Shown here in pieces: positions 1-64,000 of a stretch of 64,000 nt of DNA. The notes beneath the pieces were generated by a model. That model worked only from the letters and a program-made list of their open reading frames with translations, searched no databases and was not told where the DNA came from. A program made the translations under genes and the position numbers. Each line of letters begins with the position of its first letter. Position 1 is the first letter of the stretch. Source of the stretch: Microbacterium sp. 3J1 (GTDB lineage: Bacteria > Actinomycetota > Actinomycetes > Actinomycetales > Microbacteriaceae); contig NZ_CDWI01000007.1 of the NCBI RefSeq assembly GCF_001049495.1, positions 186,001 through 250,000 of the forward strand, in the 5' to 3' direction.

Positions 1-531
1 CAGCGGCTCTCGCTCGAAGGCGACTTCGACCGGTACTTCGCGCTGTACTGCCCGGCCGGATACGAGGTCGACGCTCTCTACCTCTTCACGCCCGACGTCA
101 TGGCGCGCTTCATCGACCACGCCGCCCAGCTCGACGTCGAGATCGTCGACGACTGGCTCTTCCTCTACGCACGCCGCGACGTGTCGACGCTCGACCCGGC
201 GACGTGGGCCTGGCTGTTCGGCGCCGTCGGGGCGCTGCTCACAAAGCTCGACCAGTGGGCGCGGTGGCGCGACGATCGCCTGCGGCTGGGCGCTCAGCAG
301 CATCCGGCCGCGGTGCCCGCGCCATCCGCTTCAGCGCCCGCGCATCCGGCGCTCCCGTTCTCCCCGCCGCAGGGTCTGCTCACGCCGCCGCCGATCGGCG
401 TGGCTCCTCCCGGTCGCCGCCTTCGGCGTCGCGGGCCCTGGCTCATCGTCGGGATCGTCCTCGGCGCGGTGTTCCTCACGACCGCGCTGCCGTTCGCGGT
501 CGGGATCCTCTCCGTCCTGCTGGCGCCGTAG
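1..531 (+). CDS. Conserved hypothetical protein, C-terminal 176 residues (start lies before the window)
   Basis: The reading frame is open from base 1 and ends at the TAG at 529-531, so the true start lies upstream. The visible part has a folded region of about 90 residues ending in a Trp-rich stretch, then a Pro/Ala-rich linker, then an Arg-rich segment followed by one hydrophobic helix of about 25 residues at the very C-terminus. That order suggests a cytosolic domain tethered to the membrane by a C-terminal anchor. I do not recognise a named family and assign no function. It ends about 200 bases before the next gene, so it is probably not part of the following ABC operon. Confidence 0.75.
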   Translation, partial: QRLSLEGDFDRYFALYCPAGYEVDALYLFTPDVMARFIDHAAQLDVEIVDDWLFLYARRDVSTLDPATWAWLFGAVGALLTKLDQWARWRDDRLRLGAQQHPAAVPAPSASAPAHPALPFSPPQGLLTPPPIGVAPPGRRLRRRGPWLIVGIVLGAVFLTTALPFAVGILSVLLAP

Positions 532-623
532 CCCCCTACGTCCTCCCCCCGTCACTCGGATCCTCGCGGAGGCGTCCTCCTCGCGGCGGAGGCACGGGGT
601 GACCCACCCGTGACGATCCCCGA

Positions 624-659
624 CGATCCGCCGCACGATCCGCCGCACGATCCGCCGCA
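624..659 (+). repeat. Three perfect tandem copies of a 12-bp unit
   Basis: CGATCCGCCGCA occurs three times head to tail in the gap before the ABC exporter genes. No function is apparent. The copy number may vary between strains. Confidence 0.7.
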
Positions 660-745
660 TGGGGGATGCCGCGGCGATGCGCTCCTCCGTAGCGTGAAGG
701 CATGCGATGCAGTGTGCAGACCCCGACCGGATGGAGCGAGACGAC

Positions 746-1642
746 GTGACCACAGGAAAGCTGGTCCTGACCGGCATCACCAAGAGCTACGGCACGCGGC
801 GCGTGCTCGACGATGTGTCGTTCGAGGTCGCGCCCGGGCGGCTGACCGGGTTCGTCGGAGGCAACGGTGCGGGCAAGACGACGACCATGCGCATCGTCCT
901 CGGGCTCCTCAACTCCGACGGCGGCCAGGTCGCCCTCGACGGTCGGGCGCTCACCAGCGCCGACCGCCGCCAGTTCGGATACATGCCCGAAGAGCGCGGC
1001 CTGTATCCGAAGATGAAGGTGCTGGAGCAGATCGTGTACCTCGCGCGACTGCACGGCTTCGACAAGACGGATGCCACGACGCGGGCGACCGCGCTGCTCA
1101 CCGAGCTCGGTCTCGAGGAGCGCCTGAACGACACCATCGAGTCGCTGTCGCTCGGCAACCAGCAGCGGGCGCAGATCGCCGCCGCCCTGGTGCACGACCC
1201 CGAGGTGCTCATCCTCGACGAGCCGTTCTCAGGCCTCGACCCGCTGGCGGTCGACGTCGTCGCGTCGGTGCTGCAGTCCTCCGCCGCCCGGGGCGCCTCG
1301 ATCCTGTTCTCCTCGCATCAGCTCGACGTCGTCGAACGGCTCTGCGACGACCTCGTCATCCTCGCCGGCGGCACCATCCGCGCCGCCGGATCCCGCGACG
1401 GGCTGCGCGCTCAGCACGCCGGCGACCGGTACGAGCTCGTCTCCGCCGGGGACGCCGGCTGGCTGCGCTCCGAGCCGGGGGTCACCGTCCTCGACTTCGA
1501 GGGCGGCTACGCCCTGTTCGACGCCGACGGACCCGAGACGGCTCAGCGGGTGCTCCGCACCGCCGTCGATCGCGGCGATGTCGCGAGCTTCGCTCCCAAG
1601 CATCCGTCCCTCGCCCAGATCTTCAAGGAGGTCATCCAGTGA
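746..1642 (+). CDS. ABC-2 type exporter, ATP-binding protein (NatA/CcmA-like)
   Basis: A 298-residue ATPase that would power the permease encoded immediately downstream. Walker A (GGNGAGKTT) is at residues 38-46, followed by the ABC signature (LSLGNQQRAQ) and Walker B with the catalytic Glu (LILDEP), then a D-loop (SGLDP) and a switch His (SSHQ). The C-terminal 80 residues form the DUF4162-like extension usual in drug or Na+ exporter ATPases. I chose the GTG at 746 because GGAG lies 9 nt upstream and the family normally starts just before this point; ATG at 731 or 707 is also possible. The stop overlaps the permease start by four bases (GTGA), so the two are cotranslated. Substrate unknown. 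Confidence 0.93.
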   Translation: MTTGKLVLTGITKSYGTRRVLDDVSFEVAPGRLTGFVGGNGAGKTTTMRIVLGLLNSDGGQVALDGRALTSADRRQFGYMPEERGLYPKMKVLEQIVYLARLHGFDKTDATTRATALLTELGLEERLNDTIESLSLGNQQRAQIAAALVHDPEVLILDEPFSGLDPLAVDVVASVLQSSAARGASILFSSHQLDVVERLCDDLVILAGGTIRAAGSRDGLRAQHAGDRYELVSAGDAGWLRSEPGVTVLDFEGGYALFDADGPETAQRVLRTAVDRGDVASFAPKHPSLAQIFKEVIQ

Positions 1643-2760
1643 GCACCTCGTCCCCCGCTTCGCGGCCCGCGCGTTCCTCCGTGGGCTCAGGTCTGCAGGC
1701 CTCGATGATCTGGCTCGTCGCCGAGCGCGAGATCGGATCCAAGCTGCGCAGCAAGGCGTTCCTCATCTCGACCGGCATCCTGCTGCTGCTCGCTCTCGCG
1801 GGCATCGTGATCGGCGGCTTCGCCAGCCAGAACACCGAGGCGATGCCGGTGGCGGCGACCTCGGAGACGGCATCCGTCGTGTCGGCCCTGCCCGACGTCG
1901 AGGTGACGGAGGTCTCCGATAAGGCCGAGGCCGAAGAGCTCCTCCGCTCCGAGAAGGTCGATGCCGCCGTCCTCCCCGGCGAGGGTCCGACCGGACTCAC
2001 GGTCGTGGCCCTCAAGGACGCGCCGAGCGGTCTCGTCTCGGGGCTGTCGCAGGCTCCGACCGTCGAGATCCTCGAGCCGGCGACCACCAACCCGCTGCTG
2101 CGGTACTTCATCGCCATCGCGTTCGGCATCGTGTTCATGGGTGCCGCCGCGACCTTCGGAGGCACCATCGCGCAGAGCGTCGTCGAGGAGAAGCAGACCC
2201 GCGTGGTCGAGATCCTGCTGTCGTCGATCTCGGCGCGCACGCTGCTCGCCGGCAAGGTGATCGGCAACACGATCCTCGCGATGGGTCAGATCCTCGCCCT
2301 CGCGGCGGTCGCGACGATCGGCCTGATCGTGACGGGCCAGCGCGAGGTGCTCGCGACCCTCGGCGCCCCGATCATCTGGTTCGCGGTGTTCTTCCTGTTC
2401 GGATTCATCCTGCTCGCCGCGCTGTTCGCCGCAGCGGCGTCGATGGTGTCGCGTCAGGAGGACATCGGCTCGACCACGACCCCGATCACGATGCTGATCA
2501 TGGCGCCGTACGTGCTGGTGATCATCTTCAACGACAACCCGCTGGTGCTGACGATCATGTCGTACGTGCCGTTCTCCGCTCCGGTCGGCATGCCGATGCG
2601 GCTGTTCGTGGGCGAGGCGCAGTGGTGGGAGCCGCTGCTCAGCCTCGTGATCCTGCTGGCGAGCTGTGTCGCGGCGATCGTGATCGGCGCGAAGATCTAC
2701 GAGAACTCGCTGCTGCGCATGGGCTCGCGGGTCAAGCTCGGCGAGGCGCTGCGGGGCTGA
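1639..2760 (+). CDS. ABC-2 type exporter, permease subunit (NatB-like)
   Basis: This 373-residue membrane protein begins with a GTG inside the stop of the ATPase gene, giving tight translational coupling. One transmembrane helix near residue 40 is followed by a roughly 100-residue extracytoplasmic domain and then five or six helices in the C-terminal half, which is the ABC2_membrane_3 (NatB/YhaP) topology. With its partner it would form a homodimeric exporter of the Na+, drug or peptide type. The sequence does not reveal the substrate. Confidence 0.92.
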   Translation: MSTSSPASRPARSSVGSGLQASMIWLVAEREIGSKLRSKAFLISTGILLLLALAGIVIGGFASQNTEAMPVAATSETASVVSALPDVEVTEVSDKAEAEELLRSEKVDAAVLPGEGPTGLTVVALKDAPSGLVSGLSQAPTVEILEPATTNPLLRYFIAIAFGIVFMGAAATFGGTIAQSVVEEKQTRVVEILLSSISARTLLAGKVIGNTILAMGQILALAAVATIGLIVTGQREVLATLGAPIIWFAVFFLFGFILLAALFAAAASMVSRQEDIGSTTTPITMLIMAPYVLVIIFNDNPLVLTIMSYVPFSAPVGMPMRLFVGEAQWWEPLLSLVILLASCVAAIVIGAKIYENSLLRMGSRVKLGEALRG

Positions 2761-2803
2761 CCCGACGCACTCTCCACACGCCCTCTCCACGCACTCTCCA
2801 CAC

Positions 2804-2885
2804 GCACAACTTCGGATGCCGCGGCTGACACGCCGCGGCATCCGTCGTTCATCCGGCGTGTCACGCCGCCCATCCGAAGTTGTGC
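2804..2885. repeat. Nested inverted repeat, dispersed intergenic element (copy 1)
   Basis: GCACAACTTCGGATG at 2804-2818 and its exact reverse complement at 2871-2885 enclose a second inverted pair (GACACGCCG and CGGCGTGTC). The same 15-mer occurs again at 53769-53783 beside another GACACGCCG stem. It lies between the convergent exporter and putA genes, so it may also work as a bidirectional terminator. Confidence 0.75.
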
Positions 2886-2929
2886 TCGTCCAGGGTGCGG
2901 GGGCCGAGGTCAGATCCGGGCGGGAGGGG

Positions 2930-2983
2930 CAGACCGGGCAGACCGGGCCGACCGGGCCGACCGGGCCGACCGGGCCGGACGGG
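2930..2983 (+). repeat. 9-bp minisatellite, six copies, directly after putA
   Basis: Six successive 9-mers of the form CMGACCGGG (the last is CCGGACGGG) run up to the base before the putA stop codon. It is a simple tandem repeat and a good candidate for length variation between strains. Confidence 0.75.
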
Positions 2984-5900
2984 TCAGAGCAGCCCGTCCG
3001 ACAGGGTGGTGGGGTTGCCGAAGCGGTGGTTGGTGATCGAGATCGCCTGCTCATGCAGGAACGGGAGCATCTCGACGCGACCTGCACCGGTGACGGCGTG
3101 CGACCACACGGCGACATCGGGGGTACCGCCGAGCGCCTCGAACAGGGCCGAGGGGTCGCCTCCGACCAGACGGACCCGCTGCCAGGTGTGCTCCGCCTTG
3201 GCAGCCGCCTTCGCGAAGCGCGCGACCCACGCGGCGTCCTTCTCCTGTGCGACCGTCACGCCCTGGGCGCGCAGCGCCTTCTCGACGCGAGAGGGCAGCA
3301 CCGCCGCGGACACCGTGAAGGGGCTGCCGCTTCGGAGGGCGGCGGCGATCACGCGGATGCCGTCGACCAGCGACGCGCCCTCCGCGATGCGCACGTCGGC
3401 CGCGACCGGACGGTACCGGAAGACGTTGCGCTCGACCTCGAGCCCGGACTTGTCGGTCACGGCGCCGAACTCGTCGACCCACGCACGCTCGTCGGATGCC
3501 GCGGCGCGATGCAGCCACTCGATCTCGACCGCGTCGAGGGCGGCGGCGGATGCGGTCAGCAGCGCCTCGACGGCGGGGGCCGTCGCGGCGCCCGGAGCGG
3601 CTGCGGGGAGCTCGGCGCGTGTCCAGTCGCCGAGCCCGAACAGGTAGTTCGGCCCTCCGGCCTTGGCGCCCGCTCCGACGGCCGAGCGCTTCCACCCGCC
3701 GAACGGCTGACGCTGCACGATCGCCCCGGTGATGCCGCGGTTGACGTAGAGGTTGCCGGCCTCGACGCCGTCGATCCACGTCGCGACCTCGGCGGAGTCC
3801 AGCGAGTGGATGCCGGCGGTCAGACCGTAGTCGACCGCGTTCTGCAGACGGATCGCCTCGTCGAGGTCCTTCGCGTGCATGATGCCGAGCACCGGGCCGA
3901 AGAACTCCGTCAGGTGGGTGGTGGATCCGGGAGCGACACCGATCTTCACGCCGGGGGTCCACTGGCGACCCTCGTCATCGAGCTTCTTCGGCTCGACGAG
4001 CCAGCGCTCGCCCTTGTCGAGGGTCGTGAGCGCGGTCAGCAGCTTGCCGTCGGCGGGCTCGATGATCGGCCCCATCTGGGTCGCCGGGTCGTCGGGCAGG
4101 CCCACGCGCATCGACGTCACCGCATCGACGAGCTGACGCTCGAAGCGCTCGGAGTCCGCGACCGAGCCGACGAGGATGGCGAGGGATGCCGCGGAGCATT
4201 TCTGCCCCGCGTGCCCGAACGCGCTGCGGGCGACGTCGGCGGCCGCGAGGTCGAGGTCGGCCGACGGCGTCACGATGATCGCGTTCTTGCCGCTGGTCTC
4301 GGCGAGCAGCGGCAGGTCGGAGCGGAACGAGCGGAATAGCTGCGCCGTCTCGTACGCACCCGTGAGGATCACGCGGTCGACCGCAGGGCTGGCGACGAGC
4401 TGGGTACCCAGGTCGCGGTTCGCGAGGTCGACGAGTGCGAGCAGGTCGCGGGGCACGCCCGCAGCCCACAGGGCCTCGACCATGACGGCACCGCACCGCT
4501 GGGTCAGCTTCGCCGGCTTGATGACGACGCCTGATCCGGAGGCGAGACCGGCGAGCACACCGCCCGCGGGGATCGCGACGGGGAAGTTCCACGGCGGGGT
4601 GACGACCGTGACCTTCGACGGCACGAACTCGGCGCCGGGGATGCTCTCGAGGTCCAGAGCGCGCTCGGCGTAGTAGTGCGCGAAGTCGATGGCCTCGCTC
4701 ACCTCGGGGTCGGCCTCGGCGATGGTCTTGCCCGCCTCGTGCGCCATGATCTCGATCAGCTGGCCGCGTCGCGCGGCGAGCTCGTCACCCGCGCGGTGCA
4801 GCACCGCGGCACGCTCGGCCGCAGGCAGGGCGGCCCACCTCGCCGCCGCCGCGGTGGCAGCGGCGAAGACGCCGTCGAGCTCGTCGCGCGTCTCGACGCG
4901 GCCCAGGGCGATGGAGTCGAGGCCCAGTGTGGAGTCGACCGAACGCGCGAGGATCTCGCGACCCCAGGTGCGGTTGCCGGCGATGGCCGGGTCGCTGTCG
5001 GGCTGGTTCGCGAAGCCCGTGGTCGTCGCGGTGCGGCCGGCAGCAGCATCCGCCGCCTCCGCCGCGCGATCCTGCACGCGGTTCGACGCGGGCACGCTGC
5101 GGTCCGCCTCGAGGGCGGCGAGCGAACGCTCGAAGCGCTCGCGCTCGCGAGTGAGCAGCTGCGGGTTCGACGCGAGCTCGAACACCGCCGACATGAAGTT
5201 CTCGGGGCTCGCGTTCTCCTCGAGGCGGCGCACGAGGTAGGCGATCGCGACGTCGAACTCGGCCGGGTTCACGACCGGCGTGTAGAGCAGCAGCTGTCCG
5301 ACGTCCTTGCGCACGGCCTCGGCCTGACCGGTCGCCATGCCGAGGAGCATCTCGTACTCCACGGCATCGGTGACGTTCCGGTCCTTCGCGAGCAGCCACG
5401 TGTACGCGATGTCGAAGAGGTTGTGACCCGCGACGCCGATGCGCACGGCATCCAGGCGCTCCGGCGTCATCGCCCAGTCGAGCACGCGCTTGTAGTTGGT
5501 GTCGGAGTCCTGCTTGGTGCCGTAGGTCGCGAGCGGCCAGCCGTGCACCTTCGCGTCGACCTCCTCCATGGCGAGGTTGGCGCCCTTGACGACGCGGACC
5601 TTGATGGCGGCGCCGCCCCGGGCCCGGCGAGCCGCCGCCCACTCCTGCAGGCGCTGCATCGCCGAGAGGGCGTCGGGCAGGTAGGCCTGCAGCACGATGC
5701 CCGCCTCGAGGTTCTCGAGCCCCGGCTGATCGAGGATGCTCGTGAACGCGGCGATGGTGAGGTCGAGGTCGCGGTACTCCTCCATGTCGAGGTTGATGAA
5801 CTTGGTGCGGCCGTTCGCCTCCGACGCGGCCGCCAGCTCGTACAGCGGCGTGAGCTTCTCGACGACATCGGCGACGGCCTCGTCGAACGACCACATCGAG

Positions 5901-6472
5901 AGCTGGCTGACCACGCTCGAGACCTTGATCGAGACGTAGTCGACGTCCTTGCGGGCGAGGAAGTCGTAGGTGCCCTGCAGGCGTCGTCCGGCCTCGCGCT
6001 CGCCGAGCACGGCCTCGCCGAGGAGGTTGAGGTTCAGGCGGTTGCCGCTCTTGCGCAGCTTCGCGATCGCGGGGCCGAGCTTCGACGGCGTGGCGTCGAG
6101 AACGAGGTGTCCCACCATCGCGCGCAGCACCCGGCGTGAGATCGGCACCACGACGCCGGGGAGCTTCGGCGCCCAGAATCCGCCGGTCTTGATGGCCGCC
6201 CGCAGGTACGCCGGAAGGAGGGTCGGGGTGATCTCAGAGATCTCGGCGAGCTTGCGACCGGCGACGCTGAGGTCTTCGGGGCGCATCACGCCGTCGACGA
6301 ACCCGACGGTGAAGGCGAGTCCGTTCGGGTCCTTGAGGACCTCGGACAGGCGCTGGGCGGCGGGCTCGACGGGATGCGTCTCGCTCTCAGCGAGCCAGCG
6401 CTGCACCAGGGCTGCGACGTCTTCGGTGCGCGGCGTGGTCTCGGGTGTGGTGGTGTCGGCGGCGACGGTCAT
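2984..6472 (-). CDS. putA: Bifunctional proline dehydrogenase / L-glutamate gamma-semialdehyde dehydrogenase
   Basis: A 1162-residue PutA that oxidises proline to P5C with FAD and then P5C/glutamate semialdehyde to glutamate with NAD+. The N-terminal half is the PRODH barrel (about residues 130-450). The C-terminal half is the aldehyde dehydrogenase domain with PPWNFP, the base Glu in LAETSGKNA and catalytic Cys759 in GQKCSA, followed by about 200 extra residues found in long PutA types. There is no N-terminal DNA-binding ribbon-helix-helix, so it is not a self-regulating PutA. The ATG at 6472 has GAGAGG nine bases upstream; further upstream ATGs lack support. The divergent LysR gene is the likely regulator. 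Confidence 0.96.
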   Translation of the reverse strand: MTVAADTTTPETTPRTEDVAALVQRWLAESETHPVEPAAQRLSEVLKDPNGLAFTVGFVDGVMRPEDLSVAGRKLAEISEITPTLLPAYLRAAIKTGGFWAPKLPGVVVPISRRVLRAMVGHLVLDATPSKLGPAIAKLRKSGNRLNLNLLGEAVLGEREAGRRLQGTYDFLARKDVDYVSIKVSSVVSQLSMWSFDEAVADVVEKLTPLYELAAASEANGRTKFINLDMEEYRDLDLTIAAFTSILDQPGLENLEAGIVLQAYLPDALSAMQRLQEWAAARRARGGAAIKVRVVKGANLAMEEVDAKVHGWPLATYGTKQDSDTNYKRVLDWAMTPERLDAVRIGVAGHNLFDIAYTWLLAKDRNVTDAVEYEMLLGMATGQAEAVRKDVGQLLLYTPVVNPAEFDVAIAYLVRRLEENASPENFMSAVFELASNPQLLTRERERFERSLAALEADRSVPASNRVQDRAAEAADAAAGRTATTTGFANQPDSDPAIAGNRTWGREILARSVDSTLGLDSIALGRVETRDELDGVFAAATAAAARWAALPAAERAAVLHRAGDELAARRGQLIEIMAHEAGKTIAEADPEVSEAIDFAHYYAERALDLESIPGAEFVPSKVTVVTPPWNFPVAIPAGGVLAGLASGSGVVIKPAKLTQRCGAVMVEALWAAGVPRDLLALVDLANRDLGTQLVASPAVDRVILTGAYETAQLFRSFRSDLPLLAETSGKNAIIVTPSADLDLAAADVARSAFGHAGQKCSAASLAILVGSVADSERFERQLVDAVTSMRVGLPDDPATQMGPIIEPADGKLLTALTTLDKGERWLVEPKKLDDEGRQWTPGVKIGVAPGSTTHLTEFFGPVLGIMHAKDLDEAIRLQNAVDYGLTAGIHSLDSAEVATWIDGVEAGNLYVNRGITGAIVQRQPFGGWKRSAVGAGAKAGGPNYLFGLGDWTRAELPAAAPGAATAPAVEALLTASAAALDAVEIEWLHRAAASDERAWVDEFGAVTDKSGLEVERNVFRYRPVAADVRIAEGASLVDGIRVIAAALRSGSPFTVSAAVLPSRVEKALRAQGVTVAQEKDAAWVARFAKAAAKAEHTWQRVRLVGGDPSALFEALGGTPDVAVWSHAVTGAGRVEMLPFLHEQAISITNHRFGNPTTLSDGLL

Positions 6473-6577
6473 GAGCGGGTACCTCTCGGGGGATCGCACA
6501 CCCGGGTTCGTGTGCGGCTCGATCATTGTCGGGCCGCCGAGTAGGCTACGTCTATCAACCGATCCGAGCGGATTCTG

Positions 6578-6592
6578 TTCGGCTGAGCTGAA
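6578..6592. promoter_or_regulatory. Candidate LysR-type operator between putA and its divergent regulator
   Basis: A 15-base interrupted palindrome, TTCGGCTGAGCTGAA, with one mismatched pair, lies in the 160-bp divergent region close to the LysR start. It fits the T-N11-A pattern of LysR boxes. This is inference from position and symmetry only. Confidence 0.35.
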
Positions 6593-6632
6593 CGATTGCG
6601 TAGCCGACCACCACGGCGACAGGAGAGAGCGG

Positions 6633-7544
6633 ATGCTGGACGTCAACAGGCTCCGGATGCTCGTCGAGCTGTCCCGCCGCGGCACCCTGTCTGCGGTGGC
6701 CGACGCGCTGTCGTACAGCAAGGCCTCGGTGTCGCAGCAGCTCGCCGCGCTCGAGCGCGAAGTCGGCGTCCCGCTGCTGCGCAGGGTCGGCCGCGGCGTG
6801 CAGTTCACGCCTCAGGGAAACGTCCTCGTCGCGCAGGCGATCGCGATCCTCGACCAGCTCGAGCACGCCGAGGTCGCCGTCGCGGAATCTCTGACCGAGG
6901 TCACCGGAACGGTGCACATCGCCGTCTTCCAGTCGGCCGCGCATTCGCTGCTCCCCCGCTCGCTCGAGGCGTTGAAGTCCGAGCATCCGGCGCTGAGGGT
7001 CGAGGTCACCGAATGCGACCCCGAGACCGGACTCGTGGGCGTCTCGAGTCGGGACTTCGACCTCATCCTCGCCGAGCAGTACCCCGGCCGTACGCGCCCC
7101 ATCCACGCCGACCTCGATCGCGTGGTTCTCGCGCACGACGCGATCGCACTGGCGAGGAGCGCGCCGGGCGACGTGACCGGTACGGATGCCGCCGCTGCCC
7201 TGTGGGCGACCCGAGACGACCCCTGGGTGCTGGAGCCGGCGGGCACCGCATCCCGCGCCTGGGCCGAGCAGCTGTGCCGCACCGCGGGCTTCGAGCCGGA
7301 CGTCCGCTTCGAGGTCGCCGACCTCACCGCGCACGTGCGCCTGATCCATGCGGGTCTTGCCGTGGGACTGCTGCCCGAGCTGGTGTGGGCCGGCGACACG
7401 CCCTCGGTCGGCCTCGCCGCGCTGCCCGATGCGCCTCGGCGAGAGATCTTCTCGTCCGCACGCCGCGTCTCGGCCGCGGCTCCGTCCATCCGGGCAGTGC
7501 GCAAGGCATTGGCCGGGGCCGCCGCGCACATCCTCCCCGACTGA
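6633..7544 (+). CDS. LysR-family transcriptional regulator, probable regulator of putA
   Basis: A 303-residue LysR protein. Residues 1-60 carry the winged HTH (GTLSAVADALSYSKASVSQQL), followed by the linker helix and a LysR substrate-binding domain. A good ribosome-binding site (AGGAG, about 8 nt upstream) supports the ATG at 6633. It is transcribed divergently from putA across 160 bases, the usual arrangement of a LysR protein and its target, so proline or P5C sensing is a reasonable guess. It could also control other amino acid genes. Confidence 0.9.
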   Translation: MLDVNRLRMLVELSRRGTLSAVADALSYSKASVSQQLAALEREVGVPLLRRVGRGVQFTPQGNVLVAQAIAILDQLEHAEVAVAESLTEVTGTVHIAVFQSAAHSLLPRSLEALKSEHPALRVEVTECDPETGLVGVSSRDFDLILAEQYPGRTRPIHADLDRVVLAHDAIALARSAPGDVTGTDAAAALWATRDDPWVLEPAGTASRAWAEQLCRTAGFEPDVRFEVADLTAHVRLIHAGLAVGLLPELVWAGDTPSVGLAALPDAPRREIFSSARRVSAAAPSIRAVRKALAGAAAHILPD

Positions 7545-7564
7545 CGGACCCCTCGCGCAGACGC

Positions 7565-8074
7565 TCAGACGAGCTCGGAGATACGCAGCACCTCGCCGAG
7601 CCGCCACCACGGTGAGCCCGGCGGGAGAGTCCACCCTGCATCCCACCCTCCCCCGGCGTCGTTGAGACCCGAGAGACCGACGCGGAGCTCGACCATCACG
7701 AACCGGGCCGCGGGCCAGAGCAGTGCCGAGCGCGGCGTGAAGGGCCCGAGGCTCTGCACGTACAGGGCGACGAGTCGCGCCGAGTGGTCAGGAGTCGGGT
7801 CGCCGCCGCCGATGTCGCGTTCGAGGAGGTGGCCGCCGGGGAGGCGCGTGCACAGCTCGAGATACGACGACGTCTGCACCGCGAGCGACCTCCAGACCGA
7901 GTCGAGCTCGGGCGAGGACGCGATCGGGAGGTCGGGCAGCGCAGAGGCGAGCACGAGCGTCTTCAGGCACTCCACGACATGCTGCTCGGCCTCGGCGCGC
8001 GGTCGATCACCGAGGCCGGCGACCGTCGCCTCGGCGTACTCCCGCGAGAACGCGGGAAGCGGCGTGCGATCCAT
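7565..8074 (-). CDS. Hypothetical protein, possible glycine-rich-domain-containing (GRDP-like) family
   Basis: A 169-residue soluble protein whose ATG at 8074 is preceded by GAGAGGAG. The central part has the spacing P-x4-D-x-VW-x6-T-x2-Y-x3-C, which resembles the repeat of plant and bacterial glycine-rich-domain-containing proteins, although the usual His after the Trp is Arg here. The C-terminus has several Trp residues. I cannot assign a biochemical role. It ends 20 bases from the end of the convergent LysR gene and is divergent from the nitroreductase gene. Confidence 0.7.
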   Translation of the reverse strand: MDRTPLPAFSREYAEATVAGLGDRPRAEAEQHVVECLKTLVLASALPDLPIASSPELDSVWRSLAVQTSSYLELCTRLPGGHLLERDIGGGDPTPDHSARLVALYVQSLGPFTPRSALLWPAARFVMVELRVGLSGLNDAGGGWDAGWTLPPGSPWWRLGEVLRISELV

Positions 8075-8214
8075 GTCGACTCCTCTCGCCGTTCCTCCGG
8101 TGCGCGTTCGAGAACCATACCCGATCACATGCGGGCGTTTCGTCCCCATGTGGATACAGATGGCGTGGCGCGGCTCGGATGCCTGCCCTCTGCGTCGAGC
8201 GCGCGGAGCCGTGC

Positions 8215-8244
8215 GGGAATATGCATGCACATACATGCGTTCCC
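8215..8244. promoter_or_regulatory. AT-rich imperfect palindrome in a divergent intergenic region
   Basis: GGGAA and TTCCC flank a pair of GCATG/CATGC half-sites in a locally AT-richer stretch, 56 bases before the nitroreductase start. The symmetry suggests a repressor site, but no regulator gene lies next to it. Confidence 0.35.
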
Positions 8245-8299
8245 ACCCCCTGTACGCGGACGAAGGAGTCCGATCGACTCCTTCTCGAAAGGCACTTCC

Positions 8300-8887
8300 G
8301 TGAGTTCTCCCGTCCTCGACCGCACCGCCCCCACCGAGCACCCCGTGCTCGACGTCCTCGCCGGGCGCTGGAGCCCCCGCGCGTACGACGCGCAGAACGA
8401 GATCGACGAGGCCAAGCTCGCGACGGCTCTCGAAGCCGCACGCTGGAGCCCCTCCGCCAACAACTCGCAGCCCTGGCGTTTCATCGTCGCCCGTCGCGGC
8501 ACCGCACTGCACGCGCAGATCGTCGACTCCCTCATGGGCTTCAACCAGATGTGGGCGACGAATGCGGCCGCGCTCGTCGTCGCCGTCGCCGAGACCGCGA
8601 CGGAGGACGGCACTCCCGTCACGCACGCCTTCTACGACCTCGGCCAGGCCGTCGCGCACTTCTCGGTGCAGGCCCACCACGACGGCCTCGTCGTGCATCA
8701 GATGAGCGGCTTCGACCCCGAGGTCGTCCGTGAGTTCGCCGACCTCGACGAGCGCTTCGTCCCCGCCACCGTCATCGCCGTGGGCGAGTTCGGCGACGTC
8801 GACAGCCTGCCCGAGGTGCTGCGCGAGCGCGAGGTCGCCCCGCGCGTGCGTCGCCCGATCGACGAGACGGTCATCCTCAGCGCCTGA
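8300..8887 (+). CDS. Nitroreductase-family flavoprotein
   Basis: A 195-residue FMN-dependent oxidoreductase of the nitroreductase superfamily. The N-terminal RWSPRAYD and SPSANNSQPWRF motifs bind the FMN phosphate and ring, and the length matches a single-domain member. It probably reduces nitro or quinone compounds, or a small metabolite, with NAD(P)H; the physiological substrate cannot be read from sequence. The GTG at 8300 has GAAAGG eight bases upstream. It stands alone between a divergent hypothetical gene and a large hairpin. Confidence 0.9.
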   Translation: MSSPVLDRTAPTEHPVLDVLAGRWSPRAYDAQNEIDEAKLATALEAARWSPSANNSQPWRFIVARRGTALHAQIVDSLMGFNQMWATNAAALVVAVAETATEDGTPVTHAFYDLGQAVAHFSVQAHHDGLVVHQMSGFDPEVVREFADLDERFVPATVIAVGEFGDVDSLPEVLREREVAPRVRRPIDETVILSA

Positions 8888-8900
8888 TCTGCTCGCGAGA

Positions 8901-8989
8901 GCATCCCTCCGCTCCCGCCGCGTCCCTGTCGTCCGCATCCCCGTGCAGCGACAGCGGATGCGGCGGGAGCGCTGTTTCGTGAGGGATGC
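8901..8989. terminator. Long nested intergenic hairpin after the nitroreductase gene
   Basis: GCATCCCTC (8901-8909) pairs with GAGGGATGC (8981-8989), and inside it GCTCCCGCCGC (8911-8921) pairs exactly with 8960-8970. A third pair, CTGTCG/CGACAG, lies inside that. It is probably the terminator of the upstream gene and ends only 17 bases before the -10 element of the permease gene. Confidence 0.6.
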
Positions 8990-9005
8990 GGACCGCCCGT
9001 CGACT

Positions 9006-9018
9006 TACAATCGTCGGC
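9006..9018 (+). promoter_or_regulatory. -10 element (TACAAT) of a probably leaderless permease gene
   Basis: TACAAT at 9006-9011 is seven bases before the ATG at 9019, so transcription would start at or next to the A of the start codon. There is no ribosome-binding site in between. Confidence 0.55.
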
Positions 9019-10524
9019 ATGGCAATTCAGCGAAGGATCAAGTCCGTCGAGCAGTCGATGGCAGAGACGCACGATGAGAAACGCTCGCTGAAGCGGTCGC
9101 TCGGCACCTGGGACCTCGCCGTCATGGGCGTCGCCGTCGCCGTCGGCGCGGGCATCTTCTCCGTCGGCGCCGAGGCCTCGGCTCGTCACGCCGGGCCCGC
9201 GGTGATCATCTCGTTCATCATCGCCGCCGCCGTGTGCGGCCTGGCGATCCTCTGCTACGCCGAGTTCGCCTCCTCCATTCCGGTGGCAGGCTCGGCCTAC
9301 ACGTTCACCTACTCGACCCTGGGCGAGTTCCTCGCCTGGATCATCGGCTGGGACCTCATCCTCGAGATGCTCATGGCCTCGGCCGTGATCGCGAAGTACT
9401 GGGGCGTCTACCTCGGCGACGCGGTGTCCCTGTTCGACCTCGAGATCCCGATGACGCTGCAGCTCGGTCCGCTCGCGTTCGACTGGGGCCCCGTCGTCAT
9501 CGTCGCGATCTTCACGGTGCTCCTGGCGCTCGGAACGCGGCTGTCGAGCCGGGTGAACAGCGTGTTCACGGTCATCAAGGTCGCGATCGTGCTCTTCGTG
9601 ATCATCGTCGGCCTGTTCTTCATCAACGGCGCCAACTACACGCCGTTCGTGCCTCCGGCCGAGACGGGCGCAGCGTCCGAGAGCGCCTGGACGCAGTCGC
9701 TGTTCTCCTTCATGACGGGCGCCGACCCGACGATGTACGGCGTTTTCGGCATCCTCAGCGGGGCCGCACTCGTCTTCTTCGCGTTCATCGGGTTCGACGT
9801 CGTGGCCACCAGCGCCGAGGAGACCAAGGACCCGAAGCGGACGGTGCCGCGCGGCATCATCCTCGGTCTCATCATCGTGACCGTGCTCTACGTGCTGGTC
9901 GCCATCGTCATCACCGGCATGGTCTCGTACACCGAGCTCGCAAAGCTCGACGAGCCGTCGCTGTCGAGCGCGTTCGAGCTCGTGGGTGCGACCTGGGCGG
10001 CGCAGGTGATCGCGATAGGCAGCCTCGTCGGCCTCACGACCGTCGTCATGGTGCTGCTCATGGGACTCGCCCGCGTCGTGTTCGCGATGAGCCGCGACGG
10101 CCTCCTCCCCCGTTCCCTGAGCGTCACCGACGCCAAGCGCGGCACCCCGATCCGCATTCAGCTCATCGTCGGCGTCGTCATCGCCCTCATCGCCGGCTTC
10201 ACCGACGTGCAGGTGCTCGGCGACATGATCAACATCGGCACGCTGTCGGCGTTCGTGCTCGTGAGCATCGGAGTGCCGATCCTGCGCAAGACCCGCCCCG
10301 ACCTCGAGCGCCCGTTCACGGTGCCGCTCTCGCCGTGGCTGCCGTGGATCTCGGCGCTCGCCTGCTTCTGGCTCATGCTGAACCTCAGCACCGAGACCTG
10401 GGTGCGCTTCGCGATCTGGCTGGCGCTCGGCATGGTGATCTACTTCGCCTACTCGCGTCGGCACTCGCTCATCGGGCGCGAGCTCGCGGCGGATGCGATC
10501 GCGAGCCGCAGCACGAGGATCTGA
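9019..10524 (+). CDS. APC-family amino acid permease (cationic amino acid transporter type)
   Basis: A 501-residue membrane protein with about 12 transmembrane helices and the APC signatures: GAGIFSVGAEA in helix 1, GFDVVATSAEETKDPKRTVPRGI around residue 270, and a MSRDGLLP loop. Family 2.A.3.3 members import amino acids with protons; the exact substrate is unknown. An upstream in-frame ATG at 8986 lies inside the hairpin and promoter, so I use 9019, which fits a leaderless transcript. It converges with clpB across a strong hairpin. Confidence 0.92.
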   Translation: MAIQRRIKSVEQSMAETHDEKRSLKRSLGTWDLAVMGVAVAVGAGIFSVGAEASARHAGPAVIISFIIAAAVCGLAILCYAEFASSIPVAGSAYTFTYSTLGEFLAWIIGWDLILEMLMASAVIAKYWGVYLGDAVSLFDLEIPMTLQLGPLAFDWGPVVIVAIFTVLLALGTRLSSRVNSVFTVIKVAIVLFVIIVGLFFINGANYTPFVPPAETGAASESAWTQSLFSFMTGADPTMYGVFGILSGAALVFFAFIGFDVVATSAEETKDPKRTVPRGIILGLIIVTVLYVLVAIVITGMVSYTELAKLDEPSLSSAFELVGATWAAQVIAIGSLVGLTTVVMVLLMGLARVVFAMSRDGLLPRSLSVTDAKRGTPIRIQLIVGVVIALIAGFTDVQVLGDMINIGTLSAFVLVSIGVPILRKTRPDLERPFTVPLSPWLPWISALACFWLMLNLSTETWVRFAIWLALGMVIYFAYSRRHSLIGRELAADAIASRSTRI

Positions 10525-10540
10525 CCGCCCCAGGCCGTTC

Positions 10541-10581
10541 GACAGGCTCAGCGACCCGTCTCTGGGGTCGCTGAGCCTGTC
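10541..10581. terminator. Bidirectional terminator, 17-bp perfect stem, of a widespread repeat type
   Basis: GACAGGCTCAGCGACCC (10541-10557) pairs perfectly with 10565-10581 around a 7-base loop, between the convergent permease and clpB genes. The GGTCGCTGAGCCTGTC sequence resembles an intergenic hairpin found many times in other high-GC genomes, so it is probably both terminator and repeat. Confidence 0.75.
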
Positions 10582-10586
10582 GCGTG

Positions 10587-12806
10587 TCAGTCGTCGAGCA
10601 GCTCGGCTTCGATGACCTCGTCGTCGCCATCGGGCTCGTCCGTCGCCTCCGGGGAGGTCGACGTGAGCACGAGGCCCGTACCGTCGGCCGCCACGTCCAC
10701 GCGCACCGTGTCGCCGTCGCGCACACCGCCCGAGAGCAGAGCCGTCGCCAGCTTGTTCTGCACCTCGGTCTGGATGAGGCGGCGAAGCGGCCGTGCACCG
10801 AACATCGGGTCGTAGCCGCGCTCGGCGAGCCACGACCGGGCATCCGGGGTGACCGCCAGCGTGAGCCGACGATCGCGCAGCCGGTCATGCAGCTGGTCGA
10901 CCGACAGCTCGACGATCTGTGCGAGGTCGTCTTCGCTCAGCGCCGAGAACATGACGATGTCGTCCAGGCGGTTGAGGAACTCCGGACGGAACGCCTGCCG
11001 CACGAGACCCATGACCTGCTCGCGCTTCACCTCGACCGACAGCGTCGGGTCGATGAGGATCGGCGAGCCGAGGTTCGAGGTGAGGATCAGGATGACGTTC
11101 GAGAAGTCGACCGTGCGCCCCTGGCCGTCGGTCAGGCGACCGTCGTCGAGCACCTGCAGCAGCACGTCGAACACCTCGGGGTGCGCCTTCTCGACCTCGT
11201 CGAGGAGGACGACGCTGTACGGGCGTCGCCGCACGGCCTCGGTGAGCTGACCGCCCTGTTCGTAGCCGACGTACCCGGGAGGGGCGCCGACGAGCCGGGA
11301 GACGGAGTGCTTCTCGCCGTACTCCGACATGTCGATGCGCACCATGGCGCGCTCGTCGTCGAAGAGGAAGTCCGCCAGAGCCTTCGCGAGCTCGGTCTTT
11401 CCGACGCCGGTCGGGCCGAGGAAGAGGAACGACCCGGTCGGACGTCCGGGGTCGCTGATGCCGGCACGCGAGCGCCGGACCGCGTCGGACACCGCCTTGA
11501 CGGCATCCTTCTGCCCGATCAGGCGACGCCCGAGCTCGGACTCGAGGTGCAGCAGCCGCTCGCTCTCGCCCTGCAGCAGACGACCGACGGGGATGCCGGT
11601 CCACGCGGCGATCACGGCGGCGATGTCCTCTTCGGTGACCTGCTCGTTGACCATGCGTCCTTCGGTCGAGACGGCGGCCTCGGCCTGCTCGGCCTCGGCG
11701 ATCTCGCGCTCCAGGCGCTTGATGGTCTCGTACTCGAGCTTCGACGCCTTCGTGTAGTCGGCGTTGCGCATCGCGAGGTCGCGCTGCGTGACGGCGTCGT
11801 CGAGCCGCTTCTTCAGATCGCCGACGCGGTTCAGGCCCTGACGCTCGCGCGCCCACCGGGCCTCGAGGTCGGCGAGCTGCGCCTCCATGCCGACGAGCTG
11901 CTCGCGCAGCGCCGCCAGGCGCTCCTTCGACGCGGCGTCCTTCTCGCGCTTGAGGGCGAGCTCCTCGAGCTTCATCCGGTCGACCTGGCGCTTGAGCTGG
12001 TCGATCTCGACCGGCGACGAGTCGATCTCCATCTTGAGCCGCGACATGGACTCATCGATCAGGTCGATCGCCTTGTCCGGAAGCTGACGCGCGGGCAGGT
12101 AGCGGTTCGACAGCGCGGCGGCCGCGACCAGGGCGCTGTCCGAGATCGTGACTCCGTGATGCGCCTCGTATCGACCCTTGAGTCCGCGGAGGATCGCGAT
12201 CGTGTCCTCGACGGTCGGCTCGCCCACGTACACCTGCTGGAAGCGGCGCTCCAGCGCGGCATCCTTCTCGATGAACTCGCGGTACTCGTTGAGAGTCGTC
12301 GCGCCGATCAGCCGCAGCTCGCCGCGGGCGAGCATGGGCTTCAGCATGTTCGACGCGGCGACGGATCCCTCGCCGCCACCTGCGCCCATGAGCACATGCA
12401 GCTCGTCGATGAAGGTGATGACGCGTCCGTCGGACTCGGTGATCTCCTTGAGCACGCTCTTCAGACGTTCCTCGAACTGGCCTCGGTACATGGCACCGGC
12501 GACGAGGGCTGAGATGTCGAGCGACACCAGCTCCTTGTCCTTGAGCGACTCGGCGACATCGCCCGCGACGATGCGCTGCGCGAGGCCTTCGACGACCGCG
12601 GTCTTGCCGACGCCGGGCTCGCCGATCAGCACCGGGTTGTTCTTGGTGCGACGGGTGAGGACCTGGCTGACGCGGCGGATCTCGCTGTCGCGGCCGATCA
12701 CGGGGTCGAGCTTGCCCTGGCGGGCGCGGTCGGTGAGATTGATCCCGAACTGCTCGAGGGCGGACTGCTGGTCGTCGTTCTGCGGCGTGCTCTGTGGGCC
12801 TGGCAT
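10587..12806 (-). CDS. clpB: ClpB-type disaggregase lacking the N-terminal domain
   Basis: A 739-residue AAA+ chaperone that extracts polypeptides from aggregates together with DnaK. It has two ATPase modules (GEPGVGKT at residues 62-69 and [13 protein letters not shown] in the second) joined by a long coiled-coil M-domain, which marks it as ClpB rather than ClpC or ClpA. The start at 12806 has AGGAGG five bases upstream. The first Walker motif begins near residue 62 instead of about 205, so the substrate-binding N-domain of about 140 residues is absent. An HspR-type box lies 50 bases upstream, linking it to the dnaK operon. The C-terminus is acidic. Confidence 0.95.
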
Positions 12807-12857
12807 CTGTTCCTCCTGAGGAGACTCCTTCTGGTCGCGGTGTGGTCCATCCGCAAA

Positions 12858-12878
12858 GTTGAGTGTTCTTGACTCAAG
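12858..12878 (-). promoter_or_regulatory. HspR operator (HAIR box) of clpB
   Basis: Read on the minus strand this is CTTGAGT-N7-ACTCAAC, one base from the actinobacterial HAIR consensus CTTGAGT-N7-ACTCAAG. It lies just upstream of clpB, and an hspR gene is present at 45632-46063. Confidence 0.85.
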
Positions 12879-12879
12879 T

Positions 12880-14094
12880 TTAGCGCATCGCGCGCACTGC
12901 GTCGAGGATCGCTCTCGCCACCTCGCGCTTCGAGCCTGCGGCAGATGCGACGATCGCGCCACCCTCTCCGACGATCTCGACCGCGTTGTCGCGCTTCTCG
13001 AACCCGTGGTCCGCGTCGGCGAGGTTCACGGCGAGCAGGTCGACGCCCTTGCGCTCACGCTTGCGCCGCGCACGCTCCCGCCGCTCCTCGGCGTCCGGCA
13101 GCGTCTCAGCCGCGAACGCGACGATCACCTGCTCGGTCGGGCCTCCGCCGGCAGTGCGCGCCGCGGCGAGCGCGGCCACCACATCCTCGTTCTCCACGAG
13201 CTCGATGCTCGTGAGCGGGCCCTGCTCCTTGGTGAGTTTCTGATCCGAGGCGGAGGCGGGGCGGTAGTCGGCCACGGCGGCGGCCATGATCACGATGTCT
13301 GCCGCGCGGGATGCCGCCTTCATCGCATCCGCCAGCTGTGCCGCCGTCTCGACGCCGACGACCTCGACCGACGGATGCCGCGCCTCGGCGAGCACGTCAC
13401 CGGCGACGTTCGCCGCGACCACAGTCACCGATGCTCCCCGCGACGCGGCCTCTGCCGCGAGCGCGACCCCCTGCCGGCCGCTGGAGCGGTTGCCGAGGAA
13501 GCGCACCGGGTCGATCGGCTCCCTGGTCCCTCCGGCGGAGACGACCACGCGCAGTCCGTCCAGGTCGCGCGGCGCGAGGAGCGCGACCGCGGCGGCGAAG
13601 ATGTCCTCCGGCTCGACCATGCGACCGGGGCCGCTGTCTCCGCCCGCGAGCTCGCCGTCGGCCGGGCCGACCAGGTGCACACCCCGGCTCGTGAGGGTCT
13701 GGATGTTCGCCTGCGTGGCGGCGTTGCGCCACATCTCGGCGTGCATGGCGGGCGCGAGCAGCACCGGCGCCTCGGTCGCCAGCAGCGTCGTGCCGAGAAG
13801 GTCGTCGGCGATGCCGGCGGTGATCTTGGCGATCGAGTTCGCCGTCGCCGGTGCGACGATCACGAGGTCGGCGTTCTGTCCCAGCGCGACGTGCCGGACC
13901 TTCGCGACATCGTCGTGGACGCTCGTCGTCACCGGATGCCGGCTGAGGGCCTCCCAGGTCGGTGTGCCCACGAACCGCAGCGCGTCCTCCGTCGGAACCA
14001 CCGTCACCTCGTGTCCTGCCTTGGTCAGCAGCCGCACCAGGTGCACTGTCTTGTATGCGGCGATGCCACCCGTAACTCCGACGACGATGTTCAC
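12880..14094 (-). CDS. coaBC: Bifunctional phosphopantothenoylcysteine decarboxylase / phosphopantothenate-cysteine ligase
   Basis: A 404-residue enzyme for two steps of coenzyme A synthesis. The N-terminal CoaC half has the flavoprotein [10 protein letters not shown] loop, an ASANT-type [10 protein letters not shown] segment and the substrate-clamp motif as PAMHAEMW (His in place of the usual second-half Asn, as in other actinobacteria). The CoaB half starts with [13 protein letters not shown], then the nucleotide motif [10 protein letters not shown] use the GTG at 14094: CAGAAT lies six bases upstream, giving a leaderless start, and the protein then begins directly with the flavin-binding fold; ATG at 14115 is possible. 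Confidence 0.95.
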
Positions 14095-14167
14095 GGTTCG
14101 ATTCTGCCGCAGCATCCGCCTCCGCGGGCCGGAGCCCGTGCGCGGCCCGCGACCTAGACTGGCCTGC

Positions 14168-14869
14168 GTGTGCACCGTGGTGATCGATGTGGCGGATGCC
14201 GGGCCCGCGCGGCTGCTCGCGGTGCGCGATGAGGATCCGCAGCGCGACTGGGACGCCCTCGGCGAATGGTGGCCGGAGGCCTACCCCGGCGTCTCGGGAA
14301 TCCGCGACCGCCGGGCCGGCGGGGCATGGATGGCCATGAACCCCGCGTCGGGACGCCTGGCGGTGCTGCTCAATCGTGCGGATGTGACCGATCTCCCCGA
14401 GGAGCGTGCGCAGTCGCGCGGCTCTCTGGCGCTGGAGTCCGTCATGGGCCGATCGCCCTCGGGGGTGCTGCCGATGCACGGCTTCAATCTGCTCGAGGTC
14501 GGCCCGGAGGAGACGAGGGTGATCTCGTGGGACGGCGCGGAGCTCCGGACCTCGGCCGTGCCGCCGGGCACGCACATGATCGCGCACGACGATCTCGACG
14601 ATGAGGTCACTCCGCGCATCCGCACGTGGCTTCCGCGCTTCCGGGCACTGGGTCCGACCGCGGCCAGCGCGGACTGGGCCGAGGAGTGGACGGCGCTTCT
14701 CGCCGAGTCGGCGGCACTCGCCCCCGAGGACGATCGCGCCATCATCCGCGACAACCGCCCGCACGGGTATCCGACGCAGTCCCTGCTCTACGCCGTCGCC
14801 TCCGTCTCACCCGACGGCGTGGTCGTGCGCGATCACGCTCTGCCGAGTCCCGCGCACTGGGATCACTGA
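14168..14869 (+). CDS. NRDE-family (TANGO2-like) protein
   Basis: A 233-residue member of the NRDE family, beginning V-Cys-Thr with the family motif as VRDE around residue 19. A Cys directly after the initiator is conserved in this family and resembles an N-terminal nucleophile. The biochemical function of these proteins is not settled. The GTG start at 14168 is fixed by the need for Cys2 and by TAGACT ending seven bases upstream, so it is probably leaderless. It is divergent from coaBC. Confidence 0.85.
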   Translation: MCTVVIDVADAGPARLLAVRDEDPQRDWDALGEWWPEAYPGVSGIRDRRAGGAWMAMNPASGRLAVLLNRADVTDLPEERAQSRGSLALESVMGRSPSGVLPMHGFNLLEVGPEETRVISWDGAELRTSAVPPGTHMIAHDDLDDEVTPRIRTWLPRFRALGPTAASADWAEEWTALLAESAALAPEDDRAIIRDNRPHGYPTQSLLYAVASVSPDGVVVRDHALPSPAHWDH

Positions 14870-14905
14870 CGACCCCGGACTGCGCTTCCGGTCAGGCCGA
14901 CTCGG

Positions 14906-15880
14906 TCAGGCTGCCGACTCCGTGTCGTCGGCGCACGAGAACCGCGAGCGGTACGCGGTCGGCGTCGTGCCGAGCACGCGTGAGAAGTTCTGTCGCAGCA
15001 CCGCCGCCGACCCGAACCCGCACTCGTCGGCGATCTGCTCGAGCGACAGCTCGGTGCGCTCCAGCATCCGCTGCGCATGCAGCACCCGCTGCCTGGCGAG
15101 CCAGGCGGCCGGCGTCGCCCCGTACTCGGCCTTGAAGCGGCGTGCGAAGGTGCGTGGCGACATCAGCGCGCGGGCGGCGAGCTGGTCGACGCCCAGGTCG
15201 TCGCGAAGGTGCTCGACCGCCCAGTCCGCGACGGCGGCGAGGGAGTCGCTCGCGACGACGGGGATCGGACGGTCGATGAACTGCGCCTGACCGCCGTCGC
15301 GCTGCGGAGGCACGACCATGCGCCGGGCGATGCGGTTGGTGAGCTCGGCGCCGAGTTCCTGGCGCAGCAGGTGCAGGCAGGCGTCGATCCCGGCCGCGGT
15401 GCCCGCGCTGGTGATGATGCGGTCGTCCTGCACGAACAGCACATCGGGGTCGATCTCGATCTGCGGGTACATCTCCGCCATCACATCGGAGTACATCCAG
15501 TGGGTGGTGGCGCGTCGCCCGTCGAGCACCCCGGCGGCACCGAGGATGAACGAGCCGCTGCAGATCGTGAGCACCCAGGCACCCCGGGCGACCGCGTCGC
15601 GCGCGGCCTCGATCAGCAGCGGATCGATCTGCGTCCAGTACTCGCGCGGCACCGGGCAGAAGATCACCAGGTCGGCCTCATAGGCGTAGGAGAGGTCGTG
15701 CTCGACGTTGATCGAGAACCCCAGCTTCGACTTCACGACGCCGGGGTGCGGGGCGATGACACGGAAGTCGAAGTTCGGAACACCGTCGTTCGACCTGTCG
15801 AGCCCGAACGCCTCGCAGGCGAGCCCGAATTCGAACGGGGCGAATCCGTCTTGGACGATGCAGGCGACCGTCTTCATCAT
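14906..15880 (-). CDS. GlxA-family transcriptional regulator (DJ-1/PfpI domain plus AraC HTH)
   Basis: A 324-residue regulator. Residues 1-190 are a class I glutamine amidotransferase-like DJ-1/PfpI domain, with the nucleophile-elbow Cys in LTICSGSFIL, used as a sensor rather than an enzyme in this family. The last 100 residues are a double AraC HTH (LAARALMSPRTFARRF and IADECGFGSAAVLRQNF). There are two adjacent ATGs (15880 and 15877), and GGGAG lies just upstream. A perfect 22-bp palindrome at 15923-15944 is the likely site of autoregulation and of control over the small divergent gene. Confidence 0.92.
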   Translation of the reverse strand: MMKTVACIVQDGFAPFEFGLACEAFGLDRSNDGVPNFDFRVIAPHPGVVKSKLGFSINVEHDLSYAYEADLVIFCPVPREYWTQIDPLLIEAARDAVARGAWVLTICSGSFILGAAGVLDGRRATTHWMYSDVMAEMYPQIEIDPDVLFVQDDRIITSAGTAAGIDACLHLLRQELGAELTNRIARRMVVPPQRDGGQAQFIDRPIPVVASDSLAAVADWAVEHLRDDLGVDQLAARALMSPRTFARRFKAEYGATPAAWLARQRVLHAQRMLERTELSLEQIADECGFGSAAVLRQNFSRVLGTTPTAYRSRFSCADDTESAA

Positions 15881-15922
15881 GGCGACTCCCGGGGTTTGGC
15901 AGGATTCCTACGACAATAGTCA

Positions 15923-15944
15923 ATTCTGCCACTCGTGGCAGAAT
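15923..15944. promoter_or_regulatory. Perfect 22-bp palindromic operator between the GlxA regulator and a divergent small gene
   Basis: ATTCTGCCAC, two central bases, then its exact reverse complement. Further half-sites of TGGCAGRA type flank it: TTTGGCAGGA near 15895 and TTTCTGCCAT running into the start codon at 15970. The regulator next door is the obvious ligand, which is inference. Confidence 0.7.
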
Positions 15945-15969
15945 CGACGGTGATCGTAGTGTTTCTGCC

Positions 15970-16131
15970 ATGATACTCCTCATCTCACTTCTCGCACTAG
16001 CCATCTGGGCCGCGGTCGCCACCGTGGTCGAACTCCGTCGCGACGGCTACCGGCGTGTCCCCACCGACTGGACGCGCGTCAGGTCTCGCGACGCCTTCGA
16101 CCGCGCCGGGGCCGGGCACACCTACCGCTGA
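15970..16131 (+). CDS. Small single-span membrane protein, 53 residues
   Basis: The frame reads MILLISLLALAIWAAVATVV, one hydrophobic helix, followed by an Arg-rich cytosolic tail containing YRRVPTDW and ending HTYR. TAGTGT at 15957-15962 is seven bases before the ATG, so the message is probably leaderless. It is divergent from the GlxA regulator and shares its operator region, with one half-site overlapping the start codon. I know of no assigned function. Clear topology, good coding periodicity and the promoter support a real gene despite its size. Confidence 0.7.
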   Translation: MILLISLLALAIWAAVATVVELRRDGYRRVPTDWTRVRSRDAFDRAGAGHTYR

Positions 16132-16183
16132 CGGCGCAACAGTCCTCTCCCGTCGGCCGGGTGACGGCGCTACGCTCGGAGTC

Positions 16184-16552
16184 ATGAGCGAGCCGCAGCA
16201 GCCCCCCGCGCAGCCGTACCAGGGGCAGCCGTACCCCGGTCAGCCGCAGCCCGGCCCGCCGCAGCCCGGCCCGCCCCTGGTGGCGCTCGCGATCAGCCTG
16301 GTCGTGACACTCGCGTTCCCGTTCATCATCCGGTCGCTCTACGAGACCGTGGCGATCGGTGCGGTCGGGGCCGTGGGCAACGGCCTCGTGCTCGTCGTGG
16401 CGGTCGTGGCCCTGATCCTCGGACTCCTGGCCGTCCGGCGTCCCGGGCAGCAGATCCTCGCGGGCATCGCGATCGGGATCAGCGCCTCCGCGATCGCCGG
16501 CATCGTGCTGTCCTGGCTGTCGAACCTCGCCTTCGCACTGATCTACTCCTGA
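16184..16552 (+). CDS. Small membrane protein with Pro/Gln-rich N-terminus (paralogue 1)
   Basis: A 122-residue protein. The first 30 residues are low-complexity PYxGQP-type sequence; the rest holds three hydrophobic helices with an Arg-Arg-Pro turn between the second and third. TACGCT lies seven bases before the ATG, so it is probably leaderless. The next gene encodes a similar protein with the same helix pattern and the same R-R-P turn, indicating local duplication. Function unknown; Pro/Gln-rich tails of this kind occur on many actinobacterial membrane proteins. Confidence 0.8.
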
Positions 16553-16565
16553 CCGAAGGGCCACC

Positions 16566-17108
16566 ATGAGCGACACCCCGCAGCCCGCACCCGGCCAGCC
16601 CTACGCGCAGCCGGGTCAGCCCTACACGCAGCCGGGTCAGCCCTACGGCGCCCAGCCCGGTCAGCCCTACGGCGCCCAGCCCGGCCACCCCTACGGCGCC
16701 CAGCCCGGCCAGCCCGGTCAGCCCTACGGCGCCCAGCCGGGCCAGCCCTACGGTGCCCAGCCCGGCACCTACGGCCCCGCGTCACCCGCACCCGTCAGCG
16801 CCGGCAATCCGGTCGGACGCACGGCCTTCCTCGTGACCGTGATCGCGGTGGGTGTCGGACTCGTCGGGCAGTTCCTCCTGCAGCTCCTCTATGCGAGCAT
16901 CGGGTTCCAGGCACTCAGCGGCGTCTCGAGCATCCTCGAGTTCCTGGTCTTCGTCGGCGCGGCCGCCGGGCTCGTGCTGGGCATCGCCGCGCTGCGCAGG
17001 CCTGCGCCCCACCTGCTCGCGGCCATCGCGATCGGGATCGCCGGGAGCACGCTGGCGGGCACGCTGGTGTCGGTGCTGTCGAGCGCCGTGTACAACCTCG
17101 GGTTCTGA
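16566..17108 (+). CDS. Small membrane protein with PGQPYGAQ repeats (paralogue 2)
   Basis: A 180-residue protein. Residues 8-72 consist of imperfect repeats of PGQPYGAQ encoded by a 21-24 bp DNA repeat, then three transmembrane helices matching those of the preceding gene. GAAGGG lies a few bases before the ATG, and the 13-base gap suggests an operon with paralogue 1. The repeat tract is likely to vary in length by slippage or recombination. Function unknown. Confidence 0.82.
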
Positions 17109-17117
17109 CCCTCGCGG

Positions 17118-17159
17118 GCCGAGCCCCTCTCGTCACCGACGAGTCCGGGGCCCCTCGGC
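17118..17159. terminator. Bidirectional hairpin terminator
   Basis: CTCGTC-ACC-GACGAG forms the apex (17129-17143) and GCCGAG/CTCGGC the base, between a plus-strand gene ending at 17108 and a minus-strand gene ending at 17160. Confidence 0.65.
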
Positions 17160-18359
17160 TCACCCGAGGACTCGGCCGTAGACCTCGATCATGGCGGCGG
17201 TCCGCGACGACTGCCGGAAGGCCTCGGAGACCTCCCGCATGGGCGCCGGCGCAGTACCGGCTGAGATGTCGGATGCCGCGCGCCGCAGCGTCTCGACGAG
17301 ACCGGCCTTGCGCTGCTCCTCCGTGCCCGCGGCGCCCGGCACGGCCCAGAGACCGCCACCCAGCTCGGCAGCGATGTCGGGGTCGCTGATGACCGAGGGG
17401 GTGCCGAGGGTCGCGGCCTCGAAGGGCGTCATCCCCTGGGTCTCGAATCCGATGGACGTCTGCACGAGGGCATCCGCGGCGGCGATCCTCGCCAGCGTCT
17501 GCGGATAGGTGAGTCGCCCGGCGAACCGGACGTTCCCGTGGCCGGCGACGATCTTCTCGGCAGCGCCGCGCTGGGCGCCCCCGCCGATGATCTCGAGCTC
17601 TGCATCGACTCCCGATTCGACGAACGCCTCGAGGAAGGGCAGCAGCCGCTTCTCGGGGCTCATCCGCCCCAGCCAGACGAAGCGCGGTCGCCCCGGGGTG
17701 CGCACCGCCGGCGCGTCGGCGAGGGTCGCGTCGCGGACGTCGTCGTCGATGCCGTTCCACACCACATCGACGGGGCTGAACACGGCGTGCTCCTCCAGCC
17801 GCCGGGCGAAGTGGGTGGAGGGCGCGGTCACCGCGGACGCCCCCGCGGCGAGTCCTCGAAGGAAGGCCCATCCGTCGTGCCCGGGCACCGCGGATCCGAT
17901 TCCTCGCAGGGCTCGGCGCCGCCAGGCGTTCAGGACGGCGAGCGCGGGACGATGCAGCGGCGTCACGGCCGCGATGCCCACGTCGACGCGGTTGTGCATC
18001 GTGTGGACCACCGGGATCCCGTGGCGCGCCGCATAGCGATGCCCGATGAAGGCCCCCCAGAAGTCGGCCTGCACGTGCACGAGGTCGACCGGTGGACGTC
18101 GGGTCAGGGCACGGTCGACGAACCGGTCGGTGCGGCGACCCGGCCAGCTCATCGCGTACTCGCGGTCGACGGTGATCGGCACGGACGGCAGGTCCACGTC
18201 GCCGAGGGCGGGGGCGACGGCGCGGGGTCCGTGCATCTTCGGCGCGACGACGGTCACGGTGTGCCCGGCGCGCTCGAGGTACTCCCGCTGCAGCCGCATC
18301 GACACCTGCGCGCCGCCCAGGGACTCGAGGTGCTGATCGCCGAAGAAGACGATGTGCAT
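17160..18359 (-). CDS. GT4-type glycosyltransferase
   Basis: A 399-residue GT-B enzyme. The N-terminal half is a Glyco_transf_4 acceptor domain (GGAQVSMRLQREYL near residue 15). The C-terminal half is a GT4 donor domain with WLGRMSPEKRLLPFLEA and the EX7E-like region in GFETQGMTPFEAATLGTPSV. It probably transfers a hexose from a nucleotide sugar to a lipid or cell-wall acceptor at the cytosolic membrane face. It is 16 bases downstream of a second GT4 gene and is likely cotranscribed with it. Confidence 0.9.
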   Translation of the reverse strand: MHIVFFGDQHLESLGGAQVSMRLQREYLERAGHTVTVVAPKMHGPRAVAPALGDVDLPSVPITVDREYAMSWPGRRTDRFVDRALTRRPPVDLVHVQADFWGAFIGHRYAARHGIPVVHTMHNRVDVGIAAVTPLHRPALAVLNAWRRRALRGIGSAVPGHDGWAFLRGLAAGASAVTAPSTHFARRLEEHAVFSPVDVVWNGIDDDVRDATLADAPAVRTPGRPRFVWLGRMSPEKRLLPFLEAFVESGVDAELEIIGGGAQRGAAEKIVAGHGNVRFAGRLTYPQTLARIAAADALVQTSIGFETQGMTPFEAATLGTPSVISDPDIAAELGGGLWAVPGAAGTEEQRKAGLVETLRRAASDISAGTAPAPMREVSEAFRQSSRTAAMIEVYGRVLG

Positions 18360-18375
18360 GACGGTGGCGCCGCGC

Positions 18376-19602
18376 CTATGCCGGAAGCGGCTCGTCGCGG
18401 TACAGCGCTTCGAACGTGTCGAGGGTCCGGTTGATGTCGTGGATGAGCACGCCGTCGAGCGATGCCTGCTGCATCCGCTCGAATTCGGCGGTGTCGGCCG
18501 TCAGTACGTCCGTCAGCCGTGCCGCGAGCGCGTCGGCGTTGCCCGGCTCGAAGAGGTAGCCGTTCTGCCCGTCGTGCACGAGGTGCGGCAGCGCGACGGC
18601 ATCCGCGGCCACGATCGGGAGGGCCGAGGCCATGGCCTCCATGGTCGCGATCGACTGCAGTTCGGCGATCGACGCGATCGTGAAGACCGAGGCGCGCGAC
18701 AGCAGAGCACGGAGCTCCTCGTCGGTGGTGCGCCCGTGGAACGCGACGCGGTCGGCGATGCCCAGCTGCGTCGCGAGGTTCTCGAGCTGCTTGCGCTGGT
18801 CGCCCCCGCCGACGATGTCGAAGGTCACGTCGAGCGCCGGGTCGAGCTTCGTGATCGCCTGAAGGATGACCTCCACCTGCTTCTCGGCGGTGAGGCGGCC
18901 GACGAAGACGATGCGGTTCTTCTCCCGTGGGCCGATGACCGGCCGGTACTGCGTGCGATCGATGCCGCAGCTGACCGGGATCACGTTGCGGACCTCGACG
19001 GTGCGCTCGAGGAAGTCGGCCGCGCGTCGGGTCGGAGTCGTGATCGCCCGCGTCAGCGCGAAGGTGCGCTTGGCGTCGGCCCAGGCGAAGCGCAGCACCA
19101 GGTCGTCGATGAACTTCGGCATCGTCGTGTGATCGAGGATGTTCTCGGCCATGACGTGGTTGGTCGCGATCACCGGGATGCCGCGCTCGTGCGCGATGCG
19201 GGCGAGCCCCCGACCGATGACGATGTGGGACTGGATGTGCACGACATCGGGGCGGACCGCGTCGAGGACCTTGCGGGCGTAATGCTTGGAGCGCCACGGC
19301 CAGACGAACCGCAGCCAGTCGTGCGGGGCCCAGCGCACCGACGGCAGTCGGTGCAGAGTCATGGGCTCACCCTCGATCACCTCGGTGCGGGCGGCCGCGC
19401 GGCGGTATGCCTGGTTCGGCGCGACGACGTGCACGTCGTTGCCGCGCTGCACGAGGCCGGCGGCGAGTCGCTCGGCGAAGCGGGCGGCGCCGTTGATGTC
19501 GGGCGCGAACGTGTCGCAGCCGAGGAGGATGCGCAGCGGACGCTGCCCGGACTCAGTCGCAGACTCAGGGGCGTTCGTCGGATCGGAGGGAGAGGAGGAC
19601 AT
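18376..19602 (-). CDS. GT4-type glycosyltransferase (PimB/MgtA-like)
   Basis: A 408-residue GT-B enzyme starting with a short disordered tail, then LLGCDTFAPDINGAARFAERL, the acceptor-domain opening typical of glycolipid-forming enzymes such as MgtA, PimB and SQD2. The donor domain has FVGRLTAEKQVEVILQA and ELQSIATMEAMASALPIV (EX7E motif). An acceptor such as a diacylglycerol or phosphoinositide glycolipid is plausible but not proven. It is the first gene of a two-gene unit with the next GT4 gene downstream. Confidence 0.9.
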   Translation of the reverse strand: MSSSPSDPTNAPESATESGQRPLRILLGCDTFAPDINGAARFAERLAAGLVQRGNDVHVVAPNQAYRRAAARTEVIEGEPMTLHRLPSVRWAPHDWLRFVWPWRSKHYARKVLDAVRPDVVHIQSHIVIGRGLARIAHERGIPVIATNHVMAENILDHTTMPKFIDDLVLRFAWADAKRTFALTRAITTPTRRAADFLERTVEVRNVIPVSCGIDRTQYRPVIGPREKNRIVFVGRLTAEKQVEVILQAITKLDPALDVTFDIVGGGDQRKQLENLATQLGIADRVAFHGRTTDEELRALLSRASVFTIASIAELQSIATMEAMASALPIVAADAVALPHLVHDGQNGYLFEPGNADALAARLTDVLTADTAEFERMQQASLDGVLIHDINRTLDTFEALYRDEPLPA

Positions 19603-19750
19603 TCTGCCTTACGGTGCGGCGGCCAGGGAGCCCGGTCTGGGCGCTGGCCACTCTACCCGAGGCCTCTGTTCGCACGGCCGAGGCGTACCGGCATCCGCAT
19701 GGACCCGTCCTTCTCGCCTGTCCCGCAGGTTCTGCCCCTACCGTGGAGGC

Positions 19751-20341
19751 ATGCGACTGACAGCCGACGCCGACCCGCAGCTGTGGATCCCCGTGACGGA
19801 TTCGCTCGGATGGAGGGGGCGCCGTCATCGCAAGGCCGCGATCCGGATGCTGTTGGGGCAGGCGAACTCGGCGCTCGGCGCGACTGAGCGGCCGGGGTCG
19901 AAGTTCGGGGCGTGGGCGATGAGCCAGGCCGCTCCGCTGCTGATGCGGCGCGCGGCCGGGCGGGTGCTGGTCTGGACGTGGAAGGCGGATCCGGAACTCG
20001 TCGTCGCGATGGCGACCGTGCAGCTGCTGACGCCGGATGTGCGGATCGCTCGCGCATCGATGCCGATGGACTACGACGACACGACGACCTTCTCGAGCCG
20101 CTGGCTGGGGTCGGGCGAGAAGCTGGTGGTCGCGATGCCCCCGTCGCCGGCGACTCCGCCGTTCCAGACGTACACCTGGGACACCGGCACACACCTCGTC
20201 ACCCTCACAGCGGTCTGCAGCGACCGCGAGCGTTTCGGCACGCTCGACGGGGCGCTCGATGAGCTGGCGCGCAGCATCCGCATCGCCGACGAGCTCACCG
20301 GAGGCGAATCGCCCGAGGTGCTGCGGCTCGGGCCGGCGTGA
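19751..20341 (+). CDS. Conserved hypothetical protein
   Basis: A 196-residue soluble protein of mixed alpha/beta composition with no signal peptide or membrane helix. I do not recognise the family. TACCGT at 19739-19744 is six bases before the ATG, so a leaderless start at 19751 is likely; the GGAGG just upstream is too close to be used. It is divergent from the glycosyltransferase pair and converges on the VOC gene. Confidence 0.75.
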   Translation: MRLTADADPQLWIPVTDSLGWRGRRHRKAAIRMLLGQANSALGATERPGSKFGAWAMSQAAPLLMRRAAGRVLVWTWKADPELVVAMATVQLLTPDVRIARASMPMDYDDTTTFSSRWLGSGEKLVVAMPPSPATPPFQTYTWDTGTHLVTLTAVCSDRERFGTLDGALDELARSIRIADELTGGESPEVLRLGPA

Positions 20342-20368
20342 TCGCCCCGGCCTGATCGACCCGGCCGC

Positions 20369-20734
20369 CTAGGCCTCCTTCGGCGGCTCCCACAGTTCGA
20401 TCGCGAGCCCTTCGGGGTCGTGGATGCGCGCGAATGTGCCGTACTCGTCGGTGTTCCACTCGTCGCGCCGTTCCACCGGGATGCCCGCCGCTGTCAACCG
20501 CGCCGCCAGCTCCTCGACGTCGGCGACCCTGAGATTGAGCATGAACTGCTGGTCCGCCGCGAAGTAGTCGCTGTCTGCGGCGAACGGTGCGAAGACCGTC
20601 ATGCCCGCTTCCTGTCGCCACAGCCCGTCATGCCCGGCACCGATGCCGAGATGCTCCCGGTACCAGGCCGCGCGCGCCTCCGGATCCTTGCTGCGGAAGA
20701 AGATGCCGCCGATGCCTGTGACGTCTGTGCCCAT
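20369..20734 (-). CDS. VOC-superfamily (glyoxalase/bleomycin-resistance fold) protein
   Basis: A 121-residue single VOC domain: IGGIFFRSKDPEARAAWYREHLG at the start, and a C-terminal FARIHDPEGLAIELWEP in which the Glu is the usual last metal ligand. It could be a metal-dependent isomerase, dioxygenase or binding protein; the substrate is unknown. TACAAC lies six bases before the ATG on the minus strand, giving a leaderless start inside the 3' end of the neighbouring nuclease gene, which it overlaps by 136 bases in another frame. Confidence 0.88.
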   Translation of the reverse strand: MGTDVTGIGGIFFRSKDPEARAAWYREHLGIGAGHDGLWRQEAGMTVFAPFAADSDYFAADQQFMLNLRVADVEELAARLTAAGIPVERRDEWNTDEYGTFARIHDPEGLAIELWEPPKEA

Positions 20735-22266
20735 GTGTCTGTTGTACTCCTGTCGTGCGCGCCTGTAAGGCTGATGCGGCCTCCTAGCCGGGTCGAAGCG
20801 CTCCGGTCGGCGGCCGCGCCGCGAAGGCTATGCCTGGGTGTGCGCCATCGTTGCTCAGGGTCCCACCACCGGGGTCCGCGCACCTGTGGGCGGCCGTCGT
20901 TCATCCGGATCTCCCACCCCGAGGTTCCGAGGGATCGGTGATGCCACCAGCACAACGGCACACCGTTGTCCGTATGGGTCGGTCCACCCCTCGCATGCTC
21001 GGTCACGTGGTGGATCTCACACCACGATGCCGGCACATGACACCCCGGAATCAGACATTCCTCATCGCGGGCGATGATCGCCCGACGCTGGTGGACGGTG
21101 AACACCCGGTCAGTGGTGGTGATCGCGATGATCCGGCCCTCGTCGAAGAGGACACGTTGGATCGCTCCGGTGCACGCGATCTGCGTGGCGACCGACACCG
21201 GCACGTGTGCTCCGGATCCGGGGATCGTTGCCCAGCCGGAGGTGTCGCTCCTCCGGACAGCCTCGCGAGACGTGTGGGTGGCGACGTCCTTCGCATCGAC
21301 GTTGACGACGAGCACCGGCGACGAACCGCCGAGTGTGGGCATGTCCTTATGACGCGCGGCGATCCCGAGCACGGCAGCGAGCGCATCGTGGCGCTTCTGC
21401 GCCGCGGTGCGGTCATCGATCACGCACCGCGGATCGGAGTTGAACGGGTCATCGCCGCGCGCATCGTCGCCGCTCGGCGCGAAGCGCACCCCGGGCACGG
21501 CAGGTCTGTCGGCTTTGGGGTTGAGGAGCGCGTCCATGATCAGTTGCAATTGCGCCGCGACCTCCGAGGTCAGATACCCGCGGATCGCGTGCACGCCATC
21601 CTTCAACCGGCCGATCGTGATCCCTCGGCGACGACGCGCGTCCTCATCCTTGGGTTCTTCTCCATCGGGGTCGAACATCGACGCCAGGTCTTCGGCGAGG
21701 CTCTTCAGATCCTGCGCGGTCGGCGACGGACCGGACCCCTCCTCGCCGCCTTCCAGGTCGCTCCGGTCGTCGAGAACCAGACCGTGCCCGCGCGCGGCAC
21801 CCGCCAACGCGACGTCGGCGGCCAACCGCTGATCGACACTGATCCGCTCCCACACCTTCTCGATCGGAGTCGTCGCCGCCAAGAATCCCGAGACTCCGAC
21901 CGCCCCGTCCAACAGGGCCAGCCGCATCTCATGCCACCGCGCCGGGAGCCTCTCCCCTGCCAGGCTCACCGGACGCCGGACCCGATCGACGACCCGGTCG
22001 ACCAGAGTCGCAGCCCGCGCCTCCACCGATAACGTCCGCTGCAACAGCTCGTTCATTCCGCGGCAGCCGGCCGCGTGCGGGAAGTCGCCGATGTCGGCGG
22101 TCGCGATCGTCTCGACGACGACCGCCTCAACCCGCCGAAACGCCGCCCCCGCCGTCTTCAGCACAGTGATGCGATCCGCATCCGACAACGAAGCAAGGGC
22201 ATCATCGGACAGCACCGCATCGAGGTCGGCGACGACCCGATCCAGGAGTTCGGCAGTGCTGTTCAT
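20599..22266 (-). CDS. DUF222 / HNH endonuclease (13E12-type), C-terminus running into the next gene
   Basis: A 555-residue member of the family that is present in many copies in actinobacteria. The DUF222 helical domain covers about residues 10-300 and the HNH domain about 400-460, with C-x4-C and the catalytic core WCEIHHVTEHARGG followed by DNGVPLCWWHH. Family members usually end soon after a WWDP-type motif (residue ~475). Here the frame continues for some 75 low-complexity residues and overlaps the VOC gene by 136 bases, which suggests that the ancestral stop was lost by a frameshift or deletion. Its role is unknown; mobile-element links have been proposed. Confidence 0.88.
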   Translation of the reverse strand: MNSTAELLDRVVADLDAVLSDDALASLSDADRITVLKTAGAAFRRVEAVVVETIATADIGDFPHAAGCRGMNELLQRTLSVEARAATLVDRVVDRVRRPVSLAGERLPARWHEMRLALLDGAVGVSGFLAATTPIEKVWERISVDQRLAADVALAGAARGHGLVLDDRSDLEGGEEGSGPSPTAQDLKSLAEDLASMFDPDGEEPKDEDARRRRGITIGRLKDGVHAIRGYLTSEVAAQLQLIMDALLNPKADRPAVPGVRFAPSGDDARGDDPFNSDPRCVIDDRTAAQKRHDALAAVLGIAARHKDMPTLGGSSPVLVVNVDAKDVATHTSREAVRRSDTSGWATIPGSGAHVPVSVATQIACTGAIQRVLFDEGRIIAITTTDRVFTVHQRRAIIARDEECLIPGCHVPASWCEIHHVTEHARGGPTHTDNGVPLCWWHHRSLGTSGWEIRMNDGRPQVRGPRWWDPEQRWRTPRHSLRGAAADRSASTRLGGRISLTGAHDRSTTDTWAQTSQASAASSSAARIRRRARPGTGSISASVPGMTGCGDRKRA

Positions 22267-22431
22267 ACACGCAAGTCAACCCGGGAGCACCGACATTCAG
22301 GACCTGGAACCGCCCCGATGAACCCCCGGTCAGATGAGGTATTCCGATCTTCCGATATGGAGCGGCGAGCCAGCAGAATCCGAACTCGGCAAACTAGTGA
22401 AGTAAGGTAACAATGTAGTACGATCTCGAAT

Positions 22432-22887
22432 ATGGAACGCCTGTTCGTGGACCGACTGCTGCAGATCGCCGATCTCTTCCAGAGAGACATGGTGCGCGCT
22501 TTCGCCGGCACCGGCCTCACGACAGCGCGCGTGCACCTGCTGTGGGCGCTCCAGCATGCCGGACCGTCCACCCAGCAGGCGCTCGCTCAACTCTGCGACG
22601 TCACCCCTCGCAACATCACCGGGCTCGTCGATGCCCTCGAGAAGTCGGGGCATGTTCGCCGCACTCCGCACCCCACCGACCGACGCGCCGTCCTGGTCGA
22701 GCTGACCGACGCCGCCACCGAGACGATGACGCGGATGCAGGAGGAGCACGAGCATCTCAACGCGACGCTGCTGAACGCGATCGCTCCGAGAGACCGGGCC
22801 GCCGTCGAGCGCGGTGTGTCCGCCGTGGCCGCACATCTCGAGACCCTCGTCGCCGCAGCGGCCGCCGAGTCCGAGGACACACCATGA
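22432..22887 (+). CDS. MarR-family transcriptional regulator
   Basis: A 151-residue winged-helix regulator: STQQALAQLCDVTPRNITGLVDALEKSGHVRR forms the recognition helix region and HPTDRRAVLVELT the wing. TACGAT at 22419-22424 is seven bases before the ATG in a clearly AT-rich stretch, so the gene is probably leaderless and may regulate itself. Its stop overlaps the start of the following membrane protein gene (ATGA), which is therefore the best candidate for a co-regulated partner. Confidence 0.92.
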   Translation: MERLFVDRLLQIADLFQRDMVRAFAGTGLTTARVHLLWALQHAGPSTQQALAQLCDVTPRNITGLVDALEKSGHVRRTPHPTDRRAVLVELTDAATETMTRMQEEHEHLNATLLNAIAPRDRAAVERGVSAVAAHLETLVAAAAAESEDTP

Positions 22888-23540
22888 CCGAGAAGATGCA
22901 GATGACCGCTCCGAGCCCGACCCCGATCGCGCGCATCCTCAACTTCCTCCATCGCGCATGGGTCGCCGAGCTCCGCGTCTACTCGAGCATCGCGCGTGCG
23001 ATCGCCCGCCGCCCCGCAGTTCCGAAGGGCGGCACGGGGATCGGCTATCACCGTCCCGTGCTCACAGTGCTGTTCATCTTCATCGGCCTCTCGGCGGTGG
23101 AGATCCCGATCCTCGACCTGATCGTGCATCCGTGGCCCGCCGTGCGCATCACTCTGCTGGTGCTCGGAATCTGGGGCGTCACCTGGATGGTCGGCCTGCT
23201 GTGCGCGATGCTCATGCGCCCGCACACCGTCGCGCCCGACGGCATCCGCGTGCGCAGCGGACTCGAACTCGACGTCCCTGTCGGCTGGGCCGACATCGCC
23301 TCGGTCGCGATCAGCCGTCGCGTCGATGAGCCGAAGCAGCCGCGTGTCACCGGGTCCGAGTACGCCGAGCGGATGCAGGACGAGACGAACATCGAGATCG
23401 AACTCGAACGCCCGGTCGCGATTCGGCTCCCGGGTCTCGCGCCGAAGGGCGGGACGCATCGGGTCGACCGCATCCGACTGTGGGCCGACGACCCGCGCGC
23501 CTTCCTCGACGCCGCACGCCCGTTCCTGATCGCGGCCTGA
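22884..23540 (+). CDS. Membrane protein cotranscribed with MarR regulator
   Basis: A 218-residue protein with two closely spaced transmembrane helices (about residues 60-78 and 88-112) and a cytosolic C-terminal domain of about 100 residues rich in beta-strands, the layout of a bacterial PH-like domain behind a membrane anchor. The ATG overlaps the MarR stop by four bases. Function unknown; coupling to MarR suggests a response to some membrane-active or toxic compound. Confidence 0.8.
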   Translation: MTEKMQMTAPSPTPIARILNFLHRAWVAELRVYSSIARAIARRPAVPKGGTGIGYHRPVLTVLFIFIGLSAVEIPILDLIVHPWPAVRITLLVLGIWGVTWMVGLLCAMLMRPHTVAPDGIRVRSGLELDVPVGWADIASVAISRRVDEPKQPRVTGSEYAERMQDETNIEIELERPVAIRLPGLAPKGGTHRVDRIRLWADDPRAFLDAARPFLIAA

Positions 23541-23951
23541 TCAGTCCAGGCCGCGCTCGGCGAGCCACTGCTTCGCGACGAGCACGGGCGCCCGCGCCAG
23601 CCACGCGTCGGCGATGATCTCGGCCAGCCGGTCGCGTTCGATCGCGTCGAGCTGCACGAGCAGCCCGGGGTATCCGTCGAAGTGCGGCACCGAGAACAGC
23701 CCGTCCGCCCCGGTGGCGAGCAGCGCGGCCTTCTCTTCGAGGCTCTCCACCCGCACGCCGAGCACCGGGCCGTCGGGCCACGGGACTCCGAGGTCGGCGA
23801 GCTGCCGCAGGTCGACCTTGCTGGGCCCGCGCACCCACGCGATCTGGCCGCTCGGCAGCCGCGAGGACGGCTCGCCGGTGTGTCCGCCGACGCGCTCGGT
23901 CACACCGGGCAGAGCGAGGGCGATCTCACGGACGTCATCGACAGTCGCCAT
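23541..23951 (-). CDS. MmcQ/YjbR-family protein
   Basis: A 136-residue protein with the N-terminal ATVDDVREIALALPGVTE opening typical of the YjbR/MmcQ family, a small alpha/beta fold resembling CyaY and probably binding DNA. I use the ATG at 23951, where family similarity begins; a GTG at 23984 would add 11 residues. It is convergent with the membrane protein gene, with no gap between the stop codons. Function is not established. Confidence 0.85.
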   Translation of the reverse strand: MATVDDVREIALALPGVTERVGGHTGEPSSRLPSGQIAWVRGPSKVDLRQLADLGVPWPDGPVLGVRVESLEEKAALLATGADGLFSVPHFDGYPGLLVQLDAIERDRLAEIIADAWLARAPVLVAKQWLAERGLD

Positions 23952-24005
23952 CCGCCCATCGTCCTCCCGCGGGGCATCCGCCACAACGGCACCCTCGGGA
24001 TGCCG

Positions 24006-24500
24006 TCAGCGCGAGTCGCGCTTCGCCTGTCTGCGAGCGCCCTGCGCACGAGTGGACGCGTCCCGCTTCACGCCGCCGGTCGTCTGCTGATGCTCTCGCA
24101 TGCGGCCGGTCGACATGCCTTCGTCGAGCGGTGCGTCAGAGGCGGGACCACTCCACTTGCCCTCGCGGGCTCGCGCCAGCCGCTCGTCCTTGAGCGCCTC
24201 CGCCGCCTCGTGCGCCACTCGAGCGAGCTCGGCGCTGATCAGCGAGAGCGCCTCCTCGAACACGTACGCGCGCCCTCTGGCCTTGTCCGAGCCTGCGGCC
24301 GCGGCTCCTCGTCCGCCCGCCTGCTCGACCCGCTCTGCCGCGCCGCGCCGATAGTTCGTCGTGTGCTTGTTGCGTGCCCGCCTGATCCGCTTGTGCAGCG
24401 CCAGCAGGCCGTCTTCATCGAGCTCTGCCAGCCGCTCCGATTCGAGCTCTCGGATGAGGTCTCGCTCCTTGTCCTTCAGAACCCACAGGTACTGATCCAT
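24006..24500 (-). CDS. Conserved hypothetical protein, highly charged
   Basis: A 164-residue protein. Residues 1-50 are predicted coiled-coil rich in Glu, Arg and Leu; a Gly/Ala linker follows, then a second helical section and a very basic tail ending KRDSR. Such basic, helical proteins often bind nucleic acid or ribosomes, but I cannot name a family. AAGGAG six bases before the ATG supports the start. Confidence 0.75.
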   Translation of the reverse strand: MDQYLWVLKDKERDLIRELESERLAELDEDGLLALHKRIRRARNKHTTNYRRGAAERVEQAGGRGAAAAGSDKARGRAYVFEEALSLISAELARVAHEAAEALKDERLARAREGKWSGPASDAPLDEGMSTGRMREHQQTTGGVKRDASTRAQGARRQAKRDSR

Positions 24501-24554
24501 CCCGTGCTCCTTCGCTCGAGGCTCGCCGTCGCCGGTCGTGCAACCGAGTATGCA

Positions 24555-24574
24555 GGCGGAGACGGCTCTCCGCC
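24555..24574 (-). terminator. Hairpin downstream of the GH38 gene
   Basis: GGCGGAGA and TCTCCGCC form a perfect 8-bp stem around CGGC, 40 bases after the stop of the alpha-mannosidase gene. Confidence 0.6.
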
Positions 24575-24613
24575 AGGGGTTCCGTTGCGCGCGGCGTCAC
24601 GAGAACGACGCTC

Positions 24614-27607
24614 TCAGCGCACGATGCGCAGCGTCCGCACCTCGAACGGCCGCAGGCGCAGCTCGCCGCCCACCCGCGCGTCGTCGATCTCGTCCTCGAT
24701 CAGCGACACCTCGCGGATCTCGCGGTGCTCGAACCCGGCCGCGACCGACCCGACAGTGCGACGTCCGAGCGCCTCGTAGACGCGCACGATGACGTCGCCC
24801 GACCCGTCGTCGGCGAGCTTGACGCCCGACACGACGATCCCCTCGCCGTCGACCGACACGAGCGGCTCGACCTCCCGTGCGCCATGGACGACGGTCGCGG
24901 GAGCGTTGAGGGCGATGCCCTCGGCGGTGGCGATGGCGGCATCCGCTCCGATCACGAGCCCCACCTCGATCTCGTGGTGACCGTGATCGGTGTCGGGGTC
25001 GGGGAACCGCGGAGCCCGCAGGAGCGAGAGCCGGACCGTGGTCGTGACGGCGTCATCCGACACCTCGCGAGCGGTGTCGTACCCGTAGATCGAGTCGTTC
25101 ACGAGCGCGACGCCGAAGTCGGGCTCGCGCACGAGCACGAAGCGGTGCATGGAGGTCTCGAACTTCGCGGCCTCCCAGCTCGTGTTCGTGTGCGTCACCC
25201 GCGACTGGTATCCGAACTGCGTCTCGGCGTCGGTGTGCGTGGCCTGGATGTCGAGCGGGAACGCGAGCTTCAGCAGCTTCTCGGTCTCGTGCCAGTCGAC
25301 GTCGTTGCGCAGCAGCACGGTGCGAGACCCCGGACGCAGCACGATCGTCTGCTCGATCGTCGACTGCGAGAACGAGCGGGAGACGGTGACGACGGCCGCG
25401 CCGTCGACGACGGATGCCGTGATCGCCGCGACGTCGGTGAGATCCTCGACGCTGTTGCGGTAGTAGCGGTCGATGTCCCACGCGTCCCACATGTTCGGGA
25501 AGTCCTGGTGCAGCTGGAACAGGTTGGCCGCACGCCCTTCGGCCACCGCGTCGCGACCGGTCCCCTTGTCGATCGCCGAGACGATGAGACCCTCGTCCGA
25601 GACGAGCACCGAGACGAGCTCGTTCTCGAGGCGCCAGCCCCCGTCTTCGCCGATGAGGGCGACGGACGACACCGCAGGCTCTTCGACGAGACCGGCACCC
25701 AATGCGCGTCCTTCGCCGACCGAGCTCGGCACGAACCGCAGAGCGTGGTCGCCCTCTCCGGCGAGGGAGCGGCGTGCGGCATCCGAGATGGCCTCCGCCG
25801 CCGACAGCACGCCGGTCAGCACCTCGACGGCCTCGCGGTGCACCCATGAGATCGAGGTGCCGGGCAGGATGTCGTGGAACTCGTGCAGCAGCACGGTCTC
25901 CCACAGCCGATCGATCTCGGCCTTCGGATACTCGGCGCCGGTGCGCACGGCATCCGTCGCCGCCCAGAGCTCGGCCTCGATGAGCGCGTGCTCCGCCCAC
26001 CGGTGCAGGGCCTTCGTCGCGTGCTGGCTGGTGAGGGTGCCGCGGTGCAGCTCGAGATAGAGCTCGCCGACCCAGACCGCCGGATTCGGGATCTCGGCGC
26101 GCGCGGCCTCGAAGAACACGTCCGGGTGCTCCCACACGACCTGCGCGCTGCCCTCGAGGTCGCCGAGCCGCCGGGCCTTGCCGGTCATCTCCCGCGTGGT
26201 GCCGCCGCCGCCGTCGCCCCAGCCGACCGGCGCGATCGACCGAGACGTCACCCGGCTCTCCTTGAACTGCCGAGACGCCTTGGCGACCTCCATGCCGCTG
26301 AGCTGCGAGTTGTAGGTGTCCATCGAGGGGAAGTGCGTGAACACCTGCGATCCGTCGATGCCCTCCCAGAGGAAGCTGTGGTGCGGGAACACGTTCTGCT
26401 GGTTCCACGAGATCTTCTGCGTGAAGAACCACTCGAAGCCGGCTCGACGCATGAGCTGCGGCAGCGCCGGCGAGTAGCCGAAGCTGTCGGGCAGCCAGAC
26501 GCCCTTCGACCGGATGCCGAACTCGCGCTCGAAGAACCGCTGTCCGTACGAGAACTGCCGCACGAGCGACTCCCCCGTGGGCATCACGGTGTCGGATTCG
26601 ACCCACATGCCGCCGAGCGGCAGGAACCGCCCCTCCGCGACCGCGGCCTTGACGCGCTCGTAGACCTCGGGACGGTGCTCCTTGAGCCACGCGTACTGCT
26701 GCGCGCTGGACATGCCGTAGAGGAAGTCCGGCTGCTCCTCGATCAGGGTCGTCATGGACGCCGAGGTGCGGGCCACCTTGCGGATCGTCTCGCGCACGGG
26801 CCACAGCCAGGCCGAGTCGATGTGCGCGTGGCCGACGGCGGAGATGCGGTGCGCGCTGGCCTCGGCCGGCGCGGCGAGCGCGGGAGCGAGCCGAGCACGG
26901 GCGTCCGGCGCGGTCTGCACGATGCGCTGCAGGTCGAGCACGTCGAGCGCATCGTCCATCGCCTGCAGGATGCGCATGCGCCGAGGTGAGGTCGCGGGCA
27001 GCTCGGCCTGAAGCTCGAACAGCACCTCGAGGTCGAGGGACAGCTCGAACACCTCCTGCTCGAAGACGGCGAGGTCGATGCGGCGGGTGCGATACAGCGG
27101 CTCGCGCGACGAGGTGCGGATGTCGCCCTCCTGCGTCGGCAGGAAGGGGTGGTAGTCGAGCAGCACGGGGTTGGCTGCCGCCTCGAGGTAGAGCTCGACC
27201 GGCTCGTCGCCGTGCGCCGCCTCGGTGATGGGCAGCCACTGGTTGCGCGGGTTGATGCTCTTGATCGGCGATCCGTCTGCCCGGTAGGCCAGCGCCTCGC
27301 ACTGGAACCCCGGCATGTTGATGTCGAATCCGAGATCGATCACGGCCTCGACCCGGCGCCCCGCCCATTCCGCGGGGACTGCGCCCGTGATCCGGAACCA
27401 GGTGGTCGACCACGCGGGCCCCCACACACTCGGCACGGATGCCGGCGCGAAGTCGAGCGCCAGGCCGTCAGCGGGGCTGATCGGCTCGCCGGGGAGCTCG
27501 TTCACCTCGATGCCCAGGGGGACGGATGCGGAGTGGATGGCCGGGCGGATGCGCTCGTTCAGGACGCGCGTGACGCGGCCGACGGTGAGCGAGGTGTCGT
27601 CATGCAT
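24614..27607 (-). CDS. GH38 alpha-mannosidase, cytosolic
   Basis: A 997-residue enzyme with the class II alpha-mannosidase layout: N-terminal beta domain, zinc-dependent catalytic barrel (about 250-560), helical middle domain and large C-terminal beta domains. The zinc ligands His262 and Asp264 (AHIDSAW), the nucleophile Asp374 (WLPDSFGY) and His578 (HEFHD) are all present. It removes alpha-linked mannose, in this family often alpha-1,3 and alpha-1,6. There is no signal peptide, so it acts on imported glycans. The ATG at 27607 has GGAGAA upstream. It is divergent from a LacI gene, with two shared operator motifs in between. Confidence 0.95.
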   Translation of the reverse strand: MHDDTSLTVGRVTRVLNERIRPAIHSASVPLGIEVNELPGEPISPADGLALDFAPASVPSVWGPAWSTTWFRITGAVPAEWAGRRVEAVIDLGFDINMPGFQCEALAYRADGSPIKSINPRNQWLPITEAAHGDEPVELYLEAAANPVLLDYHPFLPTQEGDIRTSSREPLYRTRRIDLAVFEQEVFELSLDLEVLFELQAELPATSPRRMRILQAMDDALDVLDLQRIVQTAPDARARLAPALAAPAEASAHRISAVGHAHIDSAWLWPVRETIRKVARTSASMTTLIEEQPDFLYGMSSAQQYAWLKEHRPEVYERVKAAVAEGRFLPLGGMWVESDTVMPTGESLVRQFSYGQRFFEREFGIRSKGVWLPDSFGYSPALPQLMRRAGFEWFFTQKISWNQQNVFPHHSFLWEGIDGSQVFTHFPSMDTYNSQLSGMEVAKASRQFKESRVTSRSIAPVGWGDGGGGTTREMTGKARRLGDLEGSAQVVWEHPDVFFEAARAEIPNPAVWVGELYLELHRGTLTSQHATKALHRWAEHALIEAELWAATDAVRTGAEYPKAEIDRLWETVLLHEFHDILPGTSISWVHREAVEVLTGVLSAAEAISDAARRSLAGEGDHALRFVPSSVGEGRALGAGLVEEPAVSSVALIGEDGGWRLENELVSVLVSDEGLIVSAIDKGTGRDAVAEGRAANLFQLHQDFPNMWDAWDIDRYYRNSVEDLTDVAAITASVVDGAAVVTVSRSFSQSTIEQTIVLRPGSRTVLLRNDVDWHETEKLLKLAFPLDIQATHTDAETQFGYQSRVTHTNTSWEAAKFETSMHRFVLVREPDFGVALVNDSIYGYDTAREVSDDAVTTTVRLSLLRAPRFPDPDTDHGHHEIEVGLVIGADAAIATAEGIALNAPATVVHGAREVEPLVSVDGEGIVVSGVKLADDGSGDVIVRVYEALGRRTVGSVAAGFEHREIREVSLIEDEIDDARVGGELRLRPFEVRTLRIVR

Positions 27608-27691
27608 GGTCTGGTTCTCCGGGCTCGACGGTGAGGGGTTGTGCCTGACGCGCGCCCGAGGGGAGGACGGCGTGAACAATGCTATCGGATT

Positions 27692-27708
27692 TACTAAAGC
27701 GATCTAGC
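27692..27708 (-). promoter_or_regulatory. LacI-type operator 1 of the mannoside regulon
   Basis: On the minus strand: GCTAGATCGCTTTAGTA. It matches the five-copy motif ACTANANCGCTTTAGCA at most positions and lies in the GH38/LacI divergent region. Confidence 0.65.
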
Positions 27709-27743
27709 TGACGATCTCCAGGCGTGTTCTGCTGCTTCCGGGC

Positions 27744-27760
27744 GGCTAAATCGATCAAGT
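27744..27760 (-). promoter_or_regulatory. LacI-type operator 2, overlapping the LacI promoter
   Basis: On the minus strand: ACTTGATCGATTTAGCC, the most divergent of the five copies. It ends on the first base of TAGGGT (27760-27765), the probable -10 element of the LacI gene, so it would give autorepression. Confidence 0.6.
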
Positions 27761-27772
27761 AGGGTGAAGCCC

Positions 27773-28801
27773 ATGACTTCGGGGAAACGCGTCACCATCG
27801 CGGACATCGCGCGTATGGCCGGCGTCTCACCGGGAGCCGTCTCCTTCGCTCTCAACGGCCGCCCCGGCGTGAGCGAGGAGACCCGCCAGCGCATCCTCTC
27901 GATCGTGGAGGAGAACCACTGGCAGCCGAGCTCCGCGGCCCGCGCCCTCGTCGGCGCCCGCGCGAACACCGTCGGCTTCGCGCTCGCGCGCCCCGCACGC
28001 TCGCTCGGCTCGGAGGCCTTCTTCACCGACCTCATCGCCGGCATCGAGTCGCGCCTGTCCGAGAGCAAGGTCAGCCTGCAGCTGCGCCTGGTCGCCGACA
28101 TCGGCGAGGAGATGGAGGTGCACCGGCAGTGGCGGTCGTCCACCCAGGTCGACGGCATCATCCTCATCGACCCGCGCGACGACGACCCCCGCAGCGATCG
28201 CATCGCGGCTCTCGACGCCCGCGCGGTGATGATCGGCTCGAAGCCGTCACCCGAGGGCGCCGTGCCCAGCGTCTGGATCGCCGACGACGAGGTGGCCGAG
28301 ACGCTCTTCTCCTACCTCGCAGCCCTCGGGCACACGCGCATCGCCTACGTCGCCGGCCCGGCCGAGCTCGAGCACACCCGCCTGCGGGCCGAGGTGCTGC
28401 GCGGCATGGAGGCCGACGGGGTCTCCGGCGAGATCATCACCACCGACTTCTCCCCCGCGCGGGCGTCGGCTGTGACGCGGTCGCTCCTCTCGGCACGCCT
28501 TCGCCCGACCGCGATCGTCTACGACAACGACGTGATGGCCGTGGCGGGCCTGCGAGTCGCTCAGGAGATGGGACGCTCGGTTCCGCGCGACGTCTCGATC
28601 GCCTCCTTCGACGACTCCGTCATCGCAGGACTCATCAATCCGTCGATCACCGCGATGACCCGGGACACGTTCGAGCTGGGCGAGCAGGCGGCCACGCTGC
28701 TGCTGCAGCAGATCGTGGCCGGGGCGAACCTGCCCAGCGCCCAGGGTCCGACTCCGACTCTCACCGCCCGCGAGAGCACTGCTCCGCCGGCGGCCTCCTG
28801 A
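27773..28801 (+). CDS. LacI-family repressor of the N-glycan/mannoside locus
   Basis: A 342-residue repressor. Residues 6-50 are the LacI HTH and hinge (VTIADIARMAGVSPGAVSFAL), followed by a periplasmic-binding-protein-like sensor domain. The ATG at 27773 is seven bases after TAGGGT, suggesting a leaderless start; a GTG at 27764 would add three residues. It sits between the GH38 gene and the GH5 gene. Five copies of a shared 17-bp motif at the promoters of this block make it the likely regulator; the inducer would be a mannose-containing sugar. Confidence 0.92.
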   Translation: MTSGKRVTIADIARMAGVSPGAVSFALNGRPGVSEETRQRILSIVEENHWQPSSAARALVGARANTVGFALARPARSLGSEAFFTDLIAGIESRLSESKVSLQLRLVADIGEEMEVHRQWRSSTQVDGIILIDPRDDDPRSDRIAALDARAVMIGSKPSPEGAVPSVWIADDEVAETLFSYLAALGHTRIAYVAGPAELEHTRLRAEVLRGMEADGVSGEIITTDFSPARASAVTRSLLSARLRPTAIVYDNDVMAVAGLRVAQEMGRSVPRDVSIASFDDSVIAGLINPSITAMTRDTFELGEQAATLLLQQIVAGANLPSAQGPTPTLTARESTAPPAAS

Positions 28802-28874
28802 CGACGCCCGAACCGTGCTCGGCACCGCCGTCAGTCGTGCGCCGCGCTGCCGTGCGTCGTGCGCGGCGCCGCCG

Positions 28875-30185
28875 TCAGTCGGCGACGACGGTGTTGACCG
28901 AGCCGTACGGGTCGACCTCGTCCGCCGCCACGTCGGGGCGGATCAGCCGGCGGATGCCGCGCTCCGCGAGCTGCCCCGGATCGAGAGCCGCCGTCGATGT
29001 GACGAAGGCGGGATCCTCGCCGGCCGAGCAGGCATCCACCCAGGCCTGGAACACGGCGCCGCCGGGGCTGAGTGCGGCCCGGCTCACCGGCACGTCGCGC
29101 TCGTCGACGTCGACCACGATCGCGGTCTCGCGCACGGGCGCGGCGGTGCGCTCGCGCAGCTCGGGGATCAGCTCTGCGAACCGCCGCCCGAGAGGTTTGG
29201 CCGCGCCGCTCTGGTCGATGAGGCCGAGCGAGTACTCCAGCTCGGGGAAGTCGCCGAGCTCCCTGCTCACGTCGTGCGAGCACCACCACGTCACACCCCA
29301 GAGGTTCTCGGTGCGAAGGGCCGACCGCAGGGTCGCCTCGAGGAAGCCGGGCATCTCGCTCTCGTCGAGGCAGTTCGACGGAGCCCCGACCTCCTGCAGC
29401 CAGATCGGTCGTCCATGATCGGTCGCGAAGGCGCGCGAGAGCTCGATGAGGTACTCGGCGTGACGGTCGGCAGCGACGGAGCGTCCGTCGTAGCGCTGCG
29501 CGGTGCCGTTGAAGATCCACGAGTGGATCGTCGTCATGGCGCCCAATCGAGAGGCGTGAGCCGGGGCGAAGCCGTGACCGTCCATGTACCAGACCGCGTC
29601 GTACTCGCTGTGGACATGAGGGAGTCCGGGAGCCGCCCTCTCGGCGGCGTCGAGCAGCGACCCGATCCACTGCCCGGCCTCGTCGACCGTGACCGGCCAG
29701 GGCGACGGATGCGTGTGCGCCGAGAACTGGTTCGTCTCGTTGCCGAGCGTCAGCCCGAGGAAGTTCGGGGCATCGCGCAGCGCGCCCGCGAGCCTCTCGA
29801 CGAGCGCGACCTGACCGCTCAGCGCCTTCGGGTCGGTGAACATGTTGCGGTCATGCCATGTGTAGAGCCACGAGGGCACGAAGTCGAAGCTCGACAGATG
29901 TCCCTGGATCACGTCGACGCTCGCATCGAGGTCGAACTCCGCGGCGATGTCGACCATCGCGCGGACGTCGTCGACGGCCTTGCTGCGGATCAGCGTGCGG
30001 TTGGGCTGAAGCACGGTCCACAGCGGGAAGACCCGCACATGGTCGAGCCCCAGCTCGGCGAGAGCCGCGAAGTCGCGCCGCACGTCATCGGGGGTGAAGT
30101 CGAGCCAGGAGTGCATCCAGTCCTTCGACGGCGTGTAGTTCGCCCCGAATCTCAGGCGAGCATCGAGAGCGCGGCGCTGCGTCAT
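28875..30185 (-). CDS. GH5-type glycosidase, probable Man-beta-1,4-GlcNAc mannosidase (GH5_18-like)
   Basis: A 436-residue (beta/alpha)8 enzyme of clan GH-A. The acid/base Glu150 lies in [10 protein letters not shown] and the nucleophile Glu265 in [10 protein letters not shown]. The opening [19 protein letters not shown] resembles, as I recall it, the GH5_18 beta-mannosidases that bifidobacteria use on the N-glycan core. No signal peptide is present, so it would act inside the cell on the last disaccharide. AAAGG lies nine bases before the ATG at 30185. Its promoter has TATAGT embedded in a copy of the LacI motif. Subfamily placement is from memory and context; another beta-mannosidase or mannanase activity is possible. 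Confidence 0.82.
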
Positions 30186-30233
30186 GTGTGCGGACCTTTC
30201 CGACAGAGCCCTCCGACGAGGACATGTCGCACC

Positions 30234-30250
30234 ACTATAACGCTTGAGCA
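30234..30250 (-). promoter_or_regulatory. LacI-type operator 3 and -10 element of the GH5 gene
   Basis: Plus strand: ACTATAACGCTTGAGCA. Its first six bases are, on the minus strand, TATAGT, a good -10 element about 48 bases before the GH5 start codon. Repressor binding here would block the promoter. Confidence 0.75.
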
Positions 30251-30303
30251 AGACGGTGCACGCAGAGATTCCTTGCCCTCGCCTGAAGCACGACCGACCG
30301 CTC

Positions 30304-30350
30304 TTGACACGAGCAGAATCGGATGGTTTCATCTGCTAAAGCGTTGTAGT
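30304..30350 (+). promoter_or_regulatory. Promoter of the glycan importer operon with LacI-type operator 4
   Basis: TTGACA at 30304-30309, a 17-base spacer, then TTTCAT at 30327-30332. The operator TGCTAAAGCGTTGTAGT follows at 30334-30350 and would cover the transcription start. Its reverse complement, ACTACAACGCTTTAGCA, is the best match to the motif. Confidence 0.8.
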
Positions 30351-30398
30351 CCACGAGTGTGGACCCCCGCCAATCGCCCGCCTCGAGGAAGAAGCACG

Positions 30399-31700
30399 AT
30401 GAGAGTTCCCGCACGCAGTGTCGCTCTGGCAACATTCACGATCGGCGCCCTGGCGCTCGCCGGCTGCACCGGAGGCGGTGCCGCATCCGAGGCCGGAGGG
30501 CCGATCGACACCTCCGGCGAGCTGAGCGGAACCATCCAGTTCCAGACCTGGTCGCTGAAGAACGAGAAGTTCACCCCGTACTTCGAGGATCTCATCGACG
30601 CGTTCGAGAAGGAGCACCCCGACGTCACGGTCGAGTGGCTCGACCAGCCGGGAGACGGCTACCAGGAGAAGATCCTCAGCCAGGCGAACGCCGACACCCT
30701 GCCCGACGTGCTGAACCTGCCGCCGGACATCGCCTACCCGCTGGTCGCCGCCGGAAAGCTGGTCGACCTCGAGACGGCCGACCCCGACCTGAAGTCCTCG
30801 TACAACGCGGGCGCATGGGACGCGTACAGCCAGTACCCCGGCGTCGAGGGCACCTACGGCCTGCCGTGGTACCTCTCGAGCGACGCCTCGTGGTGGAACC
30901 TCGCCCAGCTCGCGCCCTACGGCGTCACCGAGGAGAACCTCCCGACCACCGTCGACGAGCTGCTCACCCTCGCGCAGGACGTCGCCACCGAATCCGGCGG
31001 CAAGGTCCAGCTGCTGTCCTCGATCCCCGCTCTCGACACCTTCACGTCGGCGGGCATGGAGGTCATCAACGACGAGGGCGAGTTCGACTTCAACACCGGA
31101 GAGGCCGCCGCCATCATCGAGAAGTACGCCGACGCCTACGCCGCGGGTGCGATGCCGGCGGAGGCGCTGACCGGAGACTACGGCGGGAACGCCGAGGCGT
31201 ACATCCAGGAGAAGGTCGCTTTCACCACCGGCGGCACGGGCTTCACGACCGACCTCGCGAAAGACGCTCCCGCACTGCTGGAGAGCACGGTCGCCACGCA
31301 GCGACTCGGCATCCCGCCGCTCTACGTGCAGGGCCTCAACGTCTCGGCCGACTCCGACAACAAGGAGGCCGCCCTCGCCTTCGCCGAGTTCGCGACGAAC
31401 GAGGAGAACCAGGTGGCCTTCTCGACGCTCGCGGTCGGCACGGCTCCCGGGACCTCGGACGGAGGCGACGCGGTCGTCGAGAACATCTCGGCATCGGTGA
31501 CCGACGAGAAGCAGCTCGCCGCGATCGACACCGTGTTCACCGCGATGGAGGACGCCAAGGCCATCCCGTTCCAGTGGACGTCGGACATGGCGACGTACAT
31601 GATCCAGCAGATCGCGCTCGCCGTCAACGGCGAGGCCGACGCGCAGGAGCAGCTCGACAAGATCGTCGAGTACGCCAACGCGAACCGCGTGGACCAGTAA
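30399..31700 (+). CDS. ABC sugar importer (CUT1), substrate-binding lipoprotein
   Basis: A 433-residue family 1 extracellular solute-binding protein. The signal peptide ends in the lipobox LAGC (Cys at about residue 23), so it is anchored to the outer face of the membrane. The mature part shows the GTIQFQTWS opening typical of oligosaccharide binders. GAGGAAG lies upstream of the ATG at 30399. First gene of the operon with two permeases and the GH92 gene; context suggests it binds glycans released by the EndoH-like enzyme. No ATPase gene is nearby, so a shared MsiK-type ATPase is probably used. Confidence 0.93.
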   Translation: MRVPARSVALATFTIGALALAGCTGGGAASEAGGPIDTSGELSGTIQFQTWSLKNEKFTPYFEDLIDAFEKEHPDVTVEWLDQPGDGYQEKILSQANADTLPDVLNLPPDIAYPLVAAGKLVDLETADPDLKSSYNAGAWDAYSQYPGVEGTYGLPWYLSSDASWWNLAQLAPYGVTEENLPTTVDELLTLAQDVATESGGKVQLLSSIPALDTFTSAGMEVINDEGEFDFNTGEAAAIIEKYADAYAAGAMPAEALTGDYGGNAEAYIQEKVAFTTGGTGFTTDLAKDAPALLESTVATQRLGIPPLYVQGLNVSADSDNKEAALAFAEFATNEENQVAFSTLAVGTAPGTSDGGDAVVENISASVTDEKQLAAIDTVFTAMEDAKAIPFQWTSDMATYMIQQIALAVNGEADAQEQLDKIVEYANANRVDQ

Positions 31701-31703
31701 GCC

Positions 31704-32630
31704 ATGAGCGCGGACACCAGCATCCGAAGCCGGAGGACGACCATGCGATCGCACAAGTGGTTCACCCCCTGGCTGCTCCTCGGCCCCGCCGTCATCTGGG
31801 TGCTGGTGTTCGCGCTGTGGCCGTTCCTCAACACCGTGTTCCTGAGCTTCACCGACGCACGGCCTCTGCGGACGCCGGAGTTCGTCGGCGGGGCGAACTA
31901 CGAGCGGATGTTCGGCGACGAGATGTTCTGGAACGCGCTCACGACCTGCATCATCTACGTGGTCGTCTGCGTGCCCCTCCTCACGATCCTTCCGCTGCTG
32001 CTCGCGCTGCTCGTCCAGAAGAAGCTCCCGGGCATCTCGTTCTTCCGCACCACCTTCTACTTCCCGGTGATCGCGTCGGTGGTCGTCGTCGCCCTGATCT
32101 GGACGTGGCTTTTCGACAGCCGAGGGATCATCAACCAGACGCTCGAGTTCCTCGGGCTGGTCGACAGGCCGATGGCGTTCCTCGTCGATCGGTGGCTGCT
32201 GCTCGGCTGCGCCATCCTCCTCACCGTGTGGAAGGGCCTGGGCTACTACATGGTCGTGTACCTCGCCGCCCTCGGAAACGTCGGCAAGGAGCTGCACGAG
32301 GCGGCGATGCTCGACGGCGCCGGGTCGTTCCGTCGATTCCTCTCGGTCACCATCCCGTCCGTGCGCGGTGCCATGCTCCTCATCGCCGTCCTCATCGCGG
32401 TCTCGGCGATGAGGGTGTTCGCCGAGCTCGACGTGCTCTCCAAGAGCACGGGCGGCCCCGGCGGCTACGACATGTCCCTCGTGATGCTGATCCGCCAGGT
32501 CGGCTCCGGCCTGAACGGCAACATCGGATACGCGTCCGCGATCAGCGTCGCCCTGTTCCTGCTCACTCTCATCCCGCTGGCCGCGATCGCCTTCATGAAT
32601 CGCGAGAAGAAGGCGAAGGTCTCCGCATGA
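31704..32630 (+). CDS. ABC sugar importer permease (MalF-like)
   Basis: A 308-residue CUT1 permease with six transmembrane helices and the cytoplasmic EAA loop (EAAMLDGAGSFRRFLSVTIP) that docks on the ATPase. It follows the binding-protein gene after three bases and overlaps the next permease by four bases (ATGA). Confidence 0.94.
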   Translation: MSADTSIRSRRTTMRSHKWFTPWLLLGPAVIWVLVFALWPFLNTVFLSFTDARPLRTPEFVGGANYERMFGDEMFWNALTTCIIYVVVCVPLLTILPLLLALLVQKKLPGISFFRTTFYFPVIASVVVVALIWTWLFDSRGIINQTLEFLGLVDRPMAFLVDRWLLLGCAILLTVWKGLGYYMVVYLAALGNVGKELHEAAMLDGAGSFRRFLSVTIPSVRGAMLLIAVLIAVSAMRVFAELDVLSKSTGGPGGYDMSLVMLIRQVGSGLNGNIGYASAISVALFLLTLIPLAAIAFMNREKKAKVSA

Positions 32631-33562
32631 GCACTCTCAGCCCGCCCCGGATCGACGACGATCGTCGCCCCGACGAGCAGCCCGCTCCCCCCGCGCGCGA
32701 GCGCATCTTCCGCCGCCGCGGCTCGGGAGACTTCAGCACGCCGACGCTCGGCGGCCTCATCGGCCGATACGCTCTCCTGCTGCTCGTGCTGGTGCTCGTC
32801 ATCGGCCCCTTCGTCTGGCAGCTCTCGACCTCGTTCAAGGGGCCGCAGGAGAACATCTACTCCTTCCCGCCGAACCTCATCCCCCGCGAGCCGACGTTGC
32901 AGAACTACGTCACCGTCGCCGACATCGTCCCGGTGTATCTGTACGCCTGGCACTCGCTGCTCGTCTCGGTCGGCACGGTCGTCAGCAACGTCGTGCTCGC
33001 GACCTTGGCCGGCTACGCGCTCGGATGCATGCGGTTCCGCGGCAAGTGGATCGTGATGGCCATCCTGCTGTCGACCCTGCTGTTCCCGGGCGAGGTCACC
33101 GTGACGAGCAACTTCCTCACCATCCGCGCTCTCGGACTCGCCGACACACTCTGGGGCGTGTTCCTGCCCGGCGCCATCAGCGCGATGAACGTGCTGCTCG
33201 TCGCGACCGCCTGCCGCATGATCCCGAAGGACGTCCTCGACGCCGCGACCGTCGACGGCGCCACGACGTGGCAGCGGATCCGCCACATCGTGTGGCCCAA
33301 CATCCGCGGCATGGTCTCGGTGGTCGCGATCTTCGCCTTCATCGGCGCATGGGACGACTACCTCTGGCCCCTCATCGTGCTCTCGGACCCCGCCAAGTAC
33401 ACGCTCACCGTGGGGATGGCGTACTTGAACAGCAGCTTCTCCGTCGACCCGCGTCTCATCGCGGCCGGCACCATGATCGCGTTGGTGCCGATCGTGATCA
33501 TGTTCTCGTTCACGCAGCGCTTCTTCTTCAGGGGCGTGCAGGAGGGTGCCGTCAAGGGGTGA
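32627..33562 (+). CDS. ABC sugar importer permease (MalG-like)
   Basis: A 311-residue CUT1 permease with a disordered N-terminal tail of about 45 residues, six helices and the EAA-type loop DAATVDGATTWQRIRHIVWP. The start overlaps the preceding stop and the stop overlaps the GH92 start (GTGA), so importer and GH92 enzyme are made from one coupled message. Confidence 0.94.
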   Translation: MSTLSPPRIDDDRRPDEQPAPPARERIFRRRGSGDFSTPTLGGLIGRYALLLLVLVLVIGPFVWQLSTSFKGPQENIYSFPPNLIPREPTLQNYVTVADIVPVYLYAWHSLLVSVGTVVSNVVLATLAGYALGCMRFRGKWIVMAILLSTLLFPGEVTVTSNFLTIRALGLADTLWGVFLPGAISAMNVLLVATACRMIPKDVLDAATVDGATTWQRIRHIVWPNIRGMVSVVAIFAFIGAWDDYLWPLIVLSDPAKYTLTVGMAYLNSSFSVDPRLIAAGTMIALVPIVIMFSFTQRFFFRGVQEGAVKG

Positions 33563-36500
33563 GCACCGCGCATCTCATCCCGGCCGACGGTCCGGCCGAT
33601 CCCCCCTCCTCCCGGCCTCGTGCGGGCGTGCTCCGCGGACCGGTCCTCGCGTTCTCCTTCGATCCGTCGGCCGGCGAGCAGCGCGTCGAGGTGCCGGAGC
33701 TCGCGGACGTCCCGATCACGCGGCACTCCGTGCTGCACTGGGCGTTCTACGCCGACGGCGACGCGGCCACCCTCGCACCGCACGCGGCCCTCGCGGTGAC
33801 CGTCGATGTTCGCGGCGGCGACGGGACGAGACTCGGCGAGATCGCCGCCGTGCGCGACCGGTACGACTTCGCCCTCACCGCGGACGCGCAGTTCTCGGCG
33901 CGCTGGAGCATGCCCGAGCAGTGGAACGCCGATACGGTCTCGCTGGCCCCGATGCTCTCGGGGTCGGCGCCGCACACCTCCGTCACCGTCGAGGTGGTGC
34001 TCGGCACCGCGAGGCTCGCCACCGAGTCGGACCTGCCGTCGCGCGTCACCGGGTTCGTGCAGTTCGTGATCGAGGAGCAGGGCCCCGTCGCCGACGATGT
34101 CGCCCCCGTGGAGCGCGTCGACACACGCCGGGGCTCCCATTCCGGGCCGCGCTTCTCTCGCGGGAACACGATTCCCGCGGTGGCCGTGCCGCACGGCTTC
34201 ACGTTCGTCACGCCGGCCACCGATGCGGCGGACACCCGCTGGCCGTATCGTCCCGGCATCCACGACGATCCACCCGGGCGACGTCTCGAGGCCCTGCAGT
34301 TCTCGCACCAGCCGAGTCCGTGGATCGGCGACCGCTCGGTGCTCCAGTTCATGCCGTTCGAGGGGCACCCGACATCGGAGCCCGCCGCGAGGCGACGGTG
34401 GATCCGTCCGGGTTCCGAGCGCGCCCGCCCGCACGAGTATGCCGCGGATCTCGGTGGCCTGCGCGTGGAGATGACCGCGACGTCGCACACCGCCGCCTTC
34501 CGAGTGCACGGCGCCGACGGCGACGCGGCCGTCGGCTTCGTCATCGACCAGCCCACCGACGAGGGACGTCTGGTCTGGACCGATGCCGGCGGCTTCGAGG
34601 GGTGGACGCCCGAGGGGTCGGAGGACTGGGGCAATGCTCCCCGCTGCTACTTCGCGGGCATCGTGCTGCGGGGCGGGGGCGACGACGCGGCGCGCCTCCG
34701 CGGCGCCCTCGACGACGAGGGACGGGCACGGGTCGCGGGCTACGTCGCCGGGCGCGGATCGCTCGAAGTGCGGGTGGCGGTGTCGTTCCTGTCGGTGGAG
34801 CAGGCCCGACGGAGCCTGTCGCTGCAAGCACCGCCCGAGGCGACCTTCGACGAGCTGCGCGCGGATGCCGCAGCATCCTGGAATCGGGTGCTCGGGCGCG
34901 TGAGCATCCCGGCACTCGACGCGTCGGAGGCGCCCTACCGGATGCTGGCCGACGAGGAGAATCGGAATCGGATCGCCGCGGCCCTGCACCGGATGCATCT
35001 CTATCCGAACACCGCGGCGGAGAATGCCGGCACCGCGGATGCGCCGCGGCATCGCTTCGCCGATGTCTTCGCGCCGCGGGCGCCGTTCGGCGAACATGTC
35101 ACCAGCGCCCCCGTCGTCGACGGCGAGCTCGTGGTGAACAACGGGTACTGGGACACGTATCGCACCGAGTGGCCGGCTCTCGCGCTGCTCGACCCGGCGC
35201 TCACGGGCAGGCTGCTCGACGGCCAGCTCGAGCAGCACCGACGAGGAGGCTGGATGGCGAGGTGGAGCGCGCCCGGCTACGTCGACAGCATGGTCGGCAC
35301 CTCGAGTGACCAGATCTTCGCCGACGCCGCGCGGTGGGGCGTGGAGTTCGACCGCGCGGAGGCGTTCGAGAGCGGATGGCGCAACGCCTGCGAACCCGGC
35401 CCCGATGCACTGCGCGGTCGCAAAGGGATCGCGTGCGGGCGCTTCACCGGCTACATCTCATCGGATGTGCCGGAGGGCATGAGCTGGACCATCGAGAACG
35501 CGGTCAGCGACGCCGCGCTGGGCCGGTTCGCCGCGCAGCTGATGGACGACGCGTCCTCGCCGCAGGATGCCGCCCGCTACCGATCCTTCGCCCGGTACTT
35601 CGCCAACCGGGCTCGGTCGTACCGCGCGCTCTTCGACGCGGAGACCGGATTCCTGCGCGGCAGAGACGCCGCCGGCGACTTCGCCTCGGACTTCGACCCG
35701 CGCACGTGGGGCGGAGACAACGTCGAGACCAACGCCTGGGGCATGTCGGTCGGCGCCGTGCACGACGGAGCGGGCCTCGCCGCTCTGCATGGCGGCCTCG
35801 GCGCCTTCGGTCGGCATCTCGACGCCCTCTTCGCCGAGCCCGAGACCGCCGAGGAGCGATTCGGCGGGGCGTACGGCACCGTCATCCACGAGCAGCGCGA
35901 GGCCCGCGCACTGCGCTCGGGGATGTGCGCGATCTCGAATCAGCCTGCCCACCACATCCCCTTCATGTACGCGTTCAGCGACCGGCCCTGGCGCGCCGGC
36001 GCGCTCGTGCACGACCTCGCCGGGCGCCTCTTCGCGGGCGCGCACATCGGTCAGGGGTTCCCCGGCGACGAGGACAACGGTGAGATGAGCGCGTGGTGGC
36101 TGTGGGCCGCCCTGGGGCTCTATCCGCTGGAGCTCGCCGCGGGAGTGCTGCGGATCGGCTCTCCTCTCTTCGACGACATCCGCGTCGATCGCGGTGACGG
36201 TTCGTCCCTGCGCATCCGCTCGCATCGCAGCGAGCCGGGAGCGCACGTCCTGCGAAGCGCGCGGCTCGACGGGATCGATCTCGACACGGCCGACCTGCCC
36301 ATCGACGCCCTCGTCGGCGACGCCGAGCTCGTACTGACCTTCGGCAGCGACCCCTCCGCCGCCCTCGAGACGGGCCGGCACACTCCGGCGGATGTCACGC
36401 CCTGGCGCCGCGATCTGACGGCCGACGGAGGAGATGTCATCGCGTCAGCATCCGTCGTCGACGCGGGCCGCCTGTTCGACGACGGCGATCCGAGCGGTTC

Positions 36501-36795
36501 GAGCGGCGTCGTCCTGGCATCGGACGAATGGGCAGGCTGGCGTTTCGCCGAGCCGCGCGCCGTCTCCGACCTCACCGTGACGTTGCTCGCCGGCGCGCCC
36601 TCGTCGCGCCTGCGCTGGGAGGTCCTCGGCGCGGACGGATGCTGGACCGCCGCGGCGACCACCTATGACTCCGATCTCCCGGCAGACCGCACCACCCCGT
36701 TCGAGCTGGCGTCACGGGTCGTGACCTCGGCCGTCCGCGTGCGAGCGGACGCCGAGGTCACGATCCGTCAGATCGAGGTCTTCGATCTCGAGTGA
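33559..36795 (+). CDS. GH92 alpha-1,2-mannosidase with C-terminal beta-sandwich domain, cytosolic
   Basis: A 1078-residue enzyme. The core matches GH92: SHQPSPWIGDRSVLQFMP in the N-terminal beta domain, the catalytic acid Glu723 in NVETNAW, and the acidic pair in GDEDNGEMSAWW (residues 836-846), which contains the general bases. These Ca2+-dependent inverting enzymes trim alpha-1,2-mannose. The last 120 residues resemble a discoidin-like beta-sandwich. Most GH92 proteins are exported, but this one has no signal peptide, which fits intracellular trimming after import. The GTG at 33559 overlaps the permease stop. Confidence 0.9.
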   Translation: MSTAHLIPADGPADPPSSRPRAGVLRGPVLAFSFDPSAGEQRVEVPELADVPITRHSVLHWAFYADGDAATLAPHAALAVTVDVRGGDGTRLGEIAAVRDRYDFALTADAQFSARWSMPEQWNADTVSLAPMLSGSAPHTSVTVEVVLGTARLATESDLPSRVTGFVQFVIEEQGPVADDVAPVERVDTRRGSHSGPRFSRGNTIPAVAVPHGFTFVTPATDAADTRWPYRPGIHDDPPGRRLEALQFSHQPSPWIGDRSVLQFMPFEGHPTSEPAARRRWIRPGSERARPHEYAADLGGLRVEMTATSHTAAFRVHGADGDAAVGFVIDQPTDEGRLVWTDAGGFEGWTPEGSEDWGNAPRCYFAGIVLRGGGDDAARLRGALDDEGRARVAGYVAGRGSLEVRVAVSFLSVEQARRSLSLQAPPEATFDELRADAAASWNRVLGRVSIPALDASEAPYRMLADEENRNRIAAALHRMHLYPNTAAENAGTADAPRHRFADVFAPRAPFGEHVTSAPVVDGELVVNNGYWDTYRTEWPALALLDPALTGRLLDGQLEQHRRGGWMARWSAPGYVDSMVGTSSDQIFADAARWGVEFDRAEAFESGWRNACEPGPDALRGRKGIACGRFTGYISSDVPEGMSWTIENAVSDAALGRFAAQLMDDASSPQDAARYRSFARYFANRARSYRALFDAETGFLRGRDAAGDFASDFDPRTWGGDNVETNAWGMSVGAVHDGAGLAALHGGLGAFGRHLDALFAEPETAEERFGGAYGTVIHEQREARALRSGMCAISNQPAHHIPFMYAFSDRPWRAGALVHDLAGRLFAGAHIGQGFPGDEDNGEMSAWWLWAALGLYPLELAAGVLRIGSPLFDDIRVDRGDGSSLRIRSHRSEPGAHVLRSARLDGIDLDTADLPIDALVGDAELVLTFGSDPSAALETGRHTPADVTPWRRDLTADGGDVIASASVVDAGRLFDDGDPSGSSGVVLASDEWAGWRFAEPRAVSDLTVTLLAGAPSSRLRWEVLGADGCWTAAATTYDSDLPADRTTPFELASRVVTSAVRVRADAEVTIRQIEVFDLE

Positions 36796-36814
36796 TGACG
36801 CCGGGCTGAGGTCG

Positions 36815-38023
36815 TCATTTGGACAGGACGAACGACAGCTCGGTCGTGTTGCCTGCGACATCGAGCACCTGCAGCCTGTTCTGGCCCACGACCGCGCCGA
36901 ACACGCCGGGCTTCACGAAGTTCAGGTCGCTCCACGCGTCGTCGGTGAGGTCCTTCAGCACCCCGTTGACGTAGAGCCTGTCGATCTGGCCCTCGTCGTA
37001 GAGCCCGAAGCTGACGCGCTGGTACGCGCCGTCCGCACGGACCTTGGTGAACCGCGAGCCCTCCTTCACCGTGACGGTCGGCGACGTGGTGTCACGGGGC
37101 GCCGCCCGGTACTCCGTCGCCTCCCCCTTCATCGCCTGCGTGATCCCCGACAGGTAGTCCGACTGGTCGGTCGCCGTGAGGTTGTAGGCCACGTACACGC
37201 CGTATCCGTCGGCCACGGTGCGGTCCGCGAAGTCCGCCGCCGTCGCCGCGCTCGTGTTCGAGAGGTCGATCGCGGCCGCTCCGAGCCGCGTGCGGTCCTC
37301 GAGCCCGGGAACGGTGGGTGCGTCGTACGTCGGGTAGTACGGGTTCCAGGCGTAGTCGATCACGCCGGCCGCGTCGAACAGCGTGAAATCGGTGGTCGTG
37401 TAGCTCGGACCGATCGCGTACAGGCTGATGATCTTGTCGGGCCCGAGTCGATCGCGCAGCGCCGTGGCGAGCCATCCGAACGATTGGGCGTTGGGCTGCG
37501 GCGTGCCGTTCGCGCCGTAGTTCGTCCACTCGTCGTCGAAGTCGATGCCGTCGAGACCGTAGGTCGCCACGGCATCGGCCAGCTGGGCCGCGAAGGCGTC
37601 TGCCTGCTCGAACGACGTGAAGTTCGCGAAACCGGCGCCCTGGTGGTTGCCGAGCACCGACAGCAGCACCTTGGTGCCCTTCGCCTGCACCGGACGGATC
37701 TGCGTCTCCGCGTCGTCGAGCGTCTCGGTGACCCGCTCGTTGAAGTGCAGGTAGGCCTTCTCACCGTCGTAGTTGATGTTGGCGGCGAAGATCATCGCCA
37801 TGTCGATGGCCGCCTCGCCGGATTCGGCGAGGGTGTAGTCCGCGACGTTCGCTAAATCGTTCGAGTTCACCTCGACGTAGACGGCGAGCTTCGGATCCGC
37901 CGGATCCGCAACCTCAGCGGCTGCCCCTGCGGTTCCGGCGAAGAGGCCGGCAGCGGCGGTTGCGAGCACCCCGAGACCGGCGATGCCCCTGCGCAATCGG
38001 TGGTTCCTGACGTTCTGACTCAT
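36815..38023 (-). CDS. Secreted GH18 endo-beta-N-acetylglucosaminidase (EndoH-like)
   Basis: A 402-residue secreted enzyme. Residues 1-36 are a Sec signal peptide ending in an Ala-rich cleavage region. The GH18 barrel carries KVLLSVLGNHQG and the catalytic motif DGIDFDDE with Glu165 as acid, in the variant form seen in EndoH-type enzymes that cut between the two core GlcNAc residues of high-mannose N-glycans. The last 110 residues form a beta-sandwich, probably for carbohydrate binding. It is convergent with the GH92 gene and shares the regulon motif, so its products would be the substrate of the importer. Confidence 0.9.
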   Translation of the reverse strand: MSQNVRNHRLRRGIAGLGVLATAAAGLFAGTAGAAAEVADPADPKLAVYVEVNSNDLANVADYTLAESGEAAIDMAMIFAANINYDGEKAYLHFNERVTETLDDAETQIRPVQAKGTKVLLSVLGNHQGAGFANFTSFEQADAFAAQLADAVATYGLDGIDFDDEWTNYGANGTPQPNAQSFGWLATALRDRLGPDKIISLYAIGPSYTTTDFTLFDAAGVIDYAWNPYYPTYDAPTVPGLEDRTRLGAAAIDLSNTSAATAADFADRTVADGYGVYVAYNLTATDQSDYLSGITQAMKGEATEYRAAPRDTTSPTVTVKEGSRFTKVRADGAYQRVSFGLYDEGQIDRLYVNGVLKDLTDDAWSDLNFVKPGVFGAVVGQNRLQVLDVAGNTTELSFVLSK

Positions 38024-38084
38024 GACGGATCGTCTCCTTCGGCGTCGTTGTCGAATCGGGTCGCGACCTCGCGACCTGCCGCCG

Positions 38085-38101
38085 ACTATAGCGCTTAAGC
38101 A
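38085..38101 (-). promoter_or_regulatory. LacI-type operator 5 and -10 element of the EndoH-like gene
   Basis: Plus strand: ACTATAGCGCTTAAGCA. The minus strand contains TATAGT as -10 element, 61 bases before the start codon of the GH18 gene, the same overlap of operator and promoter as at the GH5 gene. Confidence 0.75.
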
Positions 38102-38143
38102 GGAGCCCCGAAAGGTCTGCGGTCCGACCGAGACCGCGCCGGG

Positions 38144-39841
38144 TCAGTCCGCGAGCATCCGGTCCCTGACCTGGCGGCGCAGCACCTTGCCGATCAGCGA
38201 GCGGGGCAGATCGTCGACGGCGGTGATCTGCTTCGGCACCTTGTACGGCGTGAGGCGCGTCCTGCAGAAGTCGCGCAGCGCCGTCGTGTCGAGCGTCGCC
38301 CCGTCGCGGAGAACGACCGCGGCCGCGACCTCCTCGCCACCGCTCGCTCGCGGAAGTCCGACGACTGCGGCCCCGACGACATCGGGATGCGCCATGAGGG
38401 CGTCCTCGACCTCACTGGGCGACACGTTGAAGCCGCCCGTGATGATCAGCTCCTTGAGCCGGTCGACGATCGTGACGAAGCCGTCGGCCGACACCTCGGC
38501 GATGTCGCCCGTGCGGAGCCACCCGTCCTTCAGCAGCACGTCGGCGGTGTCGCCCGGCCGACGCCAGTACCCCTGGAACACCTGCGGACCGCGGATGAGG
38601 AGCTCACCCGGCTCCCCGATCGGCCGGTCGACATCGGTGTCCGCGGGGTCGACGACGCGGATCTCCGTGCTCGGGAACGGCACACCGACCGTGCCGGGAC
38701 GCCTGCTCGTGCCGATCGGGTTCCCAAGTGCGACCGGCGAGCTCTCGGTCATGCCGTACCCCTCGACGAGGAGGCCGCCCGTCGCCTCCTCCCAGCGCTG
38801 CACGGTGGCGACCGGCAGGCTCATGGCGCCGGAGATGGCGAAGCGGACCGTCGAGAGGTCGATGGTCCCCCGCGACGCCGCGCGGGCGAGCTGGTCGTAG
38901 ATCGGCGGCACGGCGGGGAGGAAGGTCGGCGGACTCGTGCGTGCGGCCTTCGTGACGAGACCGAGGTCGAAGGTCGGGAACAGCACGAGCTTCGCGCCGA
39001 TGCTCATCGCGAAGGTCAGGCACAGGGTCATGCCGTAGGCGTGGAACAGCGGCAGCACACCGTAGAACGTCTCCTCGCCGTCGATGAGCCCCGGTACCCA
39101 CGCCCGACCCTGCATCGCATTCGCGCGCAGGTTGGCGTGCGTGAGGATCGCGCCCTTGGGGTCGCCCGTGGTCCCACTGGTGTACTGCAGCAGCGCCGTG
39201 TCGCCGAGCTCGGGCCCCTCGACCCGCCGCGAGAGCGGACGGTGGTCGACGAGCTTCTTCCACGGGATCGCGCGTCGCGCCGCCGGGGCCCCGGTCAGCT
39301 TCGCCCTCGACGCGCGCGCCTTCGGTACCGGCATCCTGAGCAGCAGCCGCGTCGACAGCGGCATCGCGGCCGTGATGTCGACGCTCACGATGTGCTCGAC
39401 CCTGAGATCCGACGGGAAGTCCGCGATCGTGTCGACGGTCTTGTCCCACACGATCGCGACCTTGGCCTCGTGGTCCTCGAACTGATGCCGCAGCTCTCTG
39501 GCCGTGTAGAGCGGGTTGTGCTCGACGACGATGGCACCGAGTCGCAGCGCGGCGTAGAACGCCACGACGTGCTGAGGGCAGTTGGGCAGCACCAGCGCGA
39601 CACGGTCGCCCTTGCCGACGCCCAGGCGACGGAGCCCCTCCGCGGCGCGCGCGATGAGCGCGCCCAGCTCGCGGTAGGTCGTGACGGCGCCGAAGAACTC
39701 GAGCGCGGGCCTGCGACCGTACGTCGCGACGCTGGCGGAGAGCATCTCCGGCAGCGTCTGCGTCGGCGTCTCTATCTCCGCCGGCACCCCGTCTGCATAG
39801 GAGTCGAGCCACGGGCGGGAGTCGTAGGGATTGACGGCCAT
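38144..39841 (-). CDS. AMP-forming acyl-CoA synthetase (long-chain fatty acid type)
   Basis: A 565-residue adenylate-forming enzyme. It has the P-loop YTSGTTGDPKG, the GYGMTESSP core, the hinge GWLRTGD, and the catalytic Lys in GKVLRRQV near the C-terminus. It activates a carboxylic acid, probably a fatty acid, to its CoA thioester. CAGGAT lies six bases before the ATG on the minus strand, suggesting a leaderless gene. It stands alone; the neighbouring sugar genes are functionally unrelated. Confidence 0.92.
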   Translation of the reverse strand: MAVNPYDSRPWLDSYADGVPAEIETPTQTLPEMLSASVATYGRRPALEFFGAVTTYRELGALIARAAEGLRRLGVGKGDRVALVLPNCPQHVVAFYAALRLGAIVVEHNPLYTARELRHQFEDHEAKVAIVWDKTVDTIADFPSDLRVEHIVSVDITAAMPLSTRLLLRMPVPKARASRAKLTGAPAARRAIPWKKLVDHRPLSRRVEGPELGDTALLQYTSGTTGDPKGAILTHANLRANAMQGRAWVPGLIDGEETFYGVLPLFHAYGMTLCLTFAMSIGAKLVLFPTFDLGLVTKAARTSPPTFLPAVPPIYDQLARAASRGTIDLSTVRFAISGAMSLPVATVQRWEEATGGLLVEGYGMTESSPVALGNPIGTSRRPGTVGVPFPSTEIRVVDPADTDVDRPIGEPGELLIRGPQVFQGYWRRPGDTADVLLKDGWLRTGDIAEVSADGFVTIVDRLKELIITGGFNVSPSEVEDALMAHPDVVGAAVVGLPRASGGEEVAAAVVLRDGATLDTTALRDFCRTRLTPYKVPKQITAVDDLPRSLIGKVLRRQVRDRMLAD

Positions 39842-39921
39842 GACTCCATCCTGCCCCGGCGCGGCGACCGCGTCATCCGGGTTGCGGAAGGGCCGCCGTG
39901 CACCTAGGGGAAGGCCGGATG

Positions 39922-39960
39922 CCGGCCCGGCGCGCCGGAGGCGGTGGCGCGCCGGGCCGG
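39922..39960 (-). terminator. Strong GC hairpin terminator of the second importer operon
   Basis: CCGGCCCGGCGCGCC pairs perfectly over 15 bases with 39946-39960 around a 9-base loop, four bases after the stop of the binding-protein gene. There is no T-tract, as is common for actinobacterial terminators. Confidence 0.7.
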
Positions 39961-39964
39961 GCGA

Positions 39965-41323
39965 TCAGCCCGCGGTCGCCTTCTCGTAGGCCCGCATCGC
40001 GGCCTGCTGGGCGTCCGCCAGGGCATCTTCCGCCGACTTGTCGCCGAGCAGAGCGGCGGTGACGGCGTTGTTGAGCTCGTCCTGGATCTCCTGACCTGCG
40101 GGAGAGGATCCGAACGACTCCCCGTCGGCGACGACGTCATAGTAGGTCGCGATGACCTGGTCGAAGCCCGCATTGCCGCTCTCGACGACCCACTGGTCGC
40201 GGATCGCCTGGTCGGGCTGGGGCGACCCGGTGAACAGCCCGGTGTTGATGCCGCCGTCGGCCTCCCGTGTCTCCGCACGCGCCTCGCCGGCCGCCATCCA
40301 CGCGTCGTCGGAGGTGAGCGCGATCATCCAGGCACAGGCCGCGGCGGGATTCGCCGCGCCCGCCGGGACCACGAACGCCGTGCCCGACGCCACCGTGAAC
40401 GGCTCGCCGTCGGAGTTGCGGAAGGGCACCGCCGCGAGCTCGACCTGGTCGACGTACGGCGAGAGCACGTTCGGGTACCACTGGTTGTTCACCTGCGCAC
40501 CCACCTGCCCTGCGACGTACTGGTTGTTGTCGCCGAAGGCGTCGAACGAGTCGGTGAAGCTCTTCACGGCCGCGAAGCCGCCCTGGGCGTCGGTGATCTC
40601 CTTGAGCAGCTCGATGCCGGCGACGTTGGAGGGATCGTCGAGGGTCGGCGCCCCCTCCTCGTCGTTGAGCTGGCCGCCGGTCGCGAGTATCCACAGTCCG
40701 CTCTGGCCCGTGGCGACGGGGTCGAACCCGAGCCGCGTGGGGACGCCGTTCGACTCCTGGTACATCTTGCCGATCGCCTCGAGCAGCACGTCGGGCTGCG
40801 ACGGATCGATCTGCTCGGCCGTGACCCCCGCCTCGTCGAGCACCGCCTTGTTCAGCAGGATGGCCGGCGGCTGGTAGAACTGCGGCACCGCCCAGACGGC
40901 GTCGTCGTACGTGACGTCGTCGACGACGGCGGGGTACCAGTGATCGCGGGGCGACACGTCCTGCGCCTCGAAGCACTGGTCGAGCGGCATGATGAGCCCC
41001 TGTGCGGCATACGTGGTCACGTAGCGCCTGTCCATCTGGACGACGTCCGGCACGTCGCCGCTGGCGATGCGCGTCGTGAACTTCTGGGCGTCGAACGCCG
41101 TCGCGTCGAGATCCACCTCGACGCCGCTCAGCTGCTCCGCCGCATAGTCGATCCGGGCCTGACCGACGTCATCCGCGTTCTCGAATCCCCACGCCGATAC
41201 GGCGCCCTCCGGCTCGGTCGTGAAGTCGGCGTCGGCGGCGGGTTCATCGCCGCCTGATCCGCATCCGGCCAGCACCACGACGGACGCGGTGACCAGCGCC
41301 GCTGCTGCGAGTGTCCTGCGCAT
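39965..41323 (-). CDS. ABC sugar importer (CUT1), substrate-binding lipoprotein (second system)
   Basis: A 452-residue family 1 solute-binding protein with lipobox LAGC around residue 21. GAGAGGAA lies a few bases before the ATG. It is the last gene of an operon whose first two genes encode the permeases. The sequence does not tell the sugar, and no glycosidase gene is attached to this system. Confidence 0.92.
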   Translation of the reverse strand: MRRTLAAAALVTASVVVLAGCGSGGDEPAADADFTTEPEGAVSAWGFENADDVGQARIDYAAEQLSGVEVDLDATAFDAQKFTTRIASGDVPDVVQMDRRYVTTYAAQGLIMPLDQCFEAQDVSPRDHWYPAVVDDVTYDDAVWAVPQFYQPPAILLNKAVLDEAGVTAEQIDPSQPDVLLEAIGKMYQESNGVPTRLGFDPVATGQSGLWILATGGQLNDEEGAPTLDDPSNVAGIELLKEITDAQGGFAAVKSFTDSFDAFGDNNQYVAGQVGAQVNNQWYPNVLSPYVDQVELAAVPFRNSDGEPFTVASGTAFVVPAGAANPAAACAWMIALTSDDAWMAAGEARAETREADGGINTGLFTGSPQPDQAIRDQWVVESGNAGFDQVIATYYDVVADGESFGSSPAGQEIQDELNNAVTAALLGDKSAEDALADAQQAAMRAYEKATAG

Positions 41324-41358
41324 GTGATTTCCTCTCTTCTGCGGCGCGGGGGCGCCGT

Positions 41359-42339
41359 TCATCCCTTGCGTCCCTGGGTCGCGACGCCCTCGATGAAGTA
41401 CCTCTGCCCGAAGGCGAAGAGGAGCAGCATCGGCAGCGTCACGATCAGGGATGCGACCATGACGTACTGGTAGTCGCCGTGCCCGCCGGCGGTCGGGCTG
41501 TACTTCGTCATCGCGTAGGCGATGCCGAGCGGGGCGGTGAAGTCCTCGGGCGAACCGGCGTTGAGGTAGATCAGCGCCGACTGCAGGTTGTTCCAGCTCG
41601 CCTGGAACTCGAACAGGAACACGATGACGAAGGACGGGATCGACAACGGCATCGCGATGCGCCAGAAGAGTCCCCAGTAGCTCGCGCCGTCGAGGCGAGC
41701 GGCCTCGAAGAGGTCGCGCGGGAGGCCGAGGTAGAACTGGCGCTGCAGGAAGATGTAGAACGCGGAGCCGAAGAGGTTCATCCCCCACAGCGGCACCCAC
41801 GTGCCGAGCATCCCCGTCTCCTTCCAGATCAGGTAGATGGGGATCATCGTGACCGCACCGGGCAGCATCATCGTCGCGAGGACGAGCCCGAAGAGCATGT
41901 TGCGGCCGGGGAAACGGAAGTACGCGAAGCCGAAGGCGACGACGGAGCTCGAGATCGCGACGGCGGCGGCGGCGAGGAACGCGATGGCGACGCTGTTCCA
42001 CACCCAGCTCAGCAGCGGCAGCTGATTCCAGACCTCGATGTAGTTCTCGGGCATGAAGGTCTTCGGGATCAGCGAGTTGTCGAAGACCTCGCCCCGGGGC
42101 TTCAGGCTCGCCGCGAGCAGCCAGACGAACGGGTAGAGGAACAGCAGCGCGAAGGCCACCAGGGCGATCGTGCGGAGGATGCGGCCGACGAGGCTGCCCT
42201 TGTAGGCCCCGCGACGACGACGGGACGTGCCGCGGCTGCGATGCGGCACCGTCACGAGGGCCGTCTCGATGTCGGGCTCGCGGTTCTCGTCGCCGTTGCG
42301 ATCGGGCACCGCGGGAAGCGGGCGGTAGGAGGTGCTCAT
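41359..42339 (-). CDS. ABC sugar importer permease (MalG-like, second system)
   Basis: A 326-residue CUT1 permease with a charged N-terminal tail of about 50 residues, six helices and the EAA loop EAARLDGASYWGLFWRIAMP. The ATG at 42339 overlaps the stop of the upstream permease gene (ATGA), so the two are coupled. Confidence 0.93.
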   Translation of the reverse strand: MSTSYRPLPAVPDRNGDENREPDIETALVTVPHRSRGTSRRRRGAYKGSLVGRILRTIALVAFALLFLYPFVWLLAASLKPRGEVFDNSLIPKTFMPENYIEVWNQLPLLSWVWNSVAIAFLAAAAVAISSSVVAFGFAYFRFPGRNMLFGLVLATMMLPGAVTMIPIYLIWKETGMLGTWVPLWGMNLFGSAFYIFLQRQFYLGLPRDLFEAARLDGASYWGLFWRIAMPLSIPSFVIVFLFEFQASWNNLQSALIYLNAGSPEDFTAPLGIAYAMTKYSPTAGGHGDYQYVMVASLIVTLPMLLLFAFGQRYFIEGVATQGRKG

Positions 42340-43298
42340 CGGTTGTCCGCCTCGTAGTAGACGAATCGATTGCCGAACTTCACCTGGATGACCGTGATGA
42401 TCATGATGATGACGAACAGCAGCCAGGCCATGGCCGCGGCGAAGCCGAAGTCGAACTGCCGGAAGGCCTGCTGGAAGAGATAGATCGCGTAGAACAGCGA
42501 CGCCTCGGGCGACGAGTTGCTCTGGTCGCGCCAGAACAGGATGTATGCCTGGTCGAAGATCTGGAACGCCGCGATCGACAGGACGATGACGTTGAAGAAC
42601 ATCGCGCCGGAGATCATCGGCAGCGTGATGTTGCGGAACCGACGCACCGGACCCGCACCGTCGAGCGACGCCACCTCGTACAGCTCGACGGGCACGTTCT
42701 TGAGAGCGGCGAGGAAGATCACCATCGTTCCCGCGACGGCCCACAGGGTCATCAGCACGATGCTCGGCTTGACCCAGGCCGGGTCGACCAGCCACTGCGG
42801 CCCCTCGATCCCGAACAGGCGCAGGAACTGGTTGACGGCGCCGGTGTTGCCGTTGAGGAGGAGGAAGAACATGGCCGCGGTCGCGACGGCCGGTGTCATC
42901 TTCGGCAGGTAGTACAGGGTGCGGAAGACTCCGGCACCGCGTCCGACCTTGGCGAGCAGCATCGCCAGGGTGAGAGCGACGATGATCTCGAGCGGCACAG
43001 CCATCACGACGTAGAACAGCGTGTTCGCGAGCGAGGTGGCGACCCTCGGGTCCTCGAACAGGTTCTCGTAGTTCGCGAGCCCGACCGGCTTGGCCGCGCC
43101 CGTCGCGAGGTTGTACGAGGAGAACGAGATGACCAGGCTGTAGATCATCGCGCCGGCCGTGAAGACCAGGAACCCGATGATCCAGGGGGAGATGAAGAGA
43201 TAGCCCGCGATCGCTTCGCGGCGGTTGTAGGAGACCTTGCCCCGACGAGCGCGCTCGAGGCTGCGCTCACGATCGCGTGCCGCGGAGGAGGACGACAT
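42336..43298 (-). CDS. ABC sugar importer permease (MalF-like, second system)
   Basis: A 320-residue CUT1 permease with a basic N-terminal tail, six helices and the loop EVASLDGAGPVRRFRNITLP in the EAA position. First gene of the operon. The ATG at 43298 has no ribosome-binding site but lies six bases after TACATT, so it is probably leaderless; the longer frame upstream is not supported. A palindromic operator touches the -10 element. Confidence 0.92.
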   Translation of the reverse strand: MSSSSAARDRERSLERARRGKVSYNRREAIAGYLFISPWIIGFLVFTAGAMIYSLVISFSSYNLATGAAKPVGLANYENLFEDPRVATSLANTLFYVVMAVPLEIIVALTLAMLLAKVGRGAGVFRTLYYLPKMTPAVATAAMFFLLLNGNTGAVNQFLRLFGIEGPQWLVDPAWVKPSIVLMTLWAVAGTMVIFLAALKNVPVELYEVASLDGAGPVRRFRNITLPMISGAMFFNVIVLSIAAFQIFDQAYILFWRDQSNSSPEASLFYAIYLFQQAFRQFDFGFAAAMAWLLFVIIMIITVIQVKFGNRFVYYEADNR

Positions 43299-43304
43299 GT
43301 CGTG

Positions 43305-43321
43305 AATGTAGAAGCGCTTCT
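43305..43321 (-). promoter_or_regulatory. -10 element and LacI-type palindrome of the second importer operon
   Basis: Minus strand: AGAAGCGCTTCT (43310-43321, perfect palindrome) followed directly by TACATT as -10 (43305-43310). GAAGCGCTTC cores are typical of LacI-family sites. It differs from the 17-bp motif of the mannoside locus, so a different regulator, not encoded here, is expected. Confidence 0.65.
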
Positions 43322-43469
43322 CCCGAAAGCGGTTGGGGCTTGCTTCTCCCCGGCGGTTGTGATTCGGAGGTGCGGCGCGCCGACGCGAAGGGCCTTCCGT
43401 AGACTCGCCGGATGGCCCGATTCGCAGGGCTCGGTGGTCCGTGTGGGCCGGGAAGAGGTGGAGTCGACG

Positions 43470-44114
43470 GTGAGGGCGCGAGCGGTCTTCGGCGCGCTGC
43501 GCCTGGCCGCGGCGAGCGTGTGCGCCGTCGCCCTCGTGCACCGCCTGTTCTGGGGCCTGAGCTCGCAGACGATCGCGGGCGAGAACTTCTTCGCCTACCT
43601 CACCGTCCAGTCGAACTGCGCTCTGGTGGTCGTGCTGCTCGTCGGGGCCGTGCTCGCTGTGACCCGCGCCACCGATCCGCGCTGGTTCAGCGTCGCTCTG
43701 GCCCTGGTGCTCACCTGGACGATCACCGCCGGGCTCGCGTTCGCGCTGATCGTCTGGCAGGCGGGCCTGCGTGGCATCCGCGTGGATGTCCCGTGGTCCG
43801 ATCTGGTGCTCCATTTCTACCTGCCGGTGTGCACGGCCGTCGCCTGGATTCTGACCCCCGGGCACCGAGCCGTGCCGTGGTGGGTCGTGCCGTCCGCGCT
43901 CGCGTTCCCCCTCGCCTGGGGCGGGGTGACTCTCTGGCGCGGACCGGCCGTCGGCTGGTATCCGTACTACTTCCTCGACCCGAGGCAGGTGTCCGGCCCG
44001 CCGGAGTTCTTCCTCACGAGCGGGGTCGCGCTCGCGATCTTCGCCCTGGTCGCGACGGTGATCGTGTTCGGCAGCAGGGTTCAGCGGCACCGTCGCGAGC
44101 GCCCGACCGCGTGA
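43470..44114 (+). CDS. Pr6Pr-type six-helix membrane protein
   Basis: A 214-residue integral membrane protein with six hydrophobic helices. The motifs FFAYLTVQSNCALVVVLLV in helix 2 and LVLHFYLPVCTAVAWIL in helix 4 are typical of the Pr6Pr (FAR-17a/AIG1-like) family, whose bacterial members have no firm function. I use the GTG at 43470, preceded by GGTGGAG at a good distance; frames further upstream run into the divergent promoter. Confidence 0.82.
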   Translation: MRARAVFGALRLAAASVCAVALVHRLFWGLSSQTIAGENFFAYLTVQSNCALVVVLLVGAVLAVTRATDPRWFSVALALVLTWTITAGLAFALIVWQAGLRGIRVDVPWSDLVLHFYLPVCTAVAWILTPGHRAVPWWVVPSALAFPLAWGGVTLWRGPAVGWYPYYFLDPRQVSGPPEFFLTSGVALAIFALVATVIVFGSRVQRHRRERPTA

Positions 44115-44157
44115 ACGCGACGCGAGCCGCGAACGCGAGGCGAGCCGTGACCTCGGC

Positions 44158-45585
44158 TCAGTCCGGCGACGCGTCGATGAACGGCGCGAGCGCGGCGATC
44201 GCGGCCTCGCGCGCCTGCCGGTCGTCGAGCTCGGCGAACGCGGCGGCCGCCTCGCCGCCCACGATGCCGACGACGATGTTCTCACCCGTGCTCGGCGCGA
44301 GGTCGAACCAGGTGCGGATCAGCGCGTCGCCGCCCACCACGTGCCAGACGGCGGGCGCCGCGGAGGGGTCGGTCTCGGCATCCGCGCCCGTGCCCTCTTC
44401 GGGCTGACCCGCCGGTGTCGACCTGAGCGGTTCGTCGAAGCGCAGCCACACCGTCTCGATCGCTCCCATGCCGAGGTCGGCGATCGCACCCCGATGCCCG
44501 AAGGGCAGGGCGGGGGCGAACTGGAGGCCGTCGGACTTGAGCACGCCGAGCGGCACCGTGACGACGACGCGGTCGAAGGAGAGCGATTCCCCCGTCGCGA
44601 TGCCGAGGCTCACGCCCTCGTCGTCGTAGGCGACTCTTCCGACCGGCGACGACAGGCTCACCTTCACGCCGTCGAGAAGGCCGTCGAGGATCGGGCGCAG
44701 ATCGCCGAGTGGAGCCGTCCGCTCCTCCGGCGGGAAAGCCGGCGGGAACCAGGCGGAGGCCGCGGACGCGTCCGCGCCGCTGGACGCCGCGAGAGAGGCC
44801 AGCAGCGCAGCGAGCGCCGGGTCCGCCGGATCGAGTCCTGCCAGGGTCAGCGCCTCCTCGATCGATTCGTCGGCGGGGAGCTGCTGAGCCGCGTCGATCG
44901 CCGAGAGCACCGGGTCGACGGATGCTGCGGAGACGTCGCCCTCGGCAGAGCGCCACTCGGCCCCGCTGAGGGCGACCGCGCGCACATCGAGGGCGTCGAG
45001 CGTCTCGAGGAGGTCGTCGTCGGGTGCGCCGAGCAGCCAGCCGCCCATCTGCGCGGGGAAGGGCCAGTCGGCCTCGTCTGCGACCGAATGCACGCGGCCG
45101 CCGATGCGATCCCGCGCCTCGAAGACGGTGACGACGGCGCCGGCGGCGGTGAGGCGTGCCGCGGCGGCGGCCCCGGCGAGTCCCGCGCCGACCACGGCGA
45201 CGCGCTCGCCGTCGCGAGCGACGCGAAGCACGTCGGCAGCCGCTCGCTCACCCGATCGCAGGGCGCCGGCCAGTGTGCCCGGCGCGTCGGTGTCGGTGGC
45301 CTCGCCGGCGAAGAACAGACGCTCCTCGATCGGTTCAGCCAGGGCTTCGCGCGCGCTGGCCTGCGTGCCCGCGGGAGTGAAGCTCGCGGCACCGAGCGCG
45401 AACGGATCGGTCGTCCACGAGCTCCGCGCGAAGGCGGCCGGCGTGATCGCGTCGCCCGTCGGCTGCGGGGTCGGCGACCGATCGGGCGTGGGAGTGGGCA
45501 CCGGCTCGGGCGTGCAGGAGGCCAGCAGCACTCCCAGGACGCCGGCGCCGGCGCCGATCAGCAGAGTGCGACGCGTCATCCTCAT
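44158..45585 (-). CDS. FAD-dependent amine-oxidase-like lipoprotein with circularly permuted domain order
   Basis: A 475-residue exported flavoprotein. Residues 1-24 form a twin-arginine-like signal (MTRRTLLIG) ending in lipobox LASC, followed by a Pro/Thr linker. Residues 52-120 (WTTDPFALGAASF through RLFFAGEAT to SGERAAADVL) are the segment that normally ends a flavin amine oxidase. The Rossmann segment that normally opens one (VAVVGAGLAG, then FEARDRIGGRVHS) starts only at residue 128, and the protein stops after GIVGGEAAAAF, just where the missing C-terminal segment would follow. The FAD-binding elements are thus all present in permuted order. Substrate unknown; probably acts outside the membrane. 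Confidence 0.88.
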   Translation of the reverse strand: MRMTRRTLLIGAGAGVLGVLLASCTPEPVPTPTPDRSPTPQPTGDAITPAAFARSSWTTDPFALGAASFTPAGTQASAREALAEPIEERLFFAGEATDTDAPGTLAGALRSGERAAADVLRVARDGERVAVVGAGLAGAAAAARLTAAGAVVTVFEARDRIGGRVHSVADEADWPFPAQMGGWLLGAPDDDLLETLDALDVRAVALSGAEWRSAEGDVSAASVDPVLSAIDAAQQLPADESIEEALTLAGLDPADPALAALLASLAASSGADASAASAWFPPAFPPEERTAPLGDLRPILDGLLDGVKVSLSSPVGRVAYDDEGVSLGIATGESLSFDRVVVTVPLGVLKSDGLQFAPALPFGHRGAIADLGMGAIETVWLRFDEPLRSTPAGQPEEGTGADAETDPSAAPAVWHVVGGDALIRTWFDLAPSTGENIVVGIVGGEAAAAFAELDDRQAREAAIAALAPFIDASPD

Positions 45586-45631
45586 CGTGTCGCAACGATA
45601 CCGCGCGCGGGTGGGCGATGCCGCCGCGACG

Positions 45632-46063
45632 TCAGTCTCGGCCGCTGCCCGGATGCCAGAGGACGAGATCGGTGGATCGGCGGATGCGGCGGCCCCCCGG
45701 CATCGGCACGACGCCGGAAGACCCTGCGGCGAAGACGCGGACGCCCGGACGGTTCTCCCGCTCCGCACGCAGCGCGGCATCGAGTTCGGCGACGCGGCGC
45801 CGCAGCATCCGATTCTCGTCCTCGAGGTCGAGGAGACGAGCGATCGCGGGCAGGCTCATGCCCTCCGACGAGAGCTGGGCGACCTCGCGGAGCTGCTCGA
45901 TGTTCCGCGACGAGTAGCGCCGGGAGCCGCCGGACGTGCGGCCCGGAACGACGAGACCGATGCGGTCGTACTGCCGGAGAGTCTGGGGATGCATGCCGGC
46001 GAGACGTGCCGCGACGGCGATCGCGAACACCGGGGTGTCGGCATCCATGCGCTGGTCAGCCAT
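45632..46063 (-). CDS. hspR: HspR, MerR-type repressor of heat-shock genes
   Basis: A 143-residue MerR-family protein. Residues 12-80 are the winged HTH (LAGMHPQTLRQYDRIGLVVP and RRYSSRNIEQLREV), followed by a short coiled-coil for dimerisation and a basic tail. AGGAGG lies six bases before the ATG. Last gene of the dnaK-grpE-dnaJ-hspR operon, the standard actinobacterial order; it binds HAIR boxes with DnaK as co-repressor. Boxes are visible before dnaK and clpB. Confidence 0.95.
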   Translation of the reverse strand: MADQRMDADTPVFAIAVAARLAGMHPQTLRQYDRIGLVVPGRTSGGSRRYSSRNIEQLREVAQLSSEGMSLPAIARLLDLEDENRMLRRRVAELDAALRAERENRPGVRVFAAGSSGVVPMPGGRRIRRSTDLVLWHPGSGRD

Positions 46064-46108
46064 GGAATGCCTCCTCTCCGGTGCTCGCGTCCGCCATCAC
46101 GGTGCTCA

Positions 46109-47095
46109 TCATCGGCGCGCCTTGGCCATGAGGTCGGCGCGCGGGTTCTCCGAGGGCTCGAGCGCCTGGAACTTCTCCAGTGCCTCGCGCGCCTCGTCGT
46201 CGAGATGCGACGGCACCGCGACCTGGAGCTCGGCGAGCAGATCGCCGGTTCCCTTGGCCGTCGTGACGCCGCGCCCCTTGACCCGCAGCACGCGCCCGGA
46301 CGGGGTTCCCGGAGCGACCCTCAGCTTCACCGTGTCGCCGCCCAGGGTGGGGACCTCGATGGTCGCCCCCAGGGCCGCCTCGGTGAACGTCACCGGCACG
46401 ACCACGCGCAGGTTCAGCCCCTCACGGGTGAAGACCGGATGCGGGCGCACCGCGATCTGCACCACGATGTCGCCGCTGTCGCCCCCGTCGGGGGACGGCC
46501 GACCGCGACCGCGAAGCCGGATCTTCTGACCGTCGGCGACGCCCGCCGGGATCTTCACCTTGAACGGCTTGCCGTCCTCACCCTGCAGGGTGATCGTCTC
46601 GCCCTGCACCGCGGTGGCGAAGTCGAGGGTCGTGCGAGCCGTGACGTCGGCGCCCTTCTGCGGACCGCCGAAGCCCCGGAACCCGCCGGACGGCTGGCCG
46701 AAACGGCCGGAGCCGAACGAGCCGCCCTGACCCTGGTTGAACATCGCGAAGATGTCCTCGAAGTCGGCGGACTGCTGCTGCCCGCGGCCCTGCTGACCGA
46801 ACCGGCTGAACACGTCCTCGAAGCCCGCGCCCGAGCCGTTCGCCGTGAAGCGAGCGCCCGAGCCCATGGCGCGGATCTCGTCGTACTCCTTGCGCTGTTC
46901 GGCGTCGGAGAGCACCGAGTAGGCCTCGCTGATCTCCTTGAACTTGGCCTCGGCCTTCTCGTCACCCTGATTGGAGTCGGGGTGGTACTTGCGGGCCAGC
47001 TTGCGGTACGTCTTCTTGAGATCGGCGTCGGTGACGTCCTTCGAGACCCCGAGGGTCTTGTAGAAGTCCTTGTCGAACCAGTCCTGGCTAGCCAT
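46109..47095 (-). CDS. dnaJ: DnaJ-type co-chaperone without zinc fingers (CbpA-like)
   Basis: A 328-residue J-domain protein: J-domain at residues 9-75 with HPD in KYHPDSN, then a Gly/Phe/Gln-rich linker (about 80-140) and two C-terminal substrate-binding beta domains. The four CxxCxGxG zinc-finger repeats of canonical DnaJ are absent, so this is a class II (CbpA/DnaJB) protein although it occupies the dnaJ position. AGGTGATCG precedes the ATG. It stimulates DnaK ATPase activity and delivers substrates. Confidence 0.94.
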   Translation of the reverse strand: MASQDWFDKDFYKTLGVSKDVTDADLKKTYRKLARKYHPDSNQGDEKAEAKFKEISEAYSVLSDAEQRKEYDEIRAMGSGARFTANGSGAGFEDVFSRFGQQGRGQQQSADFEDIFAMFNQGQGGSFGSGRFGQPSGGFRGFGGPQKGADVTARTTLDFATAVQGETITLQGEDGKPFKVKIPAGVADGQKIRLRGRGRPSPDGGDSGDIVVQIAVRPHPVFTREGLNLRVVVPVTFTEAALGATIEVPTLGGDTVKLRVAPGTPSGRVLRVKGRGVTTAKGTGDLLAELQVAVPSHLDDEAREALEKFQALEPSENPRADLMAKARR

Positions 47096-47102
47096 CGATC
47101 AC

Positions 47103-47756
47103 CTACTCGGCAGGTACAGCGACGACGACCTTCGCGGGACGCAGCTCGACGTCACCGAGGCGGTAGCCCACCTCGACGACCTCGAGCACCGTGGTCTTCG
47201 AGGTGCCCGGAGTGGGCTGCTGGAAGATGGCCTCGTGACGCTGAGGGTCGAACTCCTCGCCCTTCTCGCCGTACGAGACGACTCCGAGGCGCTCGACGAC
47301 GACCCGCACCTTGTCGGCGATCACGGCGAAGGGGGTGCCCTCGACGAGATCACCGTGCTGAGCGGCGCGGTCGAGATCGTCGAGCACGGGGATGAGGCCC
47401 TTGGCGGCCTCGCCCTTCGCGCGCTCGATCTCGACCTGGCGCTGCTCCTCGGTGCGGCGGCGGTAGTTCGCGTACTCGGCCTGCAGTCGCTTGAGGTCGT
47501 TCAGCAGGGTCGACTCGAGGTCGGCGAGGACGGCATCCTCTGCCGCTGCCTCTCCGGTCTGAGTCGCGCCGAGGATGTCGTCGACCGTGAGGTCGTCGGG
47601 TGCGGCGTCGACCGGAGTCTCGTCCGACCCCTCGGCGGCCTGCGCCTCGCGGGAGTCCGGGTTCTGCGGCGCGGGGCCGGATGCCTGAGCATCCGACCCC
47701 TCGCTGCGAACCTCGTCGGGCTCAGAGTTCTGGCCTTCGAAGTTCTTGTCCGTCAT
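47103..47756 (-). CDS. grpE: GrpE nucleotide exchange factor
   Basis: A 217-residue GrpE with a long acidic disordered N-terminus (about 80 residues), the long dimerising helix (LKRLQAEYANYRRRTEEQ) and the C-terminal beta domain (VGYRLGDVELRPAKVVVA). It releases ADP from DnaK. It begins two bases after the dnaK stop, so translation is coupled. Confidence 0.96.
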   Translation of the reverse strand: MTDKNFEGQNSEPDEVRSEGSDAQASGPAPQNPDSREAQAAEGSDETPVDAAPDDLTVDDILGATQTGEAAAEDAVLADLESTLLNDLKRLQAEYANYRRRTEEQRQVEIERAKGEAAKGLIPVLDDLDRAAQHGDLVEGTPFAVIADKVRVVVERLGVVSYGEKGEEFDPQRHEAIFQQPTPGTSKTTVLEVVEVGYRLGDVELRPAKVVVAVPAE

Positions 47757-47758
47757 GA

Positions 47759-49755
<1,997 letters not shown>

Positions 49756-49859
49756 TCGGTGTCGGATGCCGGTTCGCGACGACTCCGGTCCGACATCCGC
49801 TCAGCGTTGCGACACGAATTCGAAACACTCAGGACACACAGTCCTTCTACAGTCGCCGC

Positions 49860-50636
49860 ATGACCCGCCCCACACTGCTCGCCGTCTCGCACGGCACGTC
49901 CTACGCCGCAGGGGCGCGCGCGATCGCCGACCTCGTCGACGCGGTCGCCGCCACGCTGCCGGACGTCGAGGTGCGCAGCGCGTTCGTCGACGTGCAGCAG
50001 CCCGACGCCGCTGACGTCGTCCCCACGATCGACGGCCCTCTCGTGATCGTCCCCCTGCTGCTGTCGCGGGGCTTCCACGTGCACCACGACCTGCACGGCA
50101 CGGCCGCGGGGAAGGCGGATGCCGTCGTCGCCGCGCCCCTCGGACCGGATGCGCTCCTCGCGGCCGTCCTCGCCGAGAGGCTCCAGGCAGCACCCGCGAC
50201 GACATCCGCCTCGCCGCAGCCGCCGGCGGCCGACGCTCCGGTGATCCTCGCGGTCGCCGGCTCGCGCGACCCCGCTTCGCTCACCGACGCCGAGACGATG
50301 GCCGCGCTGCTCGCCGATCGCCTCGAGCGCCCCGTCGAGCTCGCGTACCTCGCCGCCCGGCAGCCCGACCTGCCCGCCGCACTCGCTGCGCGCCCCGACG
50401 CCGTCGTCTCCACCTATCTGCTGGCGCACGGCTACTTCTTCGACCTGGCCGCCCGTCAGGCAGCGGGCCGCGCGATCACCCCGCCGCTGCTCGACGGCGG
50501 GAGCGTGCCGCCCGCGCTCGTCGACCTCATCGTCGGGCGATACGAAGACGCGGAGGCCCTGCTCGGCGGCGGTGCTCGTTCCGGTGCTCGCGCCGACGCT
50601 CGCGCTGGTGCTCGCGCTGAGGCCCAGCCCGCATGA
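49860..50636 (+). CDS. Sirohydrochlorin chelatase-like protein (CbiX/SirB family)
   Basis: A 258-residue protein made of two CbiX half-domains. The metal-site His are seen in LAVSHGTSY and SRGFHVHHDLHG of the first half, and LLAHGYFFDL in the second. It inserts iron (or cobalt) into sirohydrochlorin, the last step of siroheme synthesis, here following the methyltransferase encoded next. The last 25 residues are an Ala/Gly/Arg repeat of no clear function. TACAGT lies six bases before the ATG, so it is probably leaderless. The stop overlaps the next gene. Confidence 0.9.
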   Translation: MTRPTLLAVSHGTSYAAGARAIADLVDAVAATLPDVEVRSAFVDVQQPDAADVVPTIDGPLVIVPLLLSRGFHVHHDLHGTAAGKADAVVAAPLGPDALLAAVLAERLQAAPATTSASPQPPAADAPVILAVAGSRDPASLTDAETMAALLADRLERPVELAYLAARQPDLPAALAARPDAVVSTYLLAHGYFFDLAARQAAGRAITPPLLDGGSVPPALVDLIVGRYEDAEALLGGGARSGARADARAGARAEAQPA

Positions 50637-51376
50637 CCGACGGCGCCGTCACCCTCGTCGGCGCGGGGCCCGGCGACGCGGGCCTGCTCACGCTGCGCGG
50701 GCTGCGCGCGCTGCAGGAGGCGGAGGTGATCGTCGCCGACCGGCTCGGGGCCCGCGCGGTGCTCGCCCAGCTCGCGGCGGAGGGGCACGAGCTCGCCGCC
50801 GAGGTCATCGACGTCGGCAAGCTCCCGGGCCACCACCCCGTCACCCAGGACGCCATCGACGAGCTGCTGGTCACCCATGCCCGTGCGGGCAGGCGGGTCG
50901 TGCGCCTCAAGGGCGGCGACCCGTTCGTCTTCGGGCGCGGACGCGAGGAGCAGCTGTTCTGCGAAGCGGCCGGCATCCGGGTCGAGGTGGTCTCCGGGGT
51001 CACGAGCGCTGTGGCCGTGCCGGCTCTCGCCGGCATCCCCCTGACCCAGCGCGGCGTCGCCGAGACCTTCACCGTCGTCAGCGCCCACGACCAGATCCAG
51101 ACGCTGCCCGGCGGTCGCGACCACACCGTCGTCCTCCTCATGGGCGTGAACACACTGGGGCATTCGGCGCATGTGCTGGCGAGCGGCGGACGCGGCGCCG
51201 ACTGCCCCGTGGCGATCATCGAAGACGGCTTCGGCGACGGGCAGCGCGTGACGGTCGGCACCCTCGCGACGATCGTGGCGCTGGCGGCAGCGAGGCAGGT
51301 GCGCTCCCCCGCCGTGGTGGTGATCGGCGACGTCGTGGCGCTGAGCCCCTTCGCCGTGCCCGAGCCCGCCGCCTGA
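50633..51376 (+). CDS. cobA: Uroporphyrinogen-III C-methyltransferase
   Basis: A 247-residue SUMT that methylates uroporphyrinogen III at C2 and C7 with SAM to give precorrin-2. It shows LVGAGPGDAGLLTLRGL at the N-terminus and RLKGGDPFVFGRG, both SAM-site signatures. It is the single-domain form, not fused to uroporphyrinogen-III synthase or CysG. ATGA overlap with the chelatase gene indicates one operon for siroheme, the cofactor of sulfite and nitrite reductases; no reductase gene is in the window, and a precorrin-2 dehydrogenase is not seen here either. Confidence 0.95.
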   Translation: MTDGAVTLVGAGPGDAGLLTLRGLRALQEAEVIVADRLGARAVLAQLAAEGHELAAEVIDVGKLPGHHPVTQDAIDELLVTHARAGRRVVRLKGGDPFVFGRGREEQLFCEAAGIRVEVVSGVTSAVAVPALAGIPLTQRGVAETFTVVSAHDQIQTLPGGRDHTVVLLMGVNTLGHSAHVLASGGRGADCPVAIIEDGFGDGQRVTVGTLATIVALAAARQVRSPAVVVIGDVVALSPFAVPEPAA

Positions 51377-51451
51377 GAGCCGCCTGGGGCCCGCCGATCG
51401 GGCCCGCCGATCGAGACCTGCTGAGCCGCGCCGCGCACTAGGCTGACCGGC

Positions 51452-52138
51452 ATGACGCGCATCTCGCCGGCCTCCCGTCTGCTCCGTCTCACCGCCGTCG
51501 CCGCGGTCGCCGTCGTCGTGCTGCCGTTGAGCGGGTGCCTGTACGCCCAGATTCCCGACGCCGGGTCGACCGGAGACGGCCCTGCGCCGACTCCGTCCGC
51601 GTCGCCGAGCGACGACACGACGGAGGAGCCGACCGGCGACCTGCCGCCCACCATGACCTTCGCCGACGGGAACGACCTCCCCGCGACCGCCTACGTCCAG
51701 TGGGGAGACGGCCTCATCGCCGATGACGGCTGGACCACCGTGGCGCCGGACGACGGCAACGGCGGGTGGACCTACGGCACGGCCGACGGCCTGTGCACCG
51801 CCGAGTTCTGGCAGGGACTCATCCCCGACGTCCCGACGGTGCCGGGCGATGACAGCGCGAGCTCCGATGCGATGCTCGCGGTCATCCTCGGCGAGGCGGA
51901 TGCGTCCGCGATCTCCGCCGCGGTGACCACCGCGGCATTCAGCTACCAGGTCGGCGGCAACACCGACGTCGAGAGCCGTCAGCTCGTCGGCGATGCAGGC
52001 GCGCGGCAGTGGATGATGGCGACCCGCGCCTTCACCGCCACGGGCGTCGGCCTCTACGTGATCGTGGACTGCACGGGGGGCGACGTGGCCGCCGTCATGG
52101 CCGAGGTCGTCGACAAGAACGCGGTCGTCATCGACTGA
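51452..52138 (+). CDS. Putative lipoprotein of unknown function
   Basis: A 228-residue exported protein. The signal peptide ends in LSGC (lipobox, Cys near residue 29), then comes a Pro/Ser/Thr-rich linker and an acidic domain of about 160 residues with two further Cys that could form a disulfide (GLCTAEF and VDCTGGD). No family recognised. TAGGCT at 51439-51444 is seven bases before the ATG, so it is probably leaderless. Confidence 0.82.
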   Translation: MTRISPASRLLRLTAVAAVAVVVLPLSGCLYAQIPDAGSTGDGPAPTPSASPSDDTTEEPTGDLPPTMTFADGNDLPATAYVQWGDGLIADDGWTTVAPDDGNGGWTYGTADGLCTAEFWQGLIPDVPTVPGDDSASSDAMLAVILGEADASAISAAVTTAAFSYQVGGNTDVESRQLVGDAGARQWMMATRAFTATGVGLYVIVDCTGGDVAAVMAEVVDKNAVVID

Positions 52139-52154
52139 GGGTCATCGACTGCGC

Positions 52155-52616
52155 TCACTTGCCGCCGGGAGGACCGGCGAGCAGCAGGATCACGTACAGC
52201 CCGACGATCGCCACGACCAGCAGGATCGCGAGGATCCACGGACGCTGCAGGAACCAGCGCATCAGCCGGTCGAACCAGCGGGAGTCCCTCGGATCGTCCG
52301 TCTGCTCCAGGCGCCAGCGCCCTGCGAGCCGCCCGGTGCGGTGCAGCCAGATCTCGGTGGGGACGGTGGCGTACGGGATCACGGCGCTCGCGATCGCGAG
52401 GAGGGCGACGCCCAGACCCCAGCGCTGATTCAGCGCGACGAGCACCGCCGTGGCGCCGTAGGCGAGGAACACGAAACCGTGGATGCCGCCGCCGATCGTC
52501 ACGACGACGCCGGGCGCCCCCGCGGCGCGGGCGATGATCGCCGAGAAGAGGATCGTCCACGTGATCGCCTCCGCGATCGCGAGAACACGGAACAGACGGT
52601 CGGGTGTGCGGAACAC
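52155..52616 (-). CDS. DUF3817-family membrane protein
   Basis: A 153-residue protein with three helices in the first 100 residues containing the family's AIAEAITWTILF and GGGIHGFVFLAYG motifs, then an extra cytosolic segment and one C-terminal helix. The family is widespread in actinobacteria and has no assigned function; the C-terminal helix is an addition to the usual length of about 100 residues. It is convergent with the lipoprotein gene. Confidence 0.88.
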   Translation of the reverse strand: MFRTPDRLFRVLAIAEAITWTILFSAIIARAAGAPGVVVTIGGGIHGFVFLAYGATAVLVALNQRWGLGVALLAIASAVIPYATVPTEIWLHRTGRLAGRWRLEQTDDPRDSRWFDRLMRWFLQRPWILAILLVVAIVGLYVILLLAGPPGGK

Positions 52617-52710
52617 GGGACTCCTCGGGTGGGTGTCCGCCCAGCGTATCCACGCGACCTATGCCCTCCCGGAGAGGAATAGCCCGGCATCCGCAGGCGT
52701 TGCCGAAGGC

Positions 52711-53628
52711 ATGGTGACCGTCGACTCCGCAGCCCTCTCGACCGTGCTCGACACCGTCGACCTGCGGGTCGGGGTCGCCCGCCGCGCCACCCTGGCGACC
52801 GGCGGCCTGCTCCCCCTGAGCGCCGGCTCTGCGGCGCTCGTGTACATCGCGCGCGGCGCCGTGCACGGGAATCCGCCCCTCCGGACCGGATGCCGTCTCG
52901 ACGTCGACCGGGCATCGCAGACCGTCGCCGTCGACGAGCACCCGCCGCGGTCGACCCTCGTGACGGGCGATGCGTTCCTCACGCTCGGACGCACGTCCTT
53001 CGCCCTCGAGGCCGATCGCGACACCGAGCTGGTCGTGGTCGACCTCGAGTTCTCGGACAGCGCCTCTCTGCTCGCCGCCATGCTGCCCGACCCCATCACG
53101 GTGATGGCCTTCGACGCGCTCGAGCCGGCTGCCGCCGCTCTCGCCGGCAGCATGGGCCCGACGGATCCGCCGTCGTGGCCGGTGCGCCAGGGCGATCTGG
53201 TCATCTGCCGCATGATGGCGAAGACGGTGCTGCTGTCGGTCATCCGCGCGTGGGCCGCGAACGGATGCGCGCCCGACGGCTGGCCCTCGGTGTCGAACGA
53301 CCCGTTCCTCGACCGCGTCGTCGAGGCGATCCACGACGAGCCCGGCCGCGAATGGACGGTCGAGCGGCTCGCCGGCATCGGCGCCATGTCGCGCTCGGTG
53401 TTCGCCGAGCGCTTCCGCGCCGCCATCGGCCGCTCCCCCGCCGACTACGTCACCGAGGTGCGCATCGACGCGGCGAAGCGGATGCTGAGCGCGGGCCGTT
53501 CCGTGTCCGAGACCTCGCGCGAGCTGGGGTACGCCTCGGACGAGGGCTTCAGCCGGGCCTTCCGCCGACGCACCGGGATGACGCCGTCGGCCTGGCGCGC
53601 ATCCCGACTCACCGCCGTCCCCGCCTGA
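52711..53628 (+). CDS. AraC-family transcriptional regulator (cupin sensor type)
   Basis: A 305-residue regulator. The N-terminal 190 residues form a cupin-like sensor of the AraC_binding_6/cupin_6 type; the C-terminal 100 hold two HTH motifs (VERLAGIGAMSRSVFAERFRA and ETSRELGYASDEGFSRAFRR). Its target is not evident: the MFS gene beyond the next repeat is convergent. The start at ATG 52711 is chosen from domain extent; GTG at 52714 is almost equivalent. Confidence 0.88.
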   Translation: MVTVDSAALSTVLDTVDLRVGVARRATLATGGLLPLSAGSAALVYIARGAVHGNPPLRTGCRLDVDRASQTVAVDEHPPRSTLVTGDAFLTLGRTSFALEADRDTELVVVDLEFSDSASLLAAMLPDPITVMAFDALEPAAAALAGSMGPTDPPSWPVRQGDLVICRMMAKTVLLSVIRAWAANGCAPDGWPSVSNDPFLDRVVEAIHDEPGREWTVERLAGIGAMSRSVFAERFRAAIGRSPADYVTEVRIDAAKRMLSAGRSVSETSRELGYASDEGFSRAFRRRTGMTPSAWRASRLTAVPA

Positions 53629-53723
53629 GCCACGCCTTCCGTCCCGGCCGCTTCGCCCGCCCTGCTCGCCGCGCCCGCCCCGTTCGCCGCTTCGCCGCGA
53701 GCACGGCTTCGGAGCGTGTGACA

Positions 53724-53783
53724 CGACACGCCGCGCACGGTGATCGTGCGACGGCGTGTCGGATGCCGCATCCGAAGTTGTGC
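53724..53783. repeat. Nested inverted repeat, dispersed intergenic element (copy 2)
   Basis: CGACACGCCG (53724-53733) pairs with 53752-53761 and encloses a second stem, GCACG/CGTGC. It is followed by CATCCGAAGTTGTGC (53769-53783), identical to one arm of the element at 2804-2885. It lies between convergent AraC and MFS genes. Confidence 0.75.
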
Positions 53784-53829
53784 TCCGGGAGACCGGCGAC
53801 AGGCCTCGGGTCCGGCGACCGGCCTCGGG

Positions 53830-55026
53830 TCAGACGGCCCGTGTGCTCCGGCGGTTCGAGGCGCCGAACAGCACCGCGCCGAGCACGAGCATCACAGCCC
53901 CGAGGGCGTATACGAGCTCGACGTCGAGCGTGTCGACGAGCAGGCCGCCGAGCCCGGCCGCGAGGGTGATCGCGCCCTGGAAGCCCACCACGACGAGGCT
54001 TCCTCCCGCTTCGAGACGGTCGGGAGTGCGGTGACCGACCCACGTGTTGATCACGAGCAGCCACGACGAGAAGAAGAAGCCCCAGACGAGCACGACGATT
54101 CCGATGCCGAGCACCGAGCCCGACAGGAGGATCATCGCGAGCACGGACGCGGCGATCACGAGCGGCGCGACCACCGCGAAGAACGCGAAGGTCCGGTCGA
54201 TGACGAATCCGATGCCGAGGTTGCCGGCGAGCCCTCCGACGCCGAACAGCGCCAGCAGCAGGATGATCGTCGATGGCTCCACCTCGGGGATGCGCTCGAG
54301 CGCGAGCCGCACGTACGTGTACGCGAGGAAGTGCCCGAGCACGACGAGCACGTGTCCGACCATGCCGAGTGCGATGCCCGGTCTGCGCAGAGTGTCGACG
54401 AGGAGGCGGATGCTGGACGCCTGCTCCGCCGGCACCGACGGCAGCAGGAAGCGCAGCGCCACTGCGAGCAGCACCATGAGCACCCCGGCGATCGCGAACA
54501 CGCTCTGCCAGTTCACGACCTCGCTGAGCATGACGCCGAGGGGCACGCCCGCGACCGTCGCGAGCGAGACCCCGGCCGAGGTGAACATGACACCGCGTCC
54601 GAGGTGCTCGGGCCCTGCGAGGCGCGCGGCGACCGTGATCGACATCGCCCAGAACGCGCTGATCGCCGCCCCGAGGAGGAACCTCGCGAGCAGCACGATG
54701 AGGAGGTTCGGCGCGATCGCGACGATGAGGTTCGACGCGGCGGCGGCGAGCGCCATCCAGATGAGCAGCGATCGACGATCGAGCCGCGGGAAGATCAGGC
54801 CGACCGTCGGCGCGACGACGAGGCCGACGAGCGCGGTCACCGTGACGGTCTGTCCCGCCTGGCCCGGCGTCACGCCGAGCGCGTCGGCCATCTCGGTGAG
54901 CACGCCGTTGGGCAGGAACTCCGCCGTGACGAGCAGGAAGCCCATCAGCATCAGCACGATGAGCCCGCCGTAGCGGATGCTGTGCGGGCGGGCGGTCGTC
55001 ACGGGTATGGGAGCGGTCGTCGTCAT
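53830..55026 (-). CDS. MFS exporter, DHA1 family (AraJ/drug-efflux-like)
   Basis: A 398-residue transporter with 12 helices. Motif A-like sequence (LIFPRLDRRSLLIWMALAA) lies between helices 2 and 3, and ARFLLGAAISAFWAMS is in helix 4, as in sugar or drug efflux proteins of the AraJ/YdhP type. GGAAGG lies upstream of the ATG at 55026. Substrate unknown. Confidence 0.9.
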   Translation of the reverse strand: MTTTAPIPVTTARPHSIRYGGLIVLMLMGFLLVTAEFLPNGVLTEMADALGVTPGQAGQTVTVTALVGLVVAPTVGLIFPRLDRRSLLIWMALAAAASNLIVAIAPNLLIVLLARFLLGAAISAFWAMSITVAARLAGPEHLGRGVMFTSAGVSLATVAGVPLGVMLSEVVNWQSVFAIAGVLMVLLAVALRFLLPSVPAEQASSIRLLVDTLRRPGIALGMVGHVLVVLGHFLAYTYVRLALERIPEVEPSTIILLLALFGVGGLAGNLGIGFVIDRTFAFFAVVAPLVIAASVLAMILLSGSVLGIGIVVLVWGFFFSSWLLVINTWVGHRTPDRLEAGGSLVVVGFQGAITLAAGLGGLLVDTLDVELVYALGAVMLVLGAVLFGASNRRSTRAV

Positions 55027-55148
55027 GGTTCCAGCCTTCCGCGGCGGGGCTGCACCCGCCCGACGGGGCGTCCACGGCATCCGACCATTCGTCCGGACTG
55101 CGCGGTGAGACGGCGGAACCGGGTCTGGACAGCATCCGACCGACGCCC

Positions 55149-55154
55149 TAGGCT
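55149..55154 (+). promoter_or_regulatory. Candidate -10 element for the RIO kinase transcript
   Basis: TAGGCT at 55149-55154 would start transcription near 55161, leaving a leader of about 140 bases before the kinase gene. This leader contains the short ORF at 55206-55268 and a hairpin over the kinase ribosome-binding site. Confidence 0.4.
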
Positions 55155-55205
55155 CGACGACGCACCGGGGTTCTCCCGGAAGGCCGAGCGAGAGGAGCTG
55201 ACGAC

Positions 55206-55268
55206 ATGAACACCGTCTCTGTCGCGAACCTCGCCGACATCCTTCCTCTCGAGGCCGCCCGCTCCTGA
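55206..55268 (+). CDS. Possible 20-residue leader peptide upstream of the RIO kinase gene
   Basis: The frame MNTVSVANLADILPLEAARS has GAGGAG eight bases before its ATG, a much better ribosome-binding site than that of the kinase gene itself. It ends 34 bases before the kinase start. Between them lies a hairpin (CTCCG 55281-55285 with CGGAG 55291-55295) that would hide the kinase ribosome-binding site. This looks like a regulatory leader ORF, but coding evidence for so short a frame is weak. Confidence 0.4.
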   Translation: MNTVSVANLADILPLEAARS

Positions 55269-55302
55269 TCCGCGCGTGGCCTCCGTCCTCCGGAGCCCCA
55301 CC

Positions 55303-56175
55303 GTGTCTGATCTCTTCGCTTCGTCTGAAGCATCCCCGCCCGTCCGCCTCTTCGATGCGTCGCCTTTCGACGTGATCCCCGCTTTCGCCGACGTCGAGCC
55401 CGGCGATGCGCAGCGCTGGTCGACCTGGCCCGCCGTCACCCCGTCGGAACGCGGTCCGCTGCCCTGGCCGGCCTGGGTGGTCACCAGTGCCGGTGCGCTC
55501 GACACCGAACTCGGCATCCTCAAGACCGGCAAGGAGGCCGACGTCTTCCTGCTCGAGAGGGCGGTGCCGGACGACCCCGCGCAGCGCACGCTGCTCGCCG
55601 CGAAGCGGTACCGGGACAGCGACCACAGCAGCTTCCACCGCTCCGGCGTCTACACCGAGGGGCGCACCACCCGGAACACCCGCGACGCGCGCGCCCTCGC
55701 CAGGAAGTCGGAGCACGGTCGGGCGGTCGCGGCCGCGCAGTGGTCCTTCGCGGAGTTCCAGGCTCTGTGCCGTATGTGGGAGCTCGGTGCGCCGGTGCCC
55801 TACCCCGTGCAGGTGAGCGGTAGCGAGGTCCTGATGGAGTTCATCGGGCATGCCGACGGAACCGCCGCGCCCCGGCTCGCCCAGGTGCGCGCCGACGGCG
55901 CCCAGCTCGGCGGCCTCTACGACCAGATCGTCGATCTCATGCGCGTCTTCGCGTCCGCCGGCTTCGCCCACGGCGACCTGTCGGCGTACAACCTGCTCGT
56001 GCACGAAGGGCGGGTGCGCGTCATCGACCTGCCGCAGATCGTCGACATCGTCGCCAACCCGCAGGGCCTGGATCTGCTGCACCGCGACTGCGTCAACATC
56101 TGCGAGTGGTTCACGCGCCGTCGGGTCGAGCGCGACGCCGAAGAGCTCTTCGCCGAGATGCTCGCGGCGTCGTAG
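55303..56175 (+). CDS. RIO1-type atypical serine/threonine kinase
   Basis: A 290-residue RIO kinase. The flexible phosphate loop is TGKEADVFL (residues 75-83), the ATP-site Lys is Lys101 in AAKRYR, the catalytic loop is HGDLSAYNLLV (Asp and Asn present) and the metal-binding Asp lies in VIDLPQIVD, all RIO hallmarks. The eukaryotic and archaeal relatives act in ribosome maturation; the role in bacteria is not known. I use the GTG at 55303, which has CGGAG seven bases upstream; a GTG at 55276 would add nine residues. Confidence 0.9.
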   Translation: MSDLFASSEASPPVRLFDASPFDVIPAFADVEPGDAQRWSTWPAVTPSERGPLPWPAWVVTSAGALDTELGILKTGKEADVFLLERAVPDDPAQRTLLAAKRYRDSDHSSFHRSGVYTEGRTTRNTRDARALARKSEHGRAVAAAQWSFAEFQALCRMWELGAPVPYPVQVSGSEVLMEFIGHADGTAAPRLAQVRADGAQLGGLYDQIVDLMRVFASAGFAHGDLSAYNLLVHEGRVRVIDLPQIVDIVANPQGLDLLHRDCVNICEWFTRRRVERDAEELFAEMLAAS

Positions 56176-56179
56176 CGGG

Positions 56180-57130
56180 TCAGTCGCGGGCGATCCTGGC
56201 GGCCAGCAGCGACACGAGCTCGTAGACCACATGGCTCGCCGCGATCCCGGTGATCTGCGCGTGGTCGTAGGCCGGAGACACCTCGACGACGTCGGCACCG
56301 ACGATGTTCCGCTCGCCGAGGGCCCGCAGGATCCGCAGCAGCTCGCGGCTGGTGAGACCACCCGCCTCGGGCGTGCCCGTACCCGGTGCGTGAGCGGGGT
56401 CGAGCACGTCGATGTCGATCGACACGTACAGGGGCTTGTCGCCGATGCGCTGCAGGATGCGCTGGATGCCGGCCTCGACGCCGTGCTCCTCGATGTACTC
56501 GCTCGACACGATGGAGAAGCCGAGGCGCTCGTCGTCTTCGAGGTCCTGCTTCGAATACAGCGGCCCCCGCGTGCCGACGTGGCAGCTCGCGCTGAGGTCG
56601 ATCAGCCCTTCCTCGCTCGCCCGTCGGAACGGTGTGCCGTGGGTGATCGGCGCGCCGAAGTACGTGTCCCAGGTGTCGAGGTGCGCATCGAAGTGCAGCA
56701 CCGCGACGGGGCCGTGCTTCGCCGCGACGGCGCGCAGCAGCGGCAGCGCGACAGTGTGATCGCCGCCGATCGTGACGATCCGCTGCACCCGCTCGCCGAG
56801 GGCGAGCGCGGCGCGCTCGACCTCGGTCACCGCCTCGGTGAGGTCGAACGGGTTGACCGGGATGTCTCCGGCATCGACGACCTGCGCGGCCTCGAACGGC
56901 GACACGTCCTGCGCGGGATTGTAGGGCCGCAGCAGACGCGACGACTCGCGCACGTGCGAGGGTCCGAAGCGGGTGCCGGGGCGGTAGCTCACACCGGAGT
57001 CGAAGGGGATGCCGACGACGGCGATGTCGGCGCGGGGCACATCCTCGATCCGCGGCAGTCGGGCGAAGGTCGCGATCCCGGAGTACCGGGGGTTCACGGA
57101 GGCGTCGATCGGGCCCACGTTCTCGGTCAT
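56180..57130 (-). CDS. Ureohydrolase (agmatinase / guanidinobutyrase family)
   Basis: A 316-residue arginase-superfamily enzyme. The binuclear Mn site is complete: His125 (GGDHT), Asp148, His150 and Asp152 (HFDAHLD), Asp239 and Asp241 (SIDIDVLDP). Products are urea and an amine. The family includes agmatinase, guanidinobutyrase and guanidinopropionase, which cannot be told apart safely by eye. Last gene of a four-gene operon; the upstream TPP enzyme resembles 2-ketoarginine decarboxylase, which would favour 4-guanidinobutyrate as substrate. It starts two bases after the preceding stop. Confidence 0.92.
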
Positions 57131-57132
57131 GA

Positions 57133-58737
57133 TCAGTCCTGTCTCTGCATGGGGATGTGGACGAGCTGCACCCCGCCGGCGGCGATGGCGTCGCGGATGC
57201 TCGCTGCGATGTCTGCACGACGATCCACCCGTCGCCCGGTGGCGCCGAAGGCGGTGGCGAGCGCCGCCCAGTCGGGTTGGACGAGGTCGACGCCGATCGG
57301 CGCCATGCCGCGGTCGACCTCGTTCTGGCGGATCTCGGCGTACCCGCCGTTGTCGACGCACACGATGGTCACGTCGAGGCGCTGCTCGACCGCGGTGACG
57401 AGCTCGTTGACGCAGAACATCAGCGCGCCGTCGCCGATGACGGTGACCACCGGATGCTCGGTCTGCGCGACCCGTGCACCGATCGCGGCCGGGAGGCCGT
57501 ACCCGAGGGTGGCGTAGGTCGGCGTGTAGAGCAGCGAGTGCGGACGCGGCGAGCGCAGCACGCTGCCGAGCGCCATGTAGACGATCTGCGAGGAGTCGCC
57601 CGCGACGATCGTGTCGTCGGGGAGGGCCTCGGCGATGATCTCGGCGAGCGCGACGGTGTCGTGCGCAGTCTCGCGCATCTCGGCGTCGATCGCCGCACGC
57701 TCGGGTGAGAGGTTCCGCGCCTCCCGCGGCTCGACGTTCAGCGCGCCGAGGAGCTCGCCGGTCACCGCGGCCGCGTCGCCCTGGATGCCGACCGTCGCGG
57801 TCAGGTTCTTGTCGAGCTGCGCCGGCGAGATGTCGACGCGGATCACCGCGCCACGGGCCTCGAGCGTCGGCGCCCACAGCTCGGCCTCCCCCAGCTTCGA
57901 CCCGACGACGAGCAGCACATCCGCGTCCTCGGCGACGGCGCGGGCAGCGGCGAGCCGCAGGTTCGACCCCAGCGACAGCGGATGCCGTTCATCGACGACG
58001 CCCTTGCCGTTCAGCGTGGTGAGCACGGGGGCGCCGAGCCGTTCCGCGAGAGCGGTGATCTCGTGCGCGGCATCCGTCGCTCCGCCTCCGGCGAGGATCA
58101 CCGGCCGTGTCGCGTTCGTCAGCAGCCGGGCCGCCTCGGCGATGGCATCGAGGGTTCCGGAAGCTCGCGGAGGCAGCGCCCTGGGGCGGCGCGCCTCCGC
58201 GGAGACGTCGGCCGCCGCTTCGAGCACGTCGAGGGGGATCTCGATGTGCACGGGGCGGGGACGCCCGGTCCGGAAGAGGGTGAAGGCATCGTGCACGGCC
58301 TCGACGGCCTCTGCCGCGGACGTGACCCGACGCGACCATTCGGCGATCGCGCCGACCATGGCCGTGGCGTTCTTCGTCTCGTGCAGCGTGCCGACATCGG
58401 CGAATTCGGCCCCGAGCGGCACTCCGGGAGACAGCACGATCAGCGGACGAGACTCGCAGAACGCGGTGCCGATCGCGCTCATGGCGTTCTGGAGACCGGG
58501 TCCGGACGTCGTGATCACCACACCGGGGAGACGCGTCTGCTGCGCCCACCCGTCGGCGCCGTAGCCGGACCCCTGCTCGTGCCGATTGGTGACGGCGCGG
58601 ATGCCGAGGTCGGCGAGCGGTCGGTACAGCTCGAGGTTGTGGGTGCCCGGGATCCCGAAGACGGCGTCGACTCCGTAGCCTCGGATGGTCTCGAGCACGG
58701 CGCGGCCCGCGGTGTCGGCGTAGCGGTCTGCTGTCAT
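57133..58737 (-). CDS. Thiamine-diphosphate-dependent enzyme, possible 2-ketoarginine decarboxylase (AruI-like)
   Basis: A 534-residue member of the acetolactate synthase/benzoylformate decarboxylase family with three domains. The activating Glu54 lies in [15 protein letters not shown], and the ThDP/Mg site is GDGALMF followed 24 residues later by VDNGGY. The N-terminal [12 protein letters not shown] resembles, as I recall, 5-guanidino-2-oxopentanoate decarboxylase. GGAGG precedes the ATG by eight bases. Coupled to the ureohydrolase gene, it may decarboxylate a guanidino keto acid. Another oxo-acid decarboxylase or an acetolactate-synthase-like activity cannot be excluded. Confidence 0.85.
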
Positions 58738-58751
58738 GGTCGCATCCTCCC

Positions 58752-60452
58752 TCAGACCCCGGCCGTCGCGAGCACGGCCGCATGGCGCCGCTCGCCGTCG
58801 ACCCAGGTCTCGCGCACGGCGATGGCCGCGATGTCCTCGGCGGCGACGGAGAGCGGGTCGTCCGACAGCACAACGAAGTCGGCGTACTTGCCCACCTCGA
58901 GGGAGCCAAGGTCGTCCTCCCGCCCGATCGACACCGCACCCTCGTAGGTGTGCGCGCGGAGGGCGGCGGCGGCCGTGATCCGGAGGTCGTCCGGGCCGAG
59001 GGTGTGGCCGCGCCGGGTCACGCGGGTGACGGCTGTCTGGATCGCCTCGAGCGGAATGGGCTCGGCCACCGGAGCATCCGACGAGATCGTCATCGGCACC
59101 CCTGCCCGCTCGAACTCGCCGAGCGGGTTGAAGCGCTCACCCGGGGTGCCGATCGCCTCTTCGACGCCCTCGCCCCAGTTGAAGTAGTGCTGCGTCTGAT
59201 TCACCGGGCGGATGCCGGCCGCCGCCATGCGCGTGATCTGCTCGGGCGTCGGCAGTCCGCAGTGCTCGATGCGGTGACGCGCGTCGGCGTCGGGGCGTTC
59301 CTCGAGCGCTGCCTCGATCGCCGACACCACCATCTCGATCGCGGTGGGCGACTGGGCGTGCGTCGCCGTCTGCAGACCGGCCGCATGCGCGCGGCTGATC
59401 AACGCCGTGTACTCGGCGGGCTCGTGGTACAGCTGGCCGGTGCGGCACGGGTCGCCGACGTACCCGTCGGGGAAGTACGCGGTCCAGCCGCCCAGCGTGC
59501 CGTCGGCATAGAGCTTGATGCCGGCGAAGCTCAGGTGGGCGTTGCCGAACTGGCCGACCAGCCCCATCTCGAGCGCCTCGTCGAGCAGGTGCGAGAGCAG
59601 GTACATCGAGACGCGCAGCTCGAGCCGCCCGGCCTCGGCGAGACGCAGGTACATGTCGAACTCGCGTCGGGTGACCTGGCAGTCGCCGATCGACGTGACG
59701 CCGCCCGCGAGGAAGCGCTGCGTCGCGGCATCCAGCTGACGCAGATGCTCCTCGGGCTCGTCGGCGAGGTGGAAGTTCGGGCCGTGATGGCCGATCTTCA
59801 CGCCGTGCACACCCGTGAGCATGTTGCAGGCGGCATCCGAGATCTCGCCCGTCAGCTCGCCGTCGGCGTCACGGAAGTACTCGCCGCCGTCGGGGTTCGC
59901 GGTGTCGCGGTCGACGCCGTTCTTCGCGAACGTGAACGAGTTGACGACCCCGCCATGACCCGACGCGTTCATCAGGTACACCTCTCGATCGGTCGCGACC
60001 TCGTCGAGCTCGAACCGGGTGGGATGCCGCTTCTCGGCGAGGTTGCGCTGCTCGTAGCCGTAGCCGCGCACCGGGCGGTCGGTCGGGGCTTCGGCCGCCG
60101 CGGCCTTCAGCAGCGCCACGATCTCGGGGATGCTCCCGGCCTTCTCGGGTCCGCAGTCGACCCAGGTCATGAGCTGACCGAACATGAGCGGATGCGCGTG
60201 CGCATCGACGAATCCGGGAACGACGACCGCGTCCTCGAGGTCGATGCGCTCGGGCGTGAGCCCCCCGCGCTCCGCAGCCGCCTCGCAGTCGGCCGTCGAT
60301 CCGATCGCGACGATGCGGCCGCGGTCGGTCAGCATCGCCGTCGCGGGCGTGGCCTCCGCACCGGCATCCGGTGCCACCGTGTGGATGGCGCGGGCCGTGA
60401 TCAGTCGCGGCATACTCTGCGCCGAGCGGTCGAAGGGGGTGAGCTTTCTCAT
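58752..60452 (-). CDS. Amidohydrolase family protein (YtcJ-like)
   Basis: A 566-residue metal-dependent hydrolase of the Amidohydro_3 type. The N-terminal beta-sandwich leads into VVPGFVDAHAHPLMFG (HxH metal ligands), with a later HRIEHCGLP His and ISSDAPVAEP (Asp ligand), then the C-terminal sandwich (GREDDLGSLEVGKYADFVVL). It hydrolyses an amide or related bond; the substrate is unknown. The start overlaps the transporter stop (ATGA) and 14 bases separate it from the TPP enzyme gene, so it belongs to the operon. Confidence 0.9.
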   Translation of the reverse strand: MRKLTPFDRSAQSMPRLITARAIHTVAPDAGAEATPATAMLTDRGRIVAIGSTADCEAAAERGGLTPERIDLEDAVVVPGFVDAHAHPLMFGQLMTWVDCGPEKAGSIPEIVALLKAAAAEAPTDRPVRGYGYEQRNLAEKRHPTRFELDEVATDREVYLMNASGHGGVVNSFTFAKNGVDRDTANPDGGEYFRDADGELTGEISDAACNMLTGVHGVKIGHHGPNFHLADEPEEHLRQLDAATQRFLAGGVTSIGDCQVTRREFDMYLRLAEAGRLELRVSMYLLSHLLDEALEMGLVGQFGNAHLSFAGIKLYADGTLGGWTAYFPDGYVGDPCRTGQLYHEPAEYTALISRAHAAGLQTATHAQSPTAIEMVVSAIEAALEERPDADARHRIEHCGLPTPEQITRMAAAGIRPVNQTQHYFNWGEGVEEAIGTPGERFNPLGEFERAGVPMTISSDAPVAEPIPLEAIQTAVTRVTRRGHTLGPDDLRITAAAALRAHTYEGAVSIGREDDLGSLEVGKYADFVVLSDDPLSVAAEDIAAIAVRETWVDGERRHAAVLATAGV

Positions 60453-61771
60453 GGCAGCCTGTTCGCGGTCGTGTCGGTGCGGGCGGTGAACGATGCCGTG
60501 ACCGGAGCCTCGTCGGAATGCTGCGGGGCGAGTCGGGTGCAGATGCCGGCGATGATCGCCATGCCGACGAACATCGCGATGACCGACCAGACGCTGCCCG
60601 TCCAGGCGATGAGCTGCGTGGCGAACCAGGGCGAGAATCCGGCCCAGAGCGCGGCACCCACGCCGTACGAGAGGGCGATGGAGGTGTACCGCGACTGGGG
60701 GCGGAACATCTGGGCGAGGAGCGCCGCGATCGGGGCGTACGTCGCACTCATCGCGATGCGCACGAGCGACGCGAACAGGAAGATCAGCGGTTCGACGCGG
60801 CCGGGCATGATCAGCAGGAACGGCACGAACGTGAGCACCGAGGTGACCAGACCGATGTACATGACGTTCTTGCGGCCCCACTTGTCGCCCAGCCAGGCGA
60901 CGGGAAGCGTCACGACGAACTCGACGAAGGACGCCAGGGTCATCGCGTCGAGGATCACCTGCTCGCTCACCGAGATCGGCTCGCCGGTCGCGTAGGCGGT
61001 CGCGAACGTGGTCGCCAGGTAGTACCCACCGGTCGAGATCGGGAGGATGCCGATGCCGAGGAGGATCGGACGCCAGTTGGTGCGCAGAGCGAAGGCGAGC
61101 GGCATGGACTGCTTGCGGCCCTCGACCTTCGCCTCGAAGACGGGAGTCTCCTCGACGCGGTAGCGCACCCAGAAACCGACGCCGACCAGGACGATCGAGA
61201 GCAGGAACGGGATGCGCCAGCCGCCGTTCATGATGAAGTCGTCGCTGACCCGCGACATGATCGCGAAGATCCCGGAGGCCAGCAGAGCACCGGCCGGGTT
61301 GCCGAGCTGCGTGAAGCCGCCGTAGAAGGTCTTCGACTTCTCGGGGGCGTGCTCGACGCTCATGAGCACCGCGCCGCCCCACTCGCCGCCGACCGCGAGA
61401 CCCTGCACCGCACGGAGGAGGATCAGGAGGATCGGGGCCAGGATGCCGATGTTCTCGTAGGTGGGGAGGCAGCCGACGAGCACCGTCGCGGCGCCCATCA
61501 TGACCAGCGTGATGACGAGCGACGTACGCCGGCCGAGCTTGTCTCCGATGTGGCCGAAGATGATCCCGCCGAGGGGGCGCACGAGGAACGCGACGGCGAA
61601 GGTGGCGAAGGCGGCCGCGGTCTCGGCGAGGCGGTCGCCGCTCGGGAAGAACAGCGGACCGAAGACGAGCGCCGCGGCGGTCGCGTAGACGTAGAAGTCG
61701 TACCACTCGATGGTGGTGCCGACGAAGGCGGCGATGCCTGCGCGTCGTGCCTTGCTGTGGGTGGAGGTCAT
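60449..61771 (-). CDS. MHS-family MFS transporter (metabolite:H+ symporter)
   Basis: A 440-residue, 12-helix MFS protein with the MHS signature GTTIEWYDFYVYATAAALVF in helix 1 and GHIGDKLGRRTSLV as motif A. Members such as ProP, ShiA, KgtP and CitA import organic acids, betaines or amino acids with protons. First gene of the operon, so it probably imports the substrate degraded by the following three enzymes. AAAGGAG lies nine bases before the ATG at 61771. Confidence 0.92.
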   Translation of the reverse strand: MTSTHSKARRAGIAAFVGTTIEWYDFYVYATAAALVFGPLFFPSGDRLAETAAAFATFAVAFLVRPLGGIIFGHIGDKLGRRTSLVITLVMMGAATVLVGCLPTYENIGILAPILLILLRAVQGLAVGGEWGGAVLMSVEHAPEKSKTFYGGFTQLGNPAGALLASGIFAIMSRVSDDFIMNGGWRIPFLLSIVLVGVGFWVRYRVEETPVFEAKVEGRKQSMPLAFALRTNWRPILLGIGILPISTGGYYLATTFATAYATGEPISVSEQVILDAMTLASFVEFVVTLPVAWLGDKWGRKNVMYIGLVTSVLTFVPFLLIMPGRVEPLIFLFASLVRIAMSATYAPIAALLAQMFRPQSRYTSIALSYGVGAALWAGFSPWFATQLIAWTGSVWSVIAMFVGMAIIAGICTRLAPQHSDEAPVTASFTARTDTTANRLP

Positions 61772-61853
61772 GAGTGCCCGCTCCTTTGCGGAAGATGTCG
61801 GATAGCGAAGGATGCTACGGAGGTGCGGCCGGCGAGACAAGGCCAGAACTCCA

Positions 61854-61896
61854 GCGTGAAAGTCGATTCACTGAACTTCTGATCGCCTTCTCACGC
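61854..61896. promoter_or_regulatory. Possible Lrp-type control region with inverted GCGTGA/TCACGC half-sites
   Basis: GCGTGA (61854-61859) and TCACGC (61891-61896) face each other at a centre distance of 37 bases, with the small palindrome TTCACTGAA between them. The stretch is AT-richer than its surroundings and lies between the operon and the divergent Lrp gene. Binding is inferred only. Confidence 0.35.
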
Positions 61897-61991
61897 ATCG
61901 TCGGGCTTCTCATCCTCTCAATCCCGTCTTAGGCTGCAGTTATGCAACCGCGGCTGTGCGTTCGCGGGAATCTGACGAATGTGGGCGAGCC

Positions 61992-62894
61992 ATGGATTTC
62001 GACGCCGAACTGATCAGGGCGCTGCAGGAGGACGGCCGGGCCAGCATCCGCTCGCTCTCCCTGACCCTGGGGCAGTCGCGCGCCGCGGTCGCGGCTCGAT
62101 TGCGCTCGATGCTCGACGACCGGACGGTGCGCGTCGTCGCGGCCGTGGACCCCGTGTTCCTCGGCCAGCACGTGCTCGCTCACGTCTCGATCCGGACCGA
62201 CGGGGCCGCGGAGATCGTCGCGAAGCACCTGCGCGACATGCGTGAGACCGTGCTCGTGTCGGCCGTCGGCGGAGCGCACGATCTCGTCACCGAGGTGCGG
62301 CTGGGGACGATGGAGGAGCTGCACGACCTGCTCGCCCAGATCCGGGCGATCGTCGGCGTGCTCGACATCAACACGATCATCTACTCGACGGTCGTGAAGG
62401 GGTTCTTCGTCTCGGAGTACCACGGCGATGTGACGCTCGACACGGTCGACGAGGACCTCATCGAGCACCTGCAGGCCGATGGTCGAATGAGCTTCCGCGC
62501 CCTCGGCGAGGCCGTTCGTCTGTCGCCGTCGGCCGTCGCCACCCGGGTGCAGCGACTCATCGACGGCGGGGTCATCAAGATCAGTGCGGTGGAAGCCCGC
62601 GGGCTCGCGCATCGGCAGCTGTCGATGGGCGTCGGCCTGAACCTCAACGAAGACGACGACGCCGTGATCGAGGAGCTCCGCACCGGGCGCGGGATCGACT
62701 TCGCCGCACGTACGCTGGGCCGTTTCGACGCCGTCGCGACGCTCGTCGAGCCGTCGGCCGGGGCGCTGTATGCGAGCCTCGAGCGGCTGCGCTCGCTCGC
62801 GGGGGTCACGCGCATCGAGGCGTGGCTGCATCTGGCGGTGCTGAAGGAGGACTACGCCCGCACCCTGCGGGAACCCGACCTGTCGGGCCGGTGA
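61992..62894 (+). CDS. Double-domain Lrp/AsnC-family transcriptional regulator
   Basis: A 300-residue protein, twice the usual Lrp length. Two winged HTH domains are visible (residues 1-55, ELIRALQEDGRASIRSLS, and about 148-205, DLIEHLQADGRMSFRALGEAV), each followed by a RAM-like ligand domain. The near-identical ELI/DLI...DGR...S..L pattern shows an internal duplication. It is divergent from the four-gene operon and is its likely regulator, probably sensing an amino acid or derivative. ATG at 61992 is chosen because family similarity starts there. Confidence 0.9.
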   Translation: MDFDAELIRALQEDGRASIRSLSLTLGQSRAAVAARLRSMLDDRTVRVVAAVDPVFLGQHVLAHVSIRTDGAAEIVAKHLRDMRETVLVSAVGGAHDLVTEVRLGTMEELHDLLAQIRAIVGVLDINTIIYSTVVKGFFVSEYHGDVTLDTVDEDLIEHLQADGRMSFRALGEAVRLSPSAVATRVQRLIDGGVIKISAVEARGLAHRQLSMGVGLNLNEDDDAVIEELRTGRGIDFAARTLGRFDAVATLVEPSAGALYASLERLRSLAGVTRIEAWLHLAVLKEDYARTLREPDLSGR

Positions 62895-62969
62895 TCGGTC
62901 GCTCGAGCAGCAGCACGTGCAGCGGCGCGCCGTCACCGTCCGTTCACCGCGCGCGGCCAGACTTCGAGC

Positions 62970-64000
62970 ATGAGCGAATCCCCCCAGAACGGCGCGGTTC
63001 CCGAGCCCGCTGCGACGGCGAACAGCGGCGCGGTCGGCGTCATCGGCCTCGACCTGCGCGGCGAGACCCCGGCACCCAAGAAGCAGGTGTACTCGTGGGC
63101 GCTGTGGGATTGGGCGACGCAGCCCTTCAACACCGTGATCCTCACGTTCATCTTCACGGCGCTGTATCTGACGACGGAGGCGTTCCTTCCTGCCGACATC
63201 GCGGGTCTCGGCGCGAAGGACCCGATCCGCGAGGCCGCCGAGGCCGATCTGGCGTCGGGCCTCGGGCTCGGCTCGACGATCGCGGGCATCGCGATCCTGC
63301 TCATCGCGCCGGTTCTCGGACAGCGGGCCGACGCCGCCGGGCGCCAGAAGCTCTGGCTCGGAATCGGCACGGGCGCGCTCATCGCGTGCATGTTCGGCCT
63401 CTGGTTCGTCGAGCCGACGCCGTCGCTGTTCTGGCTCGGAGTGGCTCTGATCTCCGCCGGTTCGGTGTTCGGCGAGATCGCGGCCGTGAACTCGAACGCC
63501 ATGCTCATCGGCATCGCCAACCCCAAGACGGTCGGACGCATCTCGGGCCTCGGCTGGGGCTTCGGCTACATCGGCGGGATCATCGCGCTCGTCCTCGTGG
63601 TCGTCTTCTACATGCTCGACTGGTTCGGGCTCCCCGAGGACGGCGGTCTGCCTTTCCGCATCATCGCCGTCGGGTGTGCGATCTGGGCGATCGTCTTCTC
63701 CATCCCGATCTTCCTGAACGTTCCCGAGCCGTCGCTCGGACGCCCGGAGCGCAAGGTCGGGTTCTTCGCGTCCTACGGGCTGCTCGTGAAGGACGTCATC
63801 GGCCTGTACCGCACTCCCGACACCCGGCAGACGTTCTGGTTCCTGCTGTCGAGCGCGGTGTTCCGCGACGGGCTCGGCGGGGTCTTCGCCTTCGGCGCGA
63901 TCATCGCCGGCCAGGTGTTCGACTTCGGGTTCCTCGAGCTCGTGATCTTCGGCATCGCCGCGAATCTCATCGCCGGGGTGTCGACGATCATCGCCGGACG
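62970..64000 (+). CDS. UMF1/Atg22-like MFS transporter, N-terminal 343 residues (cut by window end)
   Basis: The frame opens with a disordered tail of about 40 residues and then YSWALWDWATQPFNTVILTF, the opening motif of the UMF1/Atg22 family of MFS proteins, followed by eight or more helices before the window ends without a stop. Fungal Atg22 exports amino acids from vacuoles; the bacterial substrates are not known. CAGACT ends six bases before the ATG, suggesting a leaderless gene. Confidence 0.9.
   Translation, partial: MSESPQNGAVPEPAATANSGAVGVIGLDLRGETPAPKKQVYSWALWDWATQPFNTVILTFIFTALYLTTEAFLPADIAGLGAKDPIREAAEADLASGLGLGSTIAGIAILLIAPVLGQRADAAGRQKLWLGIGTGALIACMFGLWFVEPTPSLFWLGVALISAGSVFGEIAAVNSNAMLIGIANPKTVGRISGLGWGFGYIGGIIALVLVVVFYMLDWFGLPEDGGLPFRIIAVGCAIWAIVFSIPIFLNVPEPSLGRPERKVGFFASYGLLVKDVIGLYRTPDTRQTFWFLLSSAVFRDGLGGVFAFGAIIAGQVFDFGFLELVIFGIAANLIAGVSTIIAG

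Follow-up and report, generated by a model that had tools for sequence, protein, structure and literature searches.

A predicted high-mannose N-glycan locus with operator-like palindromes in Microbacterium sp. 3J1

A high-mannose N-glycan pathway was reportedly described in Bifidobacterium longum by Cordeiro et al. in 2022, and Higgins et al. are said to have found in 2021 that N-glycan degradation genes are common to gut and soil actinobacteria; the structures 7lqx-7lr8 presumably belong to the latter study. In the passages of a review on which we draw, the B. longum pathway begins with release by GH18 enzymes without prior trimming, proceeds through import of the whole glycan and relies on cytosolic mannosidases, with three GH38 enzymes and a GH125 in use (PMC10154615). 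Among the papers listed by searches of literature other than subscription papers and preprints, judged by title and the beginning of the abstract, none deals with an N-glycan locus in Microbacterium.

Here we analyzed a 64-kb stretch of DNA from Microbacterium sp. 3J1 (the window), in which eight adjoining genes at 24614..38101 form a predicted high-mannose N-glycan locus. Judging from the encoded proteins and their promoter regions, we put at roughly 85% the probability that this locus, with its EndoH-type GH18, importer, GH92, GH38, GH5_18 and LacI-family regulator, feeds on high-mannose N-glycans, likely under the control of six palindromic operators in the promoter regions and the EndoH gene. 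The interpretation given in a first-pass annotation of the window is largely supported. The kind of locus is already known, and what is new is its cassette and its predicted regulation.

Gene content and enzyme assignments

The genes of the locus are as follows.

24614..27607, minus strand: GH38 alpha-mannosidase (PF01074, 304 bits; also PF07748, PF09261 and PF17677)
27764..28801, plus strand: LacI-family regulator (PF00356, PF13377)
28875..30185, minus strand: predicted GH5_18 exo-beta-mannosidase (PDB matches; Glu150 and Glu265 in catalytic motifs)
30399..31700, plus strand: solute-binding lipoprotein (SBP) of a CUT1-type importer (PF13416/PF01547)
31704..32630, plus strand: importer permease 1 (PF00528)
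32627..33562, plus strand: importer permease 2 (PF00528; ATGA overlap with permease 1)
33559..36795, plus strand: GH92 alpha-mannosidase, predicted alpha-1,2-specific and cytosolic (PF07971, 317 bits; TIGR01180)
36815..38023, minus strand: EndoH-type GH18 endo-beta-N-acetylglucosaminidase, predicted secreted, Glu165 (NF045482 Endoglyc_H)

Every gene named in the first-pass annotation lies where it had been placed. The LacI regulator, which may start at GTG 27764 or ATG 27773, had gone unmentioned. The start of the GH92 gene overlaps the stop of permease 2 by four bases (GTGA), in keeping with the proposed translational coupling of GH92 to the importer; GTGA or ATGA occurs at the permease stop in all 27 related loci with GH92. 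The locus had also been called complete, and its named genes are indeed present, but the importer ATPase is encoded elsewhere. No ATPase, kinase or nag gene was found within the locus, so "complete" is too strong; other parts of the genome encode an ATPase of the UgpC/MsiK type, along with nagB and manA.

The GH5 protein matched no Pfam or NCBIfam profile. Its closest PDB sequence is 9y4v, the GH5_18 of Microbacterium oxydans (858 bits, 85% identity), and GH5_18 structures from Streptomyces and Bifidobacterium score 431-497 bits, the highest being that of Streptomyces cattleya. Ten PDB sequences were matched. Nine of them, counting entries so named as well as BlMan5B and the enzyme from C. acnes, belong to GH5_18 and score 354-858 bits, whereas the remaining one, an exo-mannosidase of a different kind, reaches only 49 bits. 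Glu150 and Glu265 are invariant among 23 aligned sequences, and by alignment offset Glu150 matches E153, the residue mutated in 7lr8. Both sequence and fold place the protein in GH5_18, as the resemblance noted in the first-pass annotation had suggested. A mannanase or glucanase, which would have counted against that reading, was rejected on these grounds, and the protein is predicted to split Man-beta-1,4-GlcNAc. Entry 9y4v is itself a sign that the M. oxydans enzyme is under study.

The GH18 protein scored 366 bits against NF045482 Endoglyc_H (equivalog cut-off 300) and 287 bits against EndoH structures, with at most 33 bits to entries named chitinase, and on these scores a chitinase, likewise an outcome that would have spoken against the first-pass reading, was rejected. 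Glu165 closes the motif DGIDFDDE (158-165), which aligns with EndoH and fits DGxDxDDE, and the N terminus has a signal-like hydrophobic stretch after a basic n-region. The secreted EndoH-like enzyme described in the first-pass annotation is in keeping with all of this, and it is predicted to cleave the GlcNAc2 core of high-mannose glycans. In GH92, Glu723 and Asp839 align with the catalytic acid and base of NnGH92 (Glu944/Asp1058; hand-counted on the alignment), and Trp255/His777/Glu778 with its +1 subsite triad (Trp477/His996/Glu997), pointing to activity on alpha-1,2-mannose. The GH38 protein, the only GH38 in the genome, matches the alpha-mannosidase 7ufr at 789 bits and carries the motifs HIDSAWLWP (262-270) and LPDSFGYS (372-379), with residue 1 at the ATG at 27607; its predicted role is to take off alpha-1,3/1,6 mannose once the glycan has been imported.

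Export was assessed with a simple hydropathy window, which gave 1.94 for GH18 and 2.15 for the SBP as against 0.92 for GH38, 0.92 for GH5 and 1.00 for GH92. Among relatives the values were 1.70-2.64 for GH18 (24 loci) and 0.34-1.99 for GH92 (27 loci, two above 1.70). Because some of the latter reach the GH18 range, the call that GH92 is not exported leans also on its missing basic n-region. The claim that GH92, GH38 and GH5 have no signal peptide agrees with these values, and GH92 is predicted to be cytosolic.

Linkage in the genus and two cassettes

Of 295 genomes of the genus, 41, that of strain 3J1 included, have an EndoH above the cut-off. In 38 of these the gene is no more than 12 kb from GH5_18, in 39 it is no more than 5 kb from GH92, and in 37 both hold; a Fisher test of this linkage (p = 4e-24) ignores kinship and is given no weight. 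Two of the four exceptions have the genes on separate contigs of fragmented assemblies. One genome (G207) carries EndoH but lacks GH5_18, and another (G022) encodes EndoH and GH5_18 with no GH92 close by. Three further genomes (G125, G134, G210) carry GH92 and GH5_18 and no EndoH. The entire locus is present in two M. oxydans records (L017, L020).

The SBPs of all 27 GH92 loci fall in one clade (support 100/100), to which the SBP of this locus belongs. In the GH5 tree, by contrast, the two kinds of locus are intermingled (8 changes versus 3). In the other SBP clade (21 loci), 13 loci encode an EndoS-like GH18 and 17 a GH20, and no EndoH was found within the fetched flanks of the 21. GH20 is also present in 5 of the 27 GH92 loci, so the separation of the two cassettes is incomplete. 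A LacI-GH5_18-GH38 core thus occurs in two forms, joined in this locus to an importer, GH92 and EndoH, and elsewhere to a different importer, GH20 and an EndoS-like GH18. Homology is silent on the ligand of the SBP, as its nearest solved relative (95 bits) is named only "Substrate-binding protein". On balance we favor, with some reserve, the view that actinobacterial N-glycan feeding is a plug-in system, in which the core takes either the high-mannose cassette or the complex-glycan one, and in which EndoH, flipped out of the operon in one Microbacterium clade, would have regained the same repressor through a new promoter operator and a second operator in its own codons.

Operator-like palindromes, proposed pathway and alternatives

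The palindrome CTNNANCGNTNNAG occurs in six copies in the locus, five of them in three promoter regions, including that of EndoH, and one inside the EndoH gene, so that each of the three promoter regions shares an operator-like site.

27694..27707: CTAAAGCGATCTAG, between GH38 and LacI; conserved in relatives
27746..27759: CTAAATCGATCAAG, GH38-LacI region; 52 bp from the CTAAAGCGATCTAG copy, centre to centre
30235..30248: CTATAACGCTTGAG, upstream of GH5
30336..30349: CTAAAGCGTTGTAG, upstream of SBP
37852..37865: within the GH18 coding sequence, from the last base of codon 53 to the first base of codon 58 (C TCG AAC GAT TTA G)
38086..38099: CTTAAGCGCTATAG (minus strand), upstream of GH18; runs into TATAGT, a possible -10 box

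The window holds 7 palindromes where 0.58 are expected, a count reached by none of 100 shuffles. The whole 3.4-Mb genome has 20, of which 6 lie in a 10.4-kb part of the locus; with 39 for a reversed control pattern, the palindrome is not over-represented genome-wide and only its clustering is. A consensus search of this genome is circular, because the motif was first read by eye off this locus. A count in 60 loci of other genomes avoids this circularity by leaving out the window, though the loci are relatives: 171 sites fall in 49 kb of promoter sequence and 26 in the remaining 1.08 Mb. Of 95 similarly built control palindromes, which keep the half-site base make-up and are not mutually independent, the best has 7. 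The palindrome is present in all 50 related SBP promoters, but in 20 distant loci, Lentzea-type ones among them (L065, L067-L085), it is mostly missing. A tighter consensus has three exact matches, all in the locus, and allowing one mismatch adds one in the locus and one on contig C14. None of the 14 palindromes outside the locus fits it without mismatch; a wider regulon was rejected on that ground, and we claim no target beyond the locus. The six palindromes are likely operators of one repressor controlling the locus, with its own LacI protein as the putative binder. NglR, suggested as a regulator for complex N-glycans in B. infantis, was considered as a counterpart and dropped because the cited passages describe it as a NagR paralogue (PMC9599254).

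As to substrate, order of steps, repression and effector, we infer the following. Secreted EndoH would cut within the GlcNAc2 core to free Man(n)GlcNAc, which the SBP would capture and the two permeases would bring into the cell with the help of an ATPase whose gene lies elsewhere. In the cytosol GH92 would take off alpha-1,2 mannose and GH38 alpha-1,3 and alpha-1,6 mannose, after which GH5_18 would split Man-beta-1,4-GlcNAc and NagB and ManA, encoded elsewhere in the genome, would process the products further. LacI would keep all three promoter regions repressed until it binds an intermediate, which may be Man-GlcNAc. Support for this order of steps comes from the proximity of EndoH and GH92 in the genus (39 of 41 genomes).

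The alternatives concern the substrate and the palindrome inside the EndoH gene. The locus might serve fungal mannoprotein instead of high-mannose N-glycans in general, with EndoH freeing long-chain yeast-type N-glycans and the same enzymes degrading what the importer admits; this changes the source of the glycan and leaves the mechanism as it is. EndoH acts on yeast N-glycans, Microbacterium is often isolated from soil and plants, the genome encodes a second GH92 that is apparently exported and anchored (2075-aa frame, L100 5005-11232), and the related NnGH92 is described, in the passages available, as acting on yeast mannan. The genome, however, has no GH125, and no GH76 or GH99 is found among the locus genes; we regard a specifically fungal source as possible but rather unlikely. 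Far less probable is a locus that scavenges GlcNAc-mannosides with no tie to glycoproteins and whose GH18 acts on chitin or cell-wall sugars: the GH18 family does include chitinases and there is weak similarity to entries so named, but the protein exceeds the EndoH equivalog cut-off, its match to EndoH is far stronger (287 versus at most 33 bits), and in 37 of 41 genomes its gene is linked to GH92 as well as to GH5_18.

For the inner palindrome, the other reading is that protein or codon constraint keeps it without any regulatory role. Intragenic sites can be passive. All 17 fetched relatives that share the gene order have the site, identical in 16 and with a single letter changed in one (L061). 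Against this, codon 57, within the site, is the only TTA in GH18 and among the 457 leucine codons of nine window genes, and in 27 related loci, which together have 10,026 leucine codons, 17 of the 21 TTA triplets are this same codon. All 13 other amino-acid-invariant leucine columns vary in codon. The site is absent from all seven relatives in which EndoH follows GH92 on the same strand, five of which write the stretch as AAC AGC AAC GAC ATG. Constraint without regulation therefore seems improbable to us. The inner site may act as a roadblock or loop anchor; CebR is reportedly a precedent for operators inside genes, and we do not rest the argument on it.

Comparison with known systems

Like the genes reportedly shared by gut and soil actinobacteria in the work of Higgins et al., the locus uses GH5_18 for its predicted last step, and fetched Bifidobacterium and Lentzea-type loci have GH38 and an ABC importer beside GH5_18. 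In the locus described here, GH92 and EndoH are part of the import cassette. The palindrome, mostly as CTAAAGCGATTTAG, also precedes GH38 or SBP in three Bifidobacterium loci (L073, L075, L083).

If the two-cassette arrangement holds, the importer and endoglycosidase on a shared core would give a genomic readout of the glycan class likely eaten. The six operator-like sites constitute a directly testable regulon, and the codon-embedded one would be a clean natural test of repressor action inside coding sequence.

The GH38/GH5_18 locus of Cutibacterium acnes, in the parts of the text cited, resembles this one in a GH38-GH5_18 pair without export signals, in a proposed cytosolic pathway and, in strain 266, in containing a GH18; it differs in having GH20 and in trimming that is proposed to occur outside, and GH92 is not named in that text (0 occurrences) (PMC6160142). 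Streptococcus pneumoniae, by the cited portion of its description, shares an endoglycosidase, a GH92 of alpha-1,2 type, a GH38 placed in the cytosol and an ABC importer that lacks an ATPase of its own, whereas there GH92 acts outside, ahead of release by the GH85 enzyme EndoD, GH125 is present, and the genes for the endoglycosidase and the importer are found away from the GH92 locus (PMC5215778). The bifidobacterial logic proposed in the first-pass annotation holds for whole-glycan import and not for the trimming set, which here consists of one GH38 and a predicted cytosolic GH92, with no GH125 found in the genome, where the cited passages on B. longum give three GH38 and GH125 (PMC10154615). 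The predicted cytosolic GH92 would stand in for the extra GH38 and GH125 enzymes, and the logic of whole-glycan import would be widened from gut bifidobacteria to Microbacteriaceae and Micrococcaceae.

Gene order and linkage of the locus

Checked gene by gene, the reading frames, families and coordinates of the first-pass annotation were correct. The genes lie in the window as follows:

24614-27607, -, GH38
27764-28801, +, LacI regulator
28875-30185, -, GH5
30399-33562, +, importer: solute-binding protein (SBP) and two permeases
33559-36795, +, GH92
36815-38023, -, GH18 (EndoH)

Permease 2 overlaps permease 1 at ATGA and GH92 overlaps permease 2 at GTGA, and the permease 2 stop carries GTGA or ATGA in all 27 related loci having GH92. 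The proposed translational coupling of GH92 to the importer is thus upheld, and translation of GH92 very likely proceeds from the importer transcript. No ATPase gene of the importer was found within the locus; a UgpC/MsiK-type protein above its family cut-off (470 bits) is encoded on contig C2 of the same genome, and contig C11 holds nagB and manA. A genome-wide search found no GH125. A ligase-like gene (38144-39841) sits between the locus and a second importer set (SBP and two permeases, judged by translations; 39965-44285, -), and a dnaK-grpE-dnaJ-like run, judged by protein N termini only, occupies 46109-49621 (-).

EndoH exceeded the cut-off in 41 of 295 genomes of the genus, a sample that includes the genome of the window; the genus was assigned from its closest relatives with a name. 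GH5 relatives (E 1e-50) occurred in 86 genomes, with an identity of only 38-39% in three, and GH92 relatives (E 1e-80) in 74. A GH5 relative lies at most 12 kb from EndoH in 38 of the 41 EndoH genomes, GH92 at most 5 kb away in 39, and both are near in 37. In the exceptions, the EndoH-linked genes are split over different contigs (genomes G030 and G023), GH92 is not nearby (G022) or GH5_18 is missing (G207). A GH5 relative is also carried by 46 of the 254 genomes without EndoH. Four genomes (G080, G081, G188, G293) have a GH92 59-61% identical and gave no match to EndoH or GH5_18. The GH92 of G255 (G255:C1:3793313-3796518) looks broken, as it falls in three separate matches, one containing a stop; EndoH and GH5_18 are still present there.

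Two cassettes on one core

We examined 80 named loci around GH5 relatives, of 119 confirmed, searching flanks up to 10 kb on contigs of which several were shorter. GH92 is present in 27 loci, with EndoH as well in 24 of these. In a tree of 57 SBP rows, all GH92 loci fall in a single clade (100/100), joined only by L006 and L054, whose contigs stop within the importer or just past it. A second clade (100/98) holds 21 SBPs of the other kind, and the outgroups lie outside. On the GH5 tree, the locus-kind labels of the SBP tree need 8 changes, against 3.

In the second SBP clade, tblastn with L026 and L041 proteins detected GH20 in 17 of 21 loci, an EndoS-barrel-type GH18 in 13 and a sulfatase in 10; one protein of each was assigned to its family. 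The L026 GH18 scores 289 bits against PF23916 TIM-barrel_EndoS; against NCBIfam EndglycodaseB1 it reaches 178 bits, where the cut-off is 900. Among solved structures it comes closest to an entry named chitinase (226 bits); a corynebacterial protein named protease CP40 ranks next, and EndoS is one of the further matches (142 bits). The L041 GH20 matches PF00728. The sulfatase lies between importer and GH5_18 in L026 (8433-9956, PF00884), L024, L027, L029-L032, L035, L036 and L040; its presence in 10 of the 21 loci hints at sulfated glycans.

No locus of the 80 combines EndoH with the EndoS-like GH18 within flanks of up to 10 kb. Of the 27 loci with GH92, 5 also have GH20. Endoglycosidase and importer vary in concert: GH92 accompanies one pairing and, mostly, GH20 the other. 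This supports the view that EndoH, GH92 and the SBP of GH92 loci act on one glycan class.

A palindromic putative operator

Inspection of the three intergenic regions by eye revealed a palindrome, which was then tested. The window holds 7 matches to CTNNANCGNTNNAG (0.58 expected; 0 of 100 shuffles reach 7), and six of the 20 matches in the whole genome lie within 10.4 kb, from 27694 to 38099. Since a reversed control pattern has 39 matches genome-wide, the palindrome is not enriched across the genome but clustered at the locus. In 60 loci of other genomes, the window excluded, there are 171 matches in 49 kb of promoter sequence versus 26 in the remaining 1.08 Mb; 95 other palindromes built in the same way reach at most 7 promoter matches each. 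The palindrome precedes SBP in 50/50 related loci, LacI in 46/51, GH38 in 42/51, GH5 in 44/60 and GH18 in 17/24, counts that overlap because divergent gene pairs have one stretch in common. It is absent from the promoters of L034, L037 and L064. In the Bifidobacterium loci L073, L075 and L083 it stands, mostly as CTAAAGCGATTTAG, before GH38, SBP or LacI; more than one order may thus have this operator. In the GH18 promoter it continues into TATAGT in the window and 17/17 relatives, which fits repression through covering of a -10 box. The window scan found none in the second importer set; a lone seventh match outside the locus, CTCGATCGGTTCAG at 45325-45338, is GC-richer than the other six and probably due to chance.

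The sixth match lies within a coding sequence:

37852-37865, inside EndoH, last base of codon 53 to first base of codon 58

It is 234 bp from the EndoH promoter palindrome, and recurs in 17/17 fetched loci of the window's gene order at a spacing of 232-238 bp, identical in 16 and differing by one letter in L061. Codons N53, N55, D56 and L57 are identical in 18/18 and S54 in 17/18, while neighbouring codons vary. Nine window genes together have 457 leucine codons, and EndoH codon 57 is the sole TTA; 27 related loci have 21 TTA among 10,026, 17 of them at this codon.

EndoH faces GH92 in 17 loci, the window's clade, and follows it on the same strand in seven (L038, L043, L051, L052, L055, L056, L059). 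The inner palindrome is absent from all seven; the corresponding stretch reads AAC AGC AAC GAC ATG in five, and the other two encode NNND(L/M). The simplest account would be that EndoH left the importer operon, a direction that we infer, and then acquired its own putative operators, one of them intragenic. The same-strand order occurs in several separate lineages of the GH5 tree and in 12 versus 27 genomes of the genus sample.

Enzyme location and known systems

Sliding-window hydropathy is 1.94 for GH18 and 2.15 for SBP versus 0.92-1.00 for GH38, GH5 and GH92. In related loci, GH5 (n=27) and GH38 (n=25) do not exceed 1.30 and GH18 (n=24) reaches at least 1.70. Two of 27 related GH92 lie above 1.70 (maximum 1.99), making hydropathy a weaker export test for this family. 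By this measure the earlier claim that the three enzymes lack signal peptides is supported for GH38 and GH5; for GH92 it is supported by the weaker test, together with an N terminus (MSTAHLIPADGPADPPSSRP) without a basic n-region. The genome encodes a second GH92 on contig C8 (L100):

L100 5005-11232, 2075-residue frame, signal-like N terminus

It ends in a hydrophobic membrane stretch followed by RRRR and is probably of the exported kind. From these features, one cell would have two GH92, one apparently exported and one predicted to be cytosolic.

N-glycan core genes are reportedly, from a 2021 paper, common to gut and soil actinobacteria, and a crystal structure exists for the GH5_18 of a congener. 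The literature searched yielded no GH92-EndoH import cassette in Microbacterium, no cassette exchange and no such operators. This kind of system is already known, as comparison with B. longum, C. acnes and S. pneumoniae indicates. As reviewed in PMC10154615, B. longum imports the whole glycan and breaks it down in the cytosol, as predicted here. C. acnes likewise has a GH38/GH5_18 pair without export signals, according to PMC6160142. In S. pneumoniae, by contrast, GH92 trims outside the cell prior to release (PMC5215778), whereas the GH92 of the window is predicted to be cytosolic.
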